NCBI RefSeq assembly: GCF_003627075.1
Contig: NZ_CP032630.1
Span: 1,736,001 to 1,800,000, forward strand
Direction: 5' to 3'
DNA length: 64,000 bases
Source: Protaetiibacter intestinalis
GTDB taxonomy: Bacteria > Actinomycetota > Actinomycetes > Actinomycetales > Microbacteriaceae
The notes under the pieces are model-generated. The model did no database searches. It was not told where the DNA came from and worked only from the letters and a program-made list of their open reading frames with translations. Both the position numbers and the translations under genes were made by a program. Below are positions 1 through 64,000 of this stretch, piece by piece; within the stretch, counting starts at the first letter, position 1, and every line of letters begins with the position of its first letter.

Positions 1-93
1 CTGAGTTGCGGTACCGGCCACCTTCGCAACTCAGGAAGAACGGGCGGATGCAGCCGCAATCGTCGCGCGAGCGCGGTATCTCCTGAGTTGCGA
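1..93. repeat. Threefold CTGAGTTGCG repeat, including a hairpin
   Basis: The decamer CTGAGTTGCG occurs at 1-10, in inverse orientation (CGCAACTCAG) at 25-34, and again directly at 83-92. The first two copies form a perfect 10 bp stem with a 14 nt loop. The block lies just downstream of the MerR gene stop codon, so it may end that transcript. There is no T-run. The left edge of the window cuts the element, so its full extent is unknown. Confidence 0.6.
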
Positions 94-104
94 GACCCGG
101 CGCG

Positions 105-701
105 TCAGCGGGCGCGGGCCGCGAGGTCCTGGTGGGCGAGGCGCCGCAGTGCCGCGACGACCGGCTCGTGTCCCGCGGTGCCGAGCACCGCGTACTCGAG
201 GGCGGCATCCGGTCGCGTGGGGATCTGCGCCATGTCGTACTCGGCGATCGCGCGGATGTGCGGCGCGTACGCCGCCAACCGGTCCGCGTCGAGCGGGACC
301 CCGAGCGACTCGGCGGCGGCCAGCGCGCTCTCGAGCTGGCGCACGGCCACGTAGCGCGGGTCGTACACCCAGCCGAGCGTCTCGATCACGGCGCGGGCAC
401 GCGGGTAGTCGTCGGCCTCGGGCACGGTCGGCGGCAGGTTGCCGAGCGCCCGGCCGAACGCGTCGAAGAGGGAGTCGCCCGGGTCGTCGACGACCGCGAG
501 CACGCCCTTGGTCTGCTGCACGCTCAGCCCGACCGTGTCGGTGAGCGCGCGGATGACGCCCACCCGGTGCACGTGCTCCTCGCCGTAGTCGGCGCGCGTG
601 CGCGAGAGCGTCTCGCCGGGGGCGAGCAGGCCCTCGCGCAGGTAGAACTTGAGCGTCGCGACCGGGACCCCGGTGCGGGAGGACAGTTCGGACATCAGCA
701 T
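105..701 (-). CDS. MerR family transcriptional regulator
   Basis: This 198-residue protein begins with a typical MerR winged helix-turn-helix (residues about 3-70; SELSSRTGVPVATLKFYLRE). It is followed by a region with no metal-binding cysteine pattern, so metal sensing is unlikely. The ATG at 701 has a GAGG Shine-Dalgarno 7 nt upstream (709-712) and is preferred over the ATG at 695. The gene diverges from a small membrane protein, and the interval holds a palindrome inside the promoter spacer. That is the classical MerR arrangement, in which the regulator distorts a long spacer to activate. The regulator probably controls the membrane protein gene and itself. The ligand cannot be read from the sequence. 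Confidence 0.85.
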   Translation of the reverse strand: MLMSELSSRTGVPVATLKFYLREGLLAPGETLSRTRADYGEEHVHRVGVIRALTDTVGLSVQQTKGVLAVVDDPGDSLFDAFGRALGNLPPTVPEADDYPRARAVIETLGWVYDPRYVAVRQLESALAAAESLGVPLDADRLAAYAPHIRAIAEYDMAQIPTRPDAALEYAVLGTAGHEPVVAALRRLAHQDLAARAR

Positions 702-712
702 GAAGGCACCTC

Positions 713-741
713 TTGCATTAGATAGTAACAGTATCTAACAT
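713..741 (+). promoter_or_regulatory. Promoter with MerR-type operator in its spacer
   Basis: A -35-like TTGCAT (713-718) and a -10-like TAACAT (736-741) are 17 nt apart. Between them lies a perfect inverted repeat, TTAGATA (718-724) and TATCTAA (732-738), around a 7 nt centre. The -10 box ends 7 nt before the ATG at 749, which fits a leaderless transcript. The operator position matches how MerR proteins bind. That the divergent MerR protein is the one that binds here is inference. Confidence 0.6.
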
Positions 742-748
742 GGACGCC

Positions 749-1174
749 ATGACGACGCACCCCTGGACCACCATCCTGCTGGGAGCCCTCCTGCTCAGCC
801 TCATCACCGTCGAATCCGGCGGCTGGTTCCTCACCCGCGTCGGCCGGGGCGCCATCCCCGCCAACACCCTGCAGAAGAACTTCTTCCGCGCGGGCCACGC
901 GCACGCCGCCGTGCTGCTCATGCTGAGCCTCGTCGTCATCCCCCTGCTCGACACGGTCGCCCTGCCCCTCGGCGTCGACCTCGTGGCGCGCTTCGGCATC
1001 CCGACCGCCGCACTGCTCATGCCCGCGGGCTTCTTCCTCTCGGTGCTCGGGCGCGAGCCCGCCCGGCCCGGGCGCGCGTTCGCGCTGCTCTGGATCGGCG
1101 CCACCTCGCTGACGCTGGGGCTCGCCGCCGCGGGCGTCGGACTCATCGGCGGCGGCGTGGCCCAGCTGCCGTAG
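749..1174 (+). CDS. Small integral membrane protein of unknown function
   Basis: This 141-residue protein has about four hydrophobic helices (roughly residues 6-22, 48-66, 78-97 and 107-130) and a conserved-looking loop with a GHAHAAVLL segment. I do not recognise a catalytic motif. An upstream in-frame ATG at 740 overlaps the -10 box. The ATG at 749 lies 7 nt after that box and matches the leaderless pattern seen throughout the window, so I chose it. The gene is the likely target of the divergent MerR regulator, which suggests a stress- or drug-inducible membrane protein (inference). Confidence 0.7.
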   Translation: MTTHPWTTILLGALLLSLITVESGGWFLTRVGRGAIPANTLQKNFFRAGHAHAAVLLMLSLVVIPLLDTVALPLGVDLVARFGIPTAALLMPAGFFLSVLGREPARPGRAFALLWIGATSLTLGLAAAGVGLIGGGVAQLP

Positions 1175-1227
1175 CCACGGGACCAAGGGCACTGGGGCGC
1201 CCGCGGCGCCGACGTAGGATGGCAGGC

Positions 1228-2697
1228 GTGTCTGAACCCGTCGACGTCGTCCTCATCGGCGGCGGGGTGATGAGCGCCACCCTCGGATCGCTGCTGCAGC
1301 AGCTCGAGCCGGAGTGGTCGATCACCATCCTCGAAGCCCTGCCGCGCATCGCCCAGGAGAGCTCCAACCCGTGGAACAACGCGGGCACCGGGCACTCCGC
1401 CCTGTGCGAGCTCAACTACACGCCCGAGAAGGGCGGCGTGATCGACACCACGCAGGCGGTCAAGGTCAACGAGCAGTTCCAGCTCTCGCGGCAGTACTGG
1501 TCGTACCTCGTCGAGCAGGGCCTGCTGCCCGAGCCGCAGAAGTTCATCAACCCCGTTCCGCACCTCAGCTTCGTGTGGGGCGCGGACAACGTCGACTACC
1601 TGCGCCGCCGCTACGAGGCGCTCAAGGACCACCCGCTGTTCCCCGGTCTCGAGTACAGCGAGGATGCGGCCGTCATCCGCTCGTGGGCGCCGCTGCTCAT
1701 CCCGGGCCGCAAGAAGGACCAGCCGATCGCCGCGACCCGCATCGTGGGCGGCTCGGATGTGGACTTCGGTGCGCTCACCGACGAGCTCGTCGAGGGTCTC
1801 GTCGCGCGCGGCGCCGAGCTGCGCACCGAGCGCAAGGTCACGGGCCTCAAGCGCCTGAAGGACGGCACCTGGCGCGTCTCGGGTCGCCACGTGGTCGGCA
1901 ACACCCCCTTCGAGCTCACGGCGCGCTTCGTGTTCGTGGGCGCCGGGGGAGCCGCGCTCGGCCTGCTGCAGCGCTCCGGCATCCGCGAGATCCGCGGCTA
2001 CGGCGGCTTCCCGATCAGCGGCCAGTTCCTGCGCACCGACGACCCCGCCGTCGTCGCGAAGCACCAGGGCAAGGTGTACGGCAAAGCCTCCGTGGGCGCC
2101 CCGCCCATGTCGGTGCCGCACCTCGACACGCGTGTCGTCGACGGCCAGGCGAGCCTGCTGTTCGGGCCCTACGCGGGCTTCTCGCCCAAGTTCCTGAAGT
2201 CCGGATCCTGGACCGACCTGTTCGCCTCCATCCGCTGGCACAACCTCGGCACGATGGTCGCCGCGGGCCTCAAGAACCTCGACCTCGTCTGGTACCTGCT
2301 CACCGAGCTGCTCGCGAGCCGCAAGAAGCAGCACGCGGTGCTGCAGCAGTTCGCGCCGACCGCGAAGCAGGACGACTGGTACCGCATCACGGCGGGGCAG
2401 CGCGTGCAGATCATGAAGCGCGGCGCCGACGGCAAGGCCGTCATCCAGTTCGGCACGGAGGTCGTGGCCGGCGGCGAGGGCACCATCGCGGGGCTGCTGG
2501 GCGCCTCGCCCGGTGCATCCACCGCGGTGCCGATCATGCTCGACGTGCTCGCGACGTGCTTCCCCGACCGGCTCCCCGGCTGGGAGCCGCGCCTGAAGAA
2601 GATGATCCCCTCGTACGGCACGAAGCTCTCCGACAAGCCGAAGGCCGCCGCGAAGGAGCTGAAGGACACCGCCGCCACCCTCGGCCTCGCCGTCTGA
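1228..2697 (+). CDS. mqo: Malate:quinone oxidoreductase
   Basis: This FAD-dependent peripheral membrane enzyme oxidises L-malate to oxaloacetate and passes electrons to the quinone pool, bypassing NAD-dependent malate dehydrogenase. The 489-residue length is normal for Mqo. An N-terminal dinucleotide motif (VVLIGGGVMSATLG) is followed by the family block NNAGTGHSALCELNYTP and a C-terminal GEGTIAGLLGASPGAST segment. The in-frame ATG at 1219 lies inside a TAGGAT -10 box (1215-1220). The GTG at 1228, 7 nt downstream of that box, is the better start and gives a leaderless mRNA. The gene appears monocistronic and ends before a long inverted repeat. Confidence 0.95.
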   Translation: MSEPVDVVLIGGGVMSATLGSLLQQLEPEWSITILEALPRIAQESSNPWNNAGTGHSALCELNYTPEKGGVIDTTQAVKVNEQFQLSRQYWSYLVEQGLLPEPQKFINPVPHLSFVWGADNVDYLRRRYEALKDHPLFPGLEYSEDAAVIRSWAPLLIPGRKKDQPIAATRIVGGSDVDFGALTDELVEGLVARGAELRTERKVTGLKRLKDGTWRVSGRHVVGNTPFELTARFVFVGAGGAALGLLQRSGIREIRGYGGFPISGQFLRTDDPAVVAKHQGKVYGKASVGAPPMSVPHLDTRVVDGQASLLFGPYAGFSPKFLKSGSWTDLFASIRWHNLGTMVAAGLKNLDLVWYLLTELLASRKKQHAVLQQFAPTAKQDDWYRITAGQRVQIMKRGADGKAVIQFGTEVVAGGEGTIAGLLGASPGASTAVPIMLDVLATCFPDRLPGWEPRLKKMIPSYGTKLSDKPKAAAKELKDTAATLGLAV

Positions 2698-2708
2698 CCC
2701 GGTCCCGG

Positions 2709-2784
2709 TGTCAAACGCTGCAGCGCGTCGCGTCCGGCGGCGGTGATCGCCGCAGCGGCGGGCCAGACGCTGCAGCGTTTGACA
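2709..2784. repeat. Long inverted repeat whose right arm supplies a -35 box
   Basis: Two perfect 17 bp arms (2709-2725 and 2768-2784) flank a 42 nt GC-rich centre. Each arm contains the palindrome CGCTGCAGCG, so each can also fold on itself. The element directly follows mqo and could act as its terminator, although no U-tract follows. The right arm ends in TTGACA, which is placed as the -35 element of the downstream ABC-F gene. Confidence 0.75.
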
Positions 2785-2808
2785 GATCTCGGGGAGGCGA
2801 CGTAGCGT
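2779..2808 (+). promoter_or_regulatory. Promoter of the ABC-F gene
   Basis: TTGACA (2779-2784) and TAGCGT (2803-2808) are separated by 18 nt, a good sigma-70-like pair. The start site would fall near 2815. That leaves about 100 nt of 5' leader containing tiny GTG-initiated reading frames that end at TAG 2826-2828, and a CCCCGC/GCGGGG stem. A leader of this kind fits attenuation control, but this is unproven. Confidence 0.5.
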
Positions 2809-2913
2809 CGGTGACCGTGAAGCTGTAGCTCCGACCATCCCCGCGTCCGTGGCGTACGCCCGGCGGGGCTCGTCTCCCCTCGCCTCCGAGGGTCGAGCGG
2901 ACGGACTGCCTCC

Positions 2914-4536
<1,623 letters not shown>

Positions 4537-4543
4537 CTCTCCC

Positions 4544-4559
4544 TCGAACATATGTTCGA
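4544..4559. promoter_or_regulatory. LexA-binding SOS box
   Basis: The sequence TCGAACATATGTTCGA is a perfect 16 bp palindrome and an exact match to the actinobacterial LexA box TCGAAC-N4-GTTCGA. It ends 8 nt before the ATG of the radical SAM gene, so bound LexA would block the promoter or the start site. This predicts DNA-damage induction of the downstream gene. Confidence 0.85.
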
Positions 4560-4567
4560 CTGTCGGC

Positions 4568-5635
4568 ATGCGGTGGAGTGGCCAGGAACTCGGCGTCGAG
4601 AGCGACGACGCCCTGCCCGGGCTCGCCCGGCTGAACAACCTCGTGCGCTCCGTGCAGACCCCCGAGTTCGCCGGTCTCACCTTCCACGAGGTGCTCGCGA
4701 AGTCCGCCCTCAACCACGTGCCGGGCGCCGCGACGTCCCTGCCCTTCGGCTGGACGATCAACCCCTACCGCGGCTGCAGTCACCAATGCCTCTTCTGCTT
4801 CGCCCGCAACACGCACACGTACCTCGATCTGGATGCCGGACGCGACTTCGATACGCAGCTCATCGTCAAGGTGAACGTCGTCGAGGTGCTGCAGAAGGAG
4901 CTCGCGCGCGCGAGCTGGCAGCGGCCGCACGTGGCGCTCGGCACCAACACCGACCCGTACCAGCGCGCGGAGGGGCGCTACCGGCTGATGCCCGGCATCA
5001 TCGCGGCGCTCGCCGCCTCGGGCACGCCCTTCAGCATCCTCACCAAGGGCACGCTGCTGCGCCGCGACATCCCGCTCCTGCAGGAGGCCGCCGAGCGCGT
5101 GCCCGTCGAGACGGCCGTGTCGATCACCGTGTTCGACGACGAGGCGTTGCAGCGCTCGCTCGAGCCGGGTGCGCCGAGCACCGCCGCCCGGCTCGCGACC
5201 GTGCGGGCGGTGCGGGATGCGGGGCTGCCGTGCTCGGTCTTCCTGATGCCCGTGCTGCCCTACCTGAGCGACTCCCGCGAACAGCTCGATCGGGCGCTCG
5301 AGCGGATCGCGGCGGCGGGCGCGACGGGCGTCGCCTACAGCGCCCTGCACCTGCGTCCGGGGGCCCGCGAGTGGTTCGCCGCATGGCTCGTCCGCGAGCA
5401 TCCCGAGCTCGCCCCGCGCTACCGCGAGCTCTACGGCTCCGGCTCCTACGCCACGAAGGAGTACCGCCGGCGACTCGCGGCGCGCATCCGCCCCCTGCTG
5501 CGGAAGCACGGGCTCGACCGTCCCCGGCTCGACGCCGCCACCGGTACCCCGCGCAGCGGCCCGCGCGGGGTGACGCTGCTGGCCGCCGAGCTCGCACCCG
5601 ACGCGGCGGCCGCCCTGCAGCCGACGCTCTTCTGA
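4568..5635 (+). CDS. Rv2578c-like radical SAM protein under LexA control
   Basis: This 355-residue radical SAM enzyme has the cluster motif CSHQCLFC with cysteines at residues 70, 74 and 77, preceded by INPYRG. This is the Rv2578c family, distantly related to spore photoproduct lyase. The strand and loop pattern of a SAM barrel continues (GTNTDPYQ, ILTKGTLLRRD, SITVFDDE). The true substrate is unknown. The ATG at 4568 directly follows a perfect LexA box, which links the gene to the DNA-damage response. From memory, the M. tuberculosis homologue has also been listed as LexA-regulated. The gene is preceded by the ABC-F gene and has its own promoter. Confidence 0.85.
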   Translation: MRWSGQELGVESDDALPGLARLNNLVRSVQTPEFAGLTFHEVLAKSALNHVPGAATSLPFGWTINPYRGCSHQCLFCFARNTHTYLDLDAGRDFDTQLIVKVNVVEVLQKELARASWQRPHVALGTNTDPYQRAEGRYRLMPGIIAALAASGTPFSILTKGTLLRRDIPLLQEAAERVPVETAVSITVFDDEALQRSLEPGAPSTAARLATVRAVRDAGLPCSVFLMPVLPYLSDSREQLDRALERIAAAGATGVAYSALHLRPGAREWFAAWLVREHPELAPRYRELYGSGSYATKEYRRRLAARIRPLLRKHGLDRPRLDAATGTPRSGPRGVTLLAAELAPDAAAALQPTLF

Positions 5636-5662
5636 GGCCCCCGCGGCGGTAGGCTCATCCGC

Positions 5663-6346
5663 ATGAACCCGACCCTCGGTGCGTCGCCCCTGCGCGGGGA
5701 GACGGGGGACACCCCGGTGCGGCTCGCGATCCTCGACGACCACGAGGTGCTGCTCGACGCCCTCAGCACCTGGATCGAGCGCAACGCCCCCGACTTCGAC
5801 GTCGTGCTCGGGGCCGCCAACTGGCTCGACCTCGTGCAGAGCCCCGCGTTCCCCACCGACCTCGTGTTCATCGACCTGCAGCTCAAGGAGCCCATCTCGA
5901 TCGAGGCCCGCGTACGCACCTGCCGCGCGGCGGGCGCCAAGGTGATCGTGCTGTCGAGTCTCGACACCCGCGAGGCGCGCGAGCGCGCGTTCGCGGCGGG
6001 CGCGGCGGAGTTCCTCTCCAAGTCGCTGCCGATGGCGTCCGTCATGGCGGCGGCCCGACGGGTCATGGGCATCGAGGCCCACGACGACGACGACGCGGCC
6101 CGCGCGGCATCCACCGCACCGCTGCAGCACGTGAAGCCGAAGCTGAGCCCCGGTGAGGAGGAGGCGTTCAAGCTGTACGTCTCCGGGTACAGCACCGTCG
6201 CTGTCGCCGAGCGCATGAACGTGCAGTACGAGACCGCCAAGACCTACCTGCGGCGGGTGCGCGAGAAGTACGCGAAGGTCGGGCGGCCCGCGGGCAAGAA
6301 GGCGGAACTGATCCGGCGGGCAGCCGAGGACGGATACCTGGAATAG
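5663..6346 (+). CDS. Orphan LuxR/NarL-type response regulator
   Basis: This 227-residue protein has a receiver domain (about residues 20-135) with acidic pair DD at 25-26, likely phosphoacceptor Asp71 (LVFIDLQ) and a switch serine. A LuxR-type helix-turn-helix follows at about 158-215 (LSPGEEEAFKLYVSGYSTVAVAERM). No histidine kinase lies nearby, so it is an orphan or serves a distant sensor. A TAGGCT box at 5650-5655 sits 7 nt before the ATG, indicating a leaderless transcript. The thymidine kinase start overlaps its stop codon, so the two are probably cotranscribed. Confidence 0.85.
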   Translation: MNPTLGASPLRGETGDTPVRLAILDDHEVLLDALSTWIERNAPDFDVVLGAANWLDLVQSPAFPTDLVFIDLQLKEPISIEARVRTCRAAGAKVIVLSSLDTREARERAFAAGAAEFLSKSLPMASVMAAARRVMGIEAHDDDDAARAASTAPLQHVKPKLSPGEEEAFKLYVSGYSTVAVAERMNVQYETAKTYLRRVREKYAKVGRPAGKKAELIRRAAEDGYLE

Positions 6347-7011
6347 TGGCGAAGCTGTACTTCCGCTACGGGGCGATGAACTCCGGCAAGAGCACGGCAC
6401 TGCTGCAGGCGGCCTACAACTACGAGGAGCGCGGGCACCGGGTGCTGCTCGCGAAGCCCGCGATCGACTCGAAGGGCGACGACTCGATCGTGTCGCGGCT
6501 CGGCGTCGTGCGGCGGGTGGACTTCACGGTCGCGCCGGGTGAGGACCTGCTCGACCGCTTCCAGCGCGAGCGCGCGCGAGTCGTCGCCGAGCAGGGGCGG
6601 GATGTGTCGTGCCTGCTGCTCGACGAGGTGCAGTTCCTCTCGGAGGGGCAGGTCGACGACCTGCTGCGCATCGCCATCCAGCAGGACATCCCGGTGCTCG
6701 CCTACGGCATCCGCACCGACTTCCAGACGGTCGCCTTCCCGGGCAGCCGCCGCCTGCTCGAGATCGCGCACTCGCTCGAGGAGCTGAAGACGATCTGCCG
6801 CTGCGGGCGCAAGGCGGTCTTCAACGCCCGCAAGGTGGGCGACCGGTTCATCTTCGACGGCGACCAGGTGGCCATCGACGGCGTCGAGGTCACCTACGAG
6901 TCGCTCTGCGGTGCCTGCTACCTGGAGGAGTCGGGCGGCGTGCTCAACCGCGGCTGGCGTCCCAAGCTCGAGTTCAGCTACGGCGCCGAGCCCGACGCCG
7001 ACTTCACCTGA
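6346..7011 (+). CDS. tdk: Thymidine kinase (type II)
   Basis: The enzyme phosphorylates thymidine to dTMP in the salvage pathway. The 221-residue protein has P-loop GAMNSGKS (residues 9-16), the Walker B-like segment LLLDEVQFL, the substrate lasso region, and a zinc site built from CRC and CGAC cysteine pairs (about residues 146-148 and 188-191). The GTG start at 6346 overlaps the preceding TAG stop (TAGTG), indicating translational coupling to the response regulator. The gene ends at a strong 12 bp hairpin. Confidence 0.93.
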   Translation: MAKLYFRYGAMNSGKSTALLQAAYNYEERGHRVLLAKPAIDSKGDDSIVSRLGVVRRVDFTVAPGEDLLDRFQRERARVVAEQGRDVSCLLLDEVQFLSEGQVDDLLRIAIQQDIPVLAYGIRTDFQTVAFPGSRRLLEIAHSLEELKTICRCGRKAVFNARKVGDRFIFDGDQVAIDGVEVTYESLCGACYLEESGGVLNRGWRPKLEFSYGAEPDADFT

Positions 7012-7016
7012 GACGC

Positions 7017-7044
7017 AGAAGAGCCGCCCGAAGGCGGCTCTTCT
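7017..7044. terminator. Bidirectional terminator between tdk and tRNA-Pro
   Basis: A perfect 12 bp stem (7017-7028 with 7033-7044) with a CGAA tetraloop begins 6 nt after the tdk stop and 9 nt past the 3' end of the convergent tRNA gene. Both flanks end in CTTCT. It can therefore stop both transcripts. Confidence 0.75.
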
Positions 7045-7052
7045 GGTGCTGG

Positions 7053-7126
7053 TCGGGGTAACAGGATTTGAACCTGCGGCCTCGTCGTCCCGAACGACGC
7101 GCGCTACCAAGCTGCGCCATACCCCG
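7053..7126 (-). tRNA. tRNA-Pro (anticodon CGG)
   Basis: The minus strand folds into a full cloverleaf: acceptor CGGGGTA paired with TACCCCG, anticodon stem CGTCG/CGACG around the loop TTCGGGA, and T-loop TTCAAAT. The anticodon CGG reads proline CCG codons. The CCA end is not encoded. The gene is convergent with tdk. Confidence 0.97.
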
Positions 7127-7206
7127 GTGCTGCCGTCGGCAACCTGTCAAGGATACCCGATCCGGCGTCGGCTCCGGCACACCGGTCGCGCCGTAGACTC
7201 GAGGCC

Positions 7207-8757
7207 ATGCCCACCCGCTTCTCCGGCCTGCTCGAGGCGCTGCCGGAGGGGATGCTGTTGAGCGTCGACGGCGACGCCGAGCTCACCTCCCCGCCCGTCG
7301 AGCGTGCCGACCAGGTGGTCGCCGGCTCGGTGTTCGTGGCCCGGCGCGGCAAGGTGGTCGACGGGGTCACGCTCGCCCCGGATGCCGTGGCCCGCGGCGC
7401 GGTCGCGATCGTCGGCGACGCCCTGCGCATCGACGCGGGCGTGCCCTACGCGCGCGTCACCGACGCGCAGCAGGCGCTCGGCTACCTCGCCGCCTCCTGG
7501 TGGGGTCTGCCGACGAAGAAGATCGAGATCACCGGCGTCACCGGCACCAACGGCAAGACGACGACCGTCATGCTGCTGCGCGGCATCATCGACGTCGCGA
7601 CGGGCGGCCCGGTCGGCCTCATCTCGACGGTCGGCGTCGAGTACGGCACGGGCTTCATCCCCGTCGGGGAGCACATCACCACACCCGGCGCCCCGCAGGT
7701 GCAGGAGATGCTCGGCCGCATGGTCGAGGCGGGCTTCCCCGAGACGGTCGTCGAGATGTCGAGCCAGGGCCTCGAGCAGGGGCGCCTCAACGGCATCGGC
7801 ATCGACGTGGGCGTCTTCACGAACCTCACCCACGAGCACCTCGACTACCACGGCACGATCGAGGCCTACCGCGACGCGAAGGGCATCCTCTTCGAGCGGG
7901 TCGGTGCGATGGGCGGCATCGCGGTGATCAACGCCGACGACCCGTACGGCGCCTGGTTCGCGGATGCCGCGCGCGGCGCGACCGTCGTGACGTACGGCAT
8001 CCGGGAGGGTGACGTCCGCCCGGAGGGTCTCGAGATCGACGCCTCCGGCATCCGGATGACCGTCGACGGGTTCCGCTACCGCACGGTGCTCACGGGCGAC
8101 TTCAACGTCTACAACACCCTCGCCGCGATCGCCACGGCGCGCGCCCGGGGCTGGAGCCCCGAGACCATCCAGGCGGGCCTCGACCGCACCGAGGCGGTCG
8201 ACGGGCGCATGCAGGTGGTCGACGAGGGGCAGCCGTTCCGCGCCTTCGTCGACTTCGCCCACACCCCCGATGCCTACCAGCAGCTGTTCCCCTCGCTGCG
8301 GCGGATGCTGCCCGAGGGCGGCAGGCTCATCGCCGTGTTCGGCTGCGCGGGCGAACGCGACACCGAGAAACGCGACACCATGCCGGCGATCGCCTCCACC
8401 TATGCCGACCTCGTCATCATGACGGCGAGCGACCCGCGCCGGGAGAACGTCGACGACATCCTCGACCGGATGCAGCGCTCCGCCGAGAGCGCGGGCGGGC
8501 GGCTCGGCGAGAACCTGCTGCGCATCCTCGACCGCGGCACCGCCATCCTCACCGCGGTGCAGGCCGCGCGGCCGGGCGACATCGTCGTGGCGTGCGGCAA
8601 GGGTCACAAGCAGAGCATGTCGATCGGCGGCACCGAGTACCCCTGGGACGACCGGATCGCGCTGCGCTACGCCCTGCACGGGGTCGCGATGGGCGGGTTG
8701 CCGACCTCGCCCGCGGGGGCGCCGACGGTCGCCGACGCGCGCCGCGCCAACGCCTGA
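7207..8757 (+). CDS. murE: MurE-type Mur ligase
   Basis: Mur ligases add an amino acid to the peptidoglycan precursor UDP-MurNAc-peptide with ATP. MurE adds the third residue (diamino acid). This 516-residue protein has the MurE-like N-terminal domain (FVARRGKVVDG), ATP loop GTNGKTTT (residues 113-120), NLTHEHLDYHG, and C-terminal DFAHTPDAY and GKGHKQ motifs. The usual DNPR selectivity motif of meso-DAP enzymes reads SDPRREN here, so the amino acid added may differ. The gene lies outside any division/cell-wall cluster, next to a PASTA penicillin-binding protein, so it may be a second copy. A TAGACT box 7 nt before the ATG indicates a leaderless mRNA. Confidence 0.8.
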   Translation: MPTRFSGLLEALPEGMLLSVDGDAELTSPPVERADQVVAGSVFVARRGKVVDGVTLAPDAVARGAVAIVGDALRIDAGVPYARVTDAQQALGYLAASWWGLPTKKIEITGVTGTNGKTTTVMLLRGIIDVATGGPVGLISTVGVEYGTGFIPVGEHITTPGAPQVQEMLGRMVEAGFPETVVEMSSQGLEQGRLNGIGIDVGVFTNLTHEHLDYHGTIEAYRDAKGILFERVGAMGGIAVINADDPYGAWFADAARGATVVTYGIREGDVRPEGLEIDASGIRMTVDGFRYRTVLTGDFNVYNTLAAIATARARGWSPETIQAGLDRTEAVDGRMQVVDEGQPFRAFVDFAHTPDAYQQLFPSLRRMLPEGGRLIAVFGCAGERDTEKRDTMPAIASTYADLVIMTASDPRRENVDDILDRMQRSAESAGGRLGENLLRILDRGTAILTAVQAARPGDIVVACGKGHKQSMSIGGTEYPWDDRIALRYALHGVAMGGLPTSPAGAPTVADARRANA

Positions 8758-8763
8758 GCCTCG

Positions 8764-9714
8764 CTAGAGCTGCACCGGGGTGAGGGTCAGCACGATCGCC
8801 TCCGGCGGGCACGCGAAGCGCACCGGCGCGTAGATCGAGGTGCCGAGTCCCGCCGAGACCTCGAGGAACGCGCTGTGCACGCCCGTGCGCCAGACGCTCA
8901 GCCCCTGCGCCTGGGCGTGCGGGATGTCGCAGTTGGTCACGAGCGCGGGGCGCCCCGGGATGCGCACCTGGCCCCCGTGGGTGTGCCCGGCGAAGATCAG
9001 GTCGGCGCCCTGGCTCACGAAGGCGTCGAGCACGCGGCGGTACGGGGCGTGGGTGACGCCGATCGTGAGCACCTGACGCGGCTCGGGGTCGGACCACTCC
9101 ACGTTCTCGCGCAGCTCCTCGATCGCGCCCGGCAGCTCGCCGAGCCGGTCCCAGCCGCGGTGCGCGTCGCCCGTTCCCATGAACTCGAGGCGCGTGCCCT
9201 TCAGCTCGATCGCCCGCACCCCGTTGTTGAGGTCGAACCAGCCGAGCTCGCCGCCGAGGTAGGCGTCGAGGGCGGCGGTGTCGAGATCCGGCTCGAGTTT
9301 CGGTCGGCGATGCCCGCGGTCGGAGAAGTACCCGAACGGGTTCTTCAGCACCGGTCCGTAGAAGTCGTTCGAACCGTGCACGAAGACGCCCGCGGCGTCG
9401 CCGAACGGCTCGAGCGCACGTCGCACGCCCGCGAGTCCGTCGAGGTGCCCGAGGTTGTCACCCGTGTCGATGATGAGGTCGGGCTCGTACACCGCGAGCG
9501 AGCGGACGAAATCCTGCTTCGCGCGCTGCCACGGCGCCATGTGCAGGTCGCTCAGGTGCAGGATCGTGATCGGCCGAGCGTCCGGCTCGAGCACCGCGAG
9601 GGTCTCGTGCCGCACCGTGAAGCGGTTGCGTTCGACGAACACGCCCCACGCGAGGGTCGCGAGACCCGCGGTCGCCACCGCGCCGAGCGTGCCGGCGACC
9701 GCGCGTCGGGTCAC
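8764..9714 (-). CDS. Membrane-anchored calcineurin-like metallophosphoesterase
   Basis: This 316-residue YkuE-type phosphoesterase has an N-terminal hydrophobic anchor (about residues 4-22), then the metal-binding motifs SDLH, GDN, GSND in place of the common GNHD, THAPY and GHTHGGQ. The substrate is unknown. Related enzymes act at the outer membrane face or on lipid and nucleotide phosphates. The GTG start at 9714 overlaps the stop codon of the penicillin-binding protein gene (GTGA), so its translation is coupled to that gene. The arrangement, conserved in many actinobacteria, hints at a cell-envelope role. Confidence 0.88.
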   Translation of the reverse strand: MTRRAVAGTLGAVATAGLATLAWGVFVERNRFTVRHETLAVLEPDARPITILHLSDLHMAPWQRAKQDFVRSLAVYEPDLIIDTGDNLGHLDGLAGVRRALEPFGDAAGVFVHGSNDFYGPVLKNPFGYFSDRGHRRPKLEPDLDTAALDAYLGGELGWFDLNNGVRAIELKGTRLEFMGTGDAHRGWDRLGELPGAIEELRENVEWSDPEPRQVLTIGVTHAPYRRVLDAFVSQGADLIFAGHTHGGQVRIPGRPALVTNCDIPHAQAQGLSVWRTGVHSAFLEVSAGLGTSIYAPVRFACPPEAIVLTLTPVQL

Positions 9715-12332
9715 GTACCCGGCCCTCCGCCGGTCGGGCAGCCGACCTCGCGCACGGTCAACGTGATGTGGGTGGACTTGTTGAGCACCGAGCCCGCCGA
9801 CGGGTTCTGGGCGACGACCTTGCCGATGCTCGAGGGGGGATCGGTCGAGGTCGGCGCGACGCAGACCTGGTCGACGTTCTCGAAGCCGGCGTCCTCGAGC
9901 TGATCGCGGGCGCTGTTGAAGCTCTGGTTCGGCGTCACCACATCCGGCACCATCGCGGCCTGCCCGTTGCTCGTGAAGACGTTCACCGCGGTGCCCTTCG
10001 GCACCGAGGAGCCGGAGGCCGGGTCGGTCTTCACGACCGTGCCCACCGGCAGGTCGGAGTCCATCTGGCCGGCGTCCACGTACGACAGCTTCGCGAGCTC
10101 GATCGCGGCCTTCGCCTGCTCGGGCGTGCTGCCGACCAGGTTGTCGGGCACGATCACCGGCGTGCCGGTCATGAGCGCGGGGTCGGCCGCCGGGAACGCG
10201 CCGCCCGGGTAGTAGGCGTCGATCGTCTTCGCGATCGGCTTGAAGATCGCGTGACGGATGTTGCCGCCGTAGGTGCCGTTGATGCTGATGGCACGCAGGC
10301 TCTGGTCGCCGACGATGTTGCCCACCCACACGGCGGTCGCGACGCGCGTGGTGCTGCCCACCATCCAGGTGTTCTGCGCCTTGTTCGCGGTACCGGTCTT
10401 GCCGATGTAGGGCACGCCGTCGCGCGGGTTCGCCTGGCTACCGGTACCGCCGCTCATCACCTGGGCCATCGCGTAGGCGGCGGTGTTGGCCACCGCGGGC
10501 GACGCCAGCGTCGGGTTGCACACCTTCTGCTGGCCGCCGAGCTCCATGCCGTCGGAGGCGAACACGTTGTCGACGATGATCGGGGCGCAGTAGGTGCCCT
10601 GGTTGGCGATGCCCGCGTAGGCCGCCGCCATCGTGCTCGACACGAAGTTGTTCTCGCATCCGCCGATCGAGCAGGCGGGGTTCGTCTCCATGTCGGAGCC
10701 GTCGAGCGCGCCGGCCGCGTCGTGCATGCCGAAGGAGCGCGCCATGTCGCGGATCTCGCACTGGTCGAGCTCGGCCGCCATCTGCACGAACACCGAGTTC
10801 ACCGACTGCGCGGTACCGCGCACGGCCGTGTAGAGGCCGGTCTCACCCGAGTCGTTCTTGTAGGTGTAGGGCTTCGGGTCGTCCCATGCGTAGCCGTTCG
10901 GGGCGTTGCAGGTGTCGCGGAACGCCGACGACGGCATCTCGCGGATGCTCGCGTTGAAGGTCTCCATGGCGCCGTGGCCGGAGGCGAGGAAGGCGAGCAG
11001 CACGAACGGCTTGTAGGTCGAACCCGGCTGGGCGCCGGTGGCAGCGCCGTGCTTGACGTCGCCCGCGAAGTTCACGGCGGTCGTCGTCTGCGGGTCGCCG
11101 TTGCCCGTCTCGTCGAAGATCTTGTTCTGCGCCATCGCGAGGATGCGGCCCGTGCCCACCTCGACGCTCGTCACCGAGGAGCCCAGCTGCATGCGGGTCT
11201 CGGTCGCCGGTGCGTACTGGCCGACGATCTGGTGCTCGTACCCCTGGATCTCGGGGGTGATCGTGAGCACGACCTTGAGGCCGCCCTGCTGCCACGTCGC
11301 GAGCTGCTCGTCCTTCGTGACACCGAGCGACGACACCTCGCCGTTCTTGATCGACTTCACCGCGTAGTCGCACGGGATGCGGTACTCGACCGGAGCCGAG
11401 GTGCAGCCGTTGCGGGGCGCGTTGTTGCCGACCGTCGTCTCGTCGACCGGGGTCGCGAGCGCCGCCTCGTAGTCGTCGTCGCTCAGGTGGCCCTGCGTGT
11501 GCATCCAGCCGAGGATGACGTCGCGACGCGCCTGATTGGCGGCGAAGTTGTCGGCCGAGTAGAGGCCGTTCTTGCTCGGGTTCTGCACGATCGCGACGAG
11601 GCTCGCCGCCTGCGCCGGGGTCAGGTCGCTCGCATCCACGCCGAAGTAGCGCTGCGCGCCCGCCTGCACGCCGTAGGTGGTGCCGCCCATCAGCACGATG
11701 TTGAGGTACGCCTGCAGGATCTCGTCCTTGGTGTACTTCTTCTCGAGGCTGATCGCGAGCTTCATCTCCTTGAGCTTGCGGTTCAGGTCGGGGTAGGTGG
11801 CCGCCTTGATGTCGGCGTCGTAGTCGTCTTCCGTGTAGTCCTCGGTGATCGGCGTGTTGACGGCCTTCAGGATGAGGATGTTGCGCACGAGCTGCATCGA
11901 CAGGGTCGAGGCGCCCGACTCGCTCGTGCCGGTTGCCTGGCCGATCGCCGCACGGATGACGGAGGGCACGTCGACGCCGCCGTGCTCGTAGAAGCGGCGG
12001 TCCTCGCCGTCGATGGCGGCCCACTTGAGGTCCTCGTCCATCTGGTCGAGCGAGACCTCCTCGCGGTTCTGGTCGAAGATGTCCGCGATCTTGATCTCGG
12101 TGACACCGTCGGCGGAGATCGCGACGATCTCGTTGCGCTGACGCTGCTCCTCGATGGAGATGTAGTCGGGGAGGTCCTGGAAGACGCTGATCGAGTTGTT
12201 CGCGGTCATCCCGGTGACGGCGATGGCGGGGGCCACCATGACGGTCACCAGGAGTCCGGCGATGGCGCTGAATCCGACGAGGCCGAGACCGGCCCCGAGC
12301 AGACTCCTAGCCGTGGATCCTTGAGCGGGCAT
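9711..12332 (-). CDS. ponA: Class A penicillin-binding protein with two PASTA domains
   Basis: This bifunctional peptidoglycan synthase polymerises glycan strands and cross-links peptides. The 873-residue protein has an N-terminal transmembrane anchor (about 10-40), a GT51 transglycosylase domain (EDRRFYEHGGVD, STLSMQLVRN), a transpeptidase domain with GSTYKP, SVNS and GKTGTA motifs, and two C-terminal PASTA repeats starting at VPDNLVG and VPDVVTP. The ATG at 12332 is preferred over an upstream in-frame ATG at 12428. It lies 7 nt after a TACCCT -10 box, and the longer form would overlap the divergent gene. The metallophosphoesterase follows with a 4 nt overlap. Confidence 0.93.
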   Translation of the reverse strand: MPAQGSTARSLLGAGLGLVGFSAIAGLLVTVMVAPAIAVTGMTANNSISVFQDLPDYISIEEQRQRNEIVAISADGVTEIKIADIFDQNREEVSLDQMDEDLKWAAIDGEDRRFYEHGGVDVPSVIRAAIGQATGTSESGASTLSMQLVRNILILKAVNTPITEDYTEDDYDADIKAATYPDLNRKLKEMKLAISLEKKYTKDEILQAYLNIVLMGGTTYGVQAGAQRYFGVDASDLTPAQAASLVAIVQNPSKNGLYSADNFAANQARRDVILGWMHTQGHLSDDDYEAALATPVDETTVGNNAPRNGCTSAPVEYRIPCDYAVKSIKNGEVSSLGVTKDEQLATWQQGGLKVVLTITPEIQGYEHQIVGQYAPATETRMQLGSSVTSVEVGTGRILAMAQNKIFDETGNGDPQTTTAVNFAGDVKHGAATGAQPGSTYKPFVLLAFLASGHGAMETFNASIREMPSSAFRDTCNAPNGYAWDDPKPYTYKNDSGETGLYTAVRGTAQSVNSVFVQMAAELDQCEIRDMARSFGMHDAAGALDGSDMETNPACSIGGCENNFVSSTMAAAYAGIANQGTYCAPIIVDNVFASDGMELGGQQKVCNPTLASPAVANTAAYAMAQVMSGGTGSQANPRDGVPYIGKTGTANKAQNTWMVGSTTRVATAVWVGNIVGDQSLRAISINGTYGGNIRHAIFKPIAKTIDAYYPGGAFPAADPALMTGTPVIVPDNLVGSTPEQAKAAIELAKLSYVDAGQMDSDLPVGTVVKTDPASGSSVPKGTAVNVFTSNGQAAMVPDVVTPNQSFNSARDQLEDAGFENVDQVCVAPTSTDPPSSIGKVVAQNPSAGSVLNKSTHITLTVREVGCPTGGGPGT

Positions 12333-12386
12333 AGGGTTCAGGGTACGGGATGCCTCCTGCCCGATAGCTGAACGGAAGCCCGAAAA

Positions 12387-12551
12387 GTGCCGACCTGGGA
12401 ATACCTCACCACACCGCTGCTGATCCACAACACCACCGCCATCCTGAACAACTGGGGCTCTCAGGGCTGGGAACTGGTGCAGATCGTCACCGGACCCGAA
12501 GGCGGCCTCGTCGCCTATCTGAAGCGCCCCATCGAAGGAGAGAACCCGTGA
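12387..12551 (+). CDS. DUF4177-like small protein
   Basis: This 54-residue protein starts WEYLTTPLLIH and continues LNNWGSQGWELVQIVTG, the compact beta-alpha-beta pattern of DUF4177-like proteins, whose function is unknown. The GTG start has a GGAAG Shine-Dalgarno 8 nt upstream (12374-12378). Its stop codon overlaps the GTG of the RidA gene (GTGA), so the two are coupled. It diverges from the penicillin-binding protein gene across a 54 bp interval. In actinobacteria such a small gene is commonly found just before RidA. Confidence 0.75.
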   Translation: MPTWEYLTTPLLIHNTTAILNNWGSQGWELVQIVTGPEGGLVAYLKRPIEGENP

Positions 12552-13006
12552 GCGTCGCCGACCGACTCGCCGAACTGGGGCTCGCCCTGCCGCCCGTCGT
12601 GCCCCCCGTGGCCGCCTATGTGCCCGCAGCGGTATCCGGCAACCTCGTCTTCACCGCCGGCCAGCTGCCCATGATCGGCGGCGTGCTGCCGACCGTCGGC
12701 AAGGTCGGCGCGGAGGTCGGCGCCGACGAGGCGAAGGAGCTCGCGCGCGTCTGCGCCCTCAACGCGCTCGCCGCCGCCGACAGCGTCATCGGCTCCCTCG
12801 ACCGCGTGACGCGTGTCGTCAAGGTGGTGGGATTCGTCGCCTCCGACCCCGGATTCACCGGCCAGCCGGGCGTCGTCAACGGCGCCTCCGAACTGCTCGG
12901 CGAGGTGTTCGGGGACGCCGGCGTCCACGCCCGCTCGGCCGTCGGCGTCGCGGTGCTGCCGCTCGACGCGCCTGTCGAGGTGGAGCTCGTCCTCGAGTTC
13001 GCGTAG
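12548..13006 (+). CDS. RidA family protein (YjgF/YER057c/UK114)
   Basis: Proteins of this family deaminate reactive enamine/imine intermediates from PLP enzymes. This 152-residue protein is slightly longer than the 130-residue RidA norm and belongs to the YjgF_endoribonc-like branch. Features include GNLVFTAGQLP near residue 35, a long central helix containing ALNALAAADSVIG, and a C-terminal AVGVAVLPLDAPVEVEL strand. The conserved arginine of canonical RidA (usually in a C-terminal R-S/T motif) appears as ARSAVGV. It is translationally coupled to the small upstream protein and ends before an inverted repeat shared with the convergent acs gene. Confidence 0.88.
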   Translation: MSVADRLAELGLALPPVVPPVAAYVPAAVSGNLVFTAGQLPMIGGVLPTVGKVGAEVGADEAKELARVCALNALAAADSVIGSLDRVTRVVKVVGFVASDPGFTGQPGVVNGASELLGEVFGDAGVHARSAVGVAVLPLDAPVEVELVLEFA

Positions 13007-13030
13007 CGCCTCTACCCGCTTCGCGGGTGA

Positions 13031-13127
13031 GCGGATCCGGTCGCGAGACGCATTCCCCCGCGTGCCGCCGCTGCGCGTCGGCGCGCTCCCGCCAGGCCCG
13101 ATGCCAGCGTCTCGCAACCGGATCCGC
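13031..13127. repeat. Inverted repeat between convergent genes
   Basis: Arms of 21 bp (13031-13051 and 13107-13127) match with one difference and contain the palindrome CGGATCCG. The loop is 55 nt. A small ACCCGC-TTC-GCGGGT hairpin (13014-13028) precedes it. The element fills the space between ridA and the convergent acs gene, and probably helps end both transcripts. Confidence 0.75.
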
Positions 13128-13156
13128 ACACCCGCTTCGCTCGTGCGGGACGCGCG

Positions 13157-15127
13157 TCAGTCCTCGGCGGGGGCTCCCGAGCGCAGCTTGTCGCTGATGA
13201 TCTGCATGACCGAAGTGTCGGCGAGCGTCGTGGTGTCGCCGATCGCGCGGCCCTCCGCGACGTCGCGCAGCAGGCGGCGCATGATCTTGCCGGAGCGGGT
13301 CTTCGGCAGCTCGGTCACGATGTAGATGTCGCGGGGCCGCGCGATCGCGCCGATCGCCTGGGCGACGTGGGCGCGCAGCAACTGCACGAACTCGTCGTCC
13401 GTGTGCTCCTCGCGGTGCGACTGCTTCACGATGACGAACGCGACGACGGCCTGACCGGTGGTCTCATCCGAGGCTCCCACGACGGCCGCCTCCGCGACCA
13501 CCGGGTTGCCGACGAGCGCCGACTCGATCTCGGTCGTCGAAAGGCGGTGGCCCGAGACGTTCATGACGTCGTCGATGCGGCCGAGCAGCCAGATGTCGCC
13601 GTCCTCGTCGACGTGCGCTCCGTCGCCCGCGAAGTAACGCCAGCCGTCGTCGCGGAACTTCTCCCAGTAGGTCTCGACGAAGCGCTCCGGGTCGCCCCAG
13701 ATGCCGCGCAGCATCGACGGCCACGGGTCGCGCACCGTCAGCAGGCCGCCGTTCGGCGGGTCGACGCGCGCGCCGTCGTCGGAGAGGATGTCGATCTTCA
13801 CGCCCGGGATCGGCACCTGCGCGCTGCCCGGCTTGAGCGTGGTGACCCCCGGCAGGGCGGAGATCATCATGGCGCCGGTCTCGGTCTGCCACCAGGTGTC
13901 CACGACCGGAGTCGAGCCGCCGCCGATGACGTCGCGGTACCAGACCCACGCCTCCGGGTTGATCGGCTCGCCGACCGAGCCGAGCAGCCTGAGGCTCGAG
14001 AGGTCGAACTTCTGCGGGATCTGCCGCCCCAGCTTCATGAACGAGCGGATCGCGGTGGGCGCCGTGTAGAGGATCGTCACGCCGTACTTCTCGATGAGCT
14101 CCCACCAGCGCCCCGGGTGCGGGGTGTCGGGGGTGCCCTCGTACATGAGCTGGGTGGCGCCGTTCGCGAGCGGGCCGTAGACGACGTAGCTGTGCCCGGT
14201 GACCCAGCCGATGTCGGCCGTGCACCAGAACACGTCGCTCTCCGGGTGCAGGTCGAACACGTCGTGGTGGGTGGCGGCGGCCTGCGTGAGGTAGCCGCCG
14301 CTCGTGTGCAGGATGCCCTTCGGCTTCCCCGTGGTGCCCGAGGTGTAGAGGATGAACAGCGGGTTCTCGGCGTCGAAGCCCTTCGCCTCGTGGTCGAGGT
14401 CGGCATCCGCCATCGCGTCGTCCCACCAGAGGTCGCGGCCCTCGGTCCAGGCGACCTCGTTGCCGCCGCGCTTGACGACGAGCACGTGCTCGATGGTCGT
14501 CTCGCCCTCGAGCGCCGCATCCACGGTCGCCTTCAGCGGGAACACCTTGCCCTTGCGGTAGCCGCCGTCGGCCGTGATGACGACCTTCGCCTCGGCGTCC
14601 TCGATGCGGGCGCGCAGGCTCTCGGCGCTGAAACCGCCGAAGACGACCGAGTGGATCGCGCCGAGGCGGGCGACGGCGAGCATCGCGACCACGGCCTCCG
14701 GCACCACCGGCAGGTAGATGGCGACGCGGTCGCCCTGGCCCACGCCGAGCGCGGCGAGCGCGTTCGCGGCGCGCTTCACCTGCGCGGTCAGCTCGCCGTA
14801 GGTGAGGGTGCGGCTGTCGCCCGGCTCGCCCTCCCAGTGGATGGCGACGCGGTCGCCGTAGCCGGCCAGCACGTGCCGGTCGAGGCAGTTGTAGGCGACG
14901 TTGAGCGTGCCGTCGGCGAACCAGCGCGCGAACGGCGGGTTCGACCAGTCGAGCACCTGCTCGAAGGGGGTGTGCCAGTGCAGCTCACGGGCCCGGTCGG
15001 CCCAGTAGGCGAGGCGGTCGTCGGCGGCGCGGTCGTAGAGCTCGCGGCCGGCGACGCTGCCGGCGGTGAACTCGGGGTCCGGCGCGAAGCGGCGGGTCTC
15101 GGTGAGCAGGCTGTCGATCGAGGTCAT
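13157..15127 (-). CDS. acs: Acetyl-CoA synthetase (AMP-forming)
   Basis: The enzyme activates acetate with ATP and CoA to acetyl-CoA. At 656 residues it has the usual length. The acyl-adenylate core includes YTSGTTGKPKGILHT, the acetate-pocket segment with TWWQTETG, and the C-terminal lid with RSGKIMRRLLR, whose lysine is the site of regulatory acetylation in this family. Three ATG codons lie together; the one at 15127 has an AAGGA motif about 11 nt upstream and agrees best with family N-termini. A TAGGAT box on the minus strand at 15201-15206 could serve as its -10. It is convergent with ridA and divergent from the 6C RNA/Tad region. Confidence 0.95.
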   Translation of the reverse strand: MTSIDSLLTETRRFAPDPEFTAGSVAGRELYDRAADDRLAYWADRARELHWHTPFEQVLDWSNPPFARWFADGTLNVAYNCLDRHVLAGYGDRVAIHWEGEPGDSRTLTYGELTAQVKRAANALAALGVGQGDRVAIYLPVVPEAVVAMLAVARLGAIHSVVFGGFSAESLRARIEDAEAKVVITADGGYRKGKVFPLKATVDAALEGETTIEHVLVVKRGGNEVAWTEGRDLWWDDAMADADLDHEAKGFDAENPLFILYTSGTTGKPKGILHTSGGYLTQAAATHHDVFDLHPESDVFWCTADIGWVTGHSYVVYGPLANGATQLMYEGTPDTPHPGRWWELIEKYGVTILYTAPTAIRSFMKLGRQIPQKFDLSSLRLLGSVGEPINPEAWVWYRDVIGGGSTPVVDTWWQTETGAMMISALPGVTTLKPGSAQVPIPGVKIDILSDDGARVDPPNGGLLTVRDPWPSMLRGIWGDPERFVETYWEKFRDDGWRYFAGDGAHVDEDGDIWLLGRIDDVMNVSGHRLSTTEIESALVGNPVVAEAAVVGASDETTGQAVVAFVIVKQSHREEHTDDEFVQLLRAHVAQAIGAIARPRDIYIVTELPKTRSGKIMRRLLRDVAEGRAIGDTTTLADTSVMQIISDKLRSGAPAED

Positions 15128-15304
15128 GGACGTCATCATCCTTGGGTCGATTCGCGACCGTGCCTGGAAGTCGCGCGGAGGTTTCCGGGGAACGATGCCG
15201 ATCCTAGCCGTACTGCGCACGCCCGGCTCGGACGGTGTCGTTCGGTGATCGGCGAGCGGTGGCGGCCGGGCGGACGAGCGGCTTCCCTGAGTGAAAGTCA
15301 TCCA

Positions 15305-15332
15305 TTGCGGTACCCCCATTTTGGAGTACACT
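15305..15332 (+). promoter_or_regulatory. Promoter of the 6C small RNA
   Basis: TTGCGG (15305-15310) and TACACT (15327-15332) are 16 nt apart, placing the start site near 15339, just ahead of the 6C RNA hairpins. An imperfect palindrome GTACCCC/GGAGTAC sits within the spacer, so a repressor or activator may bind there. The rest of the interval back to the acs start (15128-15304) shows only the possible acs -10 box. Confidence 0.55.
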
Positions 15333-15338
15333 GGCGCT

Positions 15339-15445
15339 CACCGAGCGTAACCTCTCGGATCTTGCAGCGCTCACGATTCCCCCCAATCACGCGTTGCTGT
15401 GGCGGCGCCTGTTCCCCCCAACGGGCGCCGCCCCTCCGTTTAATC
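15339..15445 (+). ncRNA. 6C small RNA
   Basis: Two stem-loops each present a loop of exactly six cytosines, the definition of the actinobacterial 6C RNA. The first has stem GCAGCGC/GCGTTGC plus GATT/AATC around CCCCCC (15379-15384). The second has a 13 bp stem (15401-15413 with 15420-15432, one G-U pair) around CCCCCC (15414-15419). A short CCGAG/CTCGG hairpin (15341-15358) lies at the 5' end. A promoter precedes it and a short TTT run follows near 15439. It lies upstream of the Tad cluster, as I recall for the M. tuberculosis homologue. The C-loops are thought to pair with G-rich mRNA leaders. The ends are estimated. Confidence 0.88.
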
Positions 15446-15553
15446 GGCGCCCTCTCGGGCGACCGCTCCTCCCCGCCGAAGCCGAGCCGCATCCCTCCAC
15501 CGATGGCGGTCGCCGGGCCGTGTCGGGTTCGCCGCGCTCGGCAGACTGCCGCC

Positions 15554-16489
15554 ATGCCCGTGCCGCACCGCTCCGTCTTCGGGCCGCTCGCGCCGCTCGT
15601 CGCCGAGCCGGGCGTCACCGACGTCTTCGTGAACCCCGACGGCACGGTGTGGGTGGACCGCGGCACGGGAGCGCGGCCCGAGCCCGGCCTGCGCGTGCCC
15701 GCGGGGGAGGCGCGCGAGCTCGCGGTACGGCTCGTCGCCGCGGGAGGGCGGCACCTCGACGAGGCGGCACCGTGCGGCGACGTGCGGATCGGCGACGGCA
15801 TCCGCGTGCACGGCGTGCTGCCCCCGATCTCGCCGGGGGCCGCGGTGCTCTCGATCCGGATTCCGTCCGCCGCCGCCCTCGACCTCGACCTGTTGGAGGG
15901 CGCCGGGATGTTCGCGCGCGTGCCGCGGACGGCGGTCGCCGCCCTCGTCGCGCGGCGCGCCAACCTGCTGGTGACGGGCGCCGGCGGCGTCGGCAAGACG
16001 ACGCTGCTCGGCGCGCTGCTGGGCGCCGCCCCCGCCCACGAGCGCATCGTGCTCGTGGAGGACGTCGCCGAGCTGCGCGTGGCGCACCCGCACGTCGTGC
16101 GTCTCGAGGCGCGCCAGCCCAACCTCGAGGGGGCGGGTGCGGTCGGTCTCGACCGCCTCGTGCGCGAGGCGCTGCGGATGCGACCCGATCGGCTCGTCGT
16201 GGGGGAGTGCCGGGGTGCCGAGCTGCGCGAACTGCTCATCGCCCTCAACACGGGGCACGACGGCGGTGCGGGCACCCTGCACGCCAACTCGCTCGCCGAC
16301 GTCCCCGTGCGGCTCGAAGCCCTCGGTGCACTCGCCGGCTGGTCGGCGGATGCGCTGGCCCGCCAGGCCGTGAGCGCCTTCGATGCGGTGCTGCACCTCG
16401 AGCGCACGGACGACGGTCGCCGTGCGATCGCCGAGCTGGGGGCGCTGCGGCTCACCGGCCGCGGAAGGCTCGTCGCGGAGGCGGCGTGA
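15554..16489 (+). CDS. TadA/CpaF-type secretion ATPase
   Basis: This hexameric ATPase powers assembly of Flp/Tad pili or a related secretion machine. The 311-residue protein is short for CpaF but typical of the actinobacterial form. An N-terminal domain (VTDVFVNPDGTVWVDRG) is followed by Walker A TGAGGVGKTT (residues 141-150), the Asp box LVEDVAELRV, Walker B-like RPDRLVVGECRG, and the His box GTLHANS. The ATG at 15554 starts before the conserved N-terminal segment. The gene is the first of a run with 4 nt overlaps leading to the TadE-like proteins. Confidence 0.9.
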   Translation: MPVPHRSVFGPLAPLVAEPGVTDVFVNPDGTVWVDRGTGARPEPGLRVPAGEARELAVRLVAAGGRHLDEAAPCGDVRIGDGIRVHGVLPPISPGAAVLSIRIPSAAALDLDLLEGAGMFARVPRTAVAALVARRANLLVTGAGGVGKTTLLGALLGAAPAHERIVLVEDVAELRVAHPHVVRLEARQPNLEGAGAVGLDRLVREALRMRPDRLVVGECRGAELRELLIALNTGHDGGAGTLHANSLADVPVRLEALGALAGWSADALARQAVSAFDAVLHLERTDDGRRAIAELGALRLTGRGRLVAEAA

Positions 16490-17385
16490 GGGCGCGCCCG
16501 CAACCGGGTGAGGAGGCCGACGCGGTCGCGGATGCCGTGCAGCGGCTCGCGGTGCTGCTCACGGCGGGGCTCGACCCGCTCGGGGCGCTGCGCGCACTCC
16601 CCGCGAGTCGCCCCGCGGCGCTCGCGGCGGCCGCCGCATCCGACTCCCCGCACGACGTGCCGGACGCGATCCGCGGCGCCGACCGGGGCGCGGTCTGGGC
16701 GCTCGTCGCCGCGCAGTGGCATGTCGCGGTGGAGGCGGGCGCCCCGCTCGCGGCGACCCTCGAGCGGACGGTGGAGAGCCTGCGCGCCCTCGCCGACGCC
16801 GAGCGGCAGCTCGACCTCGCGCTCGCGGGACCGCTCGCCACGGCGCGGATCGTGGCGCTGCTGCCGCTCGCCGGGGCCGGGCTCGGGATGCTGGTCGGCG
16901 CCGACCCGCTCGGCGTCGTGTTCGGCACGGTGCCCGGTGCCGTCGCCGCACTGCTCGGGGTCGCCCTGCTGATCGCGGGCCTGCGATGGAATCGGCGGCT
17001 CGTCGACCGGGCGAGGGGCTCCGAGCCGCTCGCGGGGCTCGGTGCCGAACTGCTCGCCCTGGCCCTGAGCGGCGGCGGCGCCCCCGACCGGGCGCTCGCG
17101 CTCGTGGCATCCGCCGCCGAGCGCAGCGGCCTGCCGGCCGCGGTCGACGAGGCGAGGGAGACCCTCGCGTTCGCGATCGGCGCGGGCGTGCCGGCGGCCG
17201 TGCTGCTGCGCGCCGAGGCGACGCGCGCCCGGCGCGTGGCACTCGCCGAGGTGCTGCGCCGTGCCGCCCTGCTCGGCACCCGGTTGCTCGCGCCGCTCGG
17301 GCTGTGCTTCCTGCCGTCGTTCGTGCTGCTGGGCGTCGTGCCGCTCGTGCTCGGCATCCTCCGCGGCACGCTGAGCGCGTTCTGA
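16486..17385 (+). CDS. Type II secretion F-domain membrane protein (TadB/TadC-like)
   Basis: This 299-residue integral membrane platform protein would work with the TadA ATPase. It has a cytoplasmic N-terminal helical domain, hydrophobic segments at about 115-165, and a second T2SSF-like half ending in two helices (about 258-290). Canonical Tad systems have separate TadB and TadC proteins; here one protein appears to cover both. The GTG start overlaps the ATPase stop (GTGA), so it is translationally coupled. About 120 nt of spacer precede the next gene. Confidence 0.8.
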   Translation: MRARPQPGEEADAVADAVQRLAVLLTAGLDPLGALRALPASRPAALAAAAASDSPHDVPDAIRGADRGAVWALVAAQWHVAVEAGAPLAATLERTVESLRALADAERQLDLALAGPLATARIVALLPLAGAGLGMLVGADPLGVVFGTVPGAVAALLGVALLIAGLRWNRRLVDRARGSEPLAGLGAELLALALSGGGAPDRALALVASAAERSGLPAAVDEARETLAFAIGAGVPAAVLLRAEATRARRVALAEVLRRAALLGTRLLAPLGLCFLPSFVLLGVVPLVLGILRGTLSAF

Positions 17386-17509
17386 CCGCTCCTCCCCGGG
17401 AGGCGGATGCGGCATCCATCCCCGGATCGCCCCGTCCGGCCCCCGCGGGGCGAGCCGGGCGCCGAGCATGGAGGGATCGTGCCGACGACACCCGTATAAG
17501 GAGTACCCC

Positions 17510-17698
17510 ATGCGCCGCATGCTGCACCGGATCGCCGCCCGCACCCGCCCCGACGAGGGCGCCGCCACCGCCGAGTACGCCATCACGATCATGGCGGCCG
17601 TCGGATTCGCGGGGCTGCTCGTCGTGATCATGAAGTCGGGGGAGGTGCAGCAGATCCTCACCGAGCTGGTGCGCAATGCGCTCTCGATCGGCGGCTGA
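17510..17698 (+). CDS. DUF4244 protein, Flp-pilin-like
   Basis: This 62-residue protein has a short basic leader, then GAATAEYAITIMAAVGFAG, a hydrophobic helix of about 20 residues that starts after a TAEYA sequence. It resembles a type IVb prepilin. The ATG has a strong AAGGAG Shine-Dalgarno 6 nt upstream (17498-17503), the best in the cluster, which fits high expression of a major subunit. It overlaps the following TadE-like gene by 23 nt in a different frame. DUF4244 function has not been shown, but the position in the Tad cluster suggests the pilin role. Confidence 0.85.
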   Translation: MRRMLHRIAARTRPDEGAATAEYAITIMAAVGFAGLLVVIMKSGEVQQILTELVRNALSIGG

Positions 17699-18017
17699 CG
17701 ACACGGGGGCGGCGGCGACCGAGTTCGCGGTGGCGCTGCCCGCCGTCGTGCTCGTCCTCGCGGTCTGCATCGGGGCGATCGGCGTCTGCTCCCAGCAGCT
17801 GCGGCTGCAGGACGCCGCCGCGGATGCCGCGCGCGAGCTCGGCCGCGGGCAGTCGGCCTCCGACGTGGCGGCGCGCATCCCCGAGGGCGCCCGGCTGCAC
17901 AGCTGGACCACCGGGTCGTTCGTCTGCGCGAGGCTCACGGCGGCGGCCCGGGGTCCCGCCGCCGTCGCGGGCCTCGAGCTCGCGGCCGAGAGCTGCGCCC
18001 TGGACGGCGGCCGGTGA
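17676..18017 (+). CDS. TadE-like minor pseudopilin
   Basis: This 113-residue protein has an N-terminal GAAATEFAVALPAVVLVLAVC segment, a prepilin-like hydrophobic helix with the Glu at position five of the mature part. A small extracellular domain with two cysteines follows. It would sit in the membrane with the DUF4244 protein. The start overlaps the preceding gene by 23 nt and the stop overlaps the next start (GTGA), so the three are tightly coupled. Confidence 0.82.
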   Translation: MRSRSAADDTGAAATEFAVALPAVVLVLAVCIGAIGVCSQQLRLQDAAADAARELGRGQSASDVAARIPEGARLHSWTTGSFVCARLTAAARGPAAVAGLELAAESCALDGGR

Positions 18018-18352
18018 GAGCCCGCGACGACCGAGGCTCGGGCGGCGTGCTCGCCCTCGCCCTCGTCGGCGCCACGCTCGTCGTCGCGCTGACGGTGCTC
18101 GGGCTGGGCGCCGCCCTCGCCGCGCGACAGCGCGCGGTCGCTGCCGCCGACGCCGCGGCCCTCGCCGCCGCCGACGCTCTGCTCGGGGTGGCGCCGGGCG
18201 AGCCGTGCGCGCTCGCCGAGGAGGTGGCCACCGCGCATCGCGTGGCCCTCTCGGTGTGCACGATCGACGGCGCGGAGGCGCTCGTCGCCGTGCGCACCGA
18301 GGCGCTCGGCGTGACGATGGAGCTCGTCTCGCGGGCCGGTCCCCCGCCCTGA
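18014..18352 (+). CDS. Rv3654c-like TadE/TadG-type protein
   Basis: This 112-residue protein starts with GSGGVLALALVGATLVVAL, a transmembrane segment at about 10-32, then an alanine-rich helix (AAADAAALAAADALLG) and two cysteines in the exported part. It corresponds to the last gene of the actinobacterial ATPase-T2SSF-DUF4244-TadE-Rv3654c block. The GTG start overlaps the previous stop codon. No prepilin peptidase, secretin or CpaE-like protein is present in the window. Confidence 0.78.
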   Translation: MRARDDRGSGGVLALALVGATLVVALTVLGLGAALAARQRAVAAADAAALAAADALLGVAPGEPCALAEEVATAHRVALSVCTIDGAEALVAVRTEALGVTMELVSRAGPPP

Positions 18353-18449
18353 GCGGCCCTGCCGGGGCCCGACACGGCGGGGATCGCGGCGAGCCCGCCC
18401 CCGGTTCGTGTGTGTATGGTGTGCTCCGGATAGAGAAGAGGACCCCGCA

Positions 18450-21161
18450 GTGCCCACGAAGAAGCTCGTGATCGTCGAGTCGCCGGCGAAGGCGCGCACG
18501 ATCGCGCAGTACCTCGGCGACGGCTACGAGGTGCAGGCGTCGGTGGGACACATCCGGGATCTCATCGACGTCAAGGACCTGCCGCCCGAGCTCAAGAAGG
18601 GCAGCGTCGGCAAGTTCTCGATCGACGTCGAGAACGGTTTCGAGCCGTACTACGTGGTCTCCGACTCCAAGAAGAAGACCGTCACCGAGCTGAAGCGGGC
18701 CCTCAAGGACGCCGACGAGCTCTACCTCGCGACGGATGAGGACCGCGAGGGCGAGGCCATCGCGTGGCACCTGCTCGAGGTGCTGAAGCCCAAGGTGCCC
18801 GTCAAGCGCATGGTGTTCCACGAGATCACCAAGGACGCCATCCAGGCCGCCGAGCGCAACACCCGTGAGATCGACACGGCCCTCGTCGACGCCCAGGAGA
18901 CCCGCCGCATCCTCGACCGGCTCTTCGGCTTCGAGATCTCGCCGGTGCTCTGGCGGAAGGTGGCCCCGAAGCTCTCGGCCGGCCGTGTGCAGTCGGCGGC
19001 GCTCCGGCTCGTCGTCGACCGCGAGCGCGAACGGCTCGCCTTCGTCTCGGCCTCGTACTGGGACCTCGTGGCCGAGTTCACCCCGACGGATGCCGAGCAG
19101 GCCTTCAGCGCCCGCCTCGTGCGCCTCGAGGGCAAGCGCGTCGCCCAGGGCGGCGACTTCGACGACACCGGCCGCCTCAAGGCGGATGCGGTCACCCTCG
19201 ACGAGCGCGCCGCCGACCTGCTCGTCGACGCGCTGCGCGCCGACACCGCGAGCTTCGCCGTGAAGTCGCTCGAGACCAAGCCCTACTCGCGCCGCCCCGC
19301 AGCCCCCTTCACGACCTCGACCCTCCAGCAGGAGGCCTCGCGCAAGCTCCGCCTCTCGGCCCGCATCACGATGAGCCTCGCCCAGTCGCTCTACGAGAAC
19401 GGCTACATCACCTATATGCGCACCGACTCGACGACGCTCTCGCAGCAGGCGATCGAGGCGGCGCGGAAGCAGGCGGTGAGCCTCTACGGCGCCGACTCGA
19501 TCCCCGAGAAGCCCCGCGTCTACGCCTCCAAGTCGAAGAACGCGCAGGAGGCGCACGAGGCGATCCGCCCCTCCGGCGACGTCTTCCGCACCCCCGCCGA
19601 GGTCGCCTCCCAGCTGCGCGGCGACGAGTTCAAGCTCTACGACCTCATCTGGAAGCGCACCGTCGCGAGCCAGATGGCGGATGCCAAGGGCTCCACCGCG
19701 ACCGTCACGATCGCCGCCGACGGGGGAGAGGGCGCCCACGCCGACTTCACGGCATCCGGAACCGTCATCACCTTCCGCGGCTACCAGGCCGCCTACGAGG
19801 AGGGGCGCGACGAGGTGCGCAACGCCTCCGACGAGGCGAGCGCCAAGCTGCCGCCGCTCGAGGAGGGGCACGCGCTCGGCCTCGCCGAGCTCGAGGCGAA
19901 GGGCCACGAGACCACTCCGCCGCCGCGCTACACCGAGGCGAGCCTCGTGAAGGCGCTCGAGGAGCTCGGCATCGGCCGTCCCTCGACGTACGCCTCGATC
20001 ATCTCGACCATCATCGACCGCGGCTACGTGACCCCGCGCGGCCAGGCGCTCGTGCCGAGCTGGATCGCGTTCAGCGTCATCCGGCTGCTCGAGGACCACT
20101 TCGGCGACCTCGTCGAGTACGACTTCACGGCCGAGATGGAGGACGACCTCGACAAGATCGCCGGCGGCGAGGCCGACCGCGTCGACTGGCTCAGCCAGTT
20201 CTACTTCGGCGGCGGCGAGCACCCGGGGCTGCGCGAGGTGGTCGAGAACCTCGGCGACATCGACGCCCGCGCCGTGAACTCGATCGTCATCGACGACGGG
20301 ATCACGCTGCGGGTCGGCAAGTACGGCCCCTACCTCGAGGTCGAGGACGGCACCGACACCCCGCGCCGGGTGAACGTGCCCGACGACCTCGCCCCCGACG
20401 AGCTCACCCCCGCGAAGGCGCGCGAGCTCATCGAGGCGCCCGTCGCGACCGACCGCGTGCTCGGCGTGAACCCCGCCACCGGCAAGACGATCGTCGCGAA
20501 GGACGGCCGCTACGGCCCCTACGTGACCGAGCTCGAGCCGGAGCCCGAGGCGCCCGCCGAGGAGCTCGTCGTCGACCCGACGACCGGTGAGGTCTCGGAC
20601 GCGAAGCCGAAGAAGAGGCCCGCCAAGAAGGCGGCGGCCGTGAAGCCGCGCACGGCGTCCCTCTTCAAGACCATGGACCCGGCGACCGTCGACCTCGAGA
20701 CGGCGCTGCAGCTGCTCGACCTGCCGCGCACCGTCGGCGAGGACCCGGAGTCGGGCGAGCCGATCACGGCGCAGAACGGGCGCTACGGCCCCTACCTCAA
20801 GAAGGGCACGGATTCGCGCTCGCTCGAGAGCGAGGACCAGATCTTCACGATCGAGCTGCCCGCCGCGCTCGAGATCTTCGCGCAGCCGAAGTACGGCGCC
20901 CGTCGCCCCTCGAGCGCGCTCAAGGAGTTCGACGCCGACCCGACGAGCGGCAAGCCCATCCGCATCCGAGACGGCCGCTTCGGGCCGTACGTGACCGACG
21001 GGGTCACCAACGCGACCATCCCGCGCGGCGAGAGCGTGGAATCCGTCGACTTCGACCGCGCCGTGCAGCTGCTCGTCGACAAGCGCGCCAAGGGGCCGGC
21101 CAAGAAGCCCGCCGCGAAGCGCCCGGCGGCCAAGCGCCCGGCCGCGAAGAAGAAGGCCTGA
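18450..21161 (+). CDS. topA: DNA topoisomerase I (type IA)
   Basis: The enzyme relaxes negatively supercoiled DNA by single-strand passage. The 903-residue protein has the TOPRIM domain (VIVESPAKARTIAQYLG, then TDEDREGEAIAW), catalytic Tyr322 in ITYMRTDS, and several C-terminal actinobacterial repeats with RYGPY/RFGPY motifs instead of zinc fingers. It ends in a Lys/Ala/Pro-rich tail that binds DNA. A TATGGT box at 18416-18421 and a GAGGA Shine-Dalgarno (18437-18441) support the GTG at 18450 over the upstream in-frame GTG at 18408. tmk and holB follow closely and are probably cotranscribed. Confidence 0.97.
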   Translation: MPTKKLVIVESPAKARTIAQYLGDGYEVQASVGHIRDLIDVKDLPPELKKGSVGKFSIDVENGFEPYYVVSDSKKKTVTELKRALKDADELYLATDEDREGEAIAWHLLEVLKPKVPVKRMVFHEITKDAIQAAERNTREIDTALVDAQETRRILDRLFGFEISPVLWRKVAPKLSAGRVQSAALRLVVDRERERLAFVSASYWDLVAEFTPTDAEQAFSARLVRLEGKRVAQGGDFDDTGRLKADAVTLDERAADLLVDALRADTASFAVKSLETKPYSRRPAAPFTTSTLQQEASRKLRLSARITMSLAQSLYENGYITYMRTDSTTLSQQAIEAARKQAVSLYGADSIPEKPRVYASKSKNAQEAHEAIRPSGDVFRTPAEVASQLRGDEFKLYDLIWKRTVASQMADAKGSTATVTIAADGGEGAHADFTASGTVITFRGYQAAYEEGRDEVRNASDEASAKLPPLEEGHALGLAELEAKGHETTPPPRYTEASLVKALEELGIGRPSTYASIISTIIDRGYVTPRGQALVPSWIAFSVIRLLEDHFGDLVEYDFTAEMEDDLDKIAGGEADRVDWLSQFYFGGGEHPGLREVVENLGDIDARAVNSIVIDDGITLRVGKYGPYLEVEDGTDTPRRVNVPDDLAPDELTPAKARELIEAPVATDRVLGVNPATGKTIVAKDGRYGPYVTELEPEPEAPAEELVVDPTTGEVSDAKPKKRPAKKAAAVKPRTASLFKTMDPATVDLETALQLLDLPRTVGEDPESGEPITAQNGRYGPYLKKGTDSRSLESEDQIFTIELPAALEIFAQPKYGARRPSSALKEFDADPTSGKPIRIRDGRFGPYVTDGVTNATIPRGESVESVDFDRAVQLLVDKRAKGPAKKPAAKRPAAKRPAAKKKA

Positions 21162-21162
21162 G

Positions 21163-21792
21163 GTGCCGGCCGACCGCGGCCTGTTCCTCACCTTCGAGGG
21201 CGGCGACGGCTCCGGCAAGTCCACCCAGTCGGCGCTGCTGACGGAGTGGCTCGCCGCCGGGGGCCGCACCGTGGTGCACTCGCGGGAGCCCGGCGGCACC
21301 GAGCTGGGGCTCGAACTGCGGGAGATCATCCTGCACCGGCGCGGCTACATCGCCCCGCGTGCGGAGGCGCTGCTCTACGCCGCCGATCGCGCCCACAACA
21401 TCGCGACCGTCGTGCGCCCCGCGCTCGAACGGGGCGACATCGTCATCCAGGACCGCTACCTCGACTCCTCGGTCGCCTACCAGGGCGCCGGGCGCGTGCT
21501 GGATGCCGACGAGGTGCGCGAGGTGTCGCTGTGGGCGACCGAGCGCCTGCTGCCCGACCTCACGATCCTGCTCGACCTCGACATCGAGGCCGGCCGCGCA
21601 CGGCTCGACGACGCGCGCACCCGCTACGACCGCCTCGAGGCGGAGGCCGCCGAGTTCCACCACCGCGTGCGCGAGGCCTACCTCGCCCTCGCCGCCGCCG
21701 AGCCCGCGCGGTTCCTCGTGCTCGACGCCGCGCTGCCGATCGACGAGCTCGCCGCCCGCATCCGGGAGCGGGTGTCGGACCTGCTCGCGTAG
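21163..21792 (+). CDS. tmk: Thymidylate kinase
   Basis: The enzyme converts dTMP to dTDP for DNA synthesis. The 209-residue protein has P-loop FEGGDGSGKST, the DR(Y/H) motif QDRYLDSSVAYQGAGR, and a lid region. The GTG start at 21163 comes 1 nt after the topA stop, indicating a shared transcript. The order topA-tmk-holB is common in actinobacteria. Confidence 0.95.
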   Translation: MPADRGLFLTFEGGDGSGKSTQSALLTEWLAAGGRTVVHSREPGGTELGLELREIILHRRGYIAPRAEALLYAADRAHNIATVVRPALERGDIVIQDRYLDSSVAYQGAGRVLDADEVREVSLWATERLLPDLTILLDLDIEAGRARLDDARTRYDRLEAEAAEFHHRVREAYLALAAAEPARFLVLDAALPIDELAARIRERVSDLLA

Positions 21793-21802
21793 CCTTCGAC
21801 TG

Positions 21803-22948
21803 ATGGATGCGCTGTGGGATGAGCTGACCGGCCAGGCCGAGGCGATCGGCGTCGTGCGCGCGGCCGCCGCGGGCGACGGGCTCGCGCACTCCTGGCTCAT
21901 CACGGGCCCTCCGGGCTCCGGACGCTCCACCCTCGCCTTCGCCTTCGCGACCGAGCTCATCGCCCGGCCGGGCGACCTCGAGGCGACGGCCGCGCAGGTC
22001 GCGGCGCGCACGCATCCCGACCTCGCCGTGCTCAGCACGGAGGCGGTCATCATCAAGATCGAGGACGTGCGCAAGCTCGTCGCGGCGAGCCAGTTCTCGC
22101 CCGCGGTCGGCCGCCACCGCGTCATGATCATCGAGGACGCCGACCGGATGACCGAGCGCACCTCGAACGTGCTGCTGAAGGCGCTCGAGGAGCCGCCCGA
22201 GCGCACCATCTGGATCCTGTGCGCCCCGAGTGAGGCCGACCTGCTGCCCACGATCCGCTCGCGCGTGCGCACCGTGCGGCTGCGCGTGCCGAGCGTCGAG
22301 GCGGTGGCCGAGCTCATCTCGCGGCGCGACGACGTGAGCCTTCCCGAGGCGACCCGCGCCGCCCGCGAGGCGCAGGCCCACATCGGCATGGCGCACCGCC
22401 TCGCCACCGACGAGCAGGCCCGGCAGCGCCGCCGCCGCACCATGGAGCTCGCGCTCGGCATCCGCGGGGTCGCGGGCGCCGTGCAGGCCGCCGCCGAGCT
22501 GCTCGAGATCGCCGGCCAGGATGCGAAGCAGATCACCGAGGAGCGCGACGCCGAGGAGCGCGAGCAGGCGCTGCGCTCGCTCGGGGTCGAGCCCGGCGGC
22601 ACCGTGCCGCCGGCGCTGCGTGCGCAGGTGAAGGCCCTCGAGGAGGACCAGAAGCGTCGCGCCACCCGCAGCCTCCGCGACGGGCTCGACCGCATCCTCG
22701 TCGACCTGCTGTCGCTCTACCGCGACATCCTGCTGCTCCAGCTGGGGGTCGGGCTCGAGCCCGTGAACCTCGCGATCTACGGCGAGCTCGCCGAGGCCGC
22801 CGCCCGCGCCACCCCCGCCCAGACCCTCGCGACCCTCGACGCGATCGCGGAGGCCCGCACCCGCATCGAGGGCAACGTCGCGCCGGCGCTCGCCCTCGAG
22901 GCGATGCTCGTGACCGGCATCCGTCGCGACGCGGCGAGCACCCGGTGA
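21803..22948 (+). CDS. holB: DNA polymerase III delta' subunit
   Basis: This subunit is part of the clamp loader that places the sliding clamp on primed DNA. The 381-residue protein has an AAA+ fold with P-loop-like GPPGSGRST, in which Arg replaces the ATP-binding Lys, fitting the non-hydrolysing role of delta'. Further motifs are VMIIEDADRMTERTSNVLLK and the LEEPPERT segment. The four zinc-binding cysteines usual after the P-loop are absent. A TAGCCT box (21790-21795) overlaps the tmk stop and lies 7 nt before the ATG, so a leaderless internal transcript is likely in addition to read-through from topA. Confidence 0.93.
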   Translation: MDALWDELTGQAEAIGVVRAAAAGDGLAHSWLITGPPGSGRSTLAFAFATELIARPGDLEATAAQVAARTHPDLAVLSTEAVIIKIEDVRKLVAASQFSPAVGRHRVMIIEDADRMTERTSNVLLKALEEPPERTIWILCAPSEADLLPTIRSRVRTVRLRVPSVEAVAELISRRDDVSLPEATRAAREAQAHIGMAHRLATDEQARQRRRRTMELALGIRGVAGAVQAAAELLEIAGQDAKQITEERDAEEREQALRSLGVEPGGTVPPALRAQVKALEEDQKRRATRSLRDGLDRILVDLLSLYRDILLLQLGVGLEPVNLAIYGELAEAAARATPAQTLATLDAIAEARTRIEGNVAPALALEAMLVTGIRRDAASTR

Positions 22949-24480
22949 CCGGACGCCGGGCCCGGCTCGGCCGGACGGCGGCGCTCGCGGCCGCCCTCGC
23001 GCTCGTGCTGAGCGGCTGCGTGTCGTGGTTCCAGCCGGGCGGCGCCCCGGCGACCTCCACGCCGACGGGCGAGGAGGTGGCCGAGGAGCTCGCGCCGTTC
23101 TACCACCAGGTGCTGCGCTGGAGCGGCTGCGGCGGCGGCATGCAGTGCGCGGATGCGACGGCGCCGCTCGACTGGGACGACCCGGGCGGCGAGACGATCC
23201 AGCTGGCCCTCATCCGCCAGTACGCGACGGGCGGGAACCCGCGCGGCTCGCTGCTCGTCAACCCGGGCGGCCCCGGCGGCTCGGGGGTCGACTTCGTGCG
23301 CGACAGCATCGACTTCGCGACGAGCGCGAAGCTGCAGCGCGAGTTCACGGTGGTCGGCTTCGACCCGCGCGGCGTCGGCTCCTCGACACCGGTCGGCTGC
23401 GGCGACGCGGCGGTGCTCGACGACTTCATCTACGGCATCGGGCCGGGCGTGCGCGGCTCCGACGCGTGGATCGCCGCGACGGAGGCCAAGAACGCGGCCT
23501 TCGGCGCCCGCTGCCTCGAGGGCACGGGCGAGCTGCTCGGCCACGTCGACACGGTGAGCGCGGCGCGCGATCTCGACCTGCTGCGCGCGGTGCTCGGCGA
23601 CGAGCAGCTGAACTACCTCGGCTACTCCTACGGCACCTACCTCGGCGCCCGCTACGCGGAGCTCTTCCCCGAGCGCGCCGGCCGCCTCGTGCTCGACGGC
23701 GCGATCGACCCCTCCGCGGGCGAGTTCGACGTCACCCTCGCCCAGGCGCGCGGCTTCGAGGGCGCGTTCACCGCCTACCTGGAGGACTGCATCGGCCGTC
23801 GCGGCTGCCCCTTCGACGGCTCCGTCGACGACGCGCGCTCGCGGGTCGCGGCGCTCCTGTCGAGCCTCGACGCGCATCCGATCGCCGCCGACGACGGGCG
23901 GATGCTGGGCTCCGGCACGATGTTCAGCGCCGTCATCCTGCCGCTGTACAACCAGTCGAACTGGAGCTACCTCGACCAGCTCTTCGACGACACCTTCGAC
24001 GGGGATCCCGACACCGCGTTCTTCCTCGCCGACGCCTACAACGACCGCAACGCCGACGGCACCTTCGCCTCGAACGGCACGCCCGCGTTCATCGCCGTCA
24101 ACTGCCTCGACTACCCGAGCGACCCCGACCCGGCCACGATGCGCGCCCAGGCGCAGACGCTCGCCGACGAGGCGCCCGTCTTCGGCCCGTGGATGGCGTT
24201 CGGCGGAACGCTGTGCCCGCAGTGGCCGTTCCTGTCGTCGGTCGTGCGCGCGCCCATCACCGCGCCCGGCTCGCCCGACATCCTCGTGGTCGGCACGACC
24301 AACGACCCCGCGACGCCCTACGTGTGGGCGCAGGCGCTCGCGGCGCAGCTCGAGAACGGCCACCTCGTCACCCACCGGGGCGAGGGCCACACCGCCTACG
24401 GCACGAGCAGTTGCGTCACCGAGGTCGTCGACGCGTTCCTCGTCGACGGCACGGTGCCGGCCGCCGACCCCATGTGCTGA
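22945..24480 (+). CDS. Secreted lipoprotein alpha/beta hydrolase (TAP-type peptidase)
   Basis: This 511-residue exported protein has a signal peptide and lipobox LSGC (Cys25), then an alpha/beta-hydrolase fold of the tripeptidyl aminopeptidase/SlpD type. The oxyanion segment is NPGGPGGSG, the nucleophile is Ser228 in GYSYG, and the C-terminal TAP domain gives Asp454 (TNDPATPY) and His482 (GEGHTAYG). It probably removes N-terminal peptides outside the cell. The GTG start overlaps the holB stop (GTGA). tRNA-Thr follows with its own promoter (TATGCT at 24512-24517). Confidence 0.9.
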   Translation: MTGRRARLGRTAALAAALALVLSGCVSWFQPGGAPATSTPTGEEVAEELAPFYHQVLRWSGCGGGMQCADATAPLDWDDPGGETIQLALIRQYATGGNPRGSLLVNPGGPGGSGVDFVRDSIDFATSAKLQREFTVVGFDPRGVGSSTPVGCGDAAVLDDFIYGIGPGVRGSDAWIAATEAKNAAFGARCLEGTGELLGHVDTVSAARDLDLLRAVLGDEQLNYLGYSYGTYLGARYAELFPERAGRLVLDGAIDPSAGEFDVTLAQARGFEGAFTAYLEDCIGRRGCPFDGSVDDARSRVAALLSSLDAHPIAADDGRMLGSGTMFSAVILPLYNQSNWSYLDQLFDDTFDGDPDTAFFLADAYNDRNADGTFASNGTPAFIAVNCLDYPSDPDPATMRAQAQTLADEAPVFGPWMAFGGTLCPQWPFLSSVVRAPITAPGSPDILVVGTTNDPATPYVWAQALAAQLENGHLVTHRGEGHTAYGTSSCVTEVVDAFLVDGTVPAADPMC

Positions 24481-24546
24481 TCGCGCGATCCGACCCGCCC
24501 CCGACATCGGCTATGCTCGGAGGCTGTGCCGTTGCTCGCAACGCAC

Positions 24547-24619
24547 GCCGCCTTAGCTCAGTCGGCAGAGCGTCTCACTCGTAATGAGAAGGTCGTGGGT
24601 TCGATTCCCACAGGCGGCT
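24547..24619 (+). tRNA. tRNA-Thr (anticodon CGT)
   Basis: A full cloverleaf is present: acceptor GCCGCCT with AGGCGGC, D-arm GCTC/GAGC, anticodon stem TCTCA/TGAGA around the loop CTCGTAA, and T-loop TTCGATT. Anticodon CGT reads ACG codons. The CCA end is encoded at 24620-24622. A TATGCT -10 box lies at 24512-24517. Confidence 0.97.
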
Positions 24620-24690
24620 CCACTGCCTCATCCGCGTTTCCTCGCACCGCGGCCCCCGGCCGGGGGGTCGACTCCTCCGCGAGCCGGGCG

Positions 24691-24782
24691 TAGCCTGTCA
24701 CGCGTAGCGCCGCCTGTGGGGGGAGACGCTATCCGGCTCCTGTGGGGGGAGGCGGCGTCATCTTGAACTGGGGGGTTCAAGA
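24691..24782 (+). promoter_or_regulatory. Promoter and G-tract leader of the CAP-domain gene
   Basis: TCGACT (24668-24673) and TAGCCT (24691-24696) are 17 nt apart and give a start near 24703 and an 80 nt leader. The leader holds three runs of six G at 24718-24723, 24744-24749 and 24770-24775, exactly 26 nt apart. The first two lie in identical CCTGTGGGGGGAG boxes. The third is the likely Shine-Dalgarno, 7 nt before the GTG, and lies in an 8 bp hairpin (24761-24768 with 24775-24782). The first run can sit in a TAGCG/CGCTA hairpin. The C6 loops of the 6C RNA are complementary to these runs. Confidence 0.65.
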
Positions 24783-25652
24783 GTGCTCAAGCGCACACTT
24801 CTCGTGGGGACGGTCTTCGGAGCCGTGCTCGCGCTCGGTCTTCCGTTCGTCGGCGGAGGGGGGCCGTCGATCGGCGCCCCCGCGTACGCGGACGAGTCGG
24901 AGGTGCTGCCGGTCGCGGCGACCACGCCGCTCGCGACCACGGGACGCGTGGGCGACACGGCCGCCGCCGTCGCCGCCGTCACCTTCGCGACCGAGAACCC
25001 GCTCGCGGCGCCCGAGATGGCCCGCAACCTGAAGGTCGACACCGAGCACCTCGCGCAGAAGCCCGTGCCGAAGCCCGTGCCGGTCGTCGTGGAGACACCC
25101 GCCGCGAAGCGCAGCGGCACCGCCGCACGGCAGGCCGCCCGTGCGGCCGCGGGCCAGAGCTGCCCCGGCAGCGTCGGCGGATCCGTCTCCGGTGCGCCCG
25201 GCATCACCTCCGCGGGTGGCGTCGGCGGCACGACCACCTCCGACCTGCAGTCGTTCGCGGCGACCTACAACAGCATCCGCGTCGCCAACTGCCTCGAGCC
25301 CGTGCCGATGGCGAACTTCCGCTACGACTCCTGCATGGAGCAGCGCCTGTTCTGGATCGCCGAGGACCCGAGCCCCGACGTCAACAGCGCGTGGGGCCAC
25401 AACGGCACCCCGCGCTCCGACGGCGCCCCGGCGGTCGGATGCGACGGCAACCTCGCGGGCGGCTCCGGCAACACGGGCGCCACGGTCGCGCAGAAGTGGT
25501 GGAACTCGGCCTCGCACCAGAAGTCGCTGTACCGACCCACCTACAGCGGCTCGATGAGCGGCGTCGTCATCTGCTTCGCGATGGTGCACGGCGGCCTGCC
25601 GAACGACGGCGCCGGCTTCGCGCGCGCCGCCGCCCGCTGGGGCGGCTGCTGA
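24783..25652 (+). CDS. Secreted CAP-superfamily protein
   Basis: This 289-residue exported protein has an N-terminal signal peptide (hydrophobic 5-25, AYA-DE cleavage site near 36), a low-complexity linker rich in Ala, Pro and Val, and a C-terminal CAP (SCP/PR-1-like) domain from about residue 155. The domain contains YNSIRVANCLEPV, AWGHNGTP, VAQKWWNSASHQKSLY and SGVVICFAM. CAP proteins act outside the cell, often in wall binding or lipid binding. The catalytic role here is unknown. The GTG start is supported by the G6 Shine-Dalgarno. Translation may be controlled through its G-tract leader. Confidence 0.75.
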   Translation: MLKRTLLVGTVFGAVLALGLPFVGGGGPSIGAPAYADESEVLPVAATTPLATTGRVGDTAAAVAAVTFATENPLAAPEMARNLKVDTEHLAQKPVPKPVPVVVETPAAKRSGTAARQAARAAAGQSCPGSVGGSVSGAPGITSAGGVGGTTTSDLQSFAATYNSIRVANCLEPVPMANFRYDSCMEQRLFWIAEDPSPDVNSAWGHNGTPRSDGAPAVGCDGNLAGGSGNTGATVAQKWWNSASHQKSLYRPTYSGSMSGVVICFAMVHGGLPNDGAGFARAAARWGGC

Positions 25653-25680
25653 CGTCCGCCGCGCGCCCTACGCTCGAGGT

Positions 25681-26664
25681 ATGACCGACCGACTGCGCTG
25701 GGGCATCCTCGGCACCGGGGGCATCGCCCGGGCCTTCACGAACGACCTGAACCTGACGGGCTTCACCGTCGCCGCGGTCGGATCGCGCACGCAGGAGTCG
25801 GCGGACGCCTTCGCGGCCGCGCACGGCATCCCGCGGGCGCACGGCAGCTACGAGGCGCTCGTCGCCGACCCCGAGGTCGACGTGATCTACGTGTCGACGC
25901 CGCACCCCTTCCATGCCGAGAACGCACTGCTGGCGCTCGAGCACGGCAAGCACGTGCTCGTCGAGAAGCCGTTCACCGTCACCGAGGCCGACGCCCGTCG
26001 GGTGGTCGAGCTCGCCCGCGAGAAGGGGCTCGTGGTGCTCGAGGCGATGTGGACGCGCTGGCTGCCGCACATGGTGCGGGTGCGCGAGCTCATCGCCTCC
26101 GGCGCGCTCGGCGAGGTGCGCGCGCTCCTCGCGGACCACGACCAGAAGCTGCCCACCGACCCGAGCCACCGCCTGCAGGACCCGGCGCTCGGCGGCGGCG
26201 CACTGCTCGACCTCGGCATCTACCCCGTCTCGTTCGCGTGGGACGTCTTCGGCGCCCCCGCGAGCGTGCACGCCATCTCCTCGCCGACCGCGACGGGCGT
26301 CGACCGGCAGACGGCGATCATCCTCGGCTACCCGGGCGGGGAGCAGGCGGTGCTGCACACCCAGCTCGACGCGCGCGGCCCCTCGACGGCGGTCGTCGTC
26401 GGCACCGAGGCCCGCATCGAGATCGACCCGGTCTGGTACACCCCGACGAGCTTCTCGCTCATCGACCCCTCGGATGCCGTGCTCGAGCGCTTCGAGGAGG
26501 ACGTGCCCGGGCGCGGCATGCAGTTCCAGGCCGCCGAGCTCGAGCGGCTCGTCGCGGCGGGGGCGCTCGCGGGCGAGATCCTGCCGCCCGAGGAGACGGT
26601 CGCGATCATGGGCACCCTCGACGAGATCCGCCGCCAGATCGGCCTGCGCTACCCCGGCGAGTAG
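25681..26664 (+). CDS. Gfo/Idh/MocA family oxidoreductase
   Basis: This 327-residue NAD(P)-dependent oxidoreductase has an N-terminal Rossmann motif (WGILGTGGIARAF), the catalytic-region motif EKPFTVTEADA containing the conserved Lys, and a C-terminal alpha/beta substrate domain with GGALLDLGIYPV. Family members act on sugars, inositols and dihydrodiols; the substrate here is not evident. A TACGCT box (25669-25674) ends 6 nt before the ATG, so the transcript is probably leaderless. The gene stands alone. Confidence 0.92.
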   Translation: MTDRLRWGILGTGGIARAFTNDLNLTGFTVAAVGSRTQESADAFAAAHGIPRAHGSYEALVADPEVDVIYVSTPHPFHAENALLALEHGKHVLVEKPFTVTEADARRVVELAREKGLVVLEAMWTRWLPHMVRVRELIASGALGEVRALLADHDQKLPTDPSHRLQDPALGGGALLDLGIYPVSFAWDVFGAPASVHAISSPTATGVDRQTAIILGYPGGEQAVLHTQLDARGPSTAVVVGTEARIEIDPVWYTPTSFSLIDPSDAVLERFEEDVPGRGMQFQAAELERLVAAGALAGEILPPEETVAIMGTLDEIRRQIGLRYPGE

Positions 26665-26713
26665 GCGATCACGGGGGCTCCGGGCCGCGGGGCACGCTGG
26701 CTAGGATGATCCG

Positions 26714-28249
26714 GTGACCGACGAGCAACCGACCTCGCGCCGCGCTGCCCGGGCGTCGGCCGAGGCCGCCGCCGCGCCCGCCGGGGCGGAGGCCGCAGCG
26801 CCCGCCGCGAAGAAGAGCGGCGGCATCGGCGCCCTGCTGCGCAAGCACCCCACCGCATGGATCGTGTCGGCCGGGGCGGTCGTCTTCCTGCTGCTCGGCA
26901 CCGGATCCGTCTTCGCGGGCGTCGCGTGGGCGTCCCGCGACACCGACGAGCCCGTCAGCACCCCGAGTCCCAGCATCACCACCCCCGACCCGCGTCCCGT
27001 CTCGACGCTGCCCGCCACCGCGAGCCGCCTGCGCACCTGCTCGATCGCCGGGGCCGCCGCCGACGGCCGCCTCGCCACCCTCTACGGCACCGTCATCCGC
27101 GCCGACACGGGTGAGGTGCTCTTCGACCGCAACGGCAGCACGCCCGCCCCGCCGGCATCCGTGCTCAAGGTGCTCACCGCGGCCGCCGCGATCTCGGTGC
27201 TCGGCCCCGACTTCCGCATCACGACGAGCGTCTACGAGGGCTCGAGCCCCGGCACGATCGTGCTCGTCGGACGCGGTGACACGACCCTCTCCCGGCTGCC
27301 GGTCGGCCAGGAGAGCGTCTACGCGGGCGCACCCAAGCTGCAGACCCTCGCCGAGGGCGTCATCGCGCAGTACAGCGCGCGGCATCCGGATGTGCCGATC
27401 ACCAACGTCGTGCTCGACTCGAGCTACTGGAGCTCGGGCGACGCGTGGGAGCCCACCTGGCGCGAGGATCAGCGCACCGAGGGGTACCAGGCCCCCGCGA
27501 CCGCCCTGCAGGTCGACGGCGACCGCGACAACCCGCGGGCGGCGGTGAGCCCGCGCTCCACCGACCCGGTCGGTCGGGCGGGCAACGCCTTCCTCGACGC
27601 GCTGCGCGCCGCCGACACGAGCGGCACGGTCGTCGATCCGGCCGTCGCCACCTCGCTCGGCACGGCGGTCGGCACCGATGTGCTCGCCGAGGTGCAGTCG
27701 CAGCCGCTGCGCACCCTGCTGCCGCAGATGCTGCTGCCGAGCGACAACATGCTCGGCGAGATGCTCGCCCGCATCACCTCGAAGCAGAGCGGCGGCAACG
27801 GATCCGCCGCCTCGCTGCAGGGCACCATCACGAGCCAGCTCACCCGCTGGGGGGTGCCCGCGACGGGCATCGTCATCAAGGACGGCTCGGGCCTGTCCCC
27901 GCAGAACGCGGTGCCGACGAACGCGCTCACGATCCTGTTGCGTTCGGTACGCGACGGTGTCGACGGTCTCGACGCCGTGCGCGACGGCCTGCCGGTCGCC
28001 GGCAAGTCGGGCACCATCTCGAGCCGCTTCACGGGCGACAACGCGGTCGCGCGCGGCAACGTGTTCGCGAAGTCCGGCATGATCCGGGGCTCGTATACCC
28101 TCGCCGGCATCATCAACTCCGCCGACGGCACCCCGCTCGTGTTCTCGTTCTTCGCGGCCCGCGACGGGGTCGAGAGCGGCGCGCGGGCGGCGCTCGACAC
28201 GCTCACGACGGCCGCGTTCCGCTGCGGCGACAACCTCTCCAACAACTGA
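26714..28249 (+). CDS. dacB: D-alanyl-D-alanine carboxypeptidase (PBP4-type, family S13)
   Basis: This wall enzyme trims or cleaves peptidoglycan cross-links. The 511-residue protein has an Ala-rich cytoplasmic N-terminus, a signal anchor (about 48-72), and penicillin-binding motifs Ser149-x-x-Lys152 (SVLK), Ser343-Asp-Asn345 (SDN) and Lys431-Ser-Gly (KSGT). A large insert between the first two motifs is typical of PBP4. A TAGGAT box (26702-26707) lies 6 nt before the GTG, giving a leaderless mRNA. Nicotinamidase follows 15 nt later with its own Shine-Dalgarno. Confidence 0.93.
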   Translation: MTDEQPTSRRAARASAEAAAAPAGAEAAAPAAKKSGGIGALLRKHPTAWIVSAGAVVFLLLGTGSVFAGVAWASRDTDEPVSTPSPSITTPDPRPVSTLPATASRLRTCSIAGAAADGRLATLYGTVIRADTGEVLFDRNGSTPAPPASVLKVLTAAAAISVLGPDFRITTSVYEGSSPGTIVLVGRGDTTLSRLPVGQESVYAGAPKLQTLAEGVIAQYSARHPDVPITNVVLDSSYWSSGDAWEPTWREDQRTEGYQAPATALQVDGDRDNPRAAVSPRSTDPVGRAGNAFLDALRAADTSGTVVDPAVATSLGTAVGTDVLAEVQSQPLRTLLPQMLLPSDNMLGEMLARITSKQSGGNGSAASLQGTITSQLTRWGVPATGIVIKDGSGLSPQNAVPTNALTILLRSVRDGVDGLDAVRDGLPVAGKSGTISSRFTGDNAVARGNVFAKSGMIRGSYTLAGIINSADGTPLVFSFFAARDGVESGARAALDTLTTAAFRCGDNLSNN

Positions 28250-28264
28250 CGCTCCGGAGGACTG

Positions 28265-28849
28265 ATGGCGCGCGCACTGCTCGTGATCGATGTGCAGAAC
28301 GACTTCACCGAGGGCGGCGCGCTCGGGGTCGATGGTGGGGCCGCCGTCGCCGAGGGGATCACCGAGTACCTGCGCGCGCATCCGGACCGCTACGACGTCG
28401 TCATCGCCTCCCGTGACTGGCACCACGGCGACGACGACAACGGCGGGCACTTCGCCACCGACGGCGCACCCGACTACGTGACGAGCTGGCCGCGGCACTG
28501 CGTGGGCGGCACGCCGGGCGCCGAGTACCACCCGGCGCTCGACACCTCGCTCATCGACGTGCACGTCAGGAAGGGGCAGGGCGTTCCCGCCTACTCGATC
28601 TTCGAGGGCACGACGGATGACGGGGTCGCGTTCCCCGAGGAGCTCGACCGACTCGGCGTCACCCAGGTCGACGTCGTCGGCATCGCGACCGACTACTGCG
28701 TGCGCGCCTCCGCGCTCGACGCGCTCGACGCGGGGCGCGCCGTGACGGTGCTCGACGACCTCGTCGCGGCGGTCAACCCCGTCACCGGCGCCGAGGCGCT
28801 CGTCGAGGTGGAGGATGCCGGCGGCGCCGTGCACCCGGCCGCGGGATGA
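28265..28849 (+). CDS. pncA: Nicotinamidase
   Basis: The enzyme hydrolyses nicotinamide to nicotinate for NAD salvage, and in mycobacteria activates pyrazinamide. The 194-residue protein shows the catalytic triad Asp9 (VIDVQNDF), Lys103 (VRKGQG) and Cys145 (TDYCVRAS), with metal ligands in SRDWH and the following H residues. A CGGAGGA Shine-Dalgarno (28255-28261) precedes the ATG. It is probably cotranscribed with dacB and the following aldehyde dehydrogenase. Confidence 0.95.
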   Translation: MARALLVIDVQNDFTEGGALGVDGGAAVAEGITEYLRAHPDRYDVVIASRDWHHGDDDNGGHFATDGAPDYVTSWPRHCVGGTPGAEYHPALDTSLIDVHVRKGQGVPAYSIFEGTTDDGVAFPEELDRLGVTQVDVVGIATDYCVRASALDALDAGRAVTVLDDLVAAVNPVTGAEALVEVEDAGGAVHPAAG

Positions 28850-28856
28850 TGGACGC

Positions 28857-30317
28857 ATGATCTCGGAGAGCGCGCTGCTGGCGAAGGTGCCGACGCAGCT
28901 GTACATCGGCGGACAGTGGGTCGACGGGGCCGCGGGGGGCACCATCCCCGTGCACGACCCCGCGACGGGCGACACGATCGCGACGATCGCCGACGCGACG
29001 CCGGAGGACGGCATCCGCGCCCTGGACGCGGCGGTCGAGGCCGCGGCCGCGTGGGCGGCGACCCCCGCCCGGGTGCGCGGCGAGCTGCTGCGCGCCGCGT
29101 GGGAGCTGCTCACCGAGCGCGCCGACGAGTTCGCGCTGCTCATGACGCTCGAGATGGGCAAGCCCTTCGCCGAGGCGAAAGGCGAGGTCGCCTACGGCGG
29201 CGAGTTCCTGCGCTGGTTCGCGGAGGAGGCGCCCCGCATCCAGGGCCGCTACGGCCCGAACCCGGAGGGCACCGGGCGGATGATCGTCACCCAGCGTCCC
29301 GTCGGGCCGTGCTTCTTCATCACGCCGTGGAACTTCCCGCTCGCGATGGCGACCCGCAAGATCGCGCCCGCGCTCGCCGCCGGTTGCACCGTCGTCATCA
29401 AGCCCGCCACCCTCACGCCGCTCACGACCCTCGCCTTCGCGCAGCTGCTCGAGGAGGTGGGGGTGCCGGCGGGCGTCGTCAACGTCATCACCACCTCCAC
29501 CTCGAACGCCGTGTCGGAGCCCATCATCCGCGACCCGCGGCTGCGGAAGCTCTCGTTCACCGGCTCGACGCCGGTCGGGGTGAAGCTGCTCGAGCAGGCG
29601 GCGCAGGGGGTGTTGCGCACCTCCATGGAGCTCGGCGGCAACGCGCCGTTCATCGTCTTCGAGGACGCCGACCTCGACCGCGCGGTGGACGCGGCGATGC
29701 TCGCCAAGTTCCGCAACATCGGCGAGGCGTGCACGGCGGCCAACCGCTTCCTCGTGCACGCGGATGTCGCGGACGAGTTCACGCGCCGGGTCACCGAGCG
29801 CGTCGCCGCCATGAAGGTGGGGCGCGGCACCGAGGAGGGCGTGACCATCGGCCCCCTCATCGACGGCAAGGCGGTCGCGAAGGCATCCGAGCTCGTCGCG
29901 GATGCGGTCTCCCGCGGTGCGCGGGTCGAGACCGGCGGCGAGGCGGTCGACGGGCCCGGCACCTTCTACCGGCCGACCGTCGTCTCGGGCATCGCCGCGG
30001 GGTCCGACATCCTGCGCGAGGAGATCTTCGGACCGGTGCTCGCGATCTCGACCTTCACCGACGAGGCGGACGCCGTGCGCCGCGCCAACGACACCGAGTA
30101 CGGGCTCGTCTCCTACGTGTTCACGCGCGACCTCGCACGCGGCCAGCGCATGATCGACCAGCTCGAGACCGGCATGATGGGCCTCAACGTCGGCGTCGTC
30201 TCGAACGCCGCGGCCCCCTTCGGCGGCGTCAAGCAGTCGGGCCTCGGTCGCGAGGGCGGTGCCGAGGGCATCCACGAGTACCTCGACACGAAGTACACCC
30301 TCACCCCCCTCAGCTGA
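28857..30317 (+). CDS. gabD: Aldehyde dehydrogenase, succinate-semialdehyde type
   Basis: This NAD(P)-dependent enzyme oxidises an aldehyde to an acid, probably succinate semialdehyde to succinate. The 486-residue protein has cofactor motif TPWNFPLAM, FTGSTPVG, general base Glu258 (MELGGNAPF) and nucleophile Cys292 (GEACTAANRF). The closing segment PFGGVKQSGLGREGG is typical of the GabD branch. The ATG at 28857 is chosen because family proteins begin just before LYIGGQWV. It comes 7 nt after pncA. A repeat-rich region follows. Substrate assignment is from family resemblance only. Confidence 0.85.
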   Translation: MISESALLAKVPTQLYIGGQWVDGAAGGTIPVHDPATGDTIATIADATPEDGIRALDAAVEAAAAWAATPARVRGELLRAAWELLTERADEFALLMTLEMGKPFAEAKGEVAYGGEFLRWFAEEAPRIQGRYGPNPEGTGRMIVTQRPVGPCFFITPWNFPLAMATRKIAPALAAGCTVVIKPATLTPLTTLAFAQLLEEVGVPAGVVNVITTSTSNAVSEPIIRDPRLRKLSFTGSTPVGVKLLEQAAQGVLRTSMELGGNAPFIVFEDADLDRAVDAAMLAKFRNIGEACTAANRFLVHADVADEFTRRVTERVAAMKVGRGTEEGVTIGPLIDGKAVAKASELVADAVSRGARVETGGEAVDGPGTFYRPTVVSGIAAGSDILREEIFGPVLAISTFTDEADAVRRANDTEYGLVSYVFTRDLARGQRMIDQLETGMMGLNVGVVSNAAAPFGGVKQSGLGREGGAEGIHEYLDTKYTLTPLS

Positions 30318-30345
30318 CTCTGGCGGCGGGAGCCCCCGCACCATC

Positions 30346-30836
30346 CGCGGGAGCCCCGCACCGTCGGCGGGAGAAGCACCCGGCCCGGGCGGTAAACCGT
30401 GCATGCGGCGGGAGAAGTTGCCCCCGCCGAGTGCAGGTTCCTCCGCCCGGGCGCAACCCAGATCGGTGCGGAGCGATGCTGGCCCGGGACGGAGCCGGCC
30501 GGATGGACGGATCGGCCTGCGCAACGCCCGCGCCCACGACGCCCTCGCGCTGCGCAGCGGGCGGCGTTGCCGCGGTGCGGCGGGAGCAACATCTCCCGCC
30601 GCACCCGCTTGACTCCGCCCAGTGCCCAGTGCCCAGTGCCCAGTGCCCAGTGCCCAGTGCCCAGTGCCCAGTGCCCAGTGCCCAGTGCCCAGTGCCCAGT
30701 GCCCAGTGCCCAGTGCCCGCATCCTGCTCTTCTGGGCGGGGTAGTTGCTACGCGGCGGGAGCAACTTCTCCCGCCGCATGCACGGTTTGCCGCCCGGGCC
30801 GGAGGGGGCTCCCGCCGCTGGTGCGGTTGCTCCCAC
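30346..30836. repeat. Long inverted repeat flanking a heptamer array
   Basis: The 593 bp between the convergent gabD and ABC exporter genes has no credible gene. Its outer parts form an inverted repeat of about 75 bp. The best 56 bp (30366-30421 with 30761-30816) match with six differences, and the next 20 bp outward match loosely. Inside are hairpins built on GCGGCGGGAG...CTCCCGCCGC (30574-30605 with a 13 bp stem; 30752-30777 with a 10 bp stem). The heptamer array lies at 30618-30715. A CAGGGG triplet repeat (30868-30885) follows. I see no target-site duplication and no transposase. Confidence 0.75.
30618..30715. repeat. Tandem array of 14 perfect CCCAGTG heptamers
   Basis: Fourteen identical 7 bp units (CCCAGTG) run without a mismatch, followed by a partial CCC. 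The perfect identity suggests recent slippage, so copy number should vary between strains. The array lies between long inverted repeats in a convergent intergenic region, so length changes would not alter a protein. It may affect transcript ends. Confidence 0.95.
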
Positions 30837-30910
30837 CACTGGAGGGCGCGGGAGCGGTTGGCGGCGGCAGGGGCAGGGGCAGGGGCAGCGGCAGGGCCGC
30901 AGCGACCCCG

Positions 30911-32755
30911 CTACACGAGGAGTTGGTGCTTCGCGAGGTCGCGGTAGAGGGGCACGGTGGCGACGAGCTCGGAGTGGGTGCCGACGCCCACGACGCGACC
31001 GTGGTCGAGCACGACGATGGCATCCGAGTCGACGACGGTCGACAGCCGGTGGGCGATGATGAGCAGCGTGCGGTCGGCCGCGACCGCGTCGATCGCCTCG
31101 CGCAGCAGCTGCTCGTTGACCCCGTCGAGGGATGCCGTCGCCTCGTCGAGCAGCAGGATGGGCGCCGCCGCGAGCAGTGCGCGGGCGATCGCGAGCCGCT
31201 GACGCTCGCCGCCGGAGAGCATGACGCCGTCCTCCCCGACCGCGGCATCCAGCCCCGCCGGGTCGCGGTCGAGCACCTCGCCCAGGTTCACCGAGCGCAG
31301 CACCTGGGCGCACTGCGCGTCGGTGGCGTCCGGGGTGCCGAGGGTCAGGTTGTCGCGGATCGTGCCGGCGAGCACGGGCGCGTCCTGTTCGACGTAGCCG
31401 ATGCGGGCGCGCAGCTCCTCGCGCGGCAGGGCGCGCACATCCATCCCGTCGACGCGCACGACGCCCGCGGTCGGGTCGTAGAAGCGCTCGATGAGGGCCA
31501 GGATGGTCGACTTGCCCGCCCCGGACGGTCCGACGAGCGCCACCCGCGAGCCGCGCGGCACGGCGAACGACACCCCGTGCAGCACCTCGCGGTCGTCCGG
31601 CGGCTCGTCGCCGACGGTCTCGGCGATGACCTTCTCGCGCTCCGTCTTGTGTGCCGCCTCGGGGTAGGCGAAGCGCACCTCCTCGAACCGGATCGCGTCA
31701 TCCGTCTCGATCGCGGGCGCCGCGGCGACGGAGGCGTCGCCCTCGTCCTCCGAGGGGATGCGCATGATCTCCTGGATGCGCCCGAGCGCCCCGAGCGCCT
31801 GGTTGACCGAGGTGACCGCGCCGAACGCCTGCCCGAGCGGCATGATCATGAGGAACAGGAACAGGATGAACGCCACGAGGTTCGCGATCGTGATCGCGCC
31901 CGACGCGACCCGGTAGCCGCCGAGGCCGAGCACCACGAGGAACGACACGTTCATCGCGATCGACGCGACCGGCACGACGAGCGCCGACACCTTCGCGACG
32001 CGGATGCCGGCCCCCCACGCCGCCTTCGCCTCGCGCTCGATCGCGACCGACTCGCGCTCGGTCGCGTTCGCCGCGCGCACCGTGCGGATGGCGGCGATCG
32101 CCCGCTGCACGCCCGCGGCGACATCGCCCACCTTCTCCTGCTGCTCCCGGCTCGCCACCCGGATGCGGCCCGAGAGCCCGCCGACGACGGCGATCGCGAC
32201 GGCGATCACGAGCACGGTCGCCCCGAGCAGCAGCGGGTCGATGATCGCCATGCCGACGATCGCGCCGACGAACACGACGGCGCCGCCCAGCGCATCCACG
32301 AGCCCCTGCGTGAGCACGGCGTAGAGCAGCGTGGTGTCGCTGCCGACGCGCGAGACGAGGTCGCCCGTGCGGCGGGTGTCGAACTCGCGGATCGGCAGCC
32401 GCAGCAGGCGCCGGATGAGGGCGCGGCGCGAGGAGTAGACGACGCTCGTGCCGGCGCGCTGCAGCAGGTAGTGCTGCACGGCGGTGACGATGCCGTTGCC
32501 GATGACGAGGGCGACGAGCAGCCAGGCGAGGGCGCCGAGCGCCCCGCCCGACTCGACGAGCGAGATCACCTGGCTCACGAGCGCCGGCTGGGCCAGCGAG
32601 AGCCCGGCCGACACGAGGCTCAGCACGATCGCGAGGGCGAGGAGCCCCCTGTGCTCGGTGAGGTACGGCAGCAGTTCGCGGAACGAGGCGCGCGGGCCGG
32701 TGTCGGGGGTGCGGCGGAAGGGATTGCGGCGCGCGGGGGCGTCGGGGGAACTCAC
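30911..32755 (-). CDS. ABC transporter, fused permease and ATPase (exporter type)
   Basis: This 614-residue half-transporter has six transmembrane helices (about residues 35-320) and a C-terminal ATPase with Walker A GPSGAGKST, signature LSGGERQRLAIARA and Walker B ILLLDEATASLD. It forms a homodimer that exports lipids, drugs or peptides; the substrate is unknown. The GTG start at 32755 has no strong Shine-Dalgarno. An inverted repeat separates it from the divergent ABC-2 exporter operon. Its stop codon faces the heptamer repeat region. Confidence 0.93.
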   Translation of the reverse strand: MSSPDAPARRNPFRRTPDTGPRASFRELLPYLTEHRGLLALAIVLSLVSAGLSLAQPALVSQVISLVESGGALGALAWLLVALVIGNGIVTAVQHYLLQRAGTSVVYSSRRALIRRLLRLPIREFDTRRTGDLVSRVGSDTTLLYAVLTQGLVDALGGAVVFVGAIVGMAIIDPLLLGATVLVIAVAIAVVGGLSGRIRVASREQQEKVGDVAAGVQRAIAAIRTVRAANATERESVAIEREAKAAWGAGIRVAKVSALVVPVASIAMNVSFLVVLGLGGYRVASGAITIANLVAFILFLFLMIMPLGQAFGAVTSVNQALGALGRIQEIMRIPSEDEGDASVAAAPAIETDDAIRFEEVRFAYPEAAHKTEREKVIAETVGDEPPDDREVLHGVSFAVPRGSRVALVGPSGAGKSTILALIERFYDPTAGVVRVDGMDVRALPREELRARIGYVEQDAPVLAGTIRDNLTLGTPDATDAQCAQVLRSVNLGEVLDRDPAGLDAAVGEDGVMLSGGERQRLAIARALLAAAPILLLDEATASLDGVNEQLLREAIDAVAADRTLLIIAHRLSTVVDSDAIVVLDHGRVVGVGTHSELVATVPLYRDLAKHQLLV

Positions 32756-32774
32756 CCCCTCACGCTACCCGCGT

Positions 32775-32832
32775 CGAGGCGTCGCTTCCGGTCGCCTGGG
32801 CGCGCACTCGGGCGACGGAAGGCGACGCCTCG
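32775..32832. repeat. Inverted repeat in a divergent promoter region
   Basis: Arms of 22 nt at 32775-32796 and 32811-32832 pair over 11 bp (CGAGGCGTCGC) and then, past single bulges, over TTCC and GTCGCC. The loop is 14 nt. The element lies between two divergent ABC transporter genes, so it cannot be a simple shared terminator. It may be an operator or a dispersed repeat. Confidence 0.65.
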
Positions 32833-32874
32833 GAACCTAGGCCGTGTCGGCGGACCGTCCTAGGCTCGTCTCTT

Positions 32875-33795
32875 GTGACCGTGATCGCCGCCTCCGAGCT
32901 CGTCAAGCGCTACGGCGAGGTCGCGGCGGTCGACGGGGTGAGCTTCGAGGTCGCGGCCGGCGAGTCGTTCGGCCTGCTCGGCCCGAACGGGGCGGGCAAG
33001 TCGACCACCATGCGGATGGTGGGCGCCGTCTCGACCCGCACCTCCGGCGAGTTGACGGTGCTGGGGCTCGACCCGGACGAGTACGGCCCCGAGATCCGCT
33101 CGCGCCTGGGCGTCGTCCCGCAGCAGGACAACCTCGACAACGAGCTGCGGGTGCGCGAGAACCTCCTCGTCTACGGCCGCTACTTCGGCCTCCCGCGCCG
33201 CGCGATCGCCGAGCGCGCCGACGAGCTGCTGGAGTTCGCTCAGCTGACCGACCGCGCGAAGGCGAAGGTCGACGAGCTCTCGGGCGGCATGAAGCGCCGC
33301 CTCACGATCGCGCGCGCCCTCATCAACGAGCCCCGCATCCTGCTGCTCGACGAGCCGACGACGGGCCTCGACCCGCAGGCGCGGCACATCCTGTGGGATC
33401 GCCTGTTCCGCCTCAAGGAGCAGGGCACGACGCTGCTGCTCACGACCCACTACATGGACGAGGCTGAGCAGCTCTGCGACCGCCTCGTCGTGGTCGACCA
33501 CGGCCGCATCATGGCCGAGGGCAGCCCCGCCGAGCTCATCCGCCGGTACTCGACGCGCGAGGTGCTCGAGGTGCGGTTCGGTTCGGAGCAGAACGCGGGC
33601 GCCGCCGAGAGGCTCGCGGGGCTCGGCGACCGGCTCGAGGTGCTGCCCGACCGGCTGCTCGTCTACGCGGACGACGGCGAGGCGGCGCTCGTCGAGTTGA
33701 CCGCGCGCGGCCTGCAGCCGCTCACGAGCCTCGTGCGGCGTTCGAGCCTCGAAGACGTCTTCCTGCGTCTCACGGGAAGGTCGCTCATCGAATGA
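32875..33795 (+). CDS. ABC-2 exporter ATPase (DrrA/NodI-like)
   Basis: This 306-residue ATPase has Walker A GPNGAGKST (about 35-43), signature LSGGMKRRLTIARAL, Walker B RILLLDEPTTGLD and the switch His in LTTHYMDEAEQ. The extra C-terminal domain (about 220-306) is typical of drug or polysaccharide ABC-2 exporters. The GTG at 32875 follows a TAGGCT box (32861-32866) by 8 nt, suggesting a leaderless transcript. Two permease genes follow with 4 nt overlaps, so the three form an operon. The exported compound is not evident. Confidence 0.9.
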   Translation: MTVIAASELVKRYGEVAAVDGVSFEVAAGESFGLLGPNGAGKSTTMRMVGAVSTRTSGELTVLGLDPDEYGPEIRSRLGVVPQQDNLDNELRVRENLLVYGRYFGLPRRAIAERADELLEFAQLTDRAKAKVDELSGGMKRRLTIARALINEPRILLLDEPTTGLDPQARHILWDRLFRLKEQGTTLLLTTHYMDEAEQLCDRLVVVDHGRIMAEGSPAELIRRYSTREVLEVRFGSEQNAGAAERLAGLGDRLEVLPDRLLVYADDGEAALVELTARGLQPLTSLVRRSSLEDVFLRLTGRSLIE

Positions 33796-34637
33796 CGGAT
33801 GCCGTGGGCACCGCATCGCTCACCGCCGAGGCCCGCGCCGCGGCGGTCGCCTCGCGGCGCTTCGGCGCCTGGTTCGTGGCCGAGCACCACCTCCGCGTCT
33901 GGCGCCGCTACCTCGGGGTCAGCGTCGCGACCGCGGTGGGCACGCCGTTCATGTATCTGCTCGCGTTCGGCATCGGCCTGGGCGTGCTGGTGAACGCCAA
34001 CACCGGCCCGGCGGGCGTCGACGGGGTGTCCTACCTCGTGTTCATCGCCCCCGCCCTCATCGCCACCTCCGCCGTCATGATCGCCTCCGACGAGTTCAGC
34101 TACCCCGTCATGCAGGGTCTCAAGTGGAACAGGGTCTACTTCGGCATGCACGCGGCGCCCCTCTCCGCGCGGCAGGTGGTCGACGGGCTCATGATCTTCG
34201 CCTCGATCCGGATCGCCGCGACGACGCTCGTCTACTTCCTCGTGATGGCGGCGTTCGGCGGGGTGCCCGCCGCGACGGGTGTGCTCACGGTGCCGGTCGC
34301 CGTGCTCAGCGGCATCGCGCTCGGCGCCCCGCTGTTCGCCTACTCGGCCTCGCTGCGGGAGGACCGCGGCCAGTTCGCGGTCATGCAGCGGGTGCTCGTG
34401 CTGCCGCTCACCCTGTTCAGCGGCACCCTGTTCCCGCTCGACCAGCTGCCCGCGTTCCTGCAGCCGATCGGCTGGCTCTCGCCGCTCTGGCACGGTGCGG
34501 AGCTCGGCCGCGTGGTCGGCTACGGTGCCGACCGTCCGGGCTGGCTCATCGCCGTGCACCTCGTGTTCCTCGTCGTGCTCGCGGTCGCTGGCTGGCGGCT
34601 CGCGGTGCGGGTGATGCGGGGGAGGCTCGACACGTGA
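33792..34637 (+). CDS. ABC-2 exporter permease 1
   Basis: This 281-residue protein has six predicted transmembrane helices, with the characteristic ABC-2 permease segment FSGTLFPLDQLPAFLQPIGWLSPLWHG near the C-terminus. Its ATG overlaps the ATPase stop codon (ATGA). It pairs with the second permease to form a heterodimer, like NodJ/DrrB-type exporters. Confidence 0.88.
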   Translation: MTDAVGTASLTAEARAAAVASRRFGAWFVAEHHLRVWRRYLGVSVATAVGTPFMYLLAFGIGLGVLVNANTGPAGVDGVSYLVFIAPALIATSAVMIASDEFSYPVMQGLKWNRVYFGMHAAPLSARQVVDGLMIFASIRIAATTLVYFLVMAAFGGVPAATGVLTVPVAVLSGIALGAPLFAYSASLREDRGQFAVMQRVLVLPLTLFSGTLFPLDQLPAFLQPIGWLSPLWHGAELGRVVGYGADRPGWLIAVHLVFLVVLAVAGWRLAVRVMRGRLDT

Positions 34638-35455
34638 GCGCCGTCACGGAGCAGCGGCTGCTGCGGCGTGGCGGGGTGCGTGCCCTCTACGCCGGCAACG
34701 CGCGCGCGGTGGTCGGCCGCGGTCTCGTGGCGACGCGGTCGAGCAACTGGGTGGTCATGGCATCCGGATTCTTCGAGCCGGTCTTCTATCTGCTCTCGCT
34801 CGGCGTGGGGCTGGGCGCGCTCATCGGCACCGTCACGGATGCCACGGGTCGCGAGATCCCGTACGCCGCGTTCATCGCGCCGGCGCTGCTCGCGGTGGCG
34901 GCCATGAACGGCGCGATCTACGACTCCACCTGGAACGTCTTCTTCAAGATGAACTTCGGCAAGCTCTACGAGGGCATGCTCGCGACGAGCCTCGGCCCGC
35001 TCGACATCGCCCTCGGCGAGATCCTGCTGGCGCTGTTCCGCGGGGCGGTCTACGGCGTGGGGTTCCAGATCGTCATGCAGCTCATGGGGCTGAACCTCTC
35101 GTGGTGGGCGCTGCTCGCGGTGCCGGCCGTCTGTCTCATCGCCTTCGGTTTCGCGGCGGTCGGGATGGGGGTGACGAGCTACTTCACGACCTTCCAGCAG
35201 ATGGAGTGGATCATGTTCGTGCTCACCCCGATGTTCATGCTGTCGGCGACGTTCTTCCCGATCACGATCTACCCGGAGCCGGTGCAGTGGTTCGTGATGG
35301 CGCTGCCGCTCTGGCACGGGGTGGAGCTGATCCGCGGGCTCACGACGGGCGTCGTGGGGCCGGAGCTGCTGGTGCACGTCGCGTACTACGCCGTCATGAT
35401 CGTGGTGGGGCTGTTCTTCACCACCCGTCGGCTGCGGGCGCTGTTCCTCGACTGA
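34634..35455 (+). CDS. ABC-2 exporter permease 2
   Basis: This 273-residue protein has six predicted transmembrane helices and the segment MLSATFFPITIYPEPVQWFVMALPLWHG, which mirrors the first permease, so the two probably arose by duplication. The GTG start at 34634 overlaps the preceding stop (GTGA). It ends 2 nt before the stop codon of the convergent serine hydrolase, so no terminator space exists between the two transcripts. Confidence 0.88.
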   Translation: MSAVTEQRLLRRGGVRALYAGNARAVVGRGLVATRSSNWVVMASGFFEPVFYLLSLGVGLGALIGTVTDATGREIPYAAFIAPALLAVAAMNGAIYDSTWNVFFKMNFGKLYEGMLATSLGPLDIALGEILLALFRGAVYGVGFQIVMQLMGLNLSWWALLAVPAVCLIAFGFAAVGMGVTSYFTTFQQMEWIMFVLTPMFMLSATFFPITIYPEPVQWFVMALPLWHGVELIRGLTTGVVGPELLVHVAYYAVMIVVGLFFTTRRLRALFLD

Positions 35456-35457
35456 GT

Positions 35458-36591
35458 TCAGGCGAGGGCGGCGTAGAGGGCGGCGGCGTAGGCGTTCGAG
35501 CGCTCCGAGCCGATGATGCCCTCCGACATCCGGTTCATGACGTAGCTGAAGGTGACACCGCGCTCCACGTCGTTCAGGATGAGCGAGCCGCCCCATCCGC
35601 CCCAGAACGCGACGCGCGAGCCGCCCGGCAGGTACGGGGTGACGGCGGGATGCGGCAGCGCGTAGCCGATGCCGAAACGCAGCGGCTGGAACAGCACGAG
35701 GTCGATGCCGTCGGACTGCTGCTCGAAGACCCGCTCGATGGTCGCGGGGGAGAGGTAGCGGCGGCCGTCCTGCTCGCCGCCGTGGGTGAGCAGCGACTGG
35801 ATGCGGCCGAGCGAGCGGGCGTTGCCGTGGCCGTTCGCACCGCCGAGCTCGGCGGTGCGCCAGGCGTCGGTCCAGGTGACGGTGGCGTCGAGGTACGGGT
35901 TGCCGAGGGTGCGCAGGGCGGGGGCGTCGGGCGGCAGCTGCGAGAAGTCGAGCTGGGTGGGCGGCGGTGGGACCACGTTCGCGATGCGGGCGAAGTCGGC
36001 GGGGTCGAGGCCGATCGCGTAGTCGGCGCCGAGCGGCTCCGCGAGCTCCTCGCGCACGAAGGTGCCGAGAGTGCGGCCGTCGATGCGGCGCACGAGCTCG
36101 CCGAGCAGGTGCCCGTAATCGAGCAGGTGGTAGCCGGATGCGGTGCCGGCCGGCCACCAGGGGGCCTGGGCGGCGAGGGCGGCGGCGGCCCCCTCGGTGT
36201 CGTAGAGGAACTCGGCGGTCACCGGGTCGGCCCAGCCGGGCACGCCGGAGGTGTGCGAGAGCAGGTGCTTCACGAGCACACCCTCCTTGCTGGCGGCCGC
36301 GAACTCGGGCCAGTAGCGGGCGACCGGTGCGTCGAGGTCAATGTCGCCGCGGTCGACGAGCAGCAGCACGGCGAGGGCGGTGACGGTCTTGGTGCACGAC
36401 CAGGTGTTGGTGATGGTGTCGCGCTCCCAGGGGCGGGTGCGAGCCTCGTCGGCCCAGCCTCCCCAGAGGTCGACCACGAGCTCGCCGTGCTCGTAGACGG
36501 CGAGTGAGGCGCCGAGCTCCTCGTGCTCGAGCCGGCGGGCGAACTCCTCGCGGAGGCCGGTGTAGCGGTCGGCGGCGGTGCCTTCGAGCAT
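35458..36591 (-). CDS. Serine hydrolase, class C beta-lactamase/esterase fold
   Basis: This 377-residue protein of the beta-lactamase-like family (EstB-type carboxylesterases) has the catalytic Ser65-x-x-Lys68 (SCTK) and Tyr159 (DYGH). There is no signal peptide, so it acts in the cytoplasm, likely on an ester or lactone rather than as a beta-lactamase. The ATG at 36591 has a GAAGGAGA Shine-Dalgarno. A promoter on the minus strand (TTGACA 36653-36648, TATGCT 36628-36623) contains one copy of the TetR operator. The enzyme is therefore predicted to belong to the same regulon as the divergent SDR-TetR operon. Confidence 0.88.
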   Translation of the reverse strand: MLEGTAADRYTGLREEFARRLEHEELGASLAVYEHGELVVDLWGGWADEARTRPWERDTITNTWSCTKTVTALAVLLLVDRGDIDLDAPVARYWPEFAAASKEGVLVKHLLSHTSGVPGWADPVTAEFLYDTEGAAAALAAQAPWWPAGTASGYHLLDYGHLLGELVRRIDGRTLGTFVREELAEPLGADYAIGLDPADFARIANVVPPPPTQLDFSQLPPDAPALRTLGNPYLDATVTWTDAWRTAELGGANGHGNARSLGRIQSLLTHGGEQDGRRYLSPATIERVFEQQSDGIDLVLFQPLRFGIGYALPHPAVTPYLPGGSRVAFWGGWGGSLILNDVERGVTFSYVMNRMSEGIIGSERSNAYAAALYAALA

Positions 36592-36627
36592 GGGAGCGTC
36601 TCCTTCGACGTCGGGTGGACGCAGCAT

Positions 36628-36641
36628 ACCGCGTGGTCGGT
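36628..36641. promoter_or_regulatory. TetR operator site 1 (serine hydrolase promoter)
   Basis: ACCGCGTGGTCGGT lies between the -35 (TTGACA) and -10 (TATGCT) of the minus-strand serine hydrolase promoter. It shares CATACCGnnnRGTCGGT with three other sites in the window. Binding here would block polymerase. Confidence 0.75.
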
Positions 36642-36684
36642 TTTGGCTGTCAAGAGTTGCATCCCGCCCGCTGATGGGTAACAT

Positions 36685-36698
36685 ACCGAGCAGTCGGT
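36685..36698. promoter_or_regulatory. TetR operator site 2 (SDR-TetR operon promoter)
   Basis: ACCGAGCAGTCGGT starts directly after a -10 box TAACAT (36679-36684), whose -35 is TTGCAT (36657-36662, 16 nt spacing). This is the most symmetrical copy (ACCGA-N4-TCGGT). It lies upstream of the operon that includes the tetR gene, so it would give autorepression. Confidence 0.75.
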
Positions 36699-36734
36699 TT
36701 TGTGGCCGACGGCGACGGAGCCCCGGGAGGACGC

Positions 36735-37499
36735 ATGCGACGGTTCGACGGCGAGCTCGCCCTCATCACCGCGGCGAGCCGCGGCATCGGCTACGCCATC
36801 GCCGAACGCCTCGTCGCCGAAGGGGCCCGCGTCGTCATCACCGCGCGGCACGAGGAGCCGCTCCGCGAGTCGGCCGAACGCCTCGGCGACGACGCCCACT
36901 GGGTGGCCGGCCGCGCCGACGACCCCGAACACCGCGCCGCCGTGTACGCCCGCATCCGCGAACTCGGCGGCCTCGACCTGCTCGTCAACAACGTCGGCAT
37001 CAACCCCGTCTACGGTCCCGCCCTCGACATCGACGCCACAGCCGCCCGCAAGATCCTCGACGTCAACGTCATCGGCGCGCTCGAATGGACCCGCGACGCC
37101 GTCGCCGCGGGGCTGCGCGAACGCCGTGGTGCGATCGTCAACATCGCCTCCATCGCCGGCATCGGCACGAGCCCCGGCATCGCCTTCTACGGCATCTCCA
37201 AGGCGGCGCTCATCTCGCTCACCACCCAGCTCGCCTACGAACTGGCCCCCGACATCCGCGTCAACGCCGTCGCGCCCTCGATCGTCAAGACCGACTTCGC
37301 GAAGGCTCTCTACGACGGACGCGAGGCGGAGGTCGCCGCCCAGTTCCCGCTCGGCCGACTCGGCACCCCCGCCGAAGTCGCCGGACCCGTCGCCTTCCTG
37401 CTCTCCGACGACGCCGCCTGGATCACCGGCCGGACTATCGTGATCGACGGCGGGGGATCGCTCCGCCCGATCGGACAGTCGGCAGGAGCAACCCGATGA
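36735..37499 (+). CDS. Short-chain dehydrogenase/reductase
   Basis: This 254-residue NAD(P)-dependent oxidoreductase has cofactor motif TAASRGIGYAIAE, the NNVG motif, and catalytic Ser and Tyr-x-x-x-Lys in ASIAGIGTSPGIAFYGISK. Its substrate is unknown; the context suggests a hydroxyacyl-CoA or alcohol. An in-frame ATG at 36702 overlaps operator 2. The ATG at 36735 has GGGAGG 4 nt upstream and is preferred. The stop overlaps the tetR start (ATGA). Confidence 0.9.
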   Translation: MRRFDGELALITAASRGIGYAIAERLVAEGARVVITARHEEPLRESAERLGDDAHWVAGRADDPEHRAAVYARIRELGGLDLLVNNVGINPVYGPALDIDATAARKILDVNVIGALEWTRDAVAAGLRERRGAIVNIASIAGIGTSPGIAFYGISKAALISLTTQLAYELAPDIRVNAVAPSIVKTDFAKALYDGREAEVAAQFPLGRLGTPAEVAGPVAFLLSDDAAWITGRTIVIDGGGSLRPIGQSAGATR

Positions 37500-38074
37500 A
37501 GGACTTCAACGTGCGCGACCAGGTGGCCCGGGCCGCCGTGGAACTGTTCGCCGAGAAAGGCTACGCGAACACCTCCGTGCAGGAGGTCGTCGAACGCGCG
37601 GGCGTCACCAAGGGCGCCATGTACCACTACTACCGCTCCAAGGACGACCTTCTGTTCGGCATCTACGAGCGGATGCTGACCCTGCAGCGCGAACACCTCG
37701 ACGAGATCATCGCGCGGGGCCTGCCCACCGCCGAGACCCTGCGCGCGGCGTGCGTCGACGTCGTCGAGACCTCCATCGACGCACTGCCCGAAGGCACCGT
37801 GTTCTTCCGCTCCGTGCACATGCTCTCGCCCGAACGGCAGGCCGAGGTGACCCGCCGCCGCCGCGAGTACAACGACGCCTTCGCCGCGCTCGTGACCCGT
37901 GGGCAGGCCGACGGGCTCTACCGCGACGACATCCCGACGGCGCTGCTCGTCGCCAACTTCTTCTCCGACATCCACTACCTGTCCAACTGGTACAAGCCCA
38001 CCGGTGCCGAGACCAAGACGCAGGTGGCGGAGCAGATCACCGACCTCTTCCTGAAAGGCATACGAGCGACATGA
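37496..38074 (+). CDS. TetR family regulator of the catabolic island
   Basis: This 192-residue repressor has an N-terminal helix-turn-helix (TSVQEVVERAGVTKGAMYHYYRSKDDLL, about residues 25-55) and a TetR ligand-binding core. It lies inside an operon preceded by two copies of a shared operator; two more copies precede the LIV importer operon and the APH-ACAD-ligase operon. I infer that it represses all four transcripts and is released by a pathway intermediate, probably an acyl-CoA. Start and stop overlap its neighbours (ATGA), so it is tightly coupled. Confidence 0.85.
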   Translation: MKDFNVRDQVARAAVELFAEKGYANTSVQEVVERAGVTKGAMYHYYRSKDDLLFGIYERMLTLQREHLDEIIARGLPTAETLRAACVDVVETSIDALPEGTVFFRSVHMLSPERQAEVTRRRREYNDAFAALVTRGQADGLYRDDIPTALLVANFFSDIHYLSNWYKPTGAETKTQVAEQITDLFLKGIRAT

Positions 38075-39054
38075 CATCGAGGGCATGGCAGGCCACCGCA
38101 TACGGCGAGCCGGGGGAGGTGCTCGAGCTCGTCGAGCGGGAACTCCCGGAACCCGGACCCGGCGAGGTGCGCATCCGCACCACTGCCATCGCCCTCAACT
38201 TCCCCGATGTGCTGCTGTGCCGCGGGCAGTACCAGGTACGGCCCGAGCCGCCCTTCGTGCCCGGCGTCGAATGCTGTGGCGTCGTCACCGCCGTGGGTGC
38301 GGGGGTGGATGCCGTGGCCGTCGGCGACCGCGTCGTCGGCTCGCTCATCGGCGTGCTCGCCGAGGAGGCCGTGCTGCCCGCCGGCTCCGTGTTCCCCGCC
38401 CCGCCCGCGCTCACGGACGCCGAGGCCGCCGCGCTCACCGTCGGCTACCAGACGGCGTGGGTGGGCCTGAATCGACGTGCCGCCCTGCAGGCGGGCGAGA
38501 CCGTGCTCGTGACCGCAGCATCCGGGGGCGTCGGCTCGGCCGCCGTGCAGCTCGCCGCCGCCGCGGGCGCGCGGGTGATCGCGGTGGTCGGCTCGGCCGC
38601 GAAGGGCGAGCTCGCCCGACGTCTCGGGGCGGACGTCGTCATCGACCGCTCGAGCGACGACATCGTCGAGCGCGTCAAAGCCGAAACCGGCGGCCGCGGC
38701 GTCGAGGTGGTGTTCGACCCGGTCGGCGGCGACACCTACGCGGCCGCGCAGAAGGCGATCGCCTTCGAGGGGCGGCTGCTCGTCGTCGGCTTCGCCGGCG
38801 GCGACATCCAGCAGATCCCCGCCAACATCGTGCTCGTGAAGAACTTCAGCGTCGTCGGCGTGCACTGGGGGCTGTACATGAGCAAGAACCCCGCCGTCAC
38901 CCGCGAAGCGCACGCCGCGCTCACCGAGCTGGCGGCATCCGGGGTCGTGAGGCCGGAGGTGACCGAGGTGCCGTTCGCCGAGGTGCCCGAAGCGCTCGAC
39001 CGGCTCGCCGCGGGCGTCACCGTCGGCCGCCTCGTCGCGGTGGTCGAGCCGTGA
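38071..39054 (+). CDS. NADPH:quinone oxidoreductase family protein (MDR, zinc-free)
   Basis: This 327-residue medium-chain reductase has N-terminal residues PEPPFVPGVECCGVV and cofactor motif ASGGVGSAAVQLA. There are no structural or catalytic zinc ligands, which places it in the quinone oxidoreductase/enoyl reductase branch. In this operon it may reduce an enoyl-CoA or act as an accessory reductase. The ATG overlaps the tetR stop, and its stop overlaps the next SDR start (GTGA). Confidence 0.88.
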   Translation: MTSRAWQATAYGEPGEVLELVERELPEPGPGEVRIRTTAIALNFPDVLLCRGQYQVRPEPPFVPGVECCGVVTAVGAGVDAVAVGDRVVGSLIGVLAEEAVLPAGSVFPAPPALTDAEAAALTVGYQTAWVGLNRRAALQAGETVLVTAASGGVGSAAVQLAAAAGARVIAVVGSAAKGELARRLGADVVIDRSSDDIVERVKAETGGRGVEVVFDPVGGDTYAAAQKAIAFEGRLLVVGFAGGDIQQIPANIVLVKNFSVVGVHWGLYMSKNPAVTREAHAALTELAASGVVRPEVTEVPFAEVPEALDRLAAGVTVGRLVAVVEP

Positions 39055-39779
39055 GCGCGCTCCACGGCAAGGTCGCCCTCGTGACCGGCGCCGGCCGGGG
39101 CATCGGCGCCGCCATCGCCCGAGCCCTCGTGCGCGACGGCGCCGCCGTCGTGCTGAGCGACGTGCTCGACGCCGACGGCGAGGCGCTCGCCGCGGAGCTC
39201 GGACAGCACTTCCTGCACCTCGACGTCACCGACTCCGCCGCGTGGACGGCCGTCGTCGCCGACGTCGTCGAACGGCACGGGCGCCTCGACGTGCTCGTCA
39301 ACAACGCCGGCATCGCCACCACGGCATCCGTCGCCAAGCAGGAGCTCGAGGAGTGGAACCGGGTGCTCGAGGTGAACCTCACCGGCACTTTCCTCGGCAT
39401 CCAGGCGGCCGCCCGCGTCATGCGCCCGCGCGGCAGCGGCTCGATCGTGAACCTGTCGTCCGTCGACGGTCTGCGCGGCAACGCCGCCCTGCACGCCTAC
39501 ACGGCCAGCAAGTTCGGCGTCACGGGCATCACCAAGTCCACCGGCATCGAACTCGGGCGGCACGGCATCCGCGTCAACTCCGTGCACCCGGGGCTCATCG
39601 CCACCGAGATGACCTCGCACCTCGACCCCGAATCGTTCTCCATCCCGCTCGGGGTCGCGGGCAGCCCGGATGAGGTGGCGGAGCTCGTGGCGTTCCTCGC
39701 CTCCGACGCCTCCCGCTACTCGACGGCCTCCGAGTTCGTCGTCGACGGCGGCATCACGGCCTGCCTCCCGCACCGGTAG
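39051..39779 (+). CDS. Short-chain dehydrogenase/reductase (FabG/HSD-like)
   Basis: This 242-residue classical SDR has GAGRGIGAAIAR, NNAGIA, catalytic Ser (NLSSVDGL) and YTASK. A C-terminal DGGITACLPHR segment resembles 3-alpha(20-beta)-hydroxysteroid dehydrogenase and related enzymes. It ends the four-gene operon. Together with the first SDR it gives two candidate hydroxy-to-oxo steps. The specific substrate cannot be read from sequence. Confidence 0.88.
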   Translation: MSALHGKVALVTGAGRGIGAAIARALVRDGAAVVLSDVLDADGEALAAELGQHFLHLDVTDSAAWTAVVADVVERHGRLDVLVNNAGIATTASVAKQELEEWNRVLEVNLTGTFLGIQAAARVMRPRGSGSIVNLSSVDGLRGNAALHAYTASKFGVTGITKSTGIELGRHGIRVNSVHPGLIATEMTSHLDPESFSIPLGVAGSPDEVAELVAFLASDASRYSTASEFVVDGGITACLPHR

Positions 39780-39797
39780 GCGTCACCCCTTCCCGCT

Positions 39798-39863
39798 GGT
39801 TGAGGCCCCACTGGTCCACGCCTGCACGGGTTTGGATACGCCCGCTGCGCGGGCTGCTCAACC
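39798..39863. repeat. Degenerate Microbacteriaceae-type GGTTGAG repeat
   Basis: GGTTGAG (39798-39804) and CTCAACC (39857-39863) bracket a segment with TTTGGATACG and a GCCCGC-TGC-GCGGGC hairpin (39840-39854). From memory this resembles the dispersed element of Microbacteriaceae that reads GATACGCTCGC...CTCAACCAG. It lies between the SDR stop and the LIV promoter and could act as a terminator. Confidence 0.5.
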
Positions 39864-39877
39864 CGCGGCAGAAACAT

Positions 39878-39891
39878 ACCGCCCGGTCGGT
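39878..39891. promoter_or_regulatory. TetR operator site 3 (LIV importer promoter)
   Basis: ACCGCCCGGTCGGT, within CATACCGCCCGGTCGGTA, lies just upstream of a TACAGT -10 box (39900-39905), so it covers the -35 region. The first gene starts at 39944. It shares the motif with sites 1, 2 and 4, linking the importer to the TetR regulon. Confidence 0.75.
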
Positions 39892-39943
39892 AGGTCTGCT
39901 ACAGTGGCTCGAACGACGACCCGACGACACGATGGAGTGAGCG

Positions 39944-40750
39944 ATGTCCGTCGCCGATTCCGGCATACCCGCACCCGCGGCGCGACTCTCGGTGCGTGAG
40001 GTGACGGCCCGCTTCGGGGGCCTGACCGCGCTCGACCGGGTCGGCTTCGAGGTGCACCCCGGCGAGATCGTGGGACTCATCGGCCCCAACGGCGCAGGCA
40101 AGACCACGGTGTTCAACATCATCTGCGGGCTCTCGCGCGCCAAGTCCGGCACCGTGCTCGTCGACGGGCAGCCGCGTCCGCGCGCGCACCGGCTCGCCGC
40201 CGCGGGTGTCGCCCGCACCTTCCAGGGGCTGGCGCTCTTCCCCGGCCTCACGGTGCGGCAGAACGTCATGGCGGGGCTCTCGGAGCGTGCCCCCGGCATC
40301 CTCGGCGGCCTCGTCGGGCTGCCCGCCGGCCCCCGGCACCTCGTCGAGGCGGCCGGCCTCGCGCAGCAGGCGCTCGACGGGCTCGGCATCGGCGACACCG
40401 CCGAACGCCACCCCGACGATCTGCCCTACCCGATCCAGAAGCGGGTCGCGCTCGCCCGCGCCCTCGTCGCCCGCCCGCGCCTGCTGCTGCTGGACGAGCC
40501 CGCGGGCGGCCTCGGCGAAGACGAGATCACCGAGCTCGGCGAGCTCATCCGCGACGTGGTCGACGAGAACCCCGAGACCGCGGTGCTGTTCGTCGAGCAC
40601 CACGTCGACCTCGTGATGGCGGTCTCCGACCGCATCGTCGTGCTGGATGCGGGCCGCGTCATCGCGGAGGGCACGCCCGACGAGATCCGGGTGGATCCGG
40701 CCGTCGCCGAGGCCTACCTCGGCCACGACGTCGAGGAGGTGGCGCGATGA
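39944..40750 (+). CDS. LIV-type ABC importer ATPase (LivG-like)
   Basis: This 268-residue ATPase of the hydrophobic amino acid transport (HAAT) class has Walker A GPNGAGKTT, a LivG-style long insert after GVARTFQGLALFPGLT, a degenerate signature region (PYPIQKRVALARAL) and Walker B RLLLLDEPAGGL. LIV-type importers also carry aromatic and short-chain acids, amides and urea, so the substrate need not be an amino acid. It heads a five-gene operon with operator 3. The stop overlaps the next start. Confidence 0.92.
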   Translation: MSVADSGIPAPAARLSVREVTARFGGLTALDRVGFEVHPGEIVGLIGPNGAGKTTVFNIICGLSRAKSGTVLVDGQPRPRAHRLAAAGVARTFQGLALFPGLTVRQNVMAGLSERAPGILGGLVGLPAGPRHLVEAAGLAQQALDGLGIGDTAERHPDDLPYPIQKRVALARALVARPRLLLLDEPAGGLGEDEITELGELIRDVVDENPETAVLFVEHHVDLVMAVSDRIVVLDAGRVIAEGTPDEIRVDPAVAEAYLGHDVEEVAR

Positions 40751-41481
40751 GCGCCCCCACCGCCGTGCGCACCGCGCTCGCCCTCGACGGCGTCGTCGCC
40801 GGCTACGGCCAGGACCCGGCCCTGCACGGTGTCGACCTCGTCGTGCCGGAAGGGGCCATCGTCGCCGTCGTCGGCGCGAACGGCGCCGGCAAGTCGACCC
40901 TGCTGCGCACCATCTCGGGGCTGCTGCCGACGAGCGCGGGCGACATCCGCCAGGACGGTCTCTCGCTCGCGGGCGTGCCCGTCGAAGAGCGCATCCGCCG
41001 GGGCATCGTGCACGTGCCGGAGCGCCGCCAGGTGATCCCCGAGCTCACCGTGGAGGAGAACCTGCGCCTCGGCGCGCTGTGGCGGCGCGACCCCGCCGAA
41101 CGCGCGGCTGACACCGCCGAGGTGTACGAGTTCTTCCCCGCGCTCGCCGAACGCCGCCACCGCGCGGGCTCGACGCTCTCGGGCGGTGAACGGCAGATGC
41201 TCGCCATCGGCCGGGCGTTCATGGCGCACCCGAAAGTGATGCTGCTCGACGAGCCCTCGCTCGGCCTCGCGCCGAAGGTGGTCGCCGACATCATGTCGAT
41301 GCTCGCCTGGCTGCGCGCCGAGTTCTCGATCACCGTGCTGCTCGTCGAGCAGAACGTGCGCACCGCCCTCTCCATCGCCGACACCGGCGTCGTGCTGAAC
41401 CTCGGCCGCGTCGTCGCCACCCGCCCGGCAGCCGAGCTCGAAGCCGACGAGCAGCTGCGCCACCTCTACCTGGGGTTCTGA
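40747..41481 (+). CDS. LIV-type ABC importer ATPase (LivF-like)
   Basis: This 244-residue ATPase has Walker A GANGAGKST, signature TLSGGERQMLAIGRA and Walker B VMLLDEPSLGL, with the LivF-type VPERRQVIPELTVEENL segment. It forms the nucleotide-binding pair with the preceding protein. Its ATG overlaps the previous stop (ATGA), and the permease starts directly after its stop. Confidence 0.92.
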   Translation: MSAPTAVRTALALDGVVAGYGQDPALHGVDLVVPEGAIVAVVGANGAGKSTLLRTISGLLPTSAGDIRQDGLSLAGVPVEERIRRGIVHVPERRQVIPELTVEENLRLGALWRRDPAERAADTAEVYEFFPALAERRHRAGSTLSGGERQMLAIGRAFMAHPKVMLLDEPSLGLAPKVVADIMSMLAWLRAEFSITVLLVEQNVRTALSIADTGVVLNLGRVVATRPAAELEADEQLRHLYLGF

Positions 41482-42360
41482 ATGTCGACCATCCTGCTGC
41501 TCCTCGGCGCCGGCCTCGCCCGCGGTGCGGTCTTCGCGCTCTTCGCCCTCGCCCTCGTGCTCATCTGGCGGGCCACCCGCATCGCCAACTTCGCCCAGGG
41601 TGCCATGGCGGTCGCCTCCGCCTACCTCGCCTATCTCGTGCTCGTCGGCACGGGCTCGTTCCTGCTGGCGATCGTCACGGTGCTCGTCGCGGGCGCCGCG
41701 ATCGGTTTCGGGATGGAGCGGGGCCTCATGCGCTTCGTGCCGAGCCGCTCGCCGCTCAACTCGATCATCGTCGCGATCGGCGCCGTCATGGTGCTCACCG
41801 GCCTGCTCGGCATCCTGTTCGGTGCCGACTACAAGCCGATCGCGGTGCCGTTCAGCCGTGAGCCGCTCGAGTTCGGCGGCGTCGCGGTCGTCTCGCCGTA
41901 CACGTTGTTCGTGTTCGTCGTCGTGGCGGTCGTGGTGGCGGGCATCGCGGTGCTGTTCACCCGCACCTCGCTCGGACTCGCGATGCGCGCCTCCGCCTTC
42001 GACGACGAGGTCGCCCGGCTCAACGGGGTGCGGGTGTCGCGGATGCGCACGATCGGCTGGATGCTGTCGAGCGCGGTCGGCGGCCTCGCGGTGCTGCTCG
42101 CGGTGCCCACCGAGCTGGGGCTCGGGCCGCATTCGGGCGACCTGCTGTTCGTCAACGCGTTCACGGTCGCGATCATCGGCGGCCTCGACTCACCCGTCGG
42201 CGCCGTCGTCGCCGGTCTGCTGACCGGCGTGCTGCTCACCGTGGTGACCACGCTGTGGGGTGCCACGGTCGGTCCGATCGCGATCCTCATCCTGCTGGTC
42301 GTCGTGCTGCTCGTGCGACCGCAGGGCATCTTCTCGCTCCGGAAGGCCCGACTCGCATGA
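41482..42360 (+). CDS. LIV-type ABC importer permease (LivH-like)
   Basis: This 292-residue inner-membrane permease has about eight hydrophobic helices and the family segment RATRIANFAQGAMAV near the N-terminus. The EAA-like region is SPVGAVVAGLLTG. It begins at the base after the LivF-like stop and overlaps the LivM-like start by 4 nt. Confidence 0.9.
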   Translation: MSTILLLLGAGLARGAVFALFALALVLIWRATRIANFAQGAMAVASAYLAYLVLVGTGSFLLAIVTVLVAGAAIGFGMERGLMRFVPSRSPLNSIIVAIGAVMVLTGLLGILFGADYKPIAVPFSREPLEFGGVAVVSPYTLFVFVVVAVVVAGIAVLFTRTSLGLAMRASAFDDEVARLNGVRVSRMRTIGWMLSSAVGGLAVLLAVPTELGLGPHSGDLLFVNAFTVAIIGGLDSPVGAVVAGLLTGVLLTVVTTLWGATVGPIAILILLVVVLLVRPQGIFSLRKARLA

Positions 42361-43496
42361 CCCGCACCCAGGCCACCGATACGCCCGCGCCCGACGCGAT
42401 CCGCCCCCGCCACGCGAAGCGCCGGCACTGGCTGCTCGTGCCCGCCGGCTGGTCGCCCCTGCAGCGCTGGGGCGCGACCGTCATCATCCTCGTGCTGGCA
42501 CTCGCGGGCACCTTCCTGCTCGACCCGTATCGCAACTATCTGCTCGCCCTCGCGACCGCCTACGTGTGCGGTACCGCGGGGCTCTCGCTGCTCGTCGGGC
42601 GCACCGGGCAGCTGTCGCTCGGGCACGCCGCGTTCATGGCGGCGGGGGCGTACGCGTTCGCCTTCACCTCGAACGCACTCGCGGACGCGGAGGCGCCGAG
42701 CCTCGCCCACCTGCTGCTGCCGTTCCTCGTCGCGGTCGTCGCCTCGAGCCTGCTCGGGCTCGTCGTCGGCATCGCGGGCGCCCGCCTGCACGGCCCCTAC
42801 CTGGCGGGGCTCACGCTCGCACTCGTCGTAGCCCTGTCGTCGATCACCGCCACCTTCTCGGGCCTGTTCGGCGGGGATGCCGGCTTCTACGTCTCGGTCG
42901 AGCGGCGACCCGAGTGGCTCGCCTCGATCATCGCCCAGGAGCAGTGGCAGGCCTGGGTGGGGCTTGTCGTGGCCGCGATCGTGCTCGGCGCCCTCTCGCA
43001 GCTCGTGCGCAGCCCCGCCGCCCTCCGCATGCAGGCGGTGCGCGACGACGAGCCCGCCGCCCGGCTCTCGGGCATCGACCCCGTCACGACGCGCGTCGGC
43101 ATGTTCGGCATCAGCGCCGCCGCCGCGGGCCTCGGCGGCGGCGTGCTCGCCTACGTCACCCAGGCGGTCTCGCCGGGTGCCTACGGGCTCACCCTCTCGC
43201 TCTTCCTCCTCGTCGCGGTCGTGATCGGCGGCGTCGGCACCCTCGCCGGCGCGGTCTGGGGGGCGGTCGTCATCGTGCTCGTCCCTGAACTCACCTCCGC
43301 CCTGACGGAGGCGCTCCCGCTCCCCGCCGAGCTGTCGCAACGGCTCGACGGGAACCTGGCGATCGTGGTGTTCGGCGTGATCCTCGTCGTCGTCATGCTC
43401 GCCGCCCCCCGGGGCATCCACGGCGCCGTCGCAGGCCTTGTCAGCCGCCTGCGCCGGCATCGGGGGCGCCCCGGCGCACCAACCCCCACCACCTGA
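42357..43496 (+). CDS. LIV-type ABC importer permease (LivM-like)
   Basis: This 379-residue permease has about ten helices and the family segment GRTGQLSLGHAAFMAAGAYAF. An N-terminal cytoplasmic stretch of about 40 residues precedes the first helix. The ATG overlaps the LivH-like stop (ATGA). The binding-protein gene follows after 19 nt. Confidence 0.9.
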   Translation: MTRTQATDTPAPDAIRPRHAKRRHWLLVPAGWSPLQRWGATVIILVLALAGTFLLDPYRNYLLALATAYVCGTAGLSLLVGRTGQLSLGHAAFMAAGAYAFAFTSNALADAEAPSLAHLLLPFLVAVVASSLLGLVVGIAGARLHGPYLAGLTLALVVALSSITATFSGLFGGDAGFYVSVERRPEWLASIIAQEQWQAWVGLVVAAIVLGALSQLVRSPAALRMQAVRDDEPAARLSGIDPVTTRVGMFGISAAAAGLGGGVLAYVTQAVSPGAYGLTLSLFLLVAVVIGGVGTLAGAVWGAVVIVLVPELTSALTEALPLPAELSQRLDGNLAIVVFGVILVVVMLAAPRGIHGAVAGLVSRLRRHRGRPGAPTPTT

Positions 43497-43515
43497 AATC
43501 ACGAAAGGAACCACG

Positions 43516-44790
43516 ATGACGCAACCGCACGCACGTGCGACGACGGTGTCCGCGATCGCGCTTGCAGTAGCAGGCGCGCTGGTGCTGTCATCCTGCAGCA
43601 CGCCCGGCTCGGAGGCGCAGCCGGGTCTCACCGACGACTCGGTGAAGGTCGGCACCCACCAGCCGCTGACCGGCCCGGCCGCCGCATCCTATGCGCCGAT
43701 CTCGGCGGCCACCGCAGCCTACTTCGACTACGTGAACGCGAACGGCGGCATCAACGGCCGCACGATCGAGTACATCGTCAAGGACGACGGCTACAACCCG
43801 GCCACCACCCAGACGGTGGTGCGCGAGCTCGTGCTCGAGGACGAGGTGTTCGCGATCCTGGGCGGCCTCGGCACCCCCACACACAGCTCGGTGCTCGACT
43901 TCCTGAACGAGAACGAGGTGCCCGACCTGTTCGTCTCGTCCGGCTCGGCCGCCTGGAACCAGGTCGAGAAGTACCCCTTCACCTTCGGCTTCCAGACCGA
44001 CTACGTGACCGAGGGCATGGTGCTCGGCCAGTACATCTCGGAGGAGTTCGCCGACGAGAAGGTGTGTCTCTTCGGCCAGGACGACGAGTTCGGCACGGAT
44101 GTGCGGGCCGGCCTCGAGCTGATCCTCGGTGCCGACGGACTCGCCGAGGTGCAGAGCTATTCGGTGTCGAACCAGGACGTGGCGGCGCAGATCGTGGCGT
44201 TGCAGTCGGCCGGCTGCGAGGTCAACGTGCTCGCCACGATCACCGGTTTCACGGCGCTCGCGATCGGCACGGCCGCCCAGCTGAAGTACTTCCCGCAGTG
44301 GGTATCGTCGTCGTCTGGCGCCGACTACGGTCCGCTCGCCGGCTACCTCGGCGACGCCGCCCCGCTGCTGCTCGAGGGCTTCATCTCGGACAACTACCTT
44401 CCGTCGGCGACCGAGTCGGAGAACAACTGGATCGAGCTGTTCCGCGAGGTCAACGACGAGTACAACGACGGTGCCGAGTTCACCGGCTCGGTCGTCTACG
44501 GCATGGCGATGGGCTACCTGTTCGCGGAGGCGCTGCTGCACGCCGGCAAGCACCCGACGCGCGAGGGCCTCGTCTCGGCGGTGCAGTCGGGTGACCTGAA
44601 GGGCTCCGGCCTCGTGCCGCTCGCCTTCGGCGTCGACAACCACTCGGGCTACGTCGGTGCGGGCATCACGGTCGTGCATGACGGCATCCAGGGTGCGATC
44701 GAGGGCAAGCGCTGGGTGCGCGAGGGCGACACGGTGGTCCCGTGGGACAACCCGCCGGTCGAGCTCCTCTCCGGCGGCATCCCCAGCTGA
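43516..44790 (+). CDS. LIV-type ABC importer substrate-binding lipoprotein
   Basis: This 424-residue extracellular binding protein has a signal peptide with lipobox LSSC (Cys27) and a type I periplasmic-binding fold (VGTHQPLTGPAAASYAPI, NANGGINGRTIEYIVKDD). It belongs to the branched-chain/aromatic acid binding group and would define import specificity; the ligand is unknown. AAAGGA (43504-43509) precedes the ATG. A strong terminator follows, so the operon ends here. Confidence 0.92.
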   Translation: MTQPHARATTVSAIALAVAGALVLSSCSTPGSEAQPGLTDDSVKVGTHQPLTGPAAASYAPISAATAAYFDYVNANGGINGRTIEYIVKDDGYNPATTQTVVRELVLEDEVFAILGGLGTPTHSSVLDFLNENEVPDLFVSSGSAAWNQVEKYPFTFGFQTDYVTEGMVLGQYISEEFADEKVCLFGQDDEFGTDVRAGLELILGADGLAEVQSYSVSNQDVAAQIVALQSAGCEVNVLATITGFTALAIGTAAQLKYFPQWVSSSSGADYGPLAGYLGDAAPLLLEGFISDNYLPSATESENNWIELFREVNDEYNDGAEFTGSVVYGMAMGYLFAEALLHAGKHPTREGLVSAVQSGDLKGSGLVPLAFGVDNHSGYVGAGITVVHDGIQGAIEGKRWVREGDTVVPWDNPPVELLSGGIPS

Positions 44791-44802
44791 TCCCGCACAC
44801 GA

Positions 44803-44833
44803 AGGGCCCCGGATGCACTGCATCCGGGGCCCT
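44803..44833 (+). terminator. Terminator of the LIV operon
   Basis: A perfect 12 bp GC-rich stem (44803-44814 with 44822-44833, loop GCACTGC) is followed by CTTCG. It begins 12 nt past the operon stop codon. Confidence 0.8.
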
Positions 44834-44837
44834 CTTC

Positions 44838-44873
44838 GCGCCACCACCGGTGCGGATGTGGCGGTGGTGGCGC
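44838..44873. terminator. Second hairpin between convergent genes
   Basis: A perfect 12 bp stem GCGCCACCACCG/CGGTGGTGGCGC (44838-44849 with 44862-44873) lies between the LIV operon and the end of the acyl-CoA ligase gene. It probably serves the convergent ligase transcript or backs up the first hairpin. Confidence 0.6.
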
Positions 44874-44912
44874 GACGGGTCGAAGGAGGGCGGGGTTGGA
44901 GGAGGTGGAGGA

Positions 44913-46499
44913 TTACGCGGTCGGCGCCGGCTGGAACCGCACCACGAGCTCGCGCTTGAGCACCTTGCCGGAGGCGCCCACCGGCAGCTCGGTCACGAGG
45001 TGCACGACGCGCGGGAACTTGTAGGCGGCGATGCGGTCGCGCACGAAGGCGATGAGCTCCTCGGCGTCGACGGCGTCGTCGTGCGGGATGACGGCCGCGT
45101 GGATCTCCTGGCCGTGGGTGTCGTGGGCGACGCCGAAGACGGCGGCGTTGACGACGCCCGGATGGCGCAGCAGCACCTGCTCGACCTCGTTCGGGTACAC
45201 GTTGTAGCCGTTGCGCACGATCATGTCCTTCTTGCGGTCGACGATGGTGATGTAGTCGTCGTCGTCCTTGATGCCGAGGTCGCCGGTGCGGAACCAGCCG
45301 TCGGTGAAGGTGGCCTCGGTGGCGTCGGGGCGGCCGAGGTAGCCGGCGAACAGGTTGTAGCCGCGCACCACGATCTCGCCGAGTTCGCCGTGCGGCAGCA
45401 GCACGATGGCGTCCTCGTTCTCGGGGTCGGCGATCTCGACGTCGACGCCCCAGTTGGGCTGCCCGACGGTGCCGGGGCGCGGGGTGCGGCCGACGTAGTT
45501 GAAGCTCACCGTCGGCGAGGTCTCGGTGAGTCCGTAGCCTTCGTGTATGGGCGCGCCGAACACCTCCTGGAAGCGTTCGAGCACCGCCACGGGTAGGGCC
45601 GCGCCGCCCGACACGGCGAAGTTGAGCGGCGGCCGCGCATCCGTCTGCTCGGCGGCCTGCAGCATCCCGATGTACATGGTGGGCACGGCGGTGAACACGG
45701 TGGCGCCGTATGCCGCCATGAGCTCGATCGCCTCGACGGCGTCGAACTTGGGCAGCAGGATGATGGAGCCGCCGCGCCGGAAGGTCACGTTGAGCACCGC
45801 CATCTGCCCGAAGATGTGGAACAGCGGCAGTCCGCCGAAGACGACCTCGTCACATGTCATCGGGAAGGTGTCGATGAGGGCGACGTTGACCTGCTCGATC
45901 ATGTTCAGGTGCGTGCCGATGGCGCCCTTGGGGGCGCCCGTGGTGCCGCTCGTGTAGAGCACGGTGGCGGCGTCGAGGGGCGAGGTTGAGGCGTAGCGCT
46001 CGATCGGGGTGGCCGCGGCGGCTTCGGCCTCCAGCCGCAGGATGCCCTTCTCGGCGGCGATCGCCTCGGGCAGCAGCACGGTCGTGAGCGGCACCTGCGC
46101 GCGGGCGCACGCGACGGCGGCCTCCTCGAGCACGGGGGCGGCGACGACGGCGAGCTTCGCGCCGGAGTCGCGCAGCACGTACTCGATCTCGTCTGCCTTG
46201 AACAGCAGGTGCACGGGCACGACGACCGCGCCGAGCGAGAGCACCGCGTAGTACACCCGCACGAAGTCGGGCACGTTGGGGATGACGATCGCCACCCGGT
46301 CACCGGGGCCGATGCCGCGCTCGCGCAACGCGCCCGCGTAGGCGCGGGTCTGGTCCCACAGGGCGCCGTAGGGGATGGTGTGCCCCATGAAGTGCAGCGC
46401 GGGGCGCTCGGGCTGGCGGTGGGCGGTCTCGGCGAGGATCGCGGCGATCGACATCGTCGCGTAGCCGGGCCCGTCGTAGAGCTTCGAGGTGGCGGTCAT
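44913..46499 (-). CDS. Acyl-CoA ligase (AMP-forming, class I adenylate-forming)
   Basis: This 528-residue enzyme activates a carboxylic acid to its CoA ester with ATP. Motifs are YTSGTTGAPKGA, the acid-pocket region HIFGQMAVLN, EGYGLTETSP, GWFRTGDLG and the C-terminal DRKKDMIVRNGYNVYP and ASGKVLKREL, whose lysine is catalytic. It resembles FadD-type long/medium-chain ligases, but the acid is not determined. The ATG at 46499 has GAGAGG upstream. It is the last gene of the APH-ACAD-ligase operon, which starts behind operator 4. Confidence 0.9.
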   Translation of the reverse strand: MTATSKLYDGPGYATMSIAAILAETAHRQPERPALHFMGHTIPYGALWDQTRAYAGALRERGIGPGDRVAIVIPNVPDFVRVYYAVLSLGAVVVPVHLLFKADEIEYVLRDSGAKLAVVAAPVLEEAAVACARAQVPLTTVLLPEAIAAEKGILRLEAEAAAATPIERYASTSPLDAATVLYTSGTTGAPKGAIGTHLNMIEQVNVALIDTFPMTCDEVVFGGLPLFHIFGQMAVLNVTFRRGGSIILLPKFDAVEAIELMAAYGATVFTAVPTMYIGMLQAAEQTDARPPLNFAVSGGAALPVAVLERFQEVFGAPIHEGYGLTETSPTVSFNYVGRTPRPGTVGQPNWGVDVEIADPENEDAIVLLPHGELGEIVVRGYNLFAGYLGRPDATEATFTDGWFRTGDLGIKDDDDYITIVDRKKDMIVRNGYNVYPNEVEQVLLRHPGVVNAAVFGVAHDTHGQEIHAAVIPHDDAVDAEELIAFVRDRIAAYKFPRVVHLVTELPVGASGKVLKRELVVRFQPAPTA

Positions 46500-46509
46500 G
46501 GCGTGCCTC

Positions 46510-47757
46510 TCAGGGTCGGGCCGTCTCCGTCGACGGCGCGGTTCGGGGTGCGGTGGCGGGGGTGCGGAGCAGGGCCCGGCCGAGGGACTCGAGGTGCACC
46601 TCGTCGGGCCCGTCGGCGATCCGCAGGGTGCGGATGCCGGCGGCGAACTCGGCGAGCGGGGTGTCGGCGGAGACGCCGGCCGCGCCGAAGAGCTGGATGA
46701 CGTCGTCGACGATGCGCCCGACGGCGGCGGGCACGGCGATCTTGATGGCCTGGATCTCGGTGCGGGCGGCCTTGTTGCCGACGGTGTCCATGAGCCAGGC
46801 GGTCTTGAGCACGAGCAGCCGCAGCGCCTCGAGCTCGGTGCGCGCGGCGGCGATGCGCTGCCGGATGACGCCGTGCTCGGCGAGCGGCCGCCCGAAGGCG
46901 ACGCGCGCGTGGGCGCGTTCGTGGGCGAGGTGCAGGGCGCGCTCGGCCTGCCCGAGGGCGCGCATGCAGTGGTGGATGCGGCCGGGGCCGAGGCGCGCCT
47001 GGGCGATCGCGAAGCCGTCGCCCGCCCCGCCGAGCAGGTTCCCGATGGGCACCCGCACCCCTTCGAAGGCGATCTCGGCGTGCCCGCCGTGGTCCCGGTC
47101 GTCGTAGCCGAACACGGTGAGCGGGCGGATGATGCGCACGCCGGGGGTGTCGCGCGGCACGAGCACCATCGACTGGCGGCGGTGAGGTTCGGCATCCGGG
47201 TCGGTGACGCCCATCACGATGAGCAGCCGGGCGTCCGGGTTCATGGCGCCCGTCGACCACCACTTGCGCCCGGTGGTGACGAGCTCGTCGCCGTCCTGCT
47301 CGATGCGGGTGGCGATGTTGGTGGCGTCGGAGGAGGCCACCTCCGGCTCGGTCATGCAGAACGCCGAGCGGATGCGGGCCTCGAGCAGCGGTTCGAGCCA
47401 CGCCTGCCGCTGCTCGGGGGTGCCGAAGCCGTGCAGCAGCTCCATGTTGCCGGTGTCGGGTGCGTTGCAGTTCATGGCGGCGGGGGCGAGCCGCGGGCTC
47501 CAGCCGGAGAGCTCGGCGACGGGCGCGTATTCGAGGTTGCTGAGGCCCGCCTCGTGACCGGGCAGGAAGAGGTTCCAGAGGCCTCGGCGCCGCGCCTCGA
47601 CCTGCAGCTCCCGCACGATCGGGCGGGTGCCCCACTCGTCGGGGGTGGCGGCGAGCTGCTCCTCGAAGGCGGTTTCGGCAGGCAGCACCGCCTCGTCGAG
47701 GAAGGACCGCATCCGCTCGGTGTACTCGGCGGCTCGTGCGGAGGGGGCGAAGTCCAT
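46510..47757 (-). CDS. Acyl-CoA dehydrogenase (ACAD10/11-like partner of an APH kinase)
   Basis: This 415-residue FAD enzyme has the ACAD motifs AFCMTEPEVASSD and KWWSTGAMNPDARL, the C-terminal flavin segment QLFGAAGVS, and the RHWSDE-like end (IRTLRIADGPDEVH). The N-terminal segment (LWNLFLPGHEAGLSNLEYAPVAE) resembles the ACAD domain of the eukaryotic ACAD10/ACAD11 proteins, which are fused to an APH kinase domain. Here the kinase is the adjacent gene, overlapping by ATGA. It lies between the kinase and the acyl-CoA ligase, and likely acts on a phosphorylated 4-hydroxyacyl-CoA or on an alpha,beta-saturated acyl-CoA. Confidence 0.88.
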   Translation of the reverse strand: MDFAPSARAAEYTERMRSFLDEAVLPAETAFEEQLAATPDEWGTRPIVRELQVEARRRGLWNLFLPGHEAGLSNLEYAPVAELSGWSPRLAPAAMNCNAPDTGNMELLHGFGTPEQRQAWLEPLLEARIRSAFCMTEPEVASSDATNIATRIEQDGDELVTTGRKWWSTGAMNPDARLLIVMGVTDPDAEPHRRQSMVLVPRDTPGVRIIRPLTVFGYDDRDHGGHAEIAFEGVRVPIGNLLGGAGDGFAIAQARLGPGRIHHCMRALGQAERALHLAHERAHARVAFGRPLAEHGVIRQRIAAARTELEALRLLVLKTAWLMDTVGNKAARTEIQAIKIAVPAAVGRIVDDVIQLFGAAGVSADTPLAEFAAGIRTLRIADGPDEVHLESLGRALLRTPATAPRTAPSTETARP

Positions 47758-48818
47758 CAGGCTCGCACCCCCTCGAGTCGGCGCAGTCCCGCGGCGGCGA
47801 GCAGGGGCACGAGTTCGCCGACGTGGTCGAATCCGGCGCCGAGGGTCTCGCCCTGGTCGTGACGCAGCTGGATGCCCTCCAGGATGATGGCGAGCTTGGC
47901 GGCGGCGAAGCCCGTGTACCAGCCGAGTTGCGGCACCTCGATGCCGCGCGCCTCGGCGTAGGCGTCGAGCAGCTCGTCGAAGCCGGGGTAGCCGGCGGCC
48001 GGATCGACGGAGGTGCGGCTGACGGGGGAGTCGCCGGTCACCTCGGCGATGTCCCAATAGAGGCCGAGGAGGCCGAGGTCGGTGAGCGAGTCGCCGAGGG
48101 TCGCCATCTCCCAGTCGAGCACGGCGGCGATCCGCGGGCCGTCGGCGCTGCGCTGCACGATGACGTTGTCGAGCCGGTAGTCGCCGTGCACGAGCGAGCT
48201 GTGCAGGGTCGCGGGGACGCCGGCGCCGAGCCGCTTGAGCAGACGGTCGAGCTCGGGCAGCTCGCGGAACCTGTTGCCCTGGTACTGGGTCGCCCAGCGG
48301 CGGAGATTCCTCTCGAGGAATCCGTCGGGGCGGCCGAAGTCGGCGAGTCCGACTGCGGCGGGTTCGATGCTGTGCAGCTCGGCGAGGGTGCGGATGAGCG
48401 CGAAGCTCACGCCGCGCAGCTCTTCGGACGTCCAGCCGGTGTTGTCGGCGAGGTCGTCGAGGATCTCGCCCTCGACGTACTCCATGAGGGTGAACTCGGT
48501 GCCGACGCCGGCGCTGCCGTCGGCGTCGGCATCCCACAGGTACTGCTTCGGCACGGGCACCGCGGTGCCGTTCAGCGCGCTCTGCACCCGGTGCTCGCGC
48601 GCCATGTCGTGCGCGGTCGAGAGCACGTGCCCGAGTGGGGGGCGGCGCAGCACGAGCGGATCCGCGGCACCGCGGATGCGGTAGGTGAGGTTGCTGAGGC
48701 CGCCGGTGAGCAGCCGGGCGCTGAGCGGGCCGTCGCCGCGCAGTTCGGGGGCGCGGGCGCCGAGCCACGCCTCGAAGGCGCGGATGTCGAGACCCGTGGG
48801 GGAGACGCCGTCGTCCAT
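47757..48818 (-). CDS. Phosphotransferase (APH-like) kinase
   Basis: This 353-residue protein kinase-like fold of the APH/choline kinase superfamily has an N-terminal GGLSNLTYRI nucleotide-binding strand, catalytic LVHGDYRLDNVIV and the metal-binding DWEMATLGD. It is very close in type to the kinase domain of ACAD10/11 and to LvaA-like kinases that phosphorylate 4-hydroxyacyl-CoA. It is not expected to be an aminoglycoside resistance enzyme, since it is cotranscribed with an ACAD and a CoA ligase. Operator 4 lies 18 nt upstream of the ATG. The stop overlaps the ACAD start. Confidence 0.88.
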   Translation of the reverse strand: MDDGVSPTGLDIRAFEAWLGARAPELRGDGPLSARLLTGGLSNLTYRIRGAADPLVLRRPPLGHVLSTAHDMAREHRVQSALNGTAVPVPKQYLWDADADGSAGVGTEFTLMEYVEGEILDDLADNTGWTSEELRGVSFALIRTLAELHSIEPAAVGLADFGRPDGFLERNLRRWATQYQGNRFRELPELDRLLKRLGAGVPATLHSSLVHGDYRLDNVIVQRSADGPRIAAVLDWEMATLGDSLTDLGLLGLYWDIAEVTGDSPVSRTSVDPAAGYPGFDELLDAYAEARGIEVPQLGWYTGFAAAKLAIILEGIQLRHDQGETLGAGFDHVGELVPLLAAAGLRRLEGVRA

Positions 48819-48835
48819 GCCGGCAACCGTAGCAT

Positions 48836-48849
48836 ACCGGCTGGTCGGT
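48836..48849. promoter_or_regulatory. TetR operator site 4 (APH-ACAD-ligase promoter)
   Basis: ACCGGCTGGTCGGT, within GCATACCGGCTGGTCGGTTTT, overlaps a minus-strand TATGCT -10 (48836-48831) for the kinase operon. It fits in the 32 bp between the thioesterase stop and the kinase start. It matches sites 1-3. Confidence 0.75.
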
Positions 48850-48850
48850 T

Positions 48851-49279
48851 TTAAGCCGGATCGATCATGAGTTCGCCCTCGATCGCCGCGCGCAGCGCAT
48901 CCGGGATCGGCGTCGGGCGGCGATGCTCGCGATCGACGAACACGTGCACGAAGGTGCCGGTGGCGAGCAGCTCGTCGTCCGAGTCGCGGAAGATGCCCGT
49001 CTCCCAGGTGACGCTCGTCGTGCCGACACGCCCCGCGCGCACCCCCACCCGGAGCGTCTCGGGGAAGCTGCCGGAGGCGCGGTACTCGCACGACGACGCG
49101 ACGATCACCCCGATCACCTCGCCGCGCTCCGGGTCGAGCGCGCCGGTGCCGATCATCCAGGTGTTGACCGCCGTGTCCATCGCCGCGTAGTACACGACGT
49201 TGTTGACATGGCCGTAGACGTCGTTGTCGTTCCAGCGGGTGGGGAAGGGGTGGTGCCAGCCGTAGCCGCTCATGCTCAT
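48851..49279 (-). CDS. Acyl-CoA thioesterase (4HBT hot-dog fold)
   Basis: This 142-residue hot-dog enzyme has the 4HBT-type active-site loop RWNDNDVYGHVNNVVYYAAMD, with the likely catalytic Asp in NDxDVYGHVNN. It hydrolyses acyl-CoA thioesters and probably recycles CoA or removes dead-end acyl-CoAs of the pathway. It follows the QsdR-like tetR gene by 18 nt, so the two are cotranscribed. The kinase operon begins beyond its stop. Confidence 0.9.
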   Translation of the reverse strand: MSMSGYGWHHPFPTRWNDNDVYGHVNNVVYYAAMDTAVNTWMIGTGALDPERGEVIGVIVASSCEYRASGSFPETLRVGVRAGRVGTTSVTWETGIFRDSDDELLATGTFVHVFVDREHRRPTPIPDALRAAIEGELMIDPA

Positions 49280-49297
49280 CCTCGGGTCTCGGGCGGG

Positions 49298-49942
49298 TCA
49301 GGCGCCGAGCACGAGGGCGAACGCCGCCCGCGCCCGCTCGGCGCTCGGCTCCTCGCCGGCGATGAGGTCGGCGTAGGAGAAGGTCTCGGAGATGCGCACG
49401 ATGAGGTACGCGAGGTCGTGGCGGGGCAGCGCCGGGCGCCCCGCCTCGGGGGCGTGGGTGGCGAGCAGCTCCTCGACGGCGGCGACGTAGCGACGCTGGA
49501 TCTCGGACTCGCCCGTGGTCATGAGCCGCAGAGCGCGCTGCGGCTCCCGCGCGAGGAAGTCGCGGAAGTACGGCGCCGTCACGAGCCCGTCGGCGAAGCG
49601 GCCGAGGACGTCGACGACGCGCTCCGCGCCCTCGCCCGTCGCCTGCTCCTCGGCGTGGTCGAGGCTCGCCTGGGCGAGCGACCACAGCACCTCGGCGAGC
49701 AGCGCGTCCCGGTTGCCGACCCAGCGGAACAGCGAGGTGCGGTCGACGCCGAGCTCGGCCGCGAGCGGGCCCATCTCGATGCGCTCGCCCGCGAGGAAGG
49801 CGCGCCGGGCGAGCTGGAAGGCCCGGGCCGCGTCGCGGTGCGGCACCTCGCCGTGCAGCCGCGCCGAGAGGGCGCTCGGCACGAGCCTCGTGGCGCGCGA
49901 TCCGACGCCGGGTTCGGCGGGCGTCATGGGCGCGTCGGGCAT
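49298..49942 (-). CDS. QsdR-like TetR family regulator
   Basis: This 214-residue regulator has a helix-turn-helix with LAAELGVDRTSLFRWVGNRDALLAEVLWSL, the wording typical of QsdR-type TetR proteins, which control gamma-lactone/quorum-signal degradation in Rhodococcus. An in-frame ATG lies upstream at 49969. The ATG at 49942 follows a TACCAT box (49955-49950) by 7 nt, so a leaderless start there is preferred. A perfect palindrome (49973-49996) lies between it and the divergent acyl-CoA dehydrogenase, and is its likely operator. Confidence 0.82.
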   Translation of the reverse strand: MPDAPMTPAEPGVGSRATRLVPSALSARLHGEVPHRDAARAFQLARRAFLAGERIEMGPLAAELGVDRTSLFRWVGNRDALLAEVLWSLAQASLDHAEEQATGEGAERVVDVLGRFADGLVTAPYFRDFLAREPQRALRLMTTGESEIQRRYVAAVEELLATHAPEAGRPALPRHDLAYLIVRISETFSYADLIAGEEPSAERARAAFALVLGA

Positions 49943-49972
49943 GTCCCGAATGGTAGCCCGAATACGCACGCT

Positions 49973-49996
49973 TGCAACATCCGCAAAAATGTTGCA
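49973..49996. promoter_or_regulatory. Operator of the QsdR-like TetR and promoter of the beta-oxidation operon
   Basis: TGCAACAT (49973-49980) and ATGTTGCA (49989-49996) form a perfect inverted repeat with an 8 nt A-rich centre. It overlaps a plus-strand promoter, TTGCAA (49972-49977) and CATAGT (49995-50000) with 17 nt spacing, for the downstream acyl-CoA dehydrogenase operon. The sequence differs from operators 1-4, so a different regulator is implied. Confidence 0.72.
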
Positions 49997-50063
49997 TAGT
50001 CATCCCGCCACCGCTCGACGACCCCGGGCGGGCCGGAATCAGACGACCGCGACGGAGCGAGAC

Positions 50064-51257
50064 ATGACGACAGCAACCCTCGAGCGAACCCTCGACGTGG
50101 ACTTCTATCACGTGCAGGAGCTGCTGGCCGACGAGGAGCAGGAGCGGGCCGTCCGCATCCGCGAAGCCCTCGAGCAGCACGTGACGCCGATCATCGAAGA
50201 CCACTGGGAGCGCGCCGAGTTCCCGCACCAGATCAAACCGATCTTCCCCGAGCTCGGCGTCTACGGCCCGCTCTGGGAGGAGTCGCGGCTGTGGGAGAAC
50301 ACCGCCCTCTACCGCGGCTGGGTGGCCCTCGAGTTCGGCCGCAACGACGCCTCCGTCGCCACCTTCGTCGGCGTCCACTCCGGTCTCGCCATGAACGCGA
50401 TCGGCATGTGCGGCGACGCCGGCCAGCGCGCCGAATGGCTGCCGAGGATGGCGCGCGGCGAGCTCATCGGCGCATTCGGGCTCACCGAACCGCTGCACGG
50501 CTCCGACACCGCACGCGGCCTCGAGACCACCGCCCGACGGGTCGGCGGCGAGTGGGTGCTCGACGGCGCCAAGCGCTGGATCGGCAACGCGACCTTCGCG
50601 GATGTCGTGGTGATCTGGGCGCGCGACGTCGCCGACGACCAGGTCAAGGGCTTCATCGTCGAGACCGCCACCTCACCCGGATTCACCGCCACCAAGATTG
50701 AGCGCAAGCAGAGTCTGCGCGTTGTGCAGAACGCCGACATCACGCTCGAGGGCGTGCGCGTTCCCGAGGAGCGTCGCCTGCAGCTCGGCAACGGCTTCCG
50801 CGACACCGCCCGCGTGCTCGCCCTCACCCGCGCCGAGGTGGCGTGGCAGGCGGTCGGCAACGCCGTCGGCGCCTACGAGGCGGCCGTGCGTTACGTCACC
50901 GAGCGCGAGCAGTTCGGCCGCCCGCTCGCCTCCTTCCAGCTCGTCCAGGACCTGCTCGCGCGCTCGCTAGGCAACATCACCGCCTCGATCGCGATGTGCA
51001 CCCGCCTCAGCCAGCTGATGGATGAGGGCCGCCCCTACGACCAGCAGGCGGCGCTCGCCAAGGCCTTCGTCACCGCCCGCGGGCGCGAGGTCGTCGGCTG
51101 GTGCCGGGAGGCGCTCGGCGGCAACGGCATCCAGCTCGACCAGGGCGTCGCCCGGCGCTTCGCGGACGCCGAGGCGCTCTACACCTACGAGGGCACCTAC
51201 CAGATGAACAACCTCATCGTGGGTCGCTCGATCACCGGCAAGAGCGCCTTCGTCTGA
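50064..51257 (+). CDS. Acyl-CoA dehydrogenase (FadE/GCDH-like)
   Basis: This 397-residue FAD enzyme introduces a double bond into an acyl-CoA. It has the ACAD motifs AFGLTEPLHGSD, KRWIGNATFADVVVI, the FAD-binding EALGGNGIQLD and a C-terminal YEGTYQMNNLIVGRSITG. The glutamate of YEGTY-type proteins is the usual catalytic base in the glutaryl-CoA/short-branched group. GGAG at 50054-50057 precedes the ATG. It is the first gene of a five-gene operon behind the QsdR-like operator, and the second acyl-CoA dehydrogenase in the island. Confidence 0.92.
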   Translation: MTTATLERTLDVDFYHVQELLADEEQERAVRIREALEQHVTPIIEDHWERAEFPHQIKPIFPELGVYGPLWEESRLWENTALYRGWVALEFGRNDASVATFVGVHSGLAMNAIGMCGDAGQRAEWLPRMARGELIGAFGLTEPLHGSDTARGLETTARRVGGEWVLDGAKRWIGNATFADVVVIWARDVADDQVKGFIVETATSPGFTATKIERKQSLRVVQNADITLEGVRVPEERRLQLGNGFRDTARVLALTRAEVAWQAVGNAVGAYEAAVRYVTEREQFGRPLASFQLVQDLLARSLGNITASIAMCTRLSQLMDEGRPYDQQAALAKAFVTARGREVVGWCREALGGNGIQLDQGVARRFADAEALYTYEGTYQMNNLIVGRSITGKSAFV

Positions 51258-51298
51258 GTCGTATTCCGATACCCGCATCCGTCTCGAAGGAGAGAATC

Positions 51299-52522
51299 GT
51301 GCCCGACGCCGTCATCGTCTCCGTCGCCCGCACCCCCATCGGCCGAGCCTTCAAGGGCTCGTTCCGAGAGGAGCGTCCCGACGACCTCGCCGCCTTCGCG
51401 GTGCAGACCGCACTCGATCAGGTACCCGAACTCGACCCGACCACGGTCGAGGACCTGCTGCTCGGCTGTGGTCTGCCCGGCGGGCAGCAGGGCATGAACA
51501 TGGGCCGCATCGTCGCCGTGAAGCTCGGCCTCGACGCGGTTCCCGGCGCCACCATTACGCGCTACTGCTCGTCGAGCCTGCAGACCACCCGGATGGCGTT
51601 GCACGCCATCAAGGCGGGCGAGGCCGAGGTGCTCATCTCGGCGGGCGTCGAGTCGGTGTCGGCCTCGGTCTACGGCAACTCCGACTACGTGACGGGGCAG
51701 GACTTCGAGAACCCGGCCTTCGCGGAGGCCACCGCCCGTACCGCCGCGCGGGCGGCATCCGAGGAGCCGTGGCGCGACCCGCGGAACGACGGCGTCCTGC
51801 CCGACCCGTACATCGCGATGGGGCAGACCGCCGAGAACGTCGCCGAGCTGATGGGCATCAGCCGCGCCGAGCAGGACGAGTTCGCCTGCCTCAGCCAGAA
51901 CCGCGCCGAGCAGGCCATCGCGTCCGGCTTCTACGCGCGTGAGATCACCCCGTACACCCTCGCCGACGGCACGGTCGTCGCGGGCGACGACGGTCCGCGC
52001 GCCGGCACCACGATCGAGGCCCTCGCCGGGCTGCAGCCGGTGTTCCGCGCGCACGGCACCGTCACGGCAGGCAACGCCTGCCCGCTCAACGACGGCGCCG
52101 CCGCGCTCGTCATCATGAGCGACACCAAGGCGCGGGAGCTCGGTCTCACCCCTCTCGCCCGCATCCTCTCGACCGGTGTCACCGGACTCAGCCCCGAGAT
52201 CATGGGCCTCGGCCCCGTCGAGGCGAGCCGCCAGGCGCTCTCCCGCGCCGGCCTCACGATTGACGACGTCGATCTCGTCGAGATCAACGAGGCCTTCGCC
52301 GCGCAGGTGATCCCCTCGGCGCGCGAGCTCGGCATCGGCTGGGAGAAGCTCAACGTGCACGGGGGCGCGATCGCCGTCGGCCACCCCTTCGGCATGACCG
52401 GCGCCCGCATCACCGGCACGCTGCTCAACGGCCTGCGCACCACCGGCGGCACGCTCGGCCTCGAGACGATGTGCGTCGGCGGAGGCCAGGGCATGGCGAT
52501 GGTGCTCGAGCGGCTGAGCTGA
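51299..52522 (+). CDS. Acetyl-CoA acyltransferase (thiolase)
   Basis: This 407-residue thiolase cleaves 3-oxoacyl-CoA to acetyl-CoA and a shorter acyl-CoA. The nucleophile is Cys90 (RYCSSS), with the His in GGAIAVGHPFGMTGAR and the second Cys in CVGGGQGMA. AAGGAG (51287-51292) precedes the GTG at 51299. It supplies the last step of the pathway. The next gene starts 4 nt after its stop. Confidence 0.93.
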   Translation: MPDAVIVSVARTPIGRAFKGSFREERPDDLAAFAVQTALDQVPELDPTTVEDLLLGCGLPGGQQGMNMGRIVAVKLGLDAVPGATITRYCSSSLQTTRMALHAIKAGEAEVLISAGVESVSASVYGNSDYVTGQDFENPAFAEATARTAARAASEEPWRDPRNDGVLPDPYIAMGQTAENVAELMGISRAEQDEFACLSQNRAEQAIASGFYAREITPYTLADGTVVAGDDGPRAGTTIEALAGLQPVFRAHGTVTAGNACPLNDGAAALVIMSDTKARELGLTPLARILSTGVTGLSPEIMGLGPVEASRQALSRAGLTIDDVDLVEINEAFAAQVIPSARELGIGWEKLNVHGGAIAVGHPFGMTGARITGTLLNGLRTTGGTLGLETMCVGGGQGMAMVLERLS

Positions 52523-52526
52523 GTCG

Positions 52527-53660
52527 ATGCGCATCCGAGGGGCGGTGCTCGAGCGGACGGGGGATCCCCGTCCCTACGTCGAGTCACGCCCGCTCGCCGT
52601 GCGCGAGCTCGAGCTCGACCCGCCGGGTGCGGGCGAGCTGCTCGTGCGCATCGAGGTCGCCGGGGTCTGTCACTCCGACCTCTCGGTCGTCGACGGCAGC
52701 CGTCCGCGGCCCGTGCCCATGCTGCTCGGGCACGAGGCCGCCGGCATCGTCGAGGTGCTCGGTGCGGGCGTGACGGATGTCGCGGTCGGCGACCGCGTCG
52801 TCATGACGTTCCTGCCGCGCTGCGGTGCGTGCGCCGGCTGCGCGAGCGCGGGGCGGATGCCGTGCGAGCCCGGCAGCGCCGCGAACGCCGCGGGAGAGCT
52901 GCTCGGCGGCGGCCACCGCCTCCACGCCGACGGCGCCTCGATCGCGCACCACCTGGGCGTCTCCGCCTTCGCCGACCACGCCGTCGTCTCGCGGCGCTCG
53001 GTCGTACCCGTGCCCCGCGACCTCCCCGCCGAGGTGGCGGCGCTACTCGGCTGCGCCGTGCTCACCGGCGGCGGCGCCGTGCTCAACGCCGCCCGGCCCG
53101 CACCGGGCGAACCGGTCCTCGTCGTCGGGCTCGGCGGTGTCGGCATGGCGGCGCTGCTCGTCGCCCGCGCCCTCGGCCACCCCGTGATCGCGGTCGACGC
53201 CCGCGACGACAAGCTCGCCGCGGCCCGCGCCCTCGGTGCCGATCGCGCCGTCCTCGCCGAGGAGCTCGCGGCATCCGGGGTGCGTGCGCCCGTCGCGATC
53301 GAGGCGGCAGGGCACCCGGCGGCGTTCGAGGCGGCCCTTGCCGCCACCGCCCCCGGCGGCACGACCGTCACGGTCGGCCTGCCGCACCCCGACGCGCGCG
53401 CGAGCGTCTCGCCGCTCGTGCTCACCGCCGAGGCCCGCACCGTCGTCGGCAGCTACCTCGGCAGCTCGGTGCCCGAACGCGACATCCCGCGCTACGTCGA
53501 ACTGTGGCGCGCCGGACGCCTGCCCGTCGAGGCGCTCGTGAGCGACCGCATCCGCCTCGACGACATCGTCGCCGCCTTCGACACCCTCGCCGAGGGTGCT
53601 GCGCTGCGGCAGCTCATCGTCTTCGACACCCCGACCCCGTCCCCGGAAGGAACCCCATGA
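52527..53660 (+). CDS. Zinc-dependent alcohol dehydrogenase (MDR)
   Basis: This 377-residue medium-chain dehydrogenase has catalytic zinc ligands in GVCHSD, GHEAAG and GCAVLTGG, and a structural zinc site CGACAGCASAGRMPC. The Rossmann motif is GLGGVGMAALLVA. It resembles class III and aryl-alcohol dehydrogenases, and might oxidise an alcohol or hydroxyacid intermediate of the pathway. The stop overlaps the following SDR start (ATGA). Confidence 0.9.
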   Translation: MRIRGAVLERTGDPRPYVESRPLAVRELELDPPGAGELLVRIEVAGVCHSDLSVVDGSRPRPVPMLLGHEAAGIVEVLGAGVTDVAVGDRVVMTFLPRCGACAGCASAGRMPCEPGSAANAAGELLGGGHRLHADGASIAHHLGVSAFADHAVVSRRSVVPVPRDLPAEVAALLGCAVLTGGGAVLNAARPAPGEPVLVVGLGGVGMAALLVARALGHPVIAVDARDDKLAAARALGADRAVLAEELAASGVRAPVAIEAAGHPAAFEAALAATAPGGTTVTVGLPHPDARASVSPLVLTAEARTVVGSYLGSSVPERDIPRYVELWRAGRLPVEALVSDRIRLDDIVAAFDTLAEGAALRQLIVFDTPTPSPEGTP

Positions 53661-54409
53661 CCGAGAGAGTCGCCATCGTCACCGGAGCCGCCCGCGGCAT
53701 CGGCGCCGCCATCGCCCGCCGCCTCGCCTCCGACGGCCACGCCGTCGCCGTCGTCGACCTCGACGAGGCCGCCACCTCCGAAACCGTCGAAGCGATCCGC
53801 GCGGCGGGCGGCCGCGCCGTCGGCGTCGGCGCCGACGTCGCCGACGAGACGCTCGTCGCCTCCGCGATCGAACGCGTCGTGGCCGAACTGGGTGCGCCCA
53901 CGATCCTCGTCAACAACGCCGGCATCCTGCGCGACAACCTGCTGTTCAAGATGACCGCCGACGACTGGGATGCCGTGCTCGGCGTGCACCTGCGCGGCGC
54001 CTTCCTCATGACCAAGGCCGTGCAGGCGCACATGGTGGATGCCGGCTGGGGCCGCATCGTGAACCTCTCGTCCACCTCGGCGCTCGGCAACCGCGGGCAG
54101 GCGAACTATGCGGCCGCGAAGGCCGGCATGCAGGGTTTCACGAAGACCCTCGCGATCGAGCTGGGTCGTTTCGGTGTCACCGCGAACGCGATCGCGCCCG
54201 GCTTCATCGTGACCGAGATGACGGCCTCGACCGCGCGCCGCGTCGGCATGGAGCCGGACGACTTCTTCGCGCTCATGGCGAAGGAGATTCCGGTCGGCCG
54301 CGCGGGCGAGCCCGACGACATCGCCGCGGTCGCCTCGTTCTTCGTGCGCGAGGAGGCCTCGTTCACCAACGGCCAGGTCATCTATGTGGCCGGCGGGCCG
54401 CGCGCATGA
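53657..54409 (+). CDS. FabG-like 3-oxoacyl reductase (SDR)
   Basis: This 250-residue SDR has GAARGIGAAIARRLA, NNAGILRDNLLFKM, catalytic Ser (NLSSTSALGN) and YAAAK. In a degradative operon it probably runs as a 3-hydroxyacyl-CoA dehydrogenase. It overlaps its neighbours on both sides (ATGA), between the alcohol dehydrogenase and the MaoC hydratase. Confidence 0.9.
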   Translation: MTERVAIVTGAARGIGAAIARRLASDGHAVAVVDLDEAATSETVEAIRAAGGRAVGVGADVADETLVASAIERVVAELGAPTILVNNAGILRDNLLFKMTADDWDAVLGVHLRGAFLMTKAVQAHMVDAGWGRIVNLSSTSALGNRGQANYAAAKAGMQGFTKTLAIELGRFGVTANAIAPGFIVTEMTASTARRVGMEPDDFFALMAKEIPVGRAGEPDDIAAVASFFVREEASFTNGQVIYVAGGPRA

Positions 54410-54864
54410 GCGCCGTCTTCGCCGACCCGCGCGAGCTGCTGGATGCTGTGGGCACCGAGCTCGGCGCGGGGGAGTGGTTCGAGGTCGACCAGGACCGCAT
54501 CGCACGCTTCGCCGACGCGACCGACGACCACCAGTGGATCCACCTCGACGAGGAGCGCGCGGCATCCGGCCCCTTCGGCTCGACGATCGCGCACGGCTAC
54601 CTGACGCTCTCGCTGCTGCCCGCGCTCTCGCACGGGCTGCTCGAGATCGGCAACCTCGCGATGGCCGTCAACTACGGGCTCGACACCGTGCGCTTCCTGC
54701 AGCCGGTGCCGGCCGGCTCACGCGTGCGCGCCTCGGCCGTCATCTCCGCCGCCGAGGCGACCGCGATCGGCATCCGCGTCTCCCAGAGGGTGACCGTCGA
54801 GATCGAGGGGCACGACAAGCCCGCCCTCGTCGCCGAGGCGATCGCCCTCTTCGTGCCCGCCTGA
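54406..54864 (+). CDS. MaoC-like enoyl-CoA hydratase
   Basis: This 152-residue hot-dog hydratase has the R-hydratase motif FADATDDHQWIHLDEERA with the catalytic Asp/His pair, followed by GPFGSTIAHGYLTLSLLP. It adds water to an enoyl-CoA, giving an (R)-3-hydroxyacyl-CoA for the FabG-like SDR. It closes the operon with acyl-CoA dehydrogenase, thiolase, alcohol dehydrogenase and SDR, so a complete beta-oxidation spiral is encoded. Confidence 0.9.
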   Translation: MSAVFADPRELLDAVGTELGAGEWFEVDQDRIARFADATDDHQWIHLDEERAASGPFGSTIAHGYLTLSLLPALSHGLLEIGNLAMAVNYGLDTVRFLQPVPAGSRVRASAVISAAEATAIGIRVSQRVTVEIEGHDKPALVAEAIALFVPA

Positions 54865-54869
54865 GTCCC

Positions 54870-54929
54870 CGAAAGTACGTACTTTTGGGCCCGAAACACC
54901 CCTGCGCGCCCCCAAAGTACGTACTTTCG
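54870..54929. repeat. Inverted repeat with palindromic arms between convergent genes
   Basis: Perfect 16 bp arms at 54870-54885 and 54914-54929 each contain the 14 bp palindrome AAAGTACGTACTTT. The loop is 28 nt. It lies just past the MaoC stop and before the end of the convergent transporter gene, so it may terminate both. A GGG/CCC extension with one bulge strengthens the stem. The arms are AT-rich compared with the surrounding DNA. Confidence 0.8.
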
Positions 54930-54940
54930 CGGAGAGGAGG

Positions 54941-56320
54941 TTACGGCAGCGCCTCGGGGAGCTCGGCATCCACGTCATCGAGCGAGATGTCCTTCGTCTC
55001 CCGGCCGACGAGCAGCGCGATGAGCGTGAGAGTCGCCATCACCGAGAGGTAGACGCCCACCCAGACGGGGCTGCCCCCACCGGTCTGCCACAGCCACACC
55101 GCGATGAACGGCGCCACCGCGGCGCCCAGGATCGACGACACGTTGTACGAGATCCCGGATCCCGTGTACCGCAGCGCGGTCGGGAACAGCTCCGGCAGCA
55201 GGGCCCCCATCGGGCCGAAGGTGAAGCCCATGAGGGTGAAGCCCAGCACGAGCCACAGCACGACGCCGACCGTTCCGGCCGACAGCAGCGGCACCCACAG
55301 CAGACCGAACAGGATGATGGCCGCGGTGATGACGATGAGCGTCGGGCGGCGTCCGAAGCGGTCGGCGAGCGGCCCCGAGACGAGGGTGAAGATGCCGAAG
55401 AACACGACGCCGAAGATCATCATGAGCACGAACGTCGTGTACTCGTAGCCGAGTCCCGGTACCGGCGCATCCGTCGCCGCGCGCCCGTAGCTGAGCGAGA
55501 ACGTGGTCATCAGGTAGAAGAGCACGTAGGTGGCGAGCATGTAGAAGGTGCCGAGGATCAGCTGGCGCCAGTGCGTGCGGAACACCGTCGCGAGCGGCAC
55601 CTTGGCGAGCTTGCCCGCGGTCGCCGCCTTCGAGAACGTCGACGACTCGACGAGCCGCAGCCGCACCCAGAGGCCCACGATCACCATGACGGCCGAGAAC
55701 AGGAACGGGATGCGCCAGCCCCACTCGAGGAAGGCGTCGGAGGGGCGGGAGGGGTCGTCGGAGGGCAGCACGGCCGCGATGACGAGGAACAGCCCGTTGG
55801 CGATGATGAAGCCGATCGGGGCGCCGAGCTGCGGGAAGGTGCCGTACCAGGCGCGCTTGCCGGCCGGTGCGTTCTCGGTCGCGACGAGCGCGGCTCCCGA
55901 CCACTCCCCGCCGAGCGCGAAGCCCTGCGCGAGGCGCAGCACGACGAGCAGCAGCGGGGCGAGCCAGCCGACGAGCGCATAGGTGGGCAGCACGCCGATC
56001 AGGAAGGTCGCGATGCCCATCGTGAGCAGCGCCCCGACGAGCGTCACCTTGCGGCCGCGCCGGTCGCCGAGGTGGCCGAAGAAGATCGCGCCGAGCGGGC
56101 GCGCCACCATGGCGGCACCGAAGATCGCGAACGACGACAGCAGCGCCGTCGTCTCGTCGCCGGGCGGGAAGAACAGGTGGGGGAACACCAGCACGGCCGC
56201 GGTGGCGTAGACGTAGAAGTCGTAGAACTCGATCGTGGTGCCGATGAGGCTCGCGACGACGACGCGGGCGCGGGGATTGGCCGGCGCCGTCGTGGGCGCG
56301 GGGGAGGCTGCACTGCTCAT
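54941..56320 (-). CDS. MFS transporter, metabolite:H+ symporter (MHS) family
   Basis: This 459-residue protein has twelve predicted transmembrane helices, with the MHS signatures IEFYDFYVYATAA in helix 1 and FGHLGDRRGRK between helices 2 and 3, plus the SGPLADRFGRR repeat in the second half. MHS transporters import organic acids, shikimate, proline/betaine or alpha-ketoglutarate. At the edge of the island it may provide a second uptake route. It is convergent with the MaoC operon and has no copy of either operator in its short upstream region. Confidence 0.9.
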   Translation of the reverse strand: MSSAASPAPTTAPANPRARVVVASLIGTTIEFYDFYVYATAAVLVFPHLFFPPGDETTALLSSFAIFGAAMVARPLGAIFFGHLGDRRGRKVTLVGALLTMGIATFLIGVLPTYALVGWLAPLLLVVLRLAQGFALGGEWSGAALVATENAPAGKRAWYGTFPQLGAPIGFIIANGLFLVIAAVLPSDDPSRPSDAFLEWGWRIPFLFSAVMVIVGLWVRLRLVESSTFSKAATAGKLAKVPLATVFRTHWRQLILGTFYMLATYVLFYLMTTFSLSYGRAATDAPVPGLGYEYTTFVLMMIFGVVFFGIFTLVSGPLADRFGRRPTLIVITAAIILFGLLWVPLLSAGTVGVVLWLVLGFTLMGFTFGPMGALLPELFPTALRYTGSGISYNVSSILGAAVAPFIAVWLWQTGGGSPVWVGVYLSVMATLTLIALLVGRETKDISLDDVDAELPEALP

Positions 56321-56354
56321 GGCATCCAGCCTGGCACGCCCGAGCGCTTTCCGG

Positions 56355-56831
56355 TCACCGGCCGTGGATGCGCGCGAGCACCCGGGCGGTCGCGAGCACG
56401 GCCTCCGCGGCCTCCTGGCCCTTGTCCTCCTTGGAGCCGGGGAAGCCGGCCCGGTCGATGCCCTGCTGCTCGTCGTCGAGGGTGAGCACCCCGAAGCCGA
56501 CCGGCTTGCCGGTGTCGAGGGCGACCCGGGTGAGGCCGTCGGTCGCGGCGTTCGAGACGAAGTCGAAGTGCGGCGTGCCCCCGCGGATGATCACGCCGAG
56601 CGCGACCACGCCATCCGCCCCCGCGTCGAGCGCCGCCTTCGCGACGACGGGCAGCTCGAAGCTGCCGGGCACCCGGATCACCTCGACCTCGGCACCGGAT
56701 GCGGCGAGGGTGCGCAGCGCTCCCGTCAGCAGCCCTTCGGTGATCTTCTCGTGCCAGGTGCCGGCGACCACCGCGATGCGGAGCCCCGCGCCGTCGTGGT
56801 CGAGTTCGGTGGGACGGCCCTCGCCGCTCAT
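56355..56831 (-). CDS. ribH: 6,7-dimethyl-8-ribityllumazine synthase
   Basis: This riboflavin pathway enzyme condenses the RibA and RibB/RibD products to lumazine. The 158-residue protein has RIAVVAGTWHE, VPGSFELPVVAK, the GVIIRGGTPHFDFV segment with the active His, and a C-terminal GF(G)VLT. The ATG overlaps the ribBA stop (ATGA). It is the last gene of the operon. Confidence 0.96.
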   Translation of the reverse strand: MSGEGRPTELDHDGAGLRIAVVAGTWHEKITEGLLTGALRTLAASGAEVEVIRVPGSFELPVVAKAALDAGADGVVALGVIIRGGTPHFDFVSNAATDGLTRVALDTGKPVGFGVLTLDDEQQGIDRAGFPGSKEDKGQEAAEAVLATARVLARIHGR

Positions 56832-58108
56832 GCCGGGTTCCTCTCGCTCGTGAGGCGCGCAGTGAGCGCCTCATGGGTGGGCAGCGCGTGGCCCATGCGG
56901 TCGCGCTTGGCGTCGAGGTAGCCCTCGTTGAACTCGCCCACGCCGACGACGAGCGGCACGAGGGCCTCGACCTCGACACCCCGCTCGGCGAGCTGCCGGG
57001 CCTTCTCGGGGTTGTTGGAGAGCAGCCGCACGCGGCCGATGCCGAGATCCTTCAGGATGCCGACCGCCGCCCCGTAGTCACGGGCGTCGGCGGGCAGCCC
57101 GAGGGCCAGGTTCGCGTCGAGCGTGTCGAAGCCGTCCTCCTGCAGGCGGTAGGCGCGCAGCTTGTTGATGAGGCCGATGCCGCGCCCCTCCTGGCCGCGC
57201 AGGTAGACGACCACGCCGCCCTCCGCCTGGATGGTCGCGAGCGCCGCGTCCAGCTGCGGCCCGCACTCGCACTTGAGCGAGCCGAACGCCTCGCCCGTGA
57301 GGCACTCGGAGTGCACGCGCACGAGCGCGCCGTCGCGCGGCTCGCCCGAGATCCACGCGACGTGGTCGGCGCCCGTCGAACGGTCGCGGTAGGCGCGCAC
57401 CCGGAAGGTGCCGTGCGAGGTGGGCACGTGGGTCTCGACCTCGAAGGTGACGCGCTGCCACTCGGGGATCACGACCTCCGCCTTCGGGTCGCGCTCGCAG
57501 CGACGCTCCTCCATGAAGCGGATGAGGGCCTCGATCGTGATGACGGGCACCCCTTCGCGCTCGCCGAGCCGGATGAGGTTCGGCAGGCGCATCATCTCGC
57601 CGTCCTCGTCGACGATCTCGGCGATCGCGGCGACGGGGGTGAGGCCCGCGAGCTTCATGAGGTCGACCGACGCCTCGGTGTGGCCGTCGCGTTCGCGCAC
57701 CCCTCCGTCGACGGCGCGCAGCGGCAGGATGTGGCCGGGGCGGCTGAGGCTCGCCGGGATCGACTCGGGGTCGGCGAGCACCCGCAGGGTGTGGGCGCGG
57801 TCGGATGCCGAGATGCCGGTCGAGAGGCGGTCGGCCGCGTCGACGGAGACCGTGTAGGCGGTGCCGCGCGGGTCCTCGTTGTGCTCGACCATCGGCGGCA
57901 GCGCGAGCCGATCGGCGATCGCGTTCGTCATGGGCGCGCAGATGAAGCCCGACGAGTGCCTGACCGCCCACGCGATCCACTCCTGGCTGGCCGTCTCGGC
58001 GGCGAGCACCACGTCGCCCTCGTTCTCGCGCCCCTCGTCGTCGGCCACGATCACCGGTCGGCCGGCGCGCAGCGCCTGCAGGGCGGTGGGGATGTCGCTC
58101 AGGCTCAT
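56828..58108 (-). CDS. ribBA: Bifunctional 3,4-dihydroxy-2-butanone-4-phosphate synthase/GTP cyclohydrolase II
   Basis: The 426-residue protein has an N-terminal RibB domain (about 1-205; DDEGRENEGDVV, RPGHILPLRA, HTEASVDLMKLAG) that makes the four-carbon precursor. The C-terminal RibA domain (about 206-426) opens GTP, with zinc ligands in ECLTGEAFGSLKCECG, and GQEGRGIGLINK. The ATG at 58108 is preferred; it overlaps the ribE stop. It is regulated with the operon by the FMN riboswitch. Confidence 0.96.
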   Translation of the reverse strand: MSLSDIPTALQALRAGRPVIVADDEGRENEGDVVLAAETASQEWIAWAVRHSSGFICAPMTNAIADRLALPPMVEHNEDPRGTAYTVSVDAADRLSTGISASDRAHTLRVLADPESIPASLSRPGHILPLRAVDGGVRERDGHTEASVDLMKLAGLTPVAAIAEIVDEDGEMMRLPNLIRLGEREGVPVITIEALIRFMEERRCERDPKAEVVIPEWQRVTFEVETHVPTSHGTFRVRAYRDRSTGADHVAWISGEPRDGALVRVHSECLTGEAFGSLKCECGPQLDAALATIQAEGGVVVYLRGQEGRGIGLINKLRAYRLQEDGFDTLDANLALGLPADARDYGAAVGILKDLGIGRVRLLSNNPEKARQLAERGVEVEALVPLVVGVGEFNEGYLDAKRDRMGHALPTHEALTARLTSERNPA

Positions 58109-58728
58109 CGGCGTGCTCCTTCGTTCGTCAGCGCGAGCATCCGCTCCACATGCCGCGCCAGGATGTCGGTCTCGACGTTCACGCGGGCACCCGGCACGAG
58201 CGCCCCGTGGGTGGTCGCGGTGAGGGTCTCGGGGATGAGCGACACCTCGAACCACTGCTCGGCTTCATCCGGATCCGACACCGTGCTCACCGTGAGCGAG
58301 GTGCCGTCGACCGCGATCGAGCCCTTGCGGGTGACGAGCGGGGCGAGGTCGGGGGAGAGCGAGAAGCGCACGACGCGCCAGCTGCCCTCGTCCTCGACCG
58401 CGAGCACGGTCGCGGTGCCGTCGACGTGACCCTGCACGATGTGGCCGCCGAGGCGGTCGCCGACGGCGGCTGCGCGCTCGATGTTGACGCGGTCGCCGGG
58501 CCGGCGGTCGCCGATCGTGGTGACGTCGATCGAGACGCCCATGACATCCGCGGTGAACCAGTCCTCGCCCTGGTCGACGACCGTCAGGCACACGCCCGAG
58601 ACGGAGATCGAGTCGCCGTGGGAGGCGTCGGAGACCGCGAGCGGGGCGCGCACGGTGATGCGGGCCGCGTCGCCCGTGGGCTCCCAGGCGAGCACCTCGC
58701 CGAGCTCCTCGATGATTCCGGTGAACAT
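58105..58728 (-). CDS. ribE: Riboflavin synthase alpha chain
   Basis: The enzyme dismutates two lumazines to riboflavin. The 207-residue protein begins MFTGIIEELG, the standard start, and has two lumazine-binding repeats (about 1-97 and 98-197) with HGDSISVSGVCLTV and KGSIAVDGTSLTV. It starts 1 nt after the ribD stop and overlaps ribBA by 4 nt. Confidence 0.96.
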   Translation of the reverse strand: MFTGIIEELGEVLAWEPTGDAARITVRAPLAVSDASHGDSISVSGVCLTVVDQGEDWFTADVMGVSIDVTTIGDRRPGDRVNIERAAAVGDRLGGHIVQGHVDGTATVLAVEDEGSWRVVRFSLSPDLAPLVTRKGSIAVDGTSLTVSTVSDPDEAEQWFEVSLIPETLTATTHGALVPGARVNVETDILARHVERMLALTNEGARR

Positions 58729-58729
58729 G

Positions 58730-59749
58730 TCAGTTCCCTTCCGTGGGTCGTGCCGTCACGAGCAGGTCGTCGCCGAGCTGCTCGACGCCCGTGATGACGA
58801 GGCGCCGCGCCTCGGCCATGGTCGTGATGCCGAGCTCGCCGATCGCGAGCCGGTCGCCGCCGAGCAGCGCGGGTGCGAGGTACACGGCGTACTCGTCGGC
58901 GAGGCCCGCCGCGACGATCGCCGAGGCGAGCGTCGGCCCGCCCTCGACGTACACGCGACGGATGCCGCGGACGTCGAGTGCGGCGAGCACGCGCTCGAGG
59001 TCGCGGGTGCCGGTCTCGAGGAGACCCGCCGGGTGGTGCCGCAGGGCCGCATCCGCGGGCACGGCGCGTTCGCCGACGACGACGGGCAGCGGCTGGTGGG
59101 GGAGCAGCTCGCCGCCGTCGCCGCGCGCCGTGAGGGCGGGGTCGTCGGCGAGCACCGTGCCGCTGCCGACGAGGATCGCGTCGGATGCCGCCCGCTGCTC
59201 GTGCACGCGCTGCCGGGCCGCGGTGCCCGTGATCCAGCGGCTCGTGCCGTCGGCGGCGGCGGCGCGGCCGTCGAGGGTCGAGGCCCACTTGACGGTCACC
59301 CAGGGGCGGTGCCGCGCGACCGCGGTCAACCAGATGTGCAGGAACGCCGTCACCTCGTCCGCGAGCACGCCGGGGATCACCTCGACGCCCGCCGAGCGCA
59401 GCCGCTCGGCGCCGCCCGCAGACTCGTGCCCCGGGTCGGAGACGGCGTAGACGACCCGCTCGACGCCCGCGGCGATGAGCGCCTCGCTGCAGGGGCCGGT
59501 GCGGCCGGTGTGGTTGCAGGGCTCGAGTGTCACCACGGCGGTGAGCCCCCGCGCGTCGGCCACCCGCGAGAGGGCATCGACCTCCGCGTGGGCCGTGCCC
59601 GCGCCGTGGTGCCAGCCCTCGGCGACGACGGTGCCGGACGCGTCGAGCAGCACGCAGCCCACCTGCGGGTTGCCGCCGGTGACGGGCCCGCGCGCGGCGA
59701 GGTCGAGGGCGCGGCGCATGGCGGCGTCGTACGAGACGGTCTCGGCCAT
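58730..59749 (-). CDS. ribD: Riboflavin biosynthesis deaminase/reductase
   Basis: The bifunctional 339-residue enzyme has an N-terminal deaminase (zinc motif HAEVDAL with PCNHTGRTGPC) and a C-terminal reductase (VTVKWASTLDGR, EGGPTLAS). It converts the RibA product in two steps. The ATG at 59749 is preferred because family proteins begin just before the YDAAMRRALDLA helix. It is the first gene of the operon, 86 nt below the FMN riboswitch. Confidence 0.94.
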   Translation of the reverse strand: MAETVSYDAAMRRALDLAARGPVTGGNPQVGCVLLDASGTVVAEGWHHGAGTAHAEVDALSRVADARGLTAVVTLEPCNHTGRTGPCSEALIAAGVERVVYAVSDPGHESAGGAERLRSAGVEVIPGVLADEVTAFLHIWLTAVARHRPWVTVKWASTLDGRAAAADGTSRWITGTAARQRVHEQRAASDAILVGSGTVLADDPALTARGDGGELLPHQPLPVVVGERAVPADAALRHHPAGLLETGTRDLERVLAALDVRGIRRVYVEGGPTLASAIVAAGLADEYAVYLAPALLGGDRLAIGELGITTMAEARRLVITGVEQLGDDLLVTARPTEGN

Positions 59750-59834
59750 GGCATCCCTTCCGGTTCCGGTCCGGGGATGCGCGACGCGAGGCGACGCCCG
59801 CCGACGGATGCCGAAACCGGCCGCCGCCGACGCG

Positions 59835-59957
59835 TGCTTCCTCTCATCCGGACTTTGACCGTCGGTCCCGGAATTCCACCGGATCGGCCCCATTCCTTGC
59901 GGAACGGGGTTCGCGGACTATCACCGCCGGTGCGGATTTCCACCGCCCCCGGAGCAC
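59835..59957 (-). promoter_or_regulatory. FMN riboswitch (RFN element)
   Basis: On the minus strand the conserved RFN pieces appear in order: a GGGGGCGGTGGAAATCC opening, ACCGGCGGTGATAGTCCGCG, a variable stem, GGTGGAATTCCGGGACCGACGGT and AAAGTCCGGATGAGAGGAAG. The closing P1 strands are GCTCC/GGAAGC-like. It controls ribD-ribE-ribBA-ribH, probably by hiding the ribD ribosome site when FMN is bound. The 65 nt below the element contain the expression platform. Confidence 0.96.
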
Positions 59958-59973
59958 GTGTTGCTTGTTCTGG

Positions 59974-59979
59974 AGTCTA
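59974..59979 (-). promoter_or_regulatory. -10 box of the riboflavin operon
   Basis: TAGACT on the minus strand (59979-59974) lies about 17 nt before the riboswitch, placing the start near 59966. No clear -35 is visible. The rest of the interval to 60105 shows no other feature. Confidence 0.45.
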
Positions 59980-60105
59980 CAACGCACCCGCGACGCGTAC
60001 ATTCCCCCGCGTCACCCGACGACGCTGACCGGTCGGTTTCCGGCCCCATTCGCGCCGCATGAGGCGAAGAACCGACCACTCGGAAGGAACTGCGGGCGCC
60101 TCGCG

Positions 60106-60717
60106 TCAGTCGCAGGCGATTCCATCACCGTCTCGGTCGAGGTCGTAGATGTCCGTACCGATCACCCGAACCGGCCCCCGCACATAGGCGGGACCGTTGC
60201 CGCTTCCTCCCGCACAATCGACGTCGCTCGCAATCGGCACGCATGCCCCCGAATAATTCGGATCGCACCCGCTGGTATCTACGACAGGCGCGGGAGCCGG
60301 TTGGCGCGTGCCCACCGCGGTGATCTCGGGAACGGGTGCGACGGTGATCTCGTCGCCCGTCGCGATGCGCGAGGATTCGACACCGTCGACGTACGTGACC
60401 TCGTAGGTGATCGACCGGGTGCCGTCTGCGCCTTGCTGCACGACCGCGGACGAGCCGACGTCCCGGTTCGGGTCGTCTTGTGTCGTGTGCTCGAACGCAA
60501 CCGGCTCGGTGACGACGATGACCTTCTCGGTCACCGCGGGCGTGCGGGTCGGCTCGGGCGATGAGGCACGAGAAGGAGAGTTCGTCTGAGGTAGTTCCGC
60601 GATCCGTCGCGGCGTGGCGGAGGCGCAGCCGACCACGGTGCAGCCGAGAAGCAGGGCGACGCCCGCGGCGACAGCCCGCGGCCAGGTCGCCCGGTCGTTG
60701 GAGAGCATGCTCGTCAC
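60106..60717 (-). CDS. Exported G5-domain lipoprotein with excalibur-like calcium motif
   Basis: This 203-residue protein has a signal peptide with lipobox VVGC (Cys31), a Ser/Pro/Thr-rich linker, a G5 domain (about 62-130; VTEPVAFEHTTQDDPN, ITYEVTYVDGVE) and a C-terminal block with YDLDRDGDGIACD, the DxDxDGxxC motif of excalibur-type calcium-binding domains. G5 domains bind N-acetylglucosamine-containing or wall material. The GTG at 60717 has GGAGG 5 nt upstream (60723-60727) and is preferred over the ATG at 60729 and the ATG at 60708. It stands alone between the riboflavin operon and the HAD gene. Confidence 0.8.
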   Translation of the reverse strand: MTSMLSNDRATWPRAVAAGVALLLGCTVVGCASATPRRIAELPQTNSPSRASSPEPTRTPAVTEKVIVVTEPVAFEHTTQDDPNRDVGSSAVVQQGADGTRSITYEVTYVDGVESSRIATGDEITVAPVPEITAVGTRQPAPAPVVDTSGCDPNYSGACVPIASDVDCAGGSGNGPAYVRGPVRVIGTDIYDLDRDGDGIACD

Positions 60718-60795
60718 GGTCGCCTCCATTCGACGACGAGGGTCCTCTGGCCGGCGTCTCCCGTCAACTCCCCCGTCACGGGGTCGCGTCACGGG

Positions 60796-61518
60796 TCAGG
60801 CGAGCAGGGCGGGCAGCTCGGCGAGGGTGCGGATGACGGGCACGCCCTCGGCGGCGGCCTCGGCGAGCTGCTCGGGGGTCGCGGCAGCGGGACGGTCGAT
60901 CCAGACGCCGAGCAGGCCCGCGCGGGCCGCGCCGATCGCATCCGTGTGCAGACGGTCGCCCACGTAGCAGGCCGCGGATGCCGTGGTGCCGAGCTGCGCG
61001 ACGGCGAGCTCGAAGATGCGCGCGTCGGGCTTCGCCACCCCGACCTCGCCGCTCGCGACCAGGTGCTCGAGCGGGATGAGCGCATCCAGGCCCACGGCGA
61101 CCGCCTTCGAGGTCTGGAAGCGGAGGTCGCCGTTGGTGATGATCCCGAGCGTGCGCGGCGCGATCGCGGCCAGGCACGCGGCGGCGTCGTCGTGCAGCCG
61201 CCAACTCGTCTCGTAGTGCGCGCGGTACTGCTCGAACCAGGCCTCGGCCGCCTCGTCGTCGAGCTCGATGCCGTAGGGTGCGACGAAGCCGCGCGCCCGC
61301 GCACGTCGCTGCCCCAGGTAGTCGAGCTCGCCCGCGAGGTAGCGGTGGTAGTGCTCCTCCTCGAGCGCGCTCCAGCGCGCGTACTCGCTCGCCCGATCGG
61401 CCGCGGCGAGCTCGCCGCCGAGCGTGCTGCGGTGGGCGTGGATGCCGGCCTCGACGGACTCGCGGTGCGCGAACAGCGTGTCGTCGAGGTCGAAGAGCAC
61501 CGCCCGGATGCCGCTCAC
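60796..61518 (-). CDS. HAD family hydrolase
   Basis: This 240-residue phosphatase has the catalytic FDLDDTLF (Asp10, Asp12), the motif II Thr/Ser in LGIITNGD, a Lys near residue 135 and motif III DRLHTDAIGAARAG. It resembles YjjG/HAD-IA nucleotidases; the substrate is not evident. The GTG start at 61518 overlaps the acetyltransferase stop (GTGA), so it is cotranscribed with it. Confidence 0.9.
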   Translation of the reverse strand: MSGIRAVLFDLDDTLFAHRESVEAGIHAHRSTLGGELAAADRASEYARWSALEEEHYHRYLAGELDYLGQRRARARGFVAPYGIELDDEAAEAWFEQYRAHYETSWRLHDDAAACLAAIAPRTLGIITNGDLRFQTSKAVAVGLDALIPLEHLVASGEVGVAKPDARIFELAVAQLGTTASAACYVGDRLHTDAIGAARAGLLGVWIDRPAAATPEQLAEAAAEGVPVIRTLAELPALLA

Positions 61519-62074
61519 AGCGGCCAGCCCTCGTGCGCCGAGCCGTCGTCGGAGCGCAGCCGGTGGGCGTGCCAGCCGTTCGGGAACGAACCGTCGCGGA
61601 AGCGCACCTCGACGGGACGCTCACCGTCGTAGCGGAACCCGGCCGCGCGGGCGACGCGCGCCGACGCGACGTTGCCGGCGACCGCCTCCCAGCCGATCCG
61701 GTCGAGTTCGGGGGTCGTCTCGAACACCCAGTCGACGACCGCCCGCAGCGCCTCCGTCATGTACCCGCGGCCGCGTGAGGGTGCTCCGAGCCAGAACCCG
61801 ACGTCGCCGCGTGGCGGACGCCAGCCGATGTCGCCGAGCTGCGGGCCGTCCTCGCTCTCGCGGATCGCCCACGACAGTGCCTCGCCCGAGGCCCAGCCGG
61901 CCGGCACCATGCGGCCGATGTAGAACTCCGAATCCTCGCGGGTGTACGGCCAGGGCAGCGACGCGAGCATCGTGCCCATGACCGGCTCCTGCAGCAGGGC
62001 CGTCGCGTGGTCGACGTCGTCCAGCCGCGCCGGCGACAGCACGAGCCGCTCGGTGCGCAGCGCGACCGGCTCCA

Positions 62075-62075
<1 letters not shown>
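61515..62075 (-). CDS. GNAT family N-acetyltransferase (RimJ-like)
   Basis: This 186-residue acetyltransferase begins LRTERLVLSPARLDDVD, the RimJ/RimL-type start, and has GFWLGAPSRGRGYMTEAL, the acetyl-CoA loop with R/Q-x-x-G-x-G/A. Substrate unknown. The ATG overlaps the trpS stop (ATGA), giving a trpS-GNAT-HAD operon. Confidence 0.88.
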
Positions 62076-63937
<1,862 letters not shown>

Positions 63938-64000
63938 CTAGCCAGCGCCCACGACCTCGTCGCCCGCCGTCTGCGGCCGTGCGACGGGCTCCCTGGCCCC

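Follow-up and report, generated by a model that had tools for sequence, protein, structure and literature searches.

What does the TetR-family repressor encoded at 37496 in Protaetiibacter intestinalis control, and on which compounds do the controlled genes act? We analyzed a 64,000-nucleotide stretch of DNA (the window) around this gene. A preliminary description had proposed that four promoter copies of one motif join an esterase, an SDR-tetR operon, a LIV importer and an APH-ACAD-ligase operon into one self-contained regulon under this TetR. The features of the locus are as follows (window coordinates).

35458-36591, minus: serine hydrolase (PF00144) resembling fenoxaprop-p-ethyl hydrolase 7y3z
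36625-36641, plus: operator 1, CATACCGCGTGGTCGGT, upstream of the serine hydrolase gene
36682-36698, plus: operator 2, CATACCGAGCAGTCGGT, upstream of the SDR1-tetR operon
36735-37499, plus: SDR1, short-chain dehydrogenase
37496-38074, plus: TetR repressor, PfmR-like (TetR_N and TetR_C_24)
38071-39054, plus: ADH, zinc-dehydrogenase/quinone-oxidoreductase-type
39051-39779, plus: SDR2; best NCBIfam match ChcB1, below cut-off
39875-39891, plus: operator 3, CATACCGCCCGGTCGGT, upstream of livG
39944-40750, plus: LivG ATPase
40747-41481, plus: LivF ATPase
41482-42360, plus: LivH permease
42357-43496, plus: LivM permease
43582-44790, plus: LivK substrate-binding protein (start codon uncertain)
44913-46499, minus: acyl-CoA ligase
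46510-47757, minus: ACAD11/LvaC-type acyl-CoA dehydrogenase, phosphate-eliminating by homology; motif RLGPGRIHHCMR
47757-48818, minus: APH-fold kinase, LvaA/ACAD10-11 type, 4-hydroxyacyl-CoA kinase by homology; motif HGDYRLDN
48833-48849, plus: operator 4, CATACCGGCTGGTCGGT, within the 32-bp 4HBT-APH intergenic gap
48851-49279, minus: 4HBT thioesterase, conserved neighbor
49298-49969, minus: TetR2 (TetR_C_36), a different regulator
49973-49996, no strand: palindrome TGCAACAT-8-ATGTTGCA in the TetR2/ACAD2 divergent promoter
50052-51257, plus: ACAD2, ordinary acyl-CoA dehydrogenase (start codon uncertain)
51299-52522, plus: thiolase
52527-53660, plus: ADH2, zinc dehydrogenase
53657-54409, plus: SDR3
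54406-54864, plus: MaoC hydratase

Four sites in the window and in the genome

We observed four exact matches to CATACCGNNNRGTCGGT in the window, all on the plus strand, at the positions of operators 1 to 4; the preliminary description had given their 14-bp core, ACCGNNNRGTCGGT. Because the pattern was derived from this very window, independent evidence comes from the remaining genome and from relatives. A scan of the whole genome (one contig, 3,097,107 bp) returned the same four matches and no others, none of them outside intergenic regions, with no match on the other strand and none to the reversed pattern. When the refined consensus ATACCGNCYRGTCGGTWT was scanned at up to three mismatches, the operators had zero or one mismatch and all else had at least three, barring the same four sites read backwards. 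The four reported copies are real, and no further exact match exists in this genome. A loose scan of the window at three mismatches gave 25 matches versus 11 expected, mostly noise.

All four operators are intergenic, with a start codon 14-52 bp downstream, and to this extent their reported placement in promoters stands. By eye, TTGACA-19-TATGCT surrounds operator 1, TTGCAT-16-TAACAT precedes operator 2, TACAGT follows operator 3, and TATGCT overlaps the end of operator 4. None of these promoters was among those listed by a scan with the sigma-70 consensus, so the exact -35/-10 placement is weaker than the other evidence.

Occurrence of the repressor and its operator across genomes

We then compared the distribution of the operator with that of the TetR at 37496. 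Among 60 genomes (our own included), the five with a close TetR ortholog carried 3-7 sites, whereas the other 55 carried none (n = 48) or one (n = 7). Five of the 60 have an ACAD11-type gene without a close TetR ortholog, and these carried 0, 0, 0, 0 and 1 sites. The next search found at least one site in 43/43 ortholog-bearing genomes, a set drawn from 45 of 80 loci in which one genome (G098) is G044 again and 42 are new. In a survey of the class (246 genomes; TetR-positive at E ≤ 1e-50), any site was present in 36/43 TetR-positive genomes versus 33/203 others (Fisher p = 2.4e-17, uncorrected for relatedness).

The sites also recur in the same places. In the 80 named loci, 120/125 sites were intergenic, where intergenic bases make up 10% by our own gene caller. 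Sixty-one of the 125 sites precede LivG and 44 precede SDR1, a homolog of which (at least 50% identity) is present in 74/80 tetR loci, and operators recur ahead of orthologs across about 20 genera. Operator 2 is conserved in two relatives (G006 and G007); operator 1 is present in G006, where the hydrolase gene is found, and absent in G007, which has no hydrolase beside SDR1. Five near regions hold the hydrolase gene, whose position in the cluster takes two forms; in each of the five, a site is found no more than 180 bp upstream of it. The site goes with the hydrolase gene. Several relatives have a further site before ADH2 or SDR3-MaoC, which would bring an ADH-SDR-MaoC operon into their regulon.

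Exceptions were observed on both sides. The strict site is missing in 6/80 loci. In the class survey, the strict pattern was absent within 10 kb of tetR in 19/43 TetR-positive genomes and absent anywhere in 7/43. Two of those 19 were read: in one (L194), APH is preceded by a site with a single mismatch, and the other (L193) has only a weaker site near tetR. Six of the 33 below-threshold genomes with a site have at least three; in four of these (G230, G250, G313 and G337) a TetR match at E 1e-36 to 1e-50 lies 32-102 bp from a site, and the other two (G307 and G319) are not accounted for by such a match. At one locus (L192), another TetR (TetR_C_31) adjoins APH and its site. Overall, the comparison supports the idea that the operator tracks the TetR at 37496 rather than the enzymes or TetR2, and genome sequences place this regulator-operator pair widely in actinomycetes rather than locally. 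The proposal of one regulon of esterase, SDR-tetR operon, LIV importer and APH-ACAD-ligase operon is supported by the same comparison, as predicted control by this TetR.

The TetR itself scored 67.4 bits to TetR_N and 89.9 bits to TetR_C_24 (cut-offs 24 and 26.4). Its predicted model (pLDDT 91.8) was closest by Foldseek to PfmR (3vpr, TM 0.87), and KstR2, AibR with isovaleryl-CoA, and FadR were also near. It is PfmR-like and probably an acyl-CoA-responsive repressor.

The kinase-ACAD pair and the class of substrate

The preliminary description had named no substrate. The substrate can be narrowed, because the APH and ACAD proteins belong to the LvaA/LvaC (ACAD10/11) type, whose members act on 4-hydroxyacyl-CoA. 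The ACAD at 46510-47757 matched ACAD11 (8v3u) at 422 bits; its top four matches were three ACAD11 chains and a putative ACAD (4hr3, 416 bits), and the fifth fell to 143 bits. Its similarity to ACAD10/11 exceeds that to ordinary ACADs. Section 7 of PMC12440821 gives R626, R631, H634, R637 and D753 as diagnostic residues. Equivalents of all five are present here, with RLGPGRIHHCMR and ADGPDEVH. A match was found in 59 loci, four of which were uncovered at these positions; of the 55 covered loci, 52 have all five residues, one lacks coverage of the Asp, and two hold other ACADs without the diagnostic residues. By homology, the enzyme would catalyze FAD-dependent phosphate elimination from 4-phosphoacyl-CoA.

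The kinase matched the ACAD11 chain 8v3v at 151 bits, behind 9o56 (173) and 3dxp (156), which are named as aminoglycoside phosphotransferase and putative acyl-CoA dehydrogenase. Its HGDYRLDN motif, or HGDFRLDN, is present in 32/36 loci with a match, and the other four are not fully covered. By sequence, the kinase is a homolog of the ACAD11 kinase domain and has the catalytic Asp and Asn.

In 37/43 TetR-positive genomes of the class, no more than 15 kb separate the ACAD gene from tetR. In the remaining six, the two genes are far apart on one contig (G328 and G269) or on different contigs (G209, G220, G278 and G304). Among ten loci read in distant lineages, the APH-ACAD11 pair was near the TetR in eight; no LIV importer was recognized in the ten, and the ABC genes near tetR in two (L197 and L199) are FecCD-type.

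These distant loci bear on two other explanations. The same regulon might degrade ordinary branched-chain, aromatic or fatty acids, with the kinase-ACAD pair as an accessory, and the LIV importer and beta-oxidation genes would fit such a role. The nearest model to SDR2, below its cut-off, is a hydroxycyclohexanecarboxylate dehydrogenase, and the regulators whose sites resemble the operator, PfmR and PaaR, serve phenylacetate or fatty-acid genes. However, it is the APH-ACAD11 pair, not the LIV importer, that distant lineages share as the partner of the TetR (8/10 loci; 37/43 genomes), and no paa genes were found among the cluster genes scanned, which makes this reading improbable. TetR2 was considered as the reader of the four sites, since it adjoins operator 4 and is present in 11/12 near regions covering its place. 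However, all ten distant tetR loci in which a site is retained lack it, as does L190, which has sites before LivG, APH and ADH2. Moreover, its divergent promoter has a palindrome of its own, TGCAACAT-8-ATGTTGCA, unlike the operators and likely the TetR2 operator; of five regions tested, L063 and L064 have the same arms and spacing, L183 has a changed form, and none was found in L182. We rejected TetR2 as the regulator of these sites, a role that is very unlikely.

A chance motif or dispersed repeat, rather than an operator, was also rejected. A REP-like palindrome that includes GACCGGTCGGTTT does occur in the genome (26 matches at up to one mismatch), but the REP arm differs from the operator consensus by three mismatches and lies within palindromes of about 65 bp, and the recurrence of operators before orthologs leaves next to no room for this explanation.

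A proposed 4-hydroxy-acid regulon and its relation to known systems

We favor, at a probability of about 0.82, a catabolic regulon for 4-hydroxy acids (gamma-lactones or 4-keto acids) in which an acyl-CoA-responsive TetR represses four operons. The sites, gene order, co-occurrence, protein family and diagnostic residues were observed directly; binding, repression, ligand and substrate are proposed from them, as are the roles of SDR1, SDR2, ADH, the esterase, the importer and the beta-oxidation genes. The TetR would bind four copies of CATACCGnCYRGTCGGTwT and repress its own SDR1-tetR-ADH-SDR2 operon, the esterase, the LIV-type importer and the APH-ACAD-ligase operon. The importer would take up the acid, the esterase would open lactones or esters, and the ligase would form the CoA ester. 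SDR1, SDR2 and ADH may interconvert 4-oxo and 4-hydroxy forms; the kinase would then phosphorylate the 4-hydroxyl and the ACAD11-type enzyme eliminate phosphate to give a 2-enoyl-CoA, for degradation by MaoC, SDR3 and thiolase. A CoA ester of the pathway would release the repressor. Structure searches with LivK, the ligase and SDR1, and the SDR and ADH matches, named no substrate, and the nearest match of the esterase is a herbicide-ester hydrolase rather than any known lactonase. The regulon is not self-contained as had been described, since the conserved cluster adds 4HBT, TetR2, a second ACAD, thiolase, ADH2, SDR3 and MaoC, and several relatives carry extra sites.

Work in Pseudomonas and mammals recently established the kinase-plus-ACAD route by which 4-hydroxy acids are degraded. 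The enzymes here are of a known kind; among the papers searched, we found no report of this regulator and no description of how this route is controlled in actinobacteria. That repressor, site and enzymes are kept together in many actinobacteria makes the regulon testable, and the conserved pair predicts substrates for the otherwise unassigned importer and esterase. The 17-bp site allows the regulon to be sought in other actinomycete genomes, and the TetR-operator pair could serve as a biosensor that detects 4-hydroxy acids and gamma-lactones. More tentatively, and less likely than not, the TetR might represent an actinomycete-wide class dedicated to 4-hydroxyacyl-CoA catabolism, with 4-hydroxyacyl-CoA itself or the 4-phospho intermediate as ligand; it would then be a natural sensor of the phosphorylated acyl-CoA route.

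The operator is of the ACCGACC-GGTCGGT type, as in PfmR and PaaR, a likeness of consensus only. PfmR (TTHB023, Thermus thermophilus), a TetR regulator with about 27% identity to the TetR here, has the site TACCGACCGNTNGGTN as given in PMC7022988. In Burkholderia cenocepacia, the inverted repeat ACCGACCGGTCGGT is needed for negative control of paaA, and PaaR binding is hypothesized there; PaaR is likened here by site, not by protein sequence.

The lva operon of Pseudomonas putida (LvaA kinase, LvaC ACAD) and mammalian ACAD10/ACAD11 share with this locus an APH-fold kinase next to an ACAD whose active site has RLGPGRIHHCMR; in lva, as here, an acyl-CoA ligase and SDRs are encoded alongside. Two other components of lva are the sigma-54 regulator LvaR and the protein LvaB. 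Unlike lva, the locus here has a TetR operator, a LIV importer and an esterase, and its APH and ACAD genes abut, with no gene between them. The qsd operon of Rhodococcus erythropolis (QsdR-QsdA-QsdC) differs in its enzymes: QsdA is a phosphotriesterase-like lactonase, whereas the hydrolase here is a PF00144 serine esterase, and no QsdA-like lactonase was found among the cluster genes scanned. The term "acyl-CoA dehydrogenase" is in neither QsdR paper, and "kinase" is absent from the one searched. In its logic, the qsd operon is similar to the regulon proposed here: an actinobacterial TetR repressor controls gamma-lactone opening and CoA ligation, and is relieved by gamma-caprolactone.

Four sites in the window and the genome

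The preliminary description had reported four copies of one motif, and a pattern scan of the window recovered all of them; its coordinates were the inner 14 bp of 17-bp matches. These matches, presumed to be read by the TetR encoded at 37496-38074, are listed with the distance from site end to start codon:

36625-36641, predicted operator 1, upstream of the serine hydrolase (33 bp)
36682-36698, predicted operator 2, upstream of the SDR1-tetR operon (36 bp to SDR1)
39875-39891, predicted operator 3, upstream of livG (52 bp)
48833-48849, predicted operator 4, upstream of APH (14 bp)

The whole-genome search it had proposed yielded exactly these four copies on the single 3,097,107-bp contig, with 0 matches on the other strand and 0 to the reversed pattern. 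When a refined 18-mer was allowed up to 3 mismatches, the four sites stood at 0-1 mismatch and everything else in the genome at 3 or more, the sole exception being the same four sites on the opposite strand. A loose window scan gave 25 matches vs 11 expected; we therefore considered loose matches mostly noise and placed weight on the exact sites.

Pfam and our gene calls gave a first block of serine hydrolase, SDR1-TetR-ADH-SDR2, LivG-F-H-M-K and ligase-ACAD-APH, and next 4HBT, the second regulator TetR2, a second ACAD (ACAD2), thiolase, ADH2, SDR3 and MaoC. The caller was simple and purpose-made, and some start codons in relatives were placed too far upstream, leaving genes too long. Two other elements were seen in the window:

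59832-59959 (-), FMN riboswitch scoring 92.6 bits in Rfam, ahead of the riboflavin synthesis genes
60021-60087, degenerate copy of a REP-like palindrome that recurs across the genome and is about 65 bp long, CGCTGACCGGTCGGTTTC ... GAAACCGACCGGTCAGCG

The REP-like arm had 26 genome matches at up to 1 mismatch, several forming inverted pairs 47 bp apart.

Co-occurrence of site and TetR in relatives

Among 60 genomes, our own included, a close TetR ortholog (at least 66% identity) was found in G000 (our genome), G006, G007, G033 and G044, which carry 4, 4, 3, 3 and 7 sites; the remaining 55 have 0 sites (48 genomes) or 1 (7 genomes). G006 is classified in the same genus as our genome. An ACAD11-type gene was present in 10 of the 60; five of these lack a close TetR ortholog and have 0, 0, 0, 0 and 1 sites; the sites therefore track TetR, not the enzyme.

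We then used the five orthologs as queries against named genomes and kept the best 80 loci (62-89% identity), spanning about 20 genera, including Microbacterium, Agromyces, Cellulomonas, Isoptericola, Glycomyces and Kineosporia. The strict 17-bp site occurred in 74 of these 80, and 120 of their 125 strict sites were intergenic vs 10% of bases; 61 lay before LivG and 44 before SDR1, two sites preceding both. For 45 of these loci a whole-genome search was set up, which covered 43 genomes (G098 being G044 again); all 43 contained sites, 1-7 each, vs 3 reversed-control matches altogether. The logo was built from 146 intergenic palindromes close to gene starts, picked for their ACCG-N6-CGGT core, with score deciding the orientation, and reads CATACCGnCYRGTCGGTwT. 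In G044 (Isoptericola halotolerans; loci L069, L070 and L071), four additional sites lie beyond the main cluster, and one of them precedes the gene of a distant acyl-CoA ligase (33% identity); the regulon may be larger there, or a paralogous regulator may be involved.

In a survey of 246 genomes of the class, any site was found in 36 of 43 TetR-positive genomes (E 1e-50 or better) vs 33 of the 203 remaining genomes (Fisher p=2.4e-17, with no correction for relatedness); the reversed control gave 15 matches across the 246. A strict site lay within 10 kb of tetR in just 24 of the 43. Six sub-threshold genomes carry at least 3 sites: in G230, G250, G313 and G337 a TetR match of E 1e-36 to 1e-50 has a site 32-102 bp away, while G307 and G319 are not accounted for by such matches. 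In 37 of the 43, the distance from tetR to an ACAD11-type gene was at most 15 kb; in 2 that gene lay far off on the same contig and in 4 on a different contig.

We read ten tetR loci among 38 distant orthologs (44-50% identity). All ten held a sequence agreeing with the consensus at 15 or more of its 18 positions, a threshold that returned only the four sites in the 64-kb window, and in 8 of 10 an APH-ACAD pair carried the HHCMR signature. None of these ten loci showed a recognisable LIV importer, and we therefore infer that the kinase-ACAD pair appears to be the oldest constant partner of TetR. L193 (G328) and L202 (G304) had TetR and a nearby site-like sequence, with no APH-ACAD in the 20 kb read. 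In L192 (G259), a different TetR (TetR_C_31; 15104-15679) lies immediately upstream of APH, adjoining the site; control of APH in that lineage may therefore be shared or double.

TetR2 and the serine hydrolase

TetR2 (49298-49969, minus strand) was present in 11 of the 12 near regions covering its position and absent from all ten distant tetR loci. Its divergent promoter with ACAD2 carries a perfect palindrome that differs from the four sites:

49973-49996, TGCAACAT-8-ATGTTGCA

This palindrome is identical in L063 (G006) and L064 (G007), altered in L183 and was not found in L182; it is likely a separate TetR2 switch within the same cluster. L190 has no TetR2, yet sites precede its LivG, APH and ADH2.

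The hydrolase, with a homologue in 5 of 15 near regions read, changes position: it adjoins SDR1 in G006, as in the window, and is divergent from ADH2 or SDR3-MaoC in L065, L182, L183 and L184. A strict site lay within 180 bp upstream of it in 5/5. G007 has no hydrolase at SDR1, and there site 1 is absent and site 2 kept. This co-occurrence amounts to a natural experiment, with the pattern that selection for regulation would be expected to produce.

Enzymes and probable substrate

In a PDB search, ACAD scored 422 bits against mouse ACAD11; its top four matches comprised 4hr3 and three ACAD11 chains, after which the score dropped to 143 bits for the fifth. It has RLGPGRIHHCMR and the catalytic Asp. 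According to the ACAD11 study PMC12440821, activity requires R626, H634 and R637, which contact the 4-phosphate in modelling; R631 sets the orientation of the substrate, and D753 serves as catalytic base. Among 59 loci with ACAD matches, 52 had all five diagnostic residues; the motif region was not covered in 4 and the Asp not covered in 1, and L089 and L114, which lack the five, are other ACADs (29% identity). APH matched the ACAD11 kinase domain at 151 bits and retains HGDYRLDN. According to PMC11342911, ACAD10 domains can be replaced by bacterial LvaA/LvaC homologues in 4-hydroxyhexanoyl-CoA conversion. Judged by these likenesses and the published LvaA/LvaC activity, the regulon most probably acts on 4-hydroxyacyl-CoA, formed from 4-hydroxy acids, from gamma-lactones once opened or from 4-keto acids after reduction. 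The esterase resembles fenoxaprop-p-ethyl hydrolase, a likeness, not proof, that fits a role in lactone or ester opening. A search of mostly open-access papers found no report of a TetR for the 4-hydroxy-acid route or of this operator in connection with it; the enzymes of the cluster are already known.
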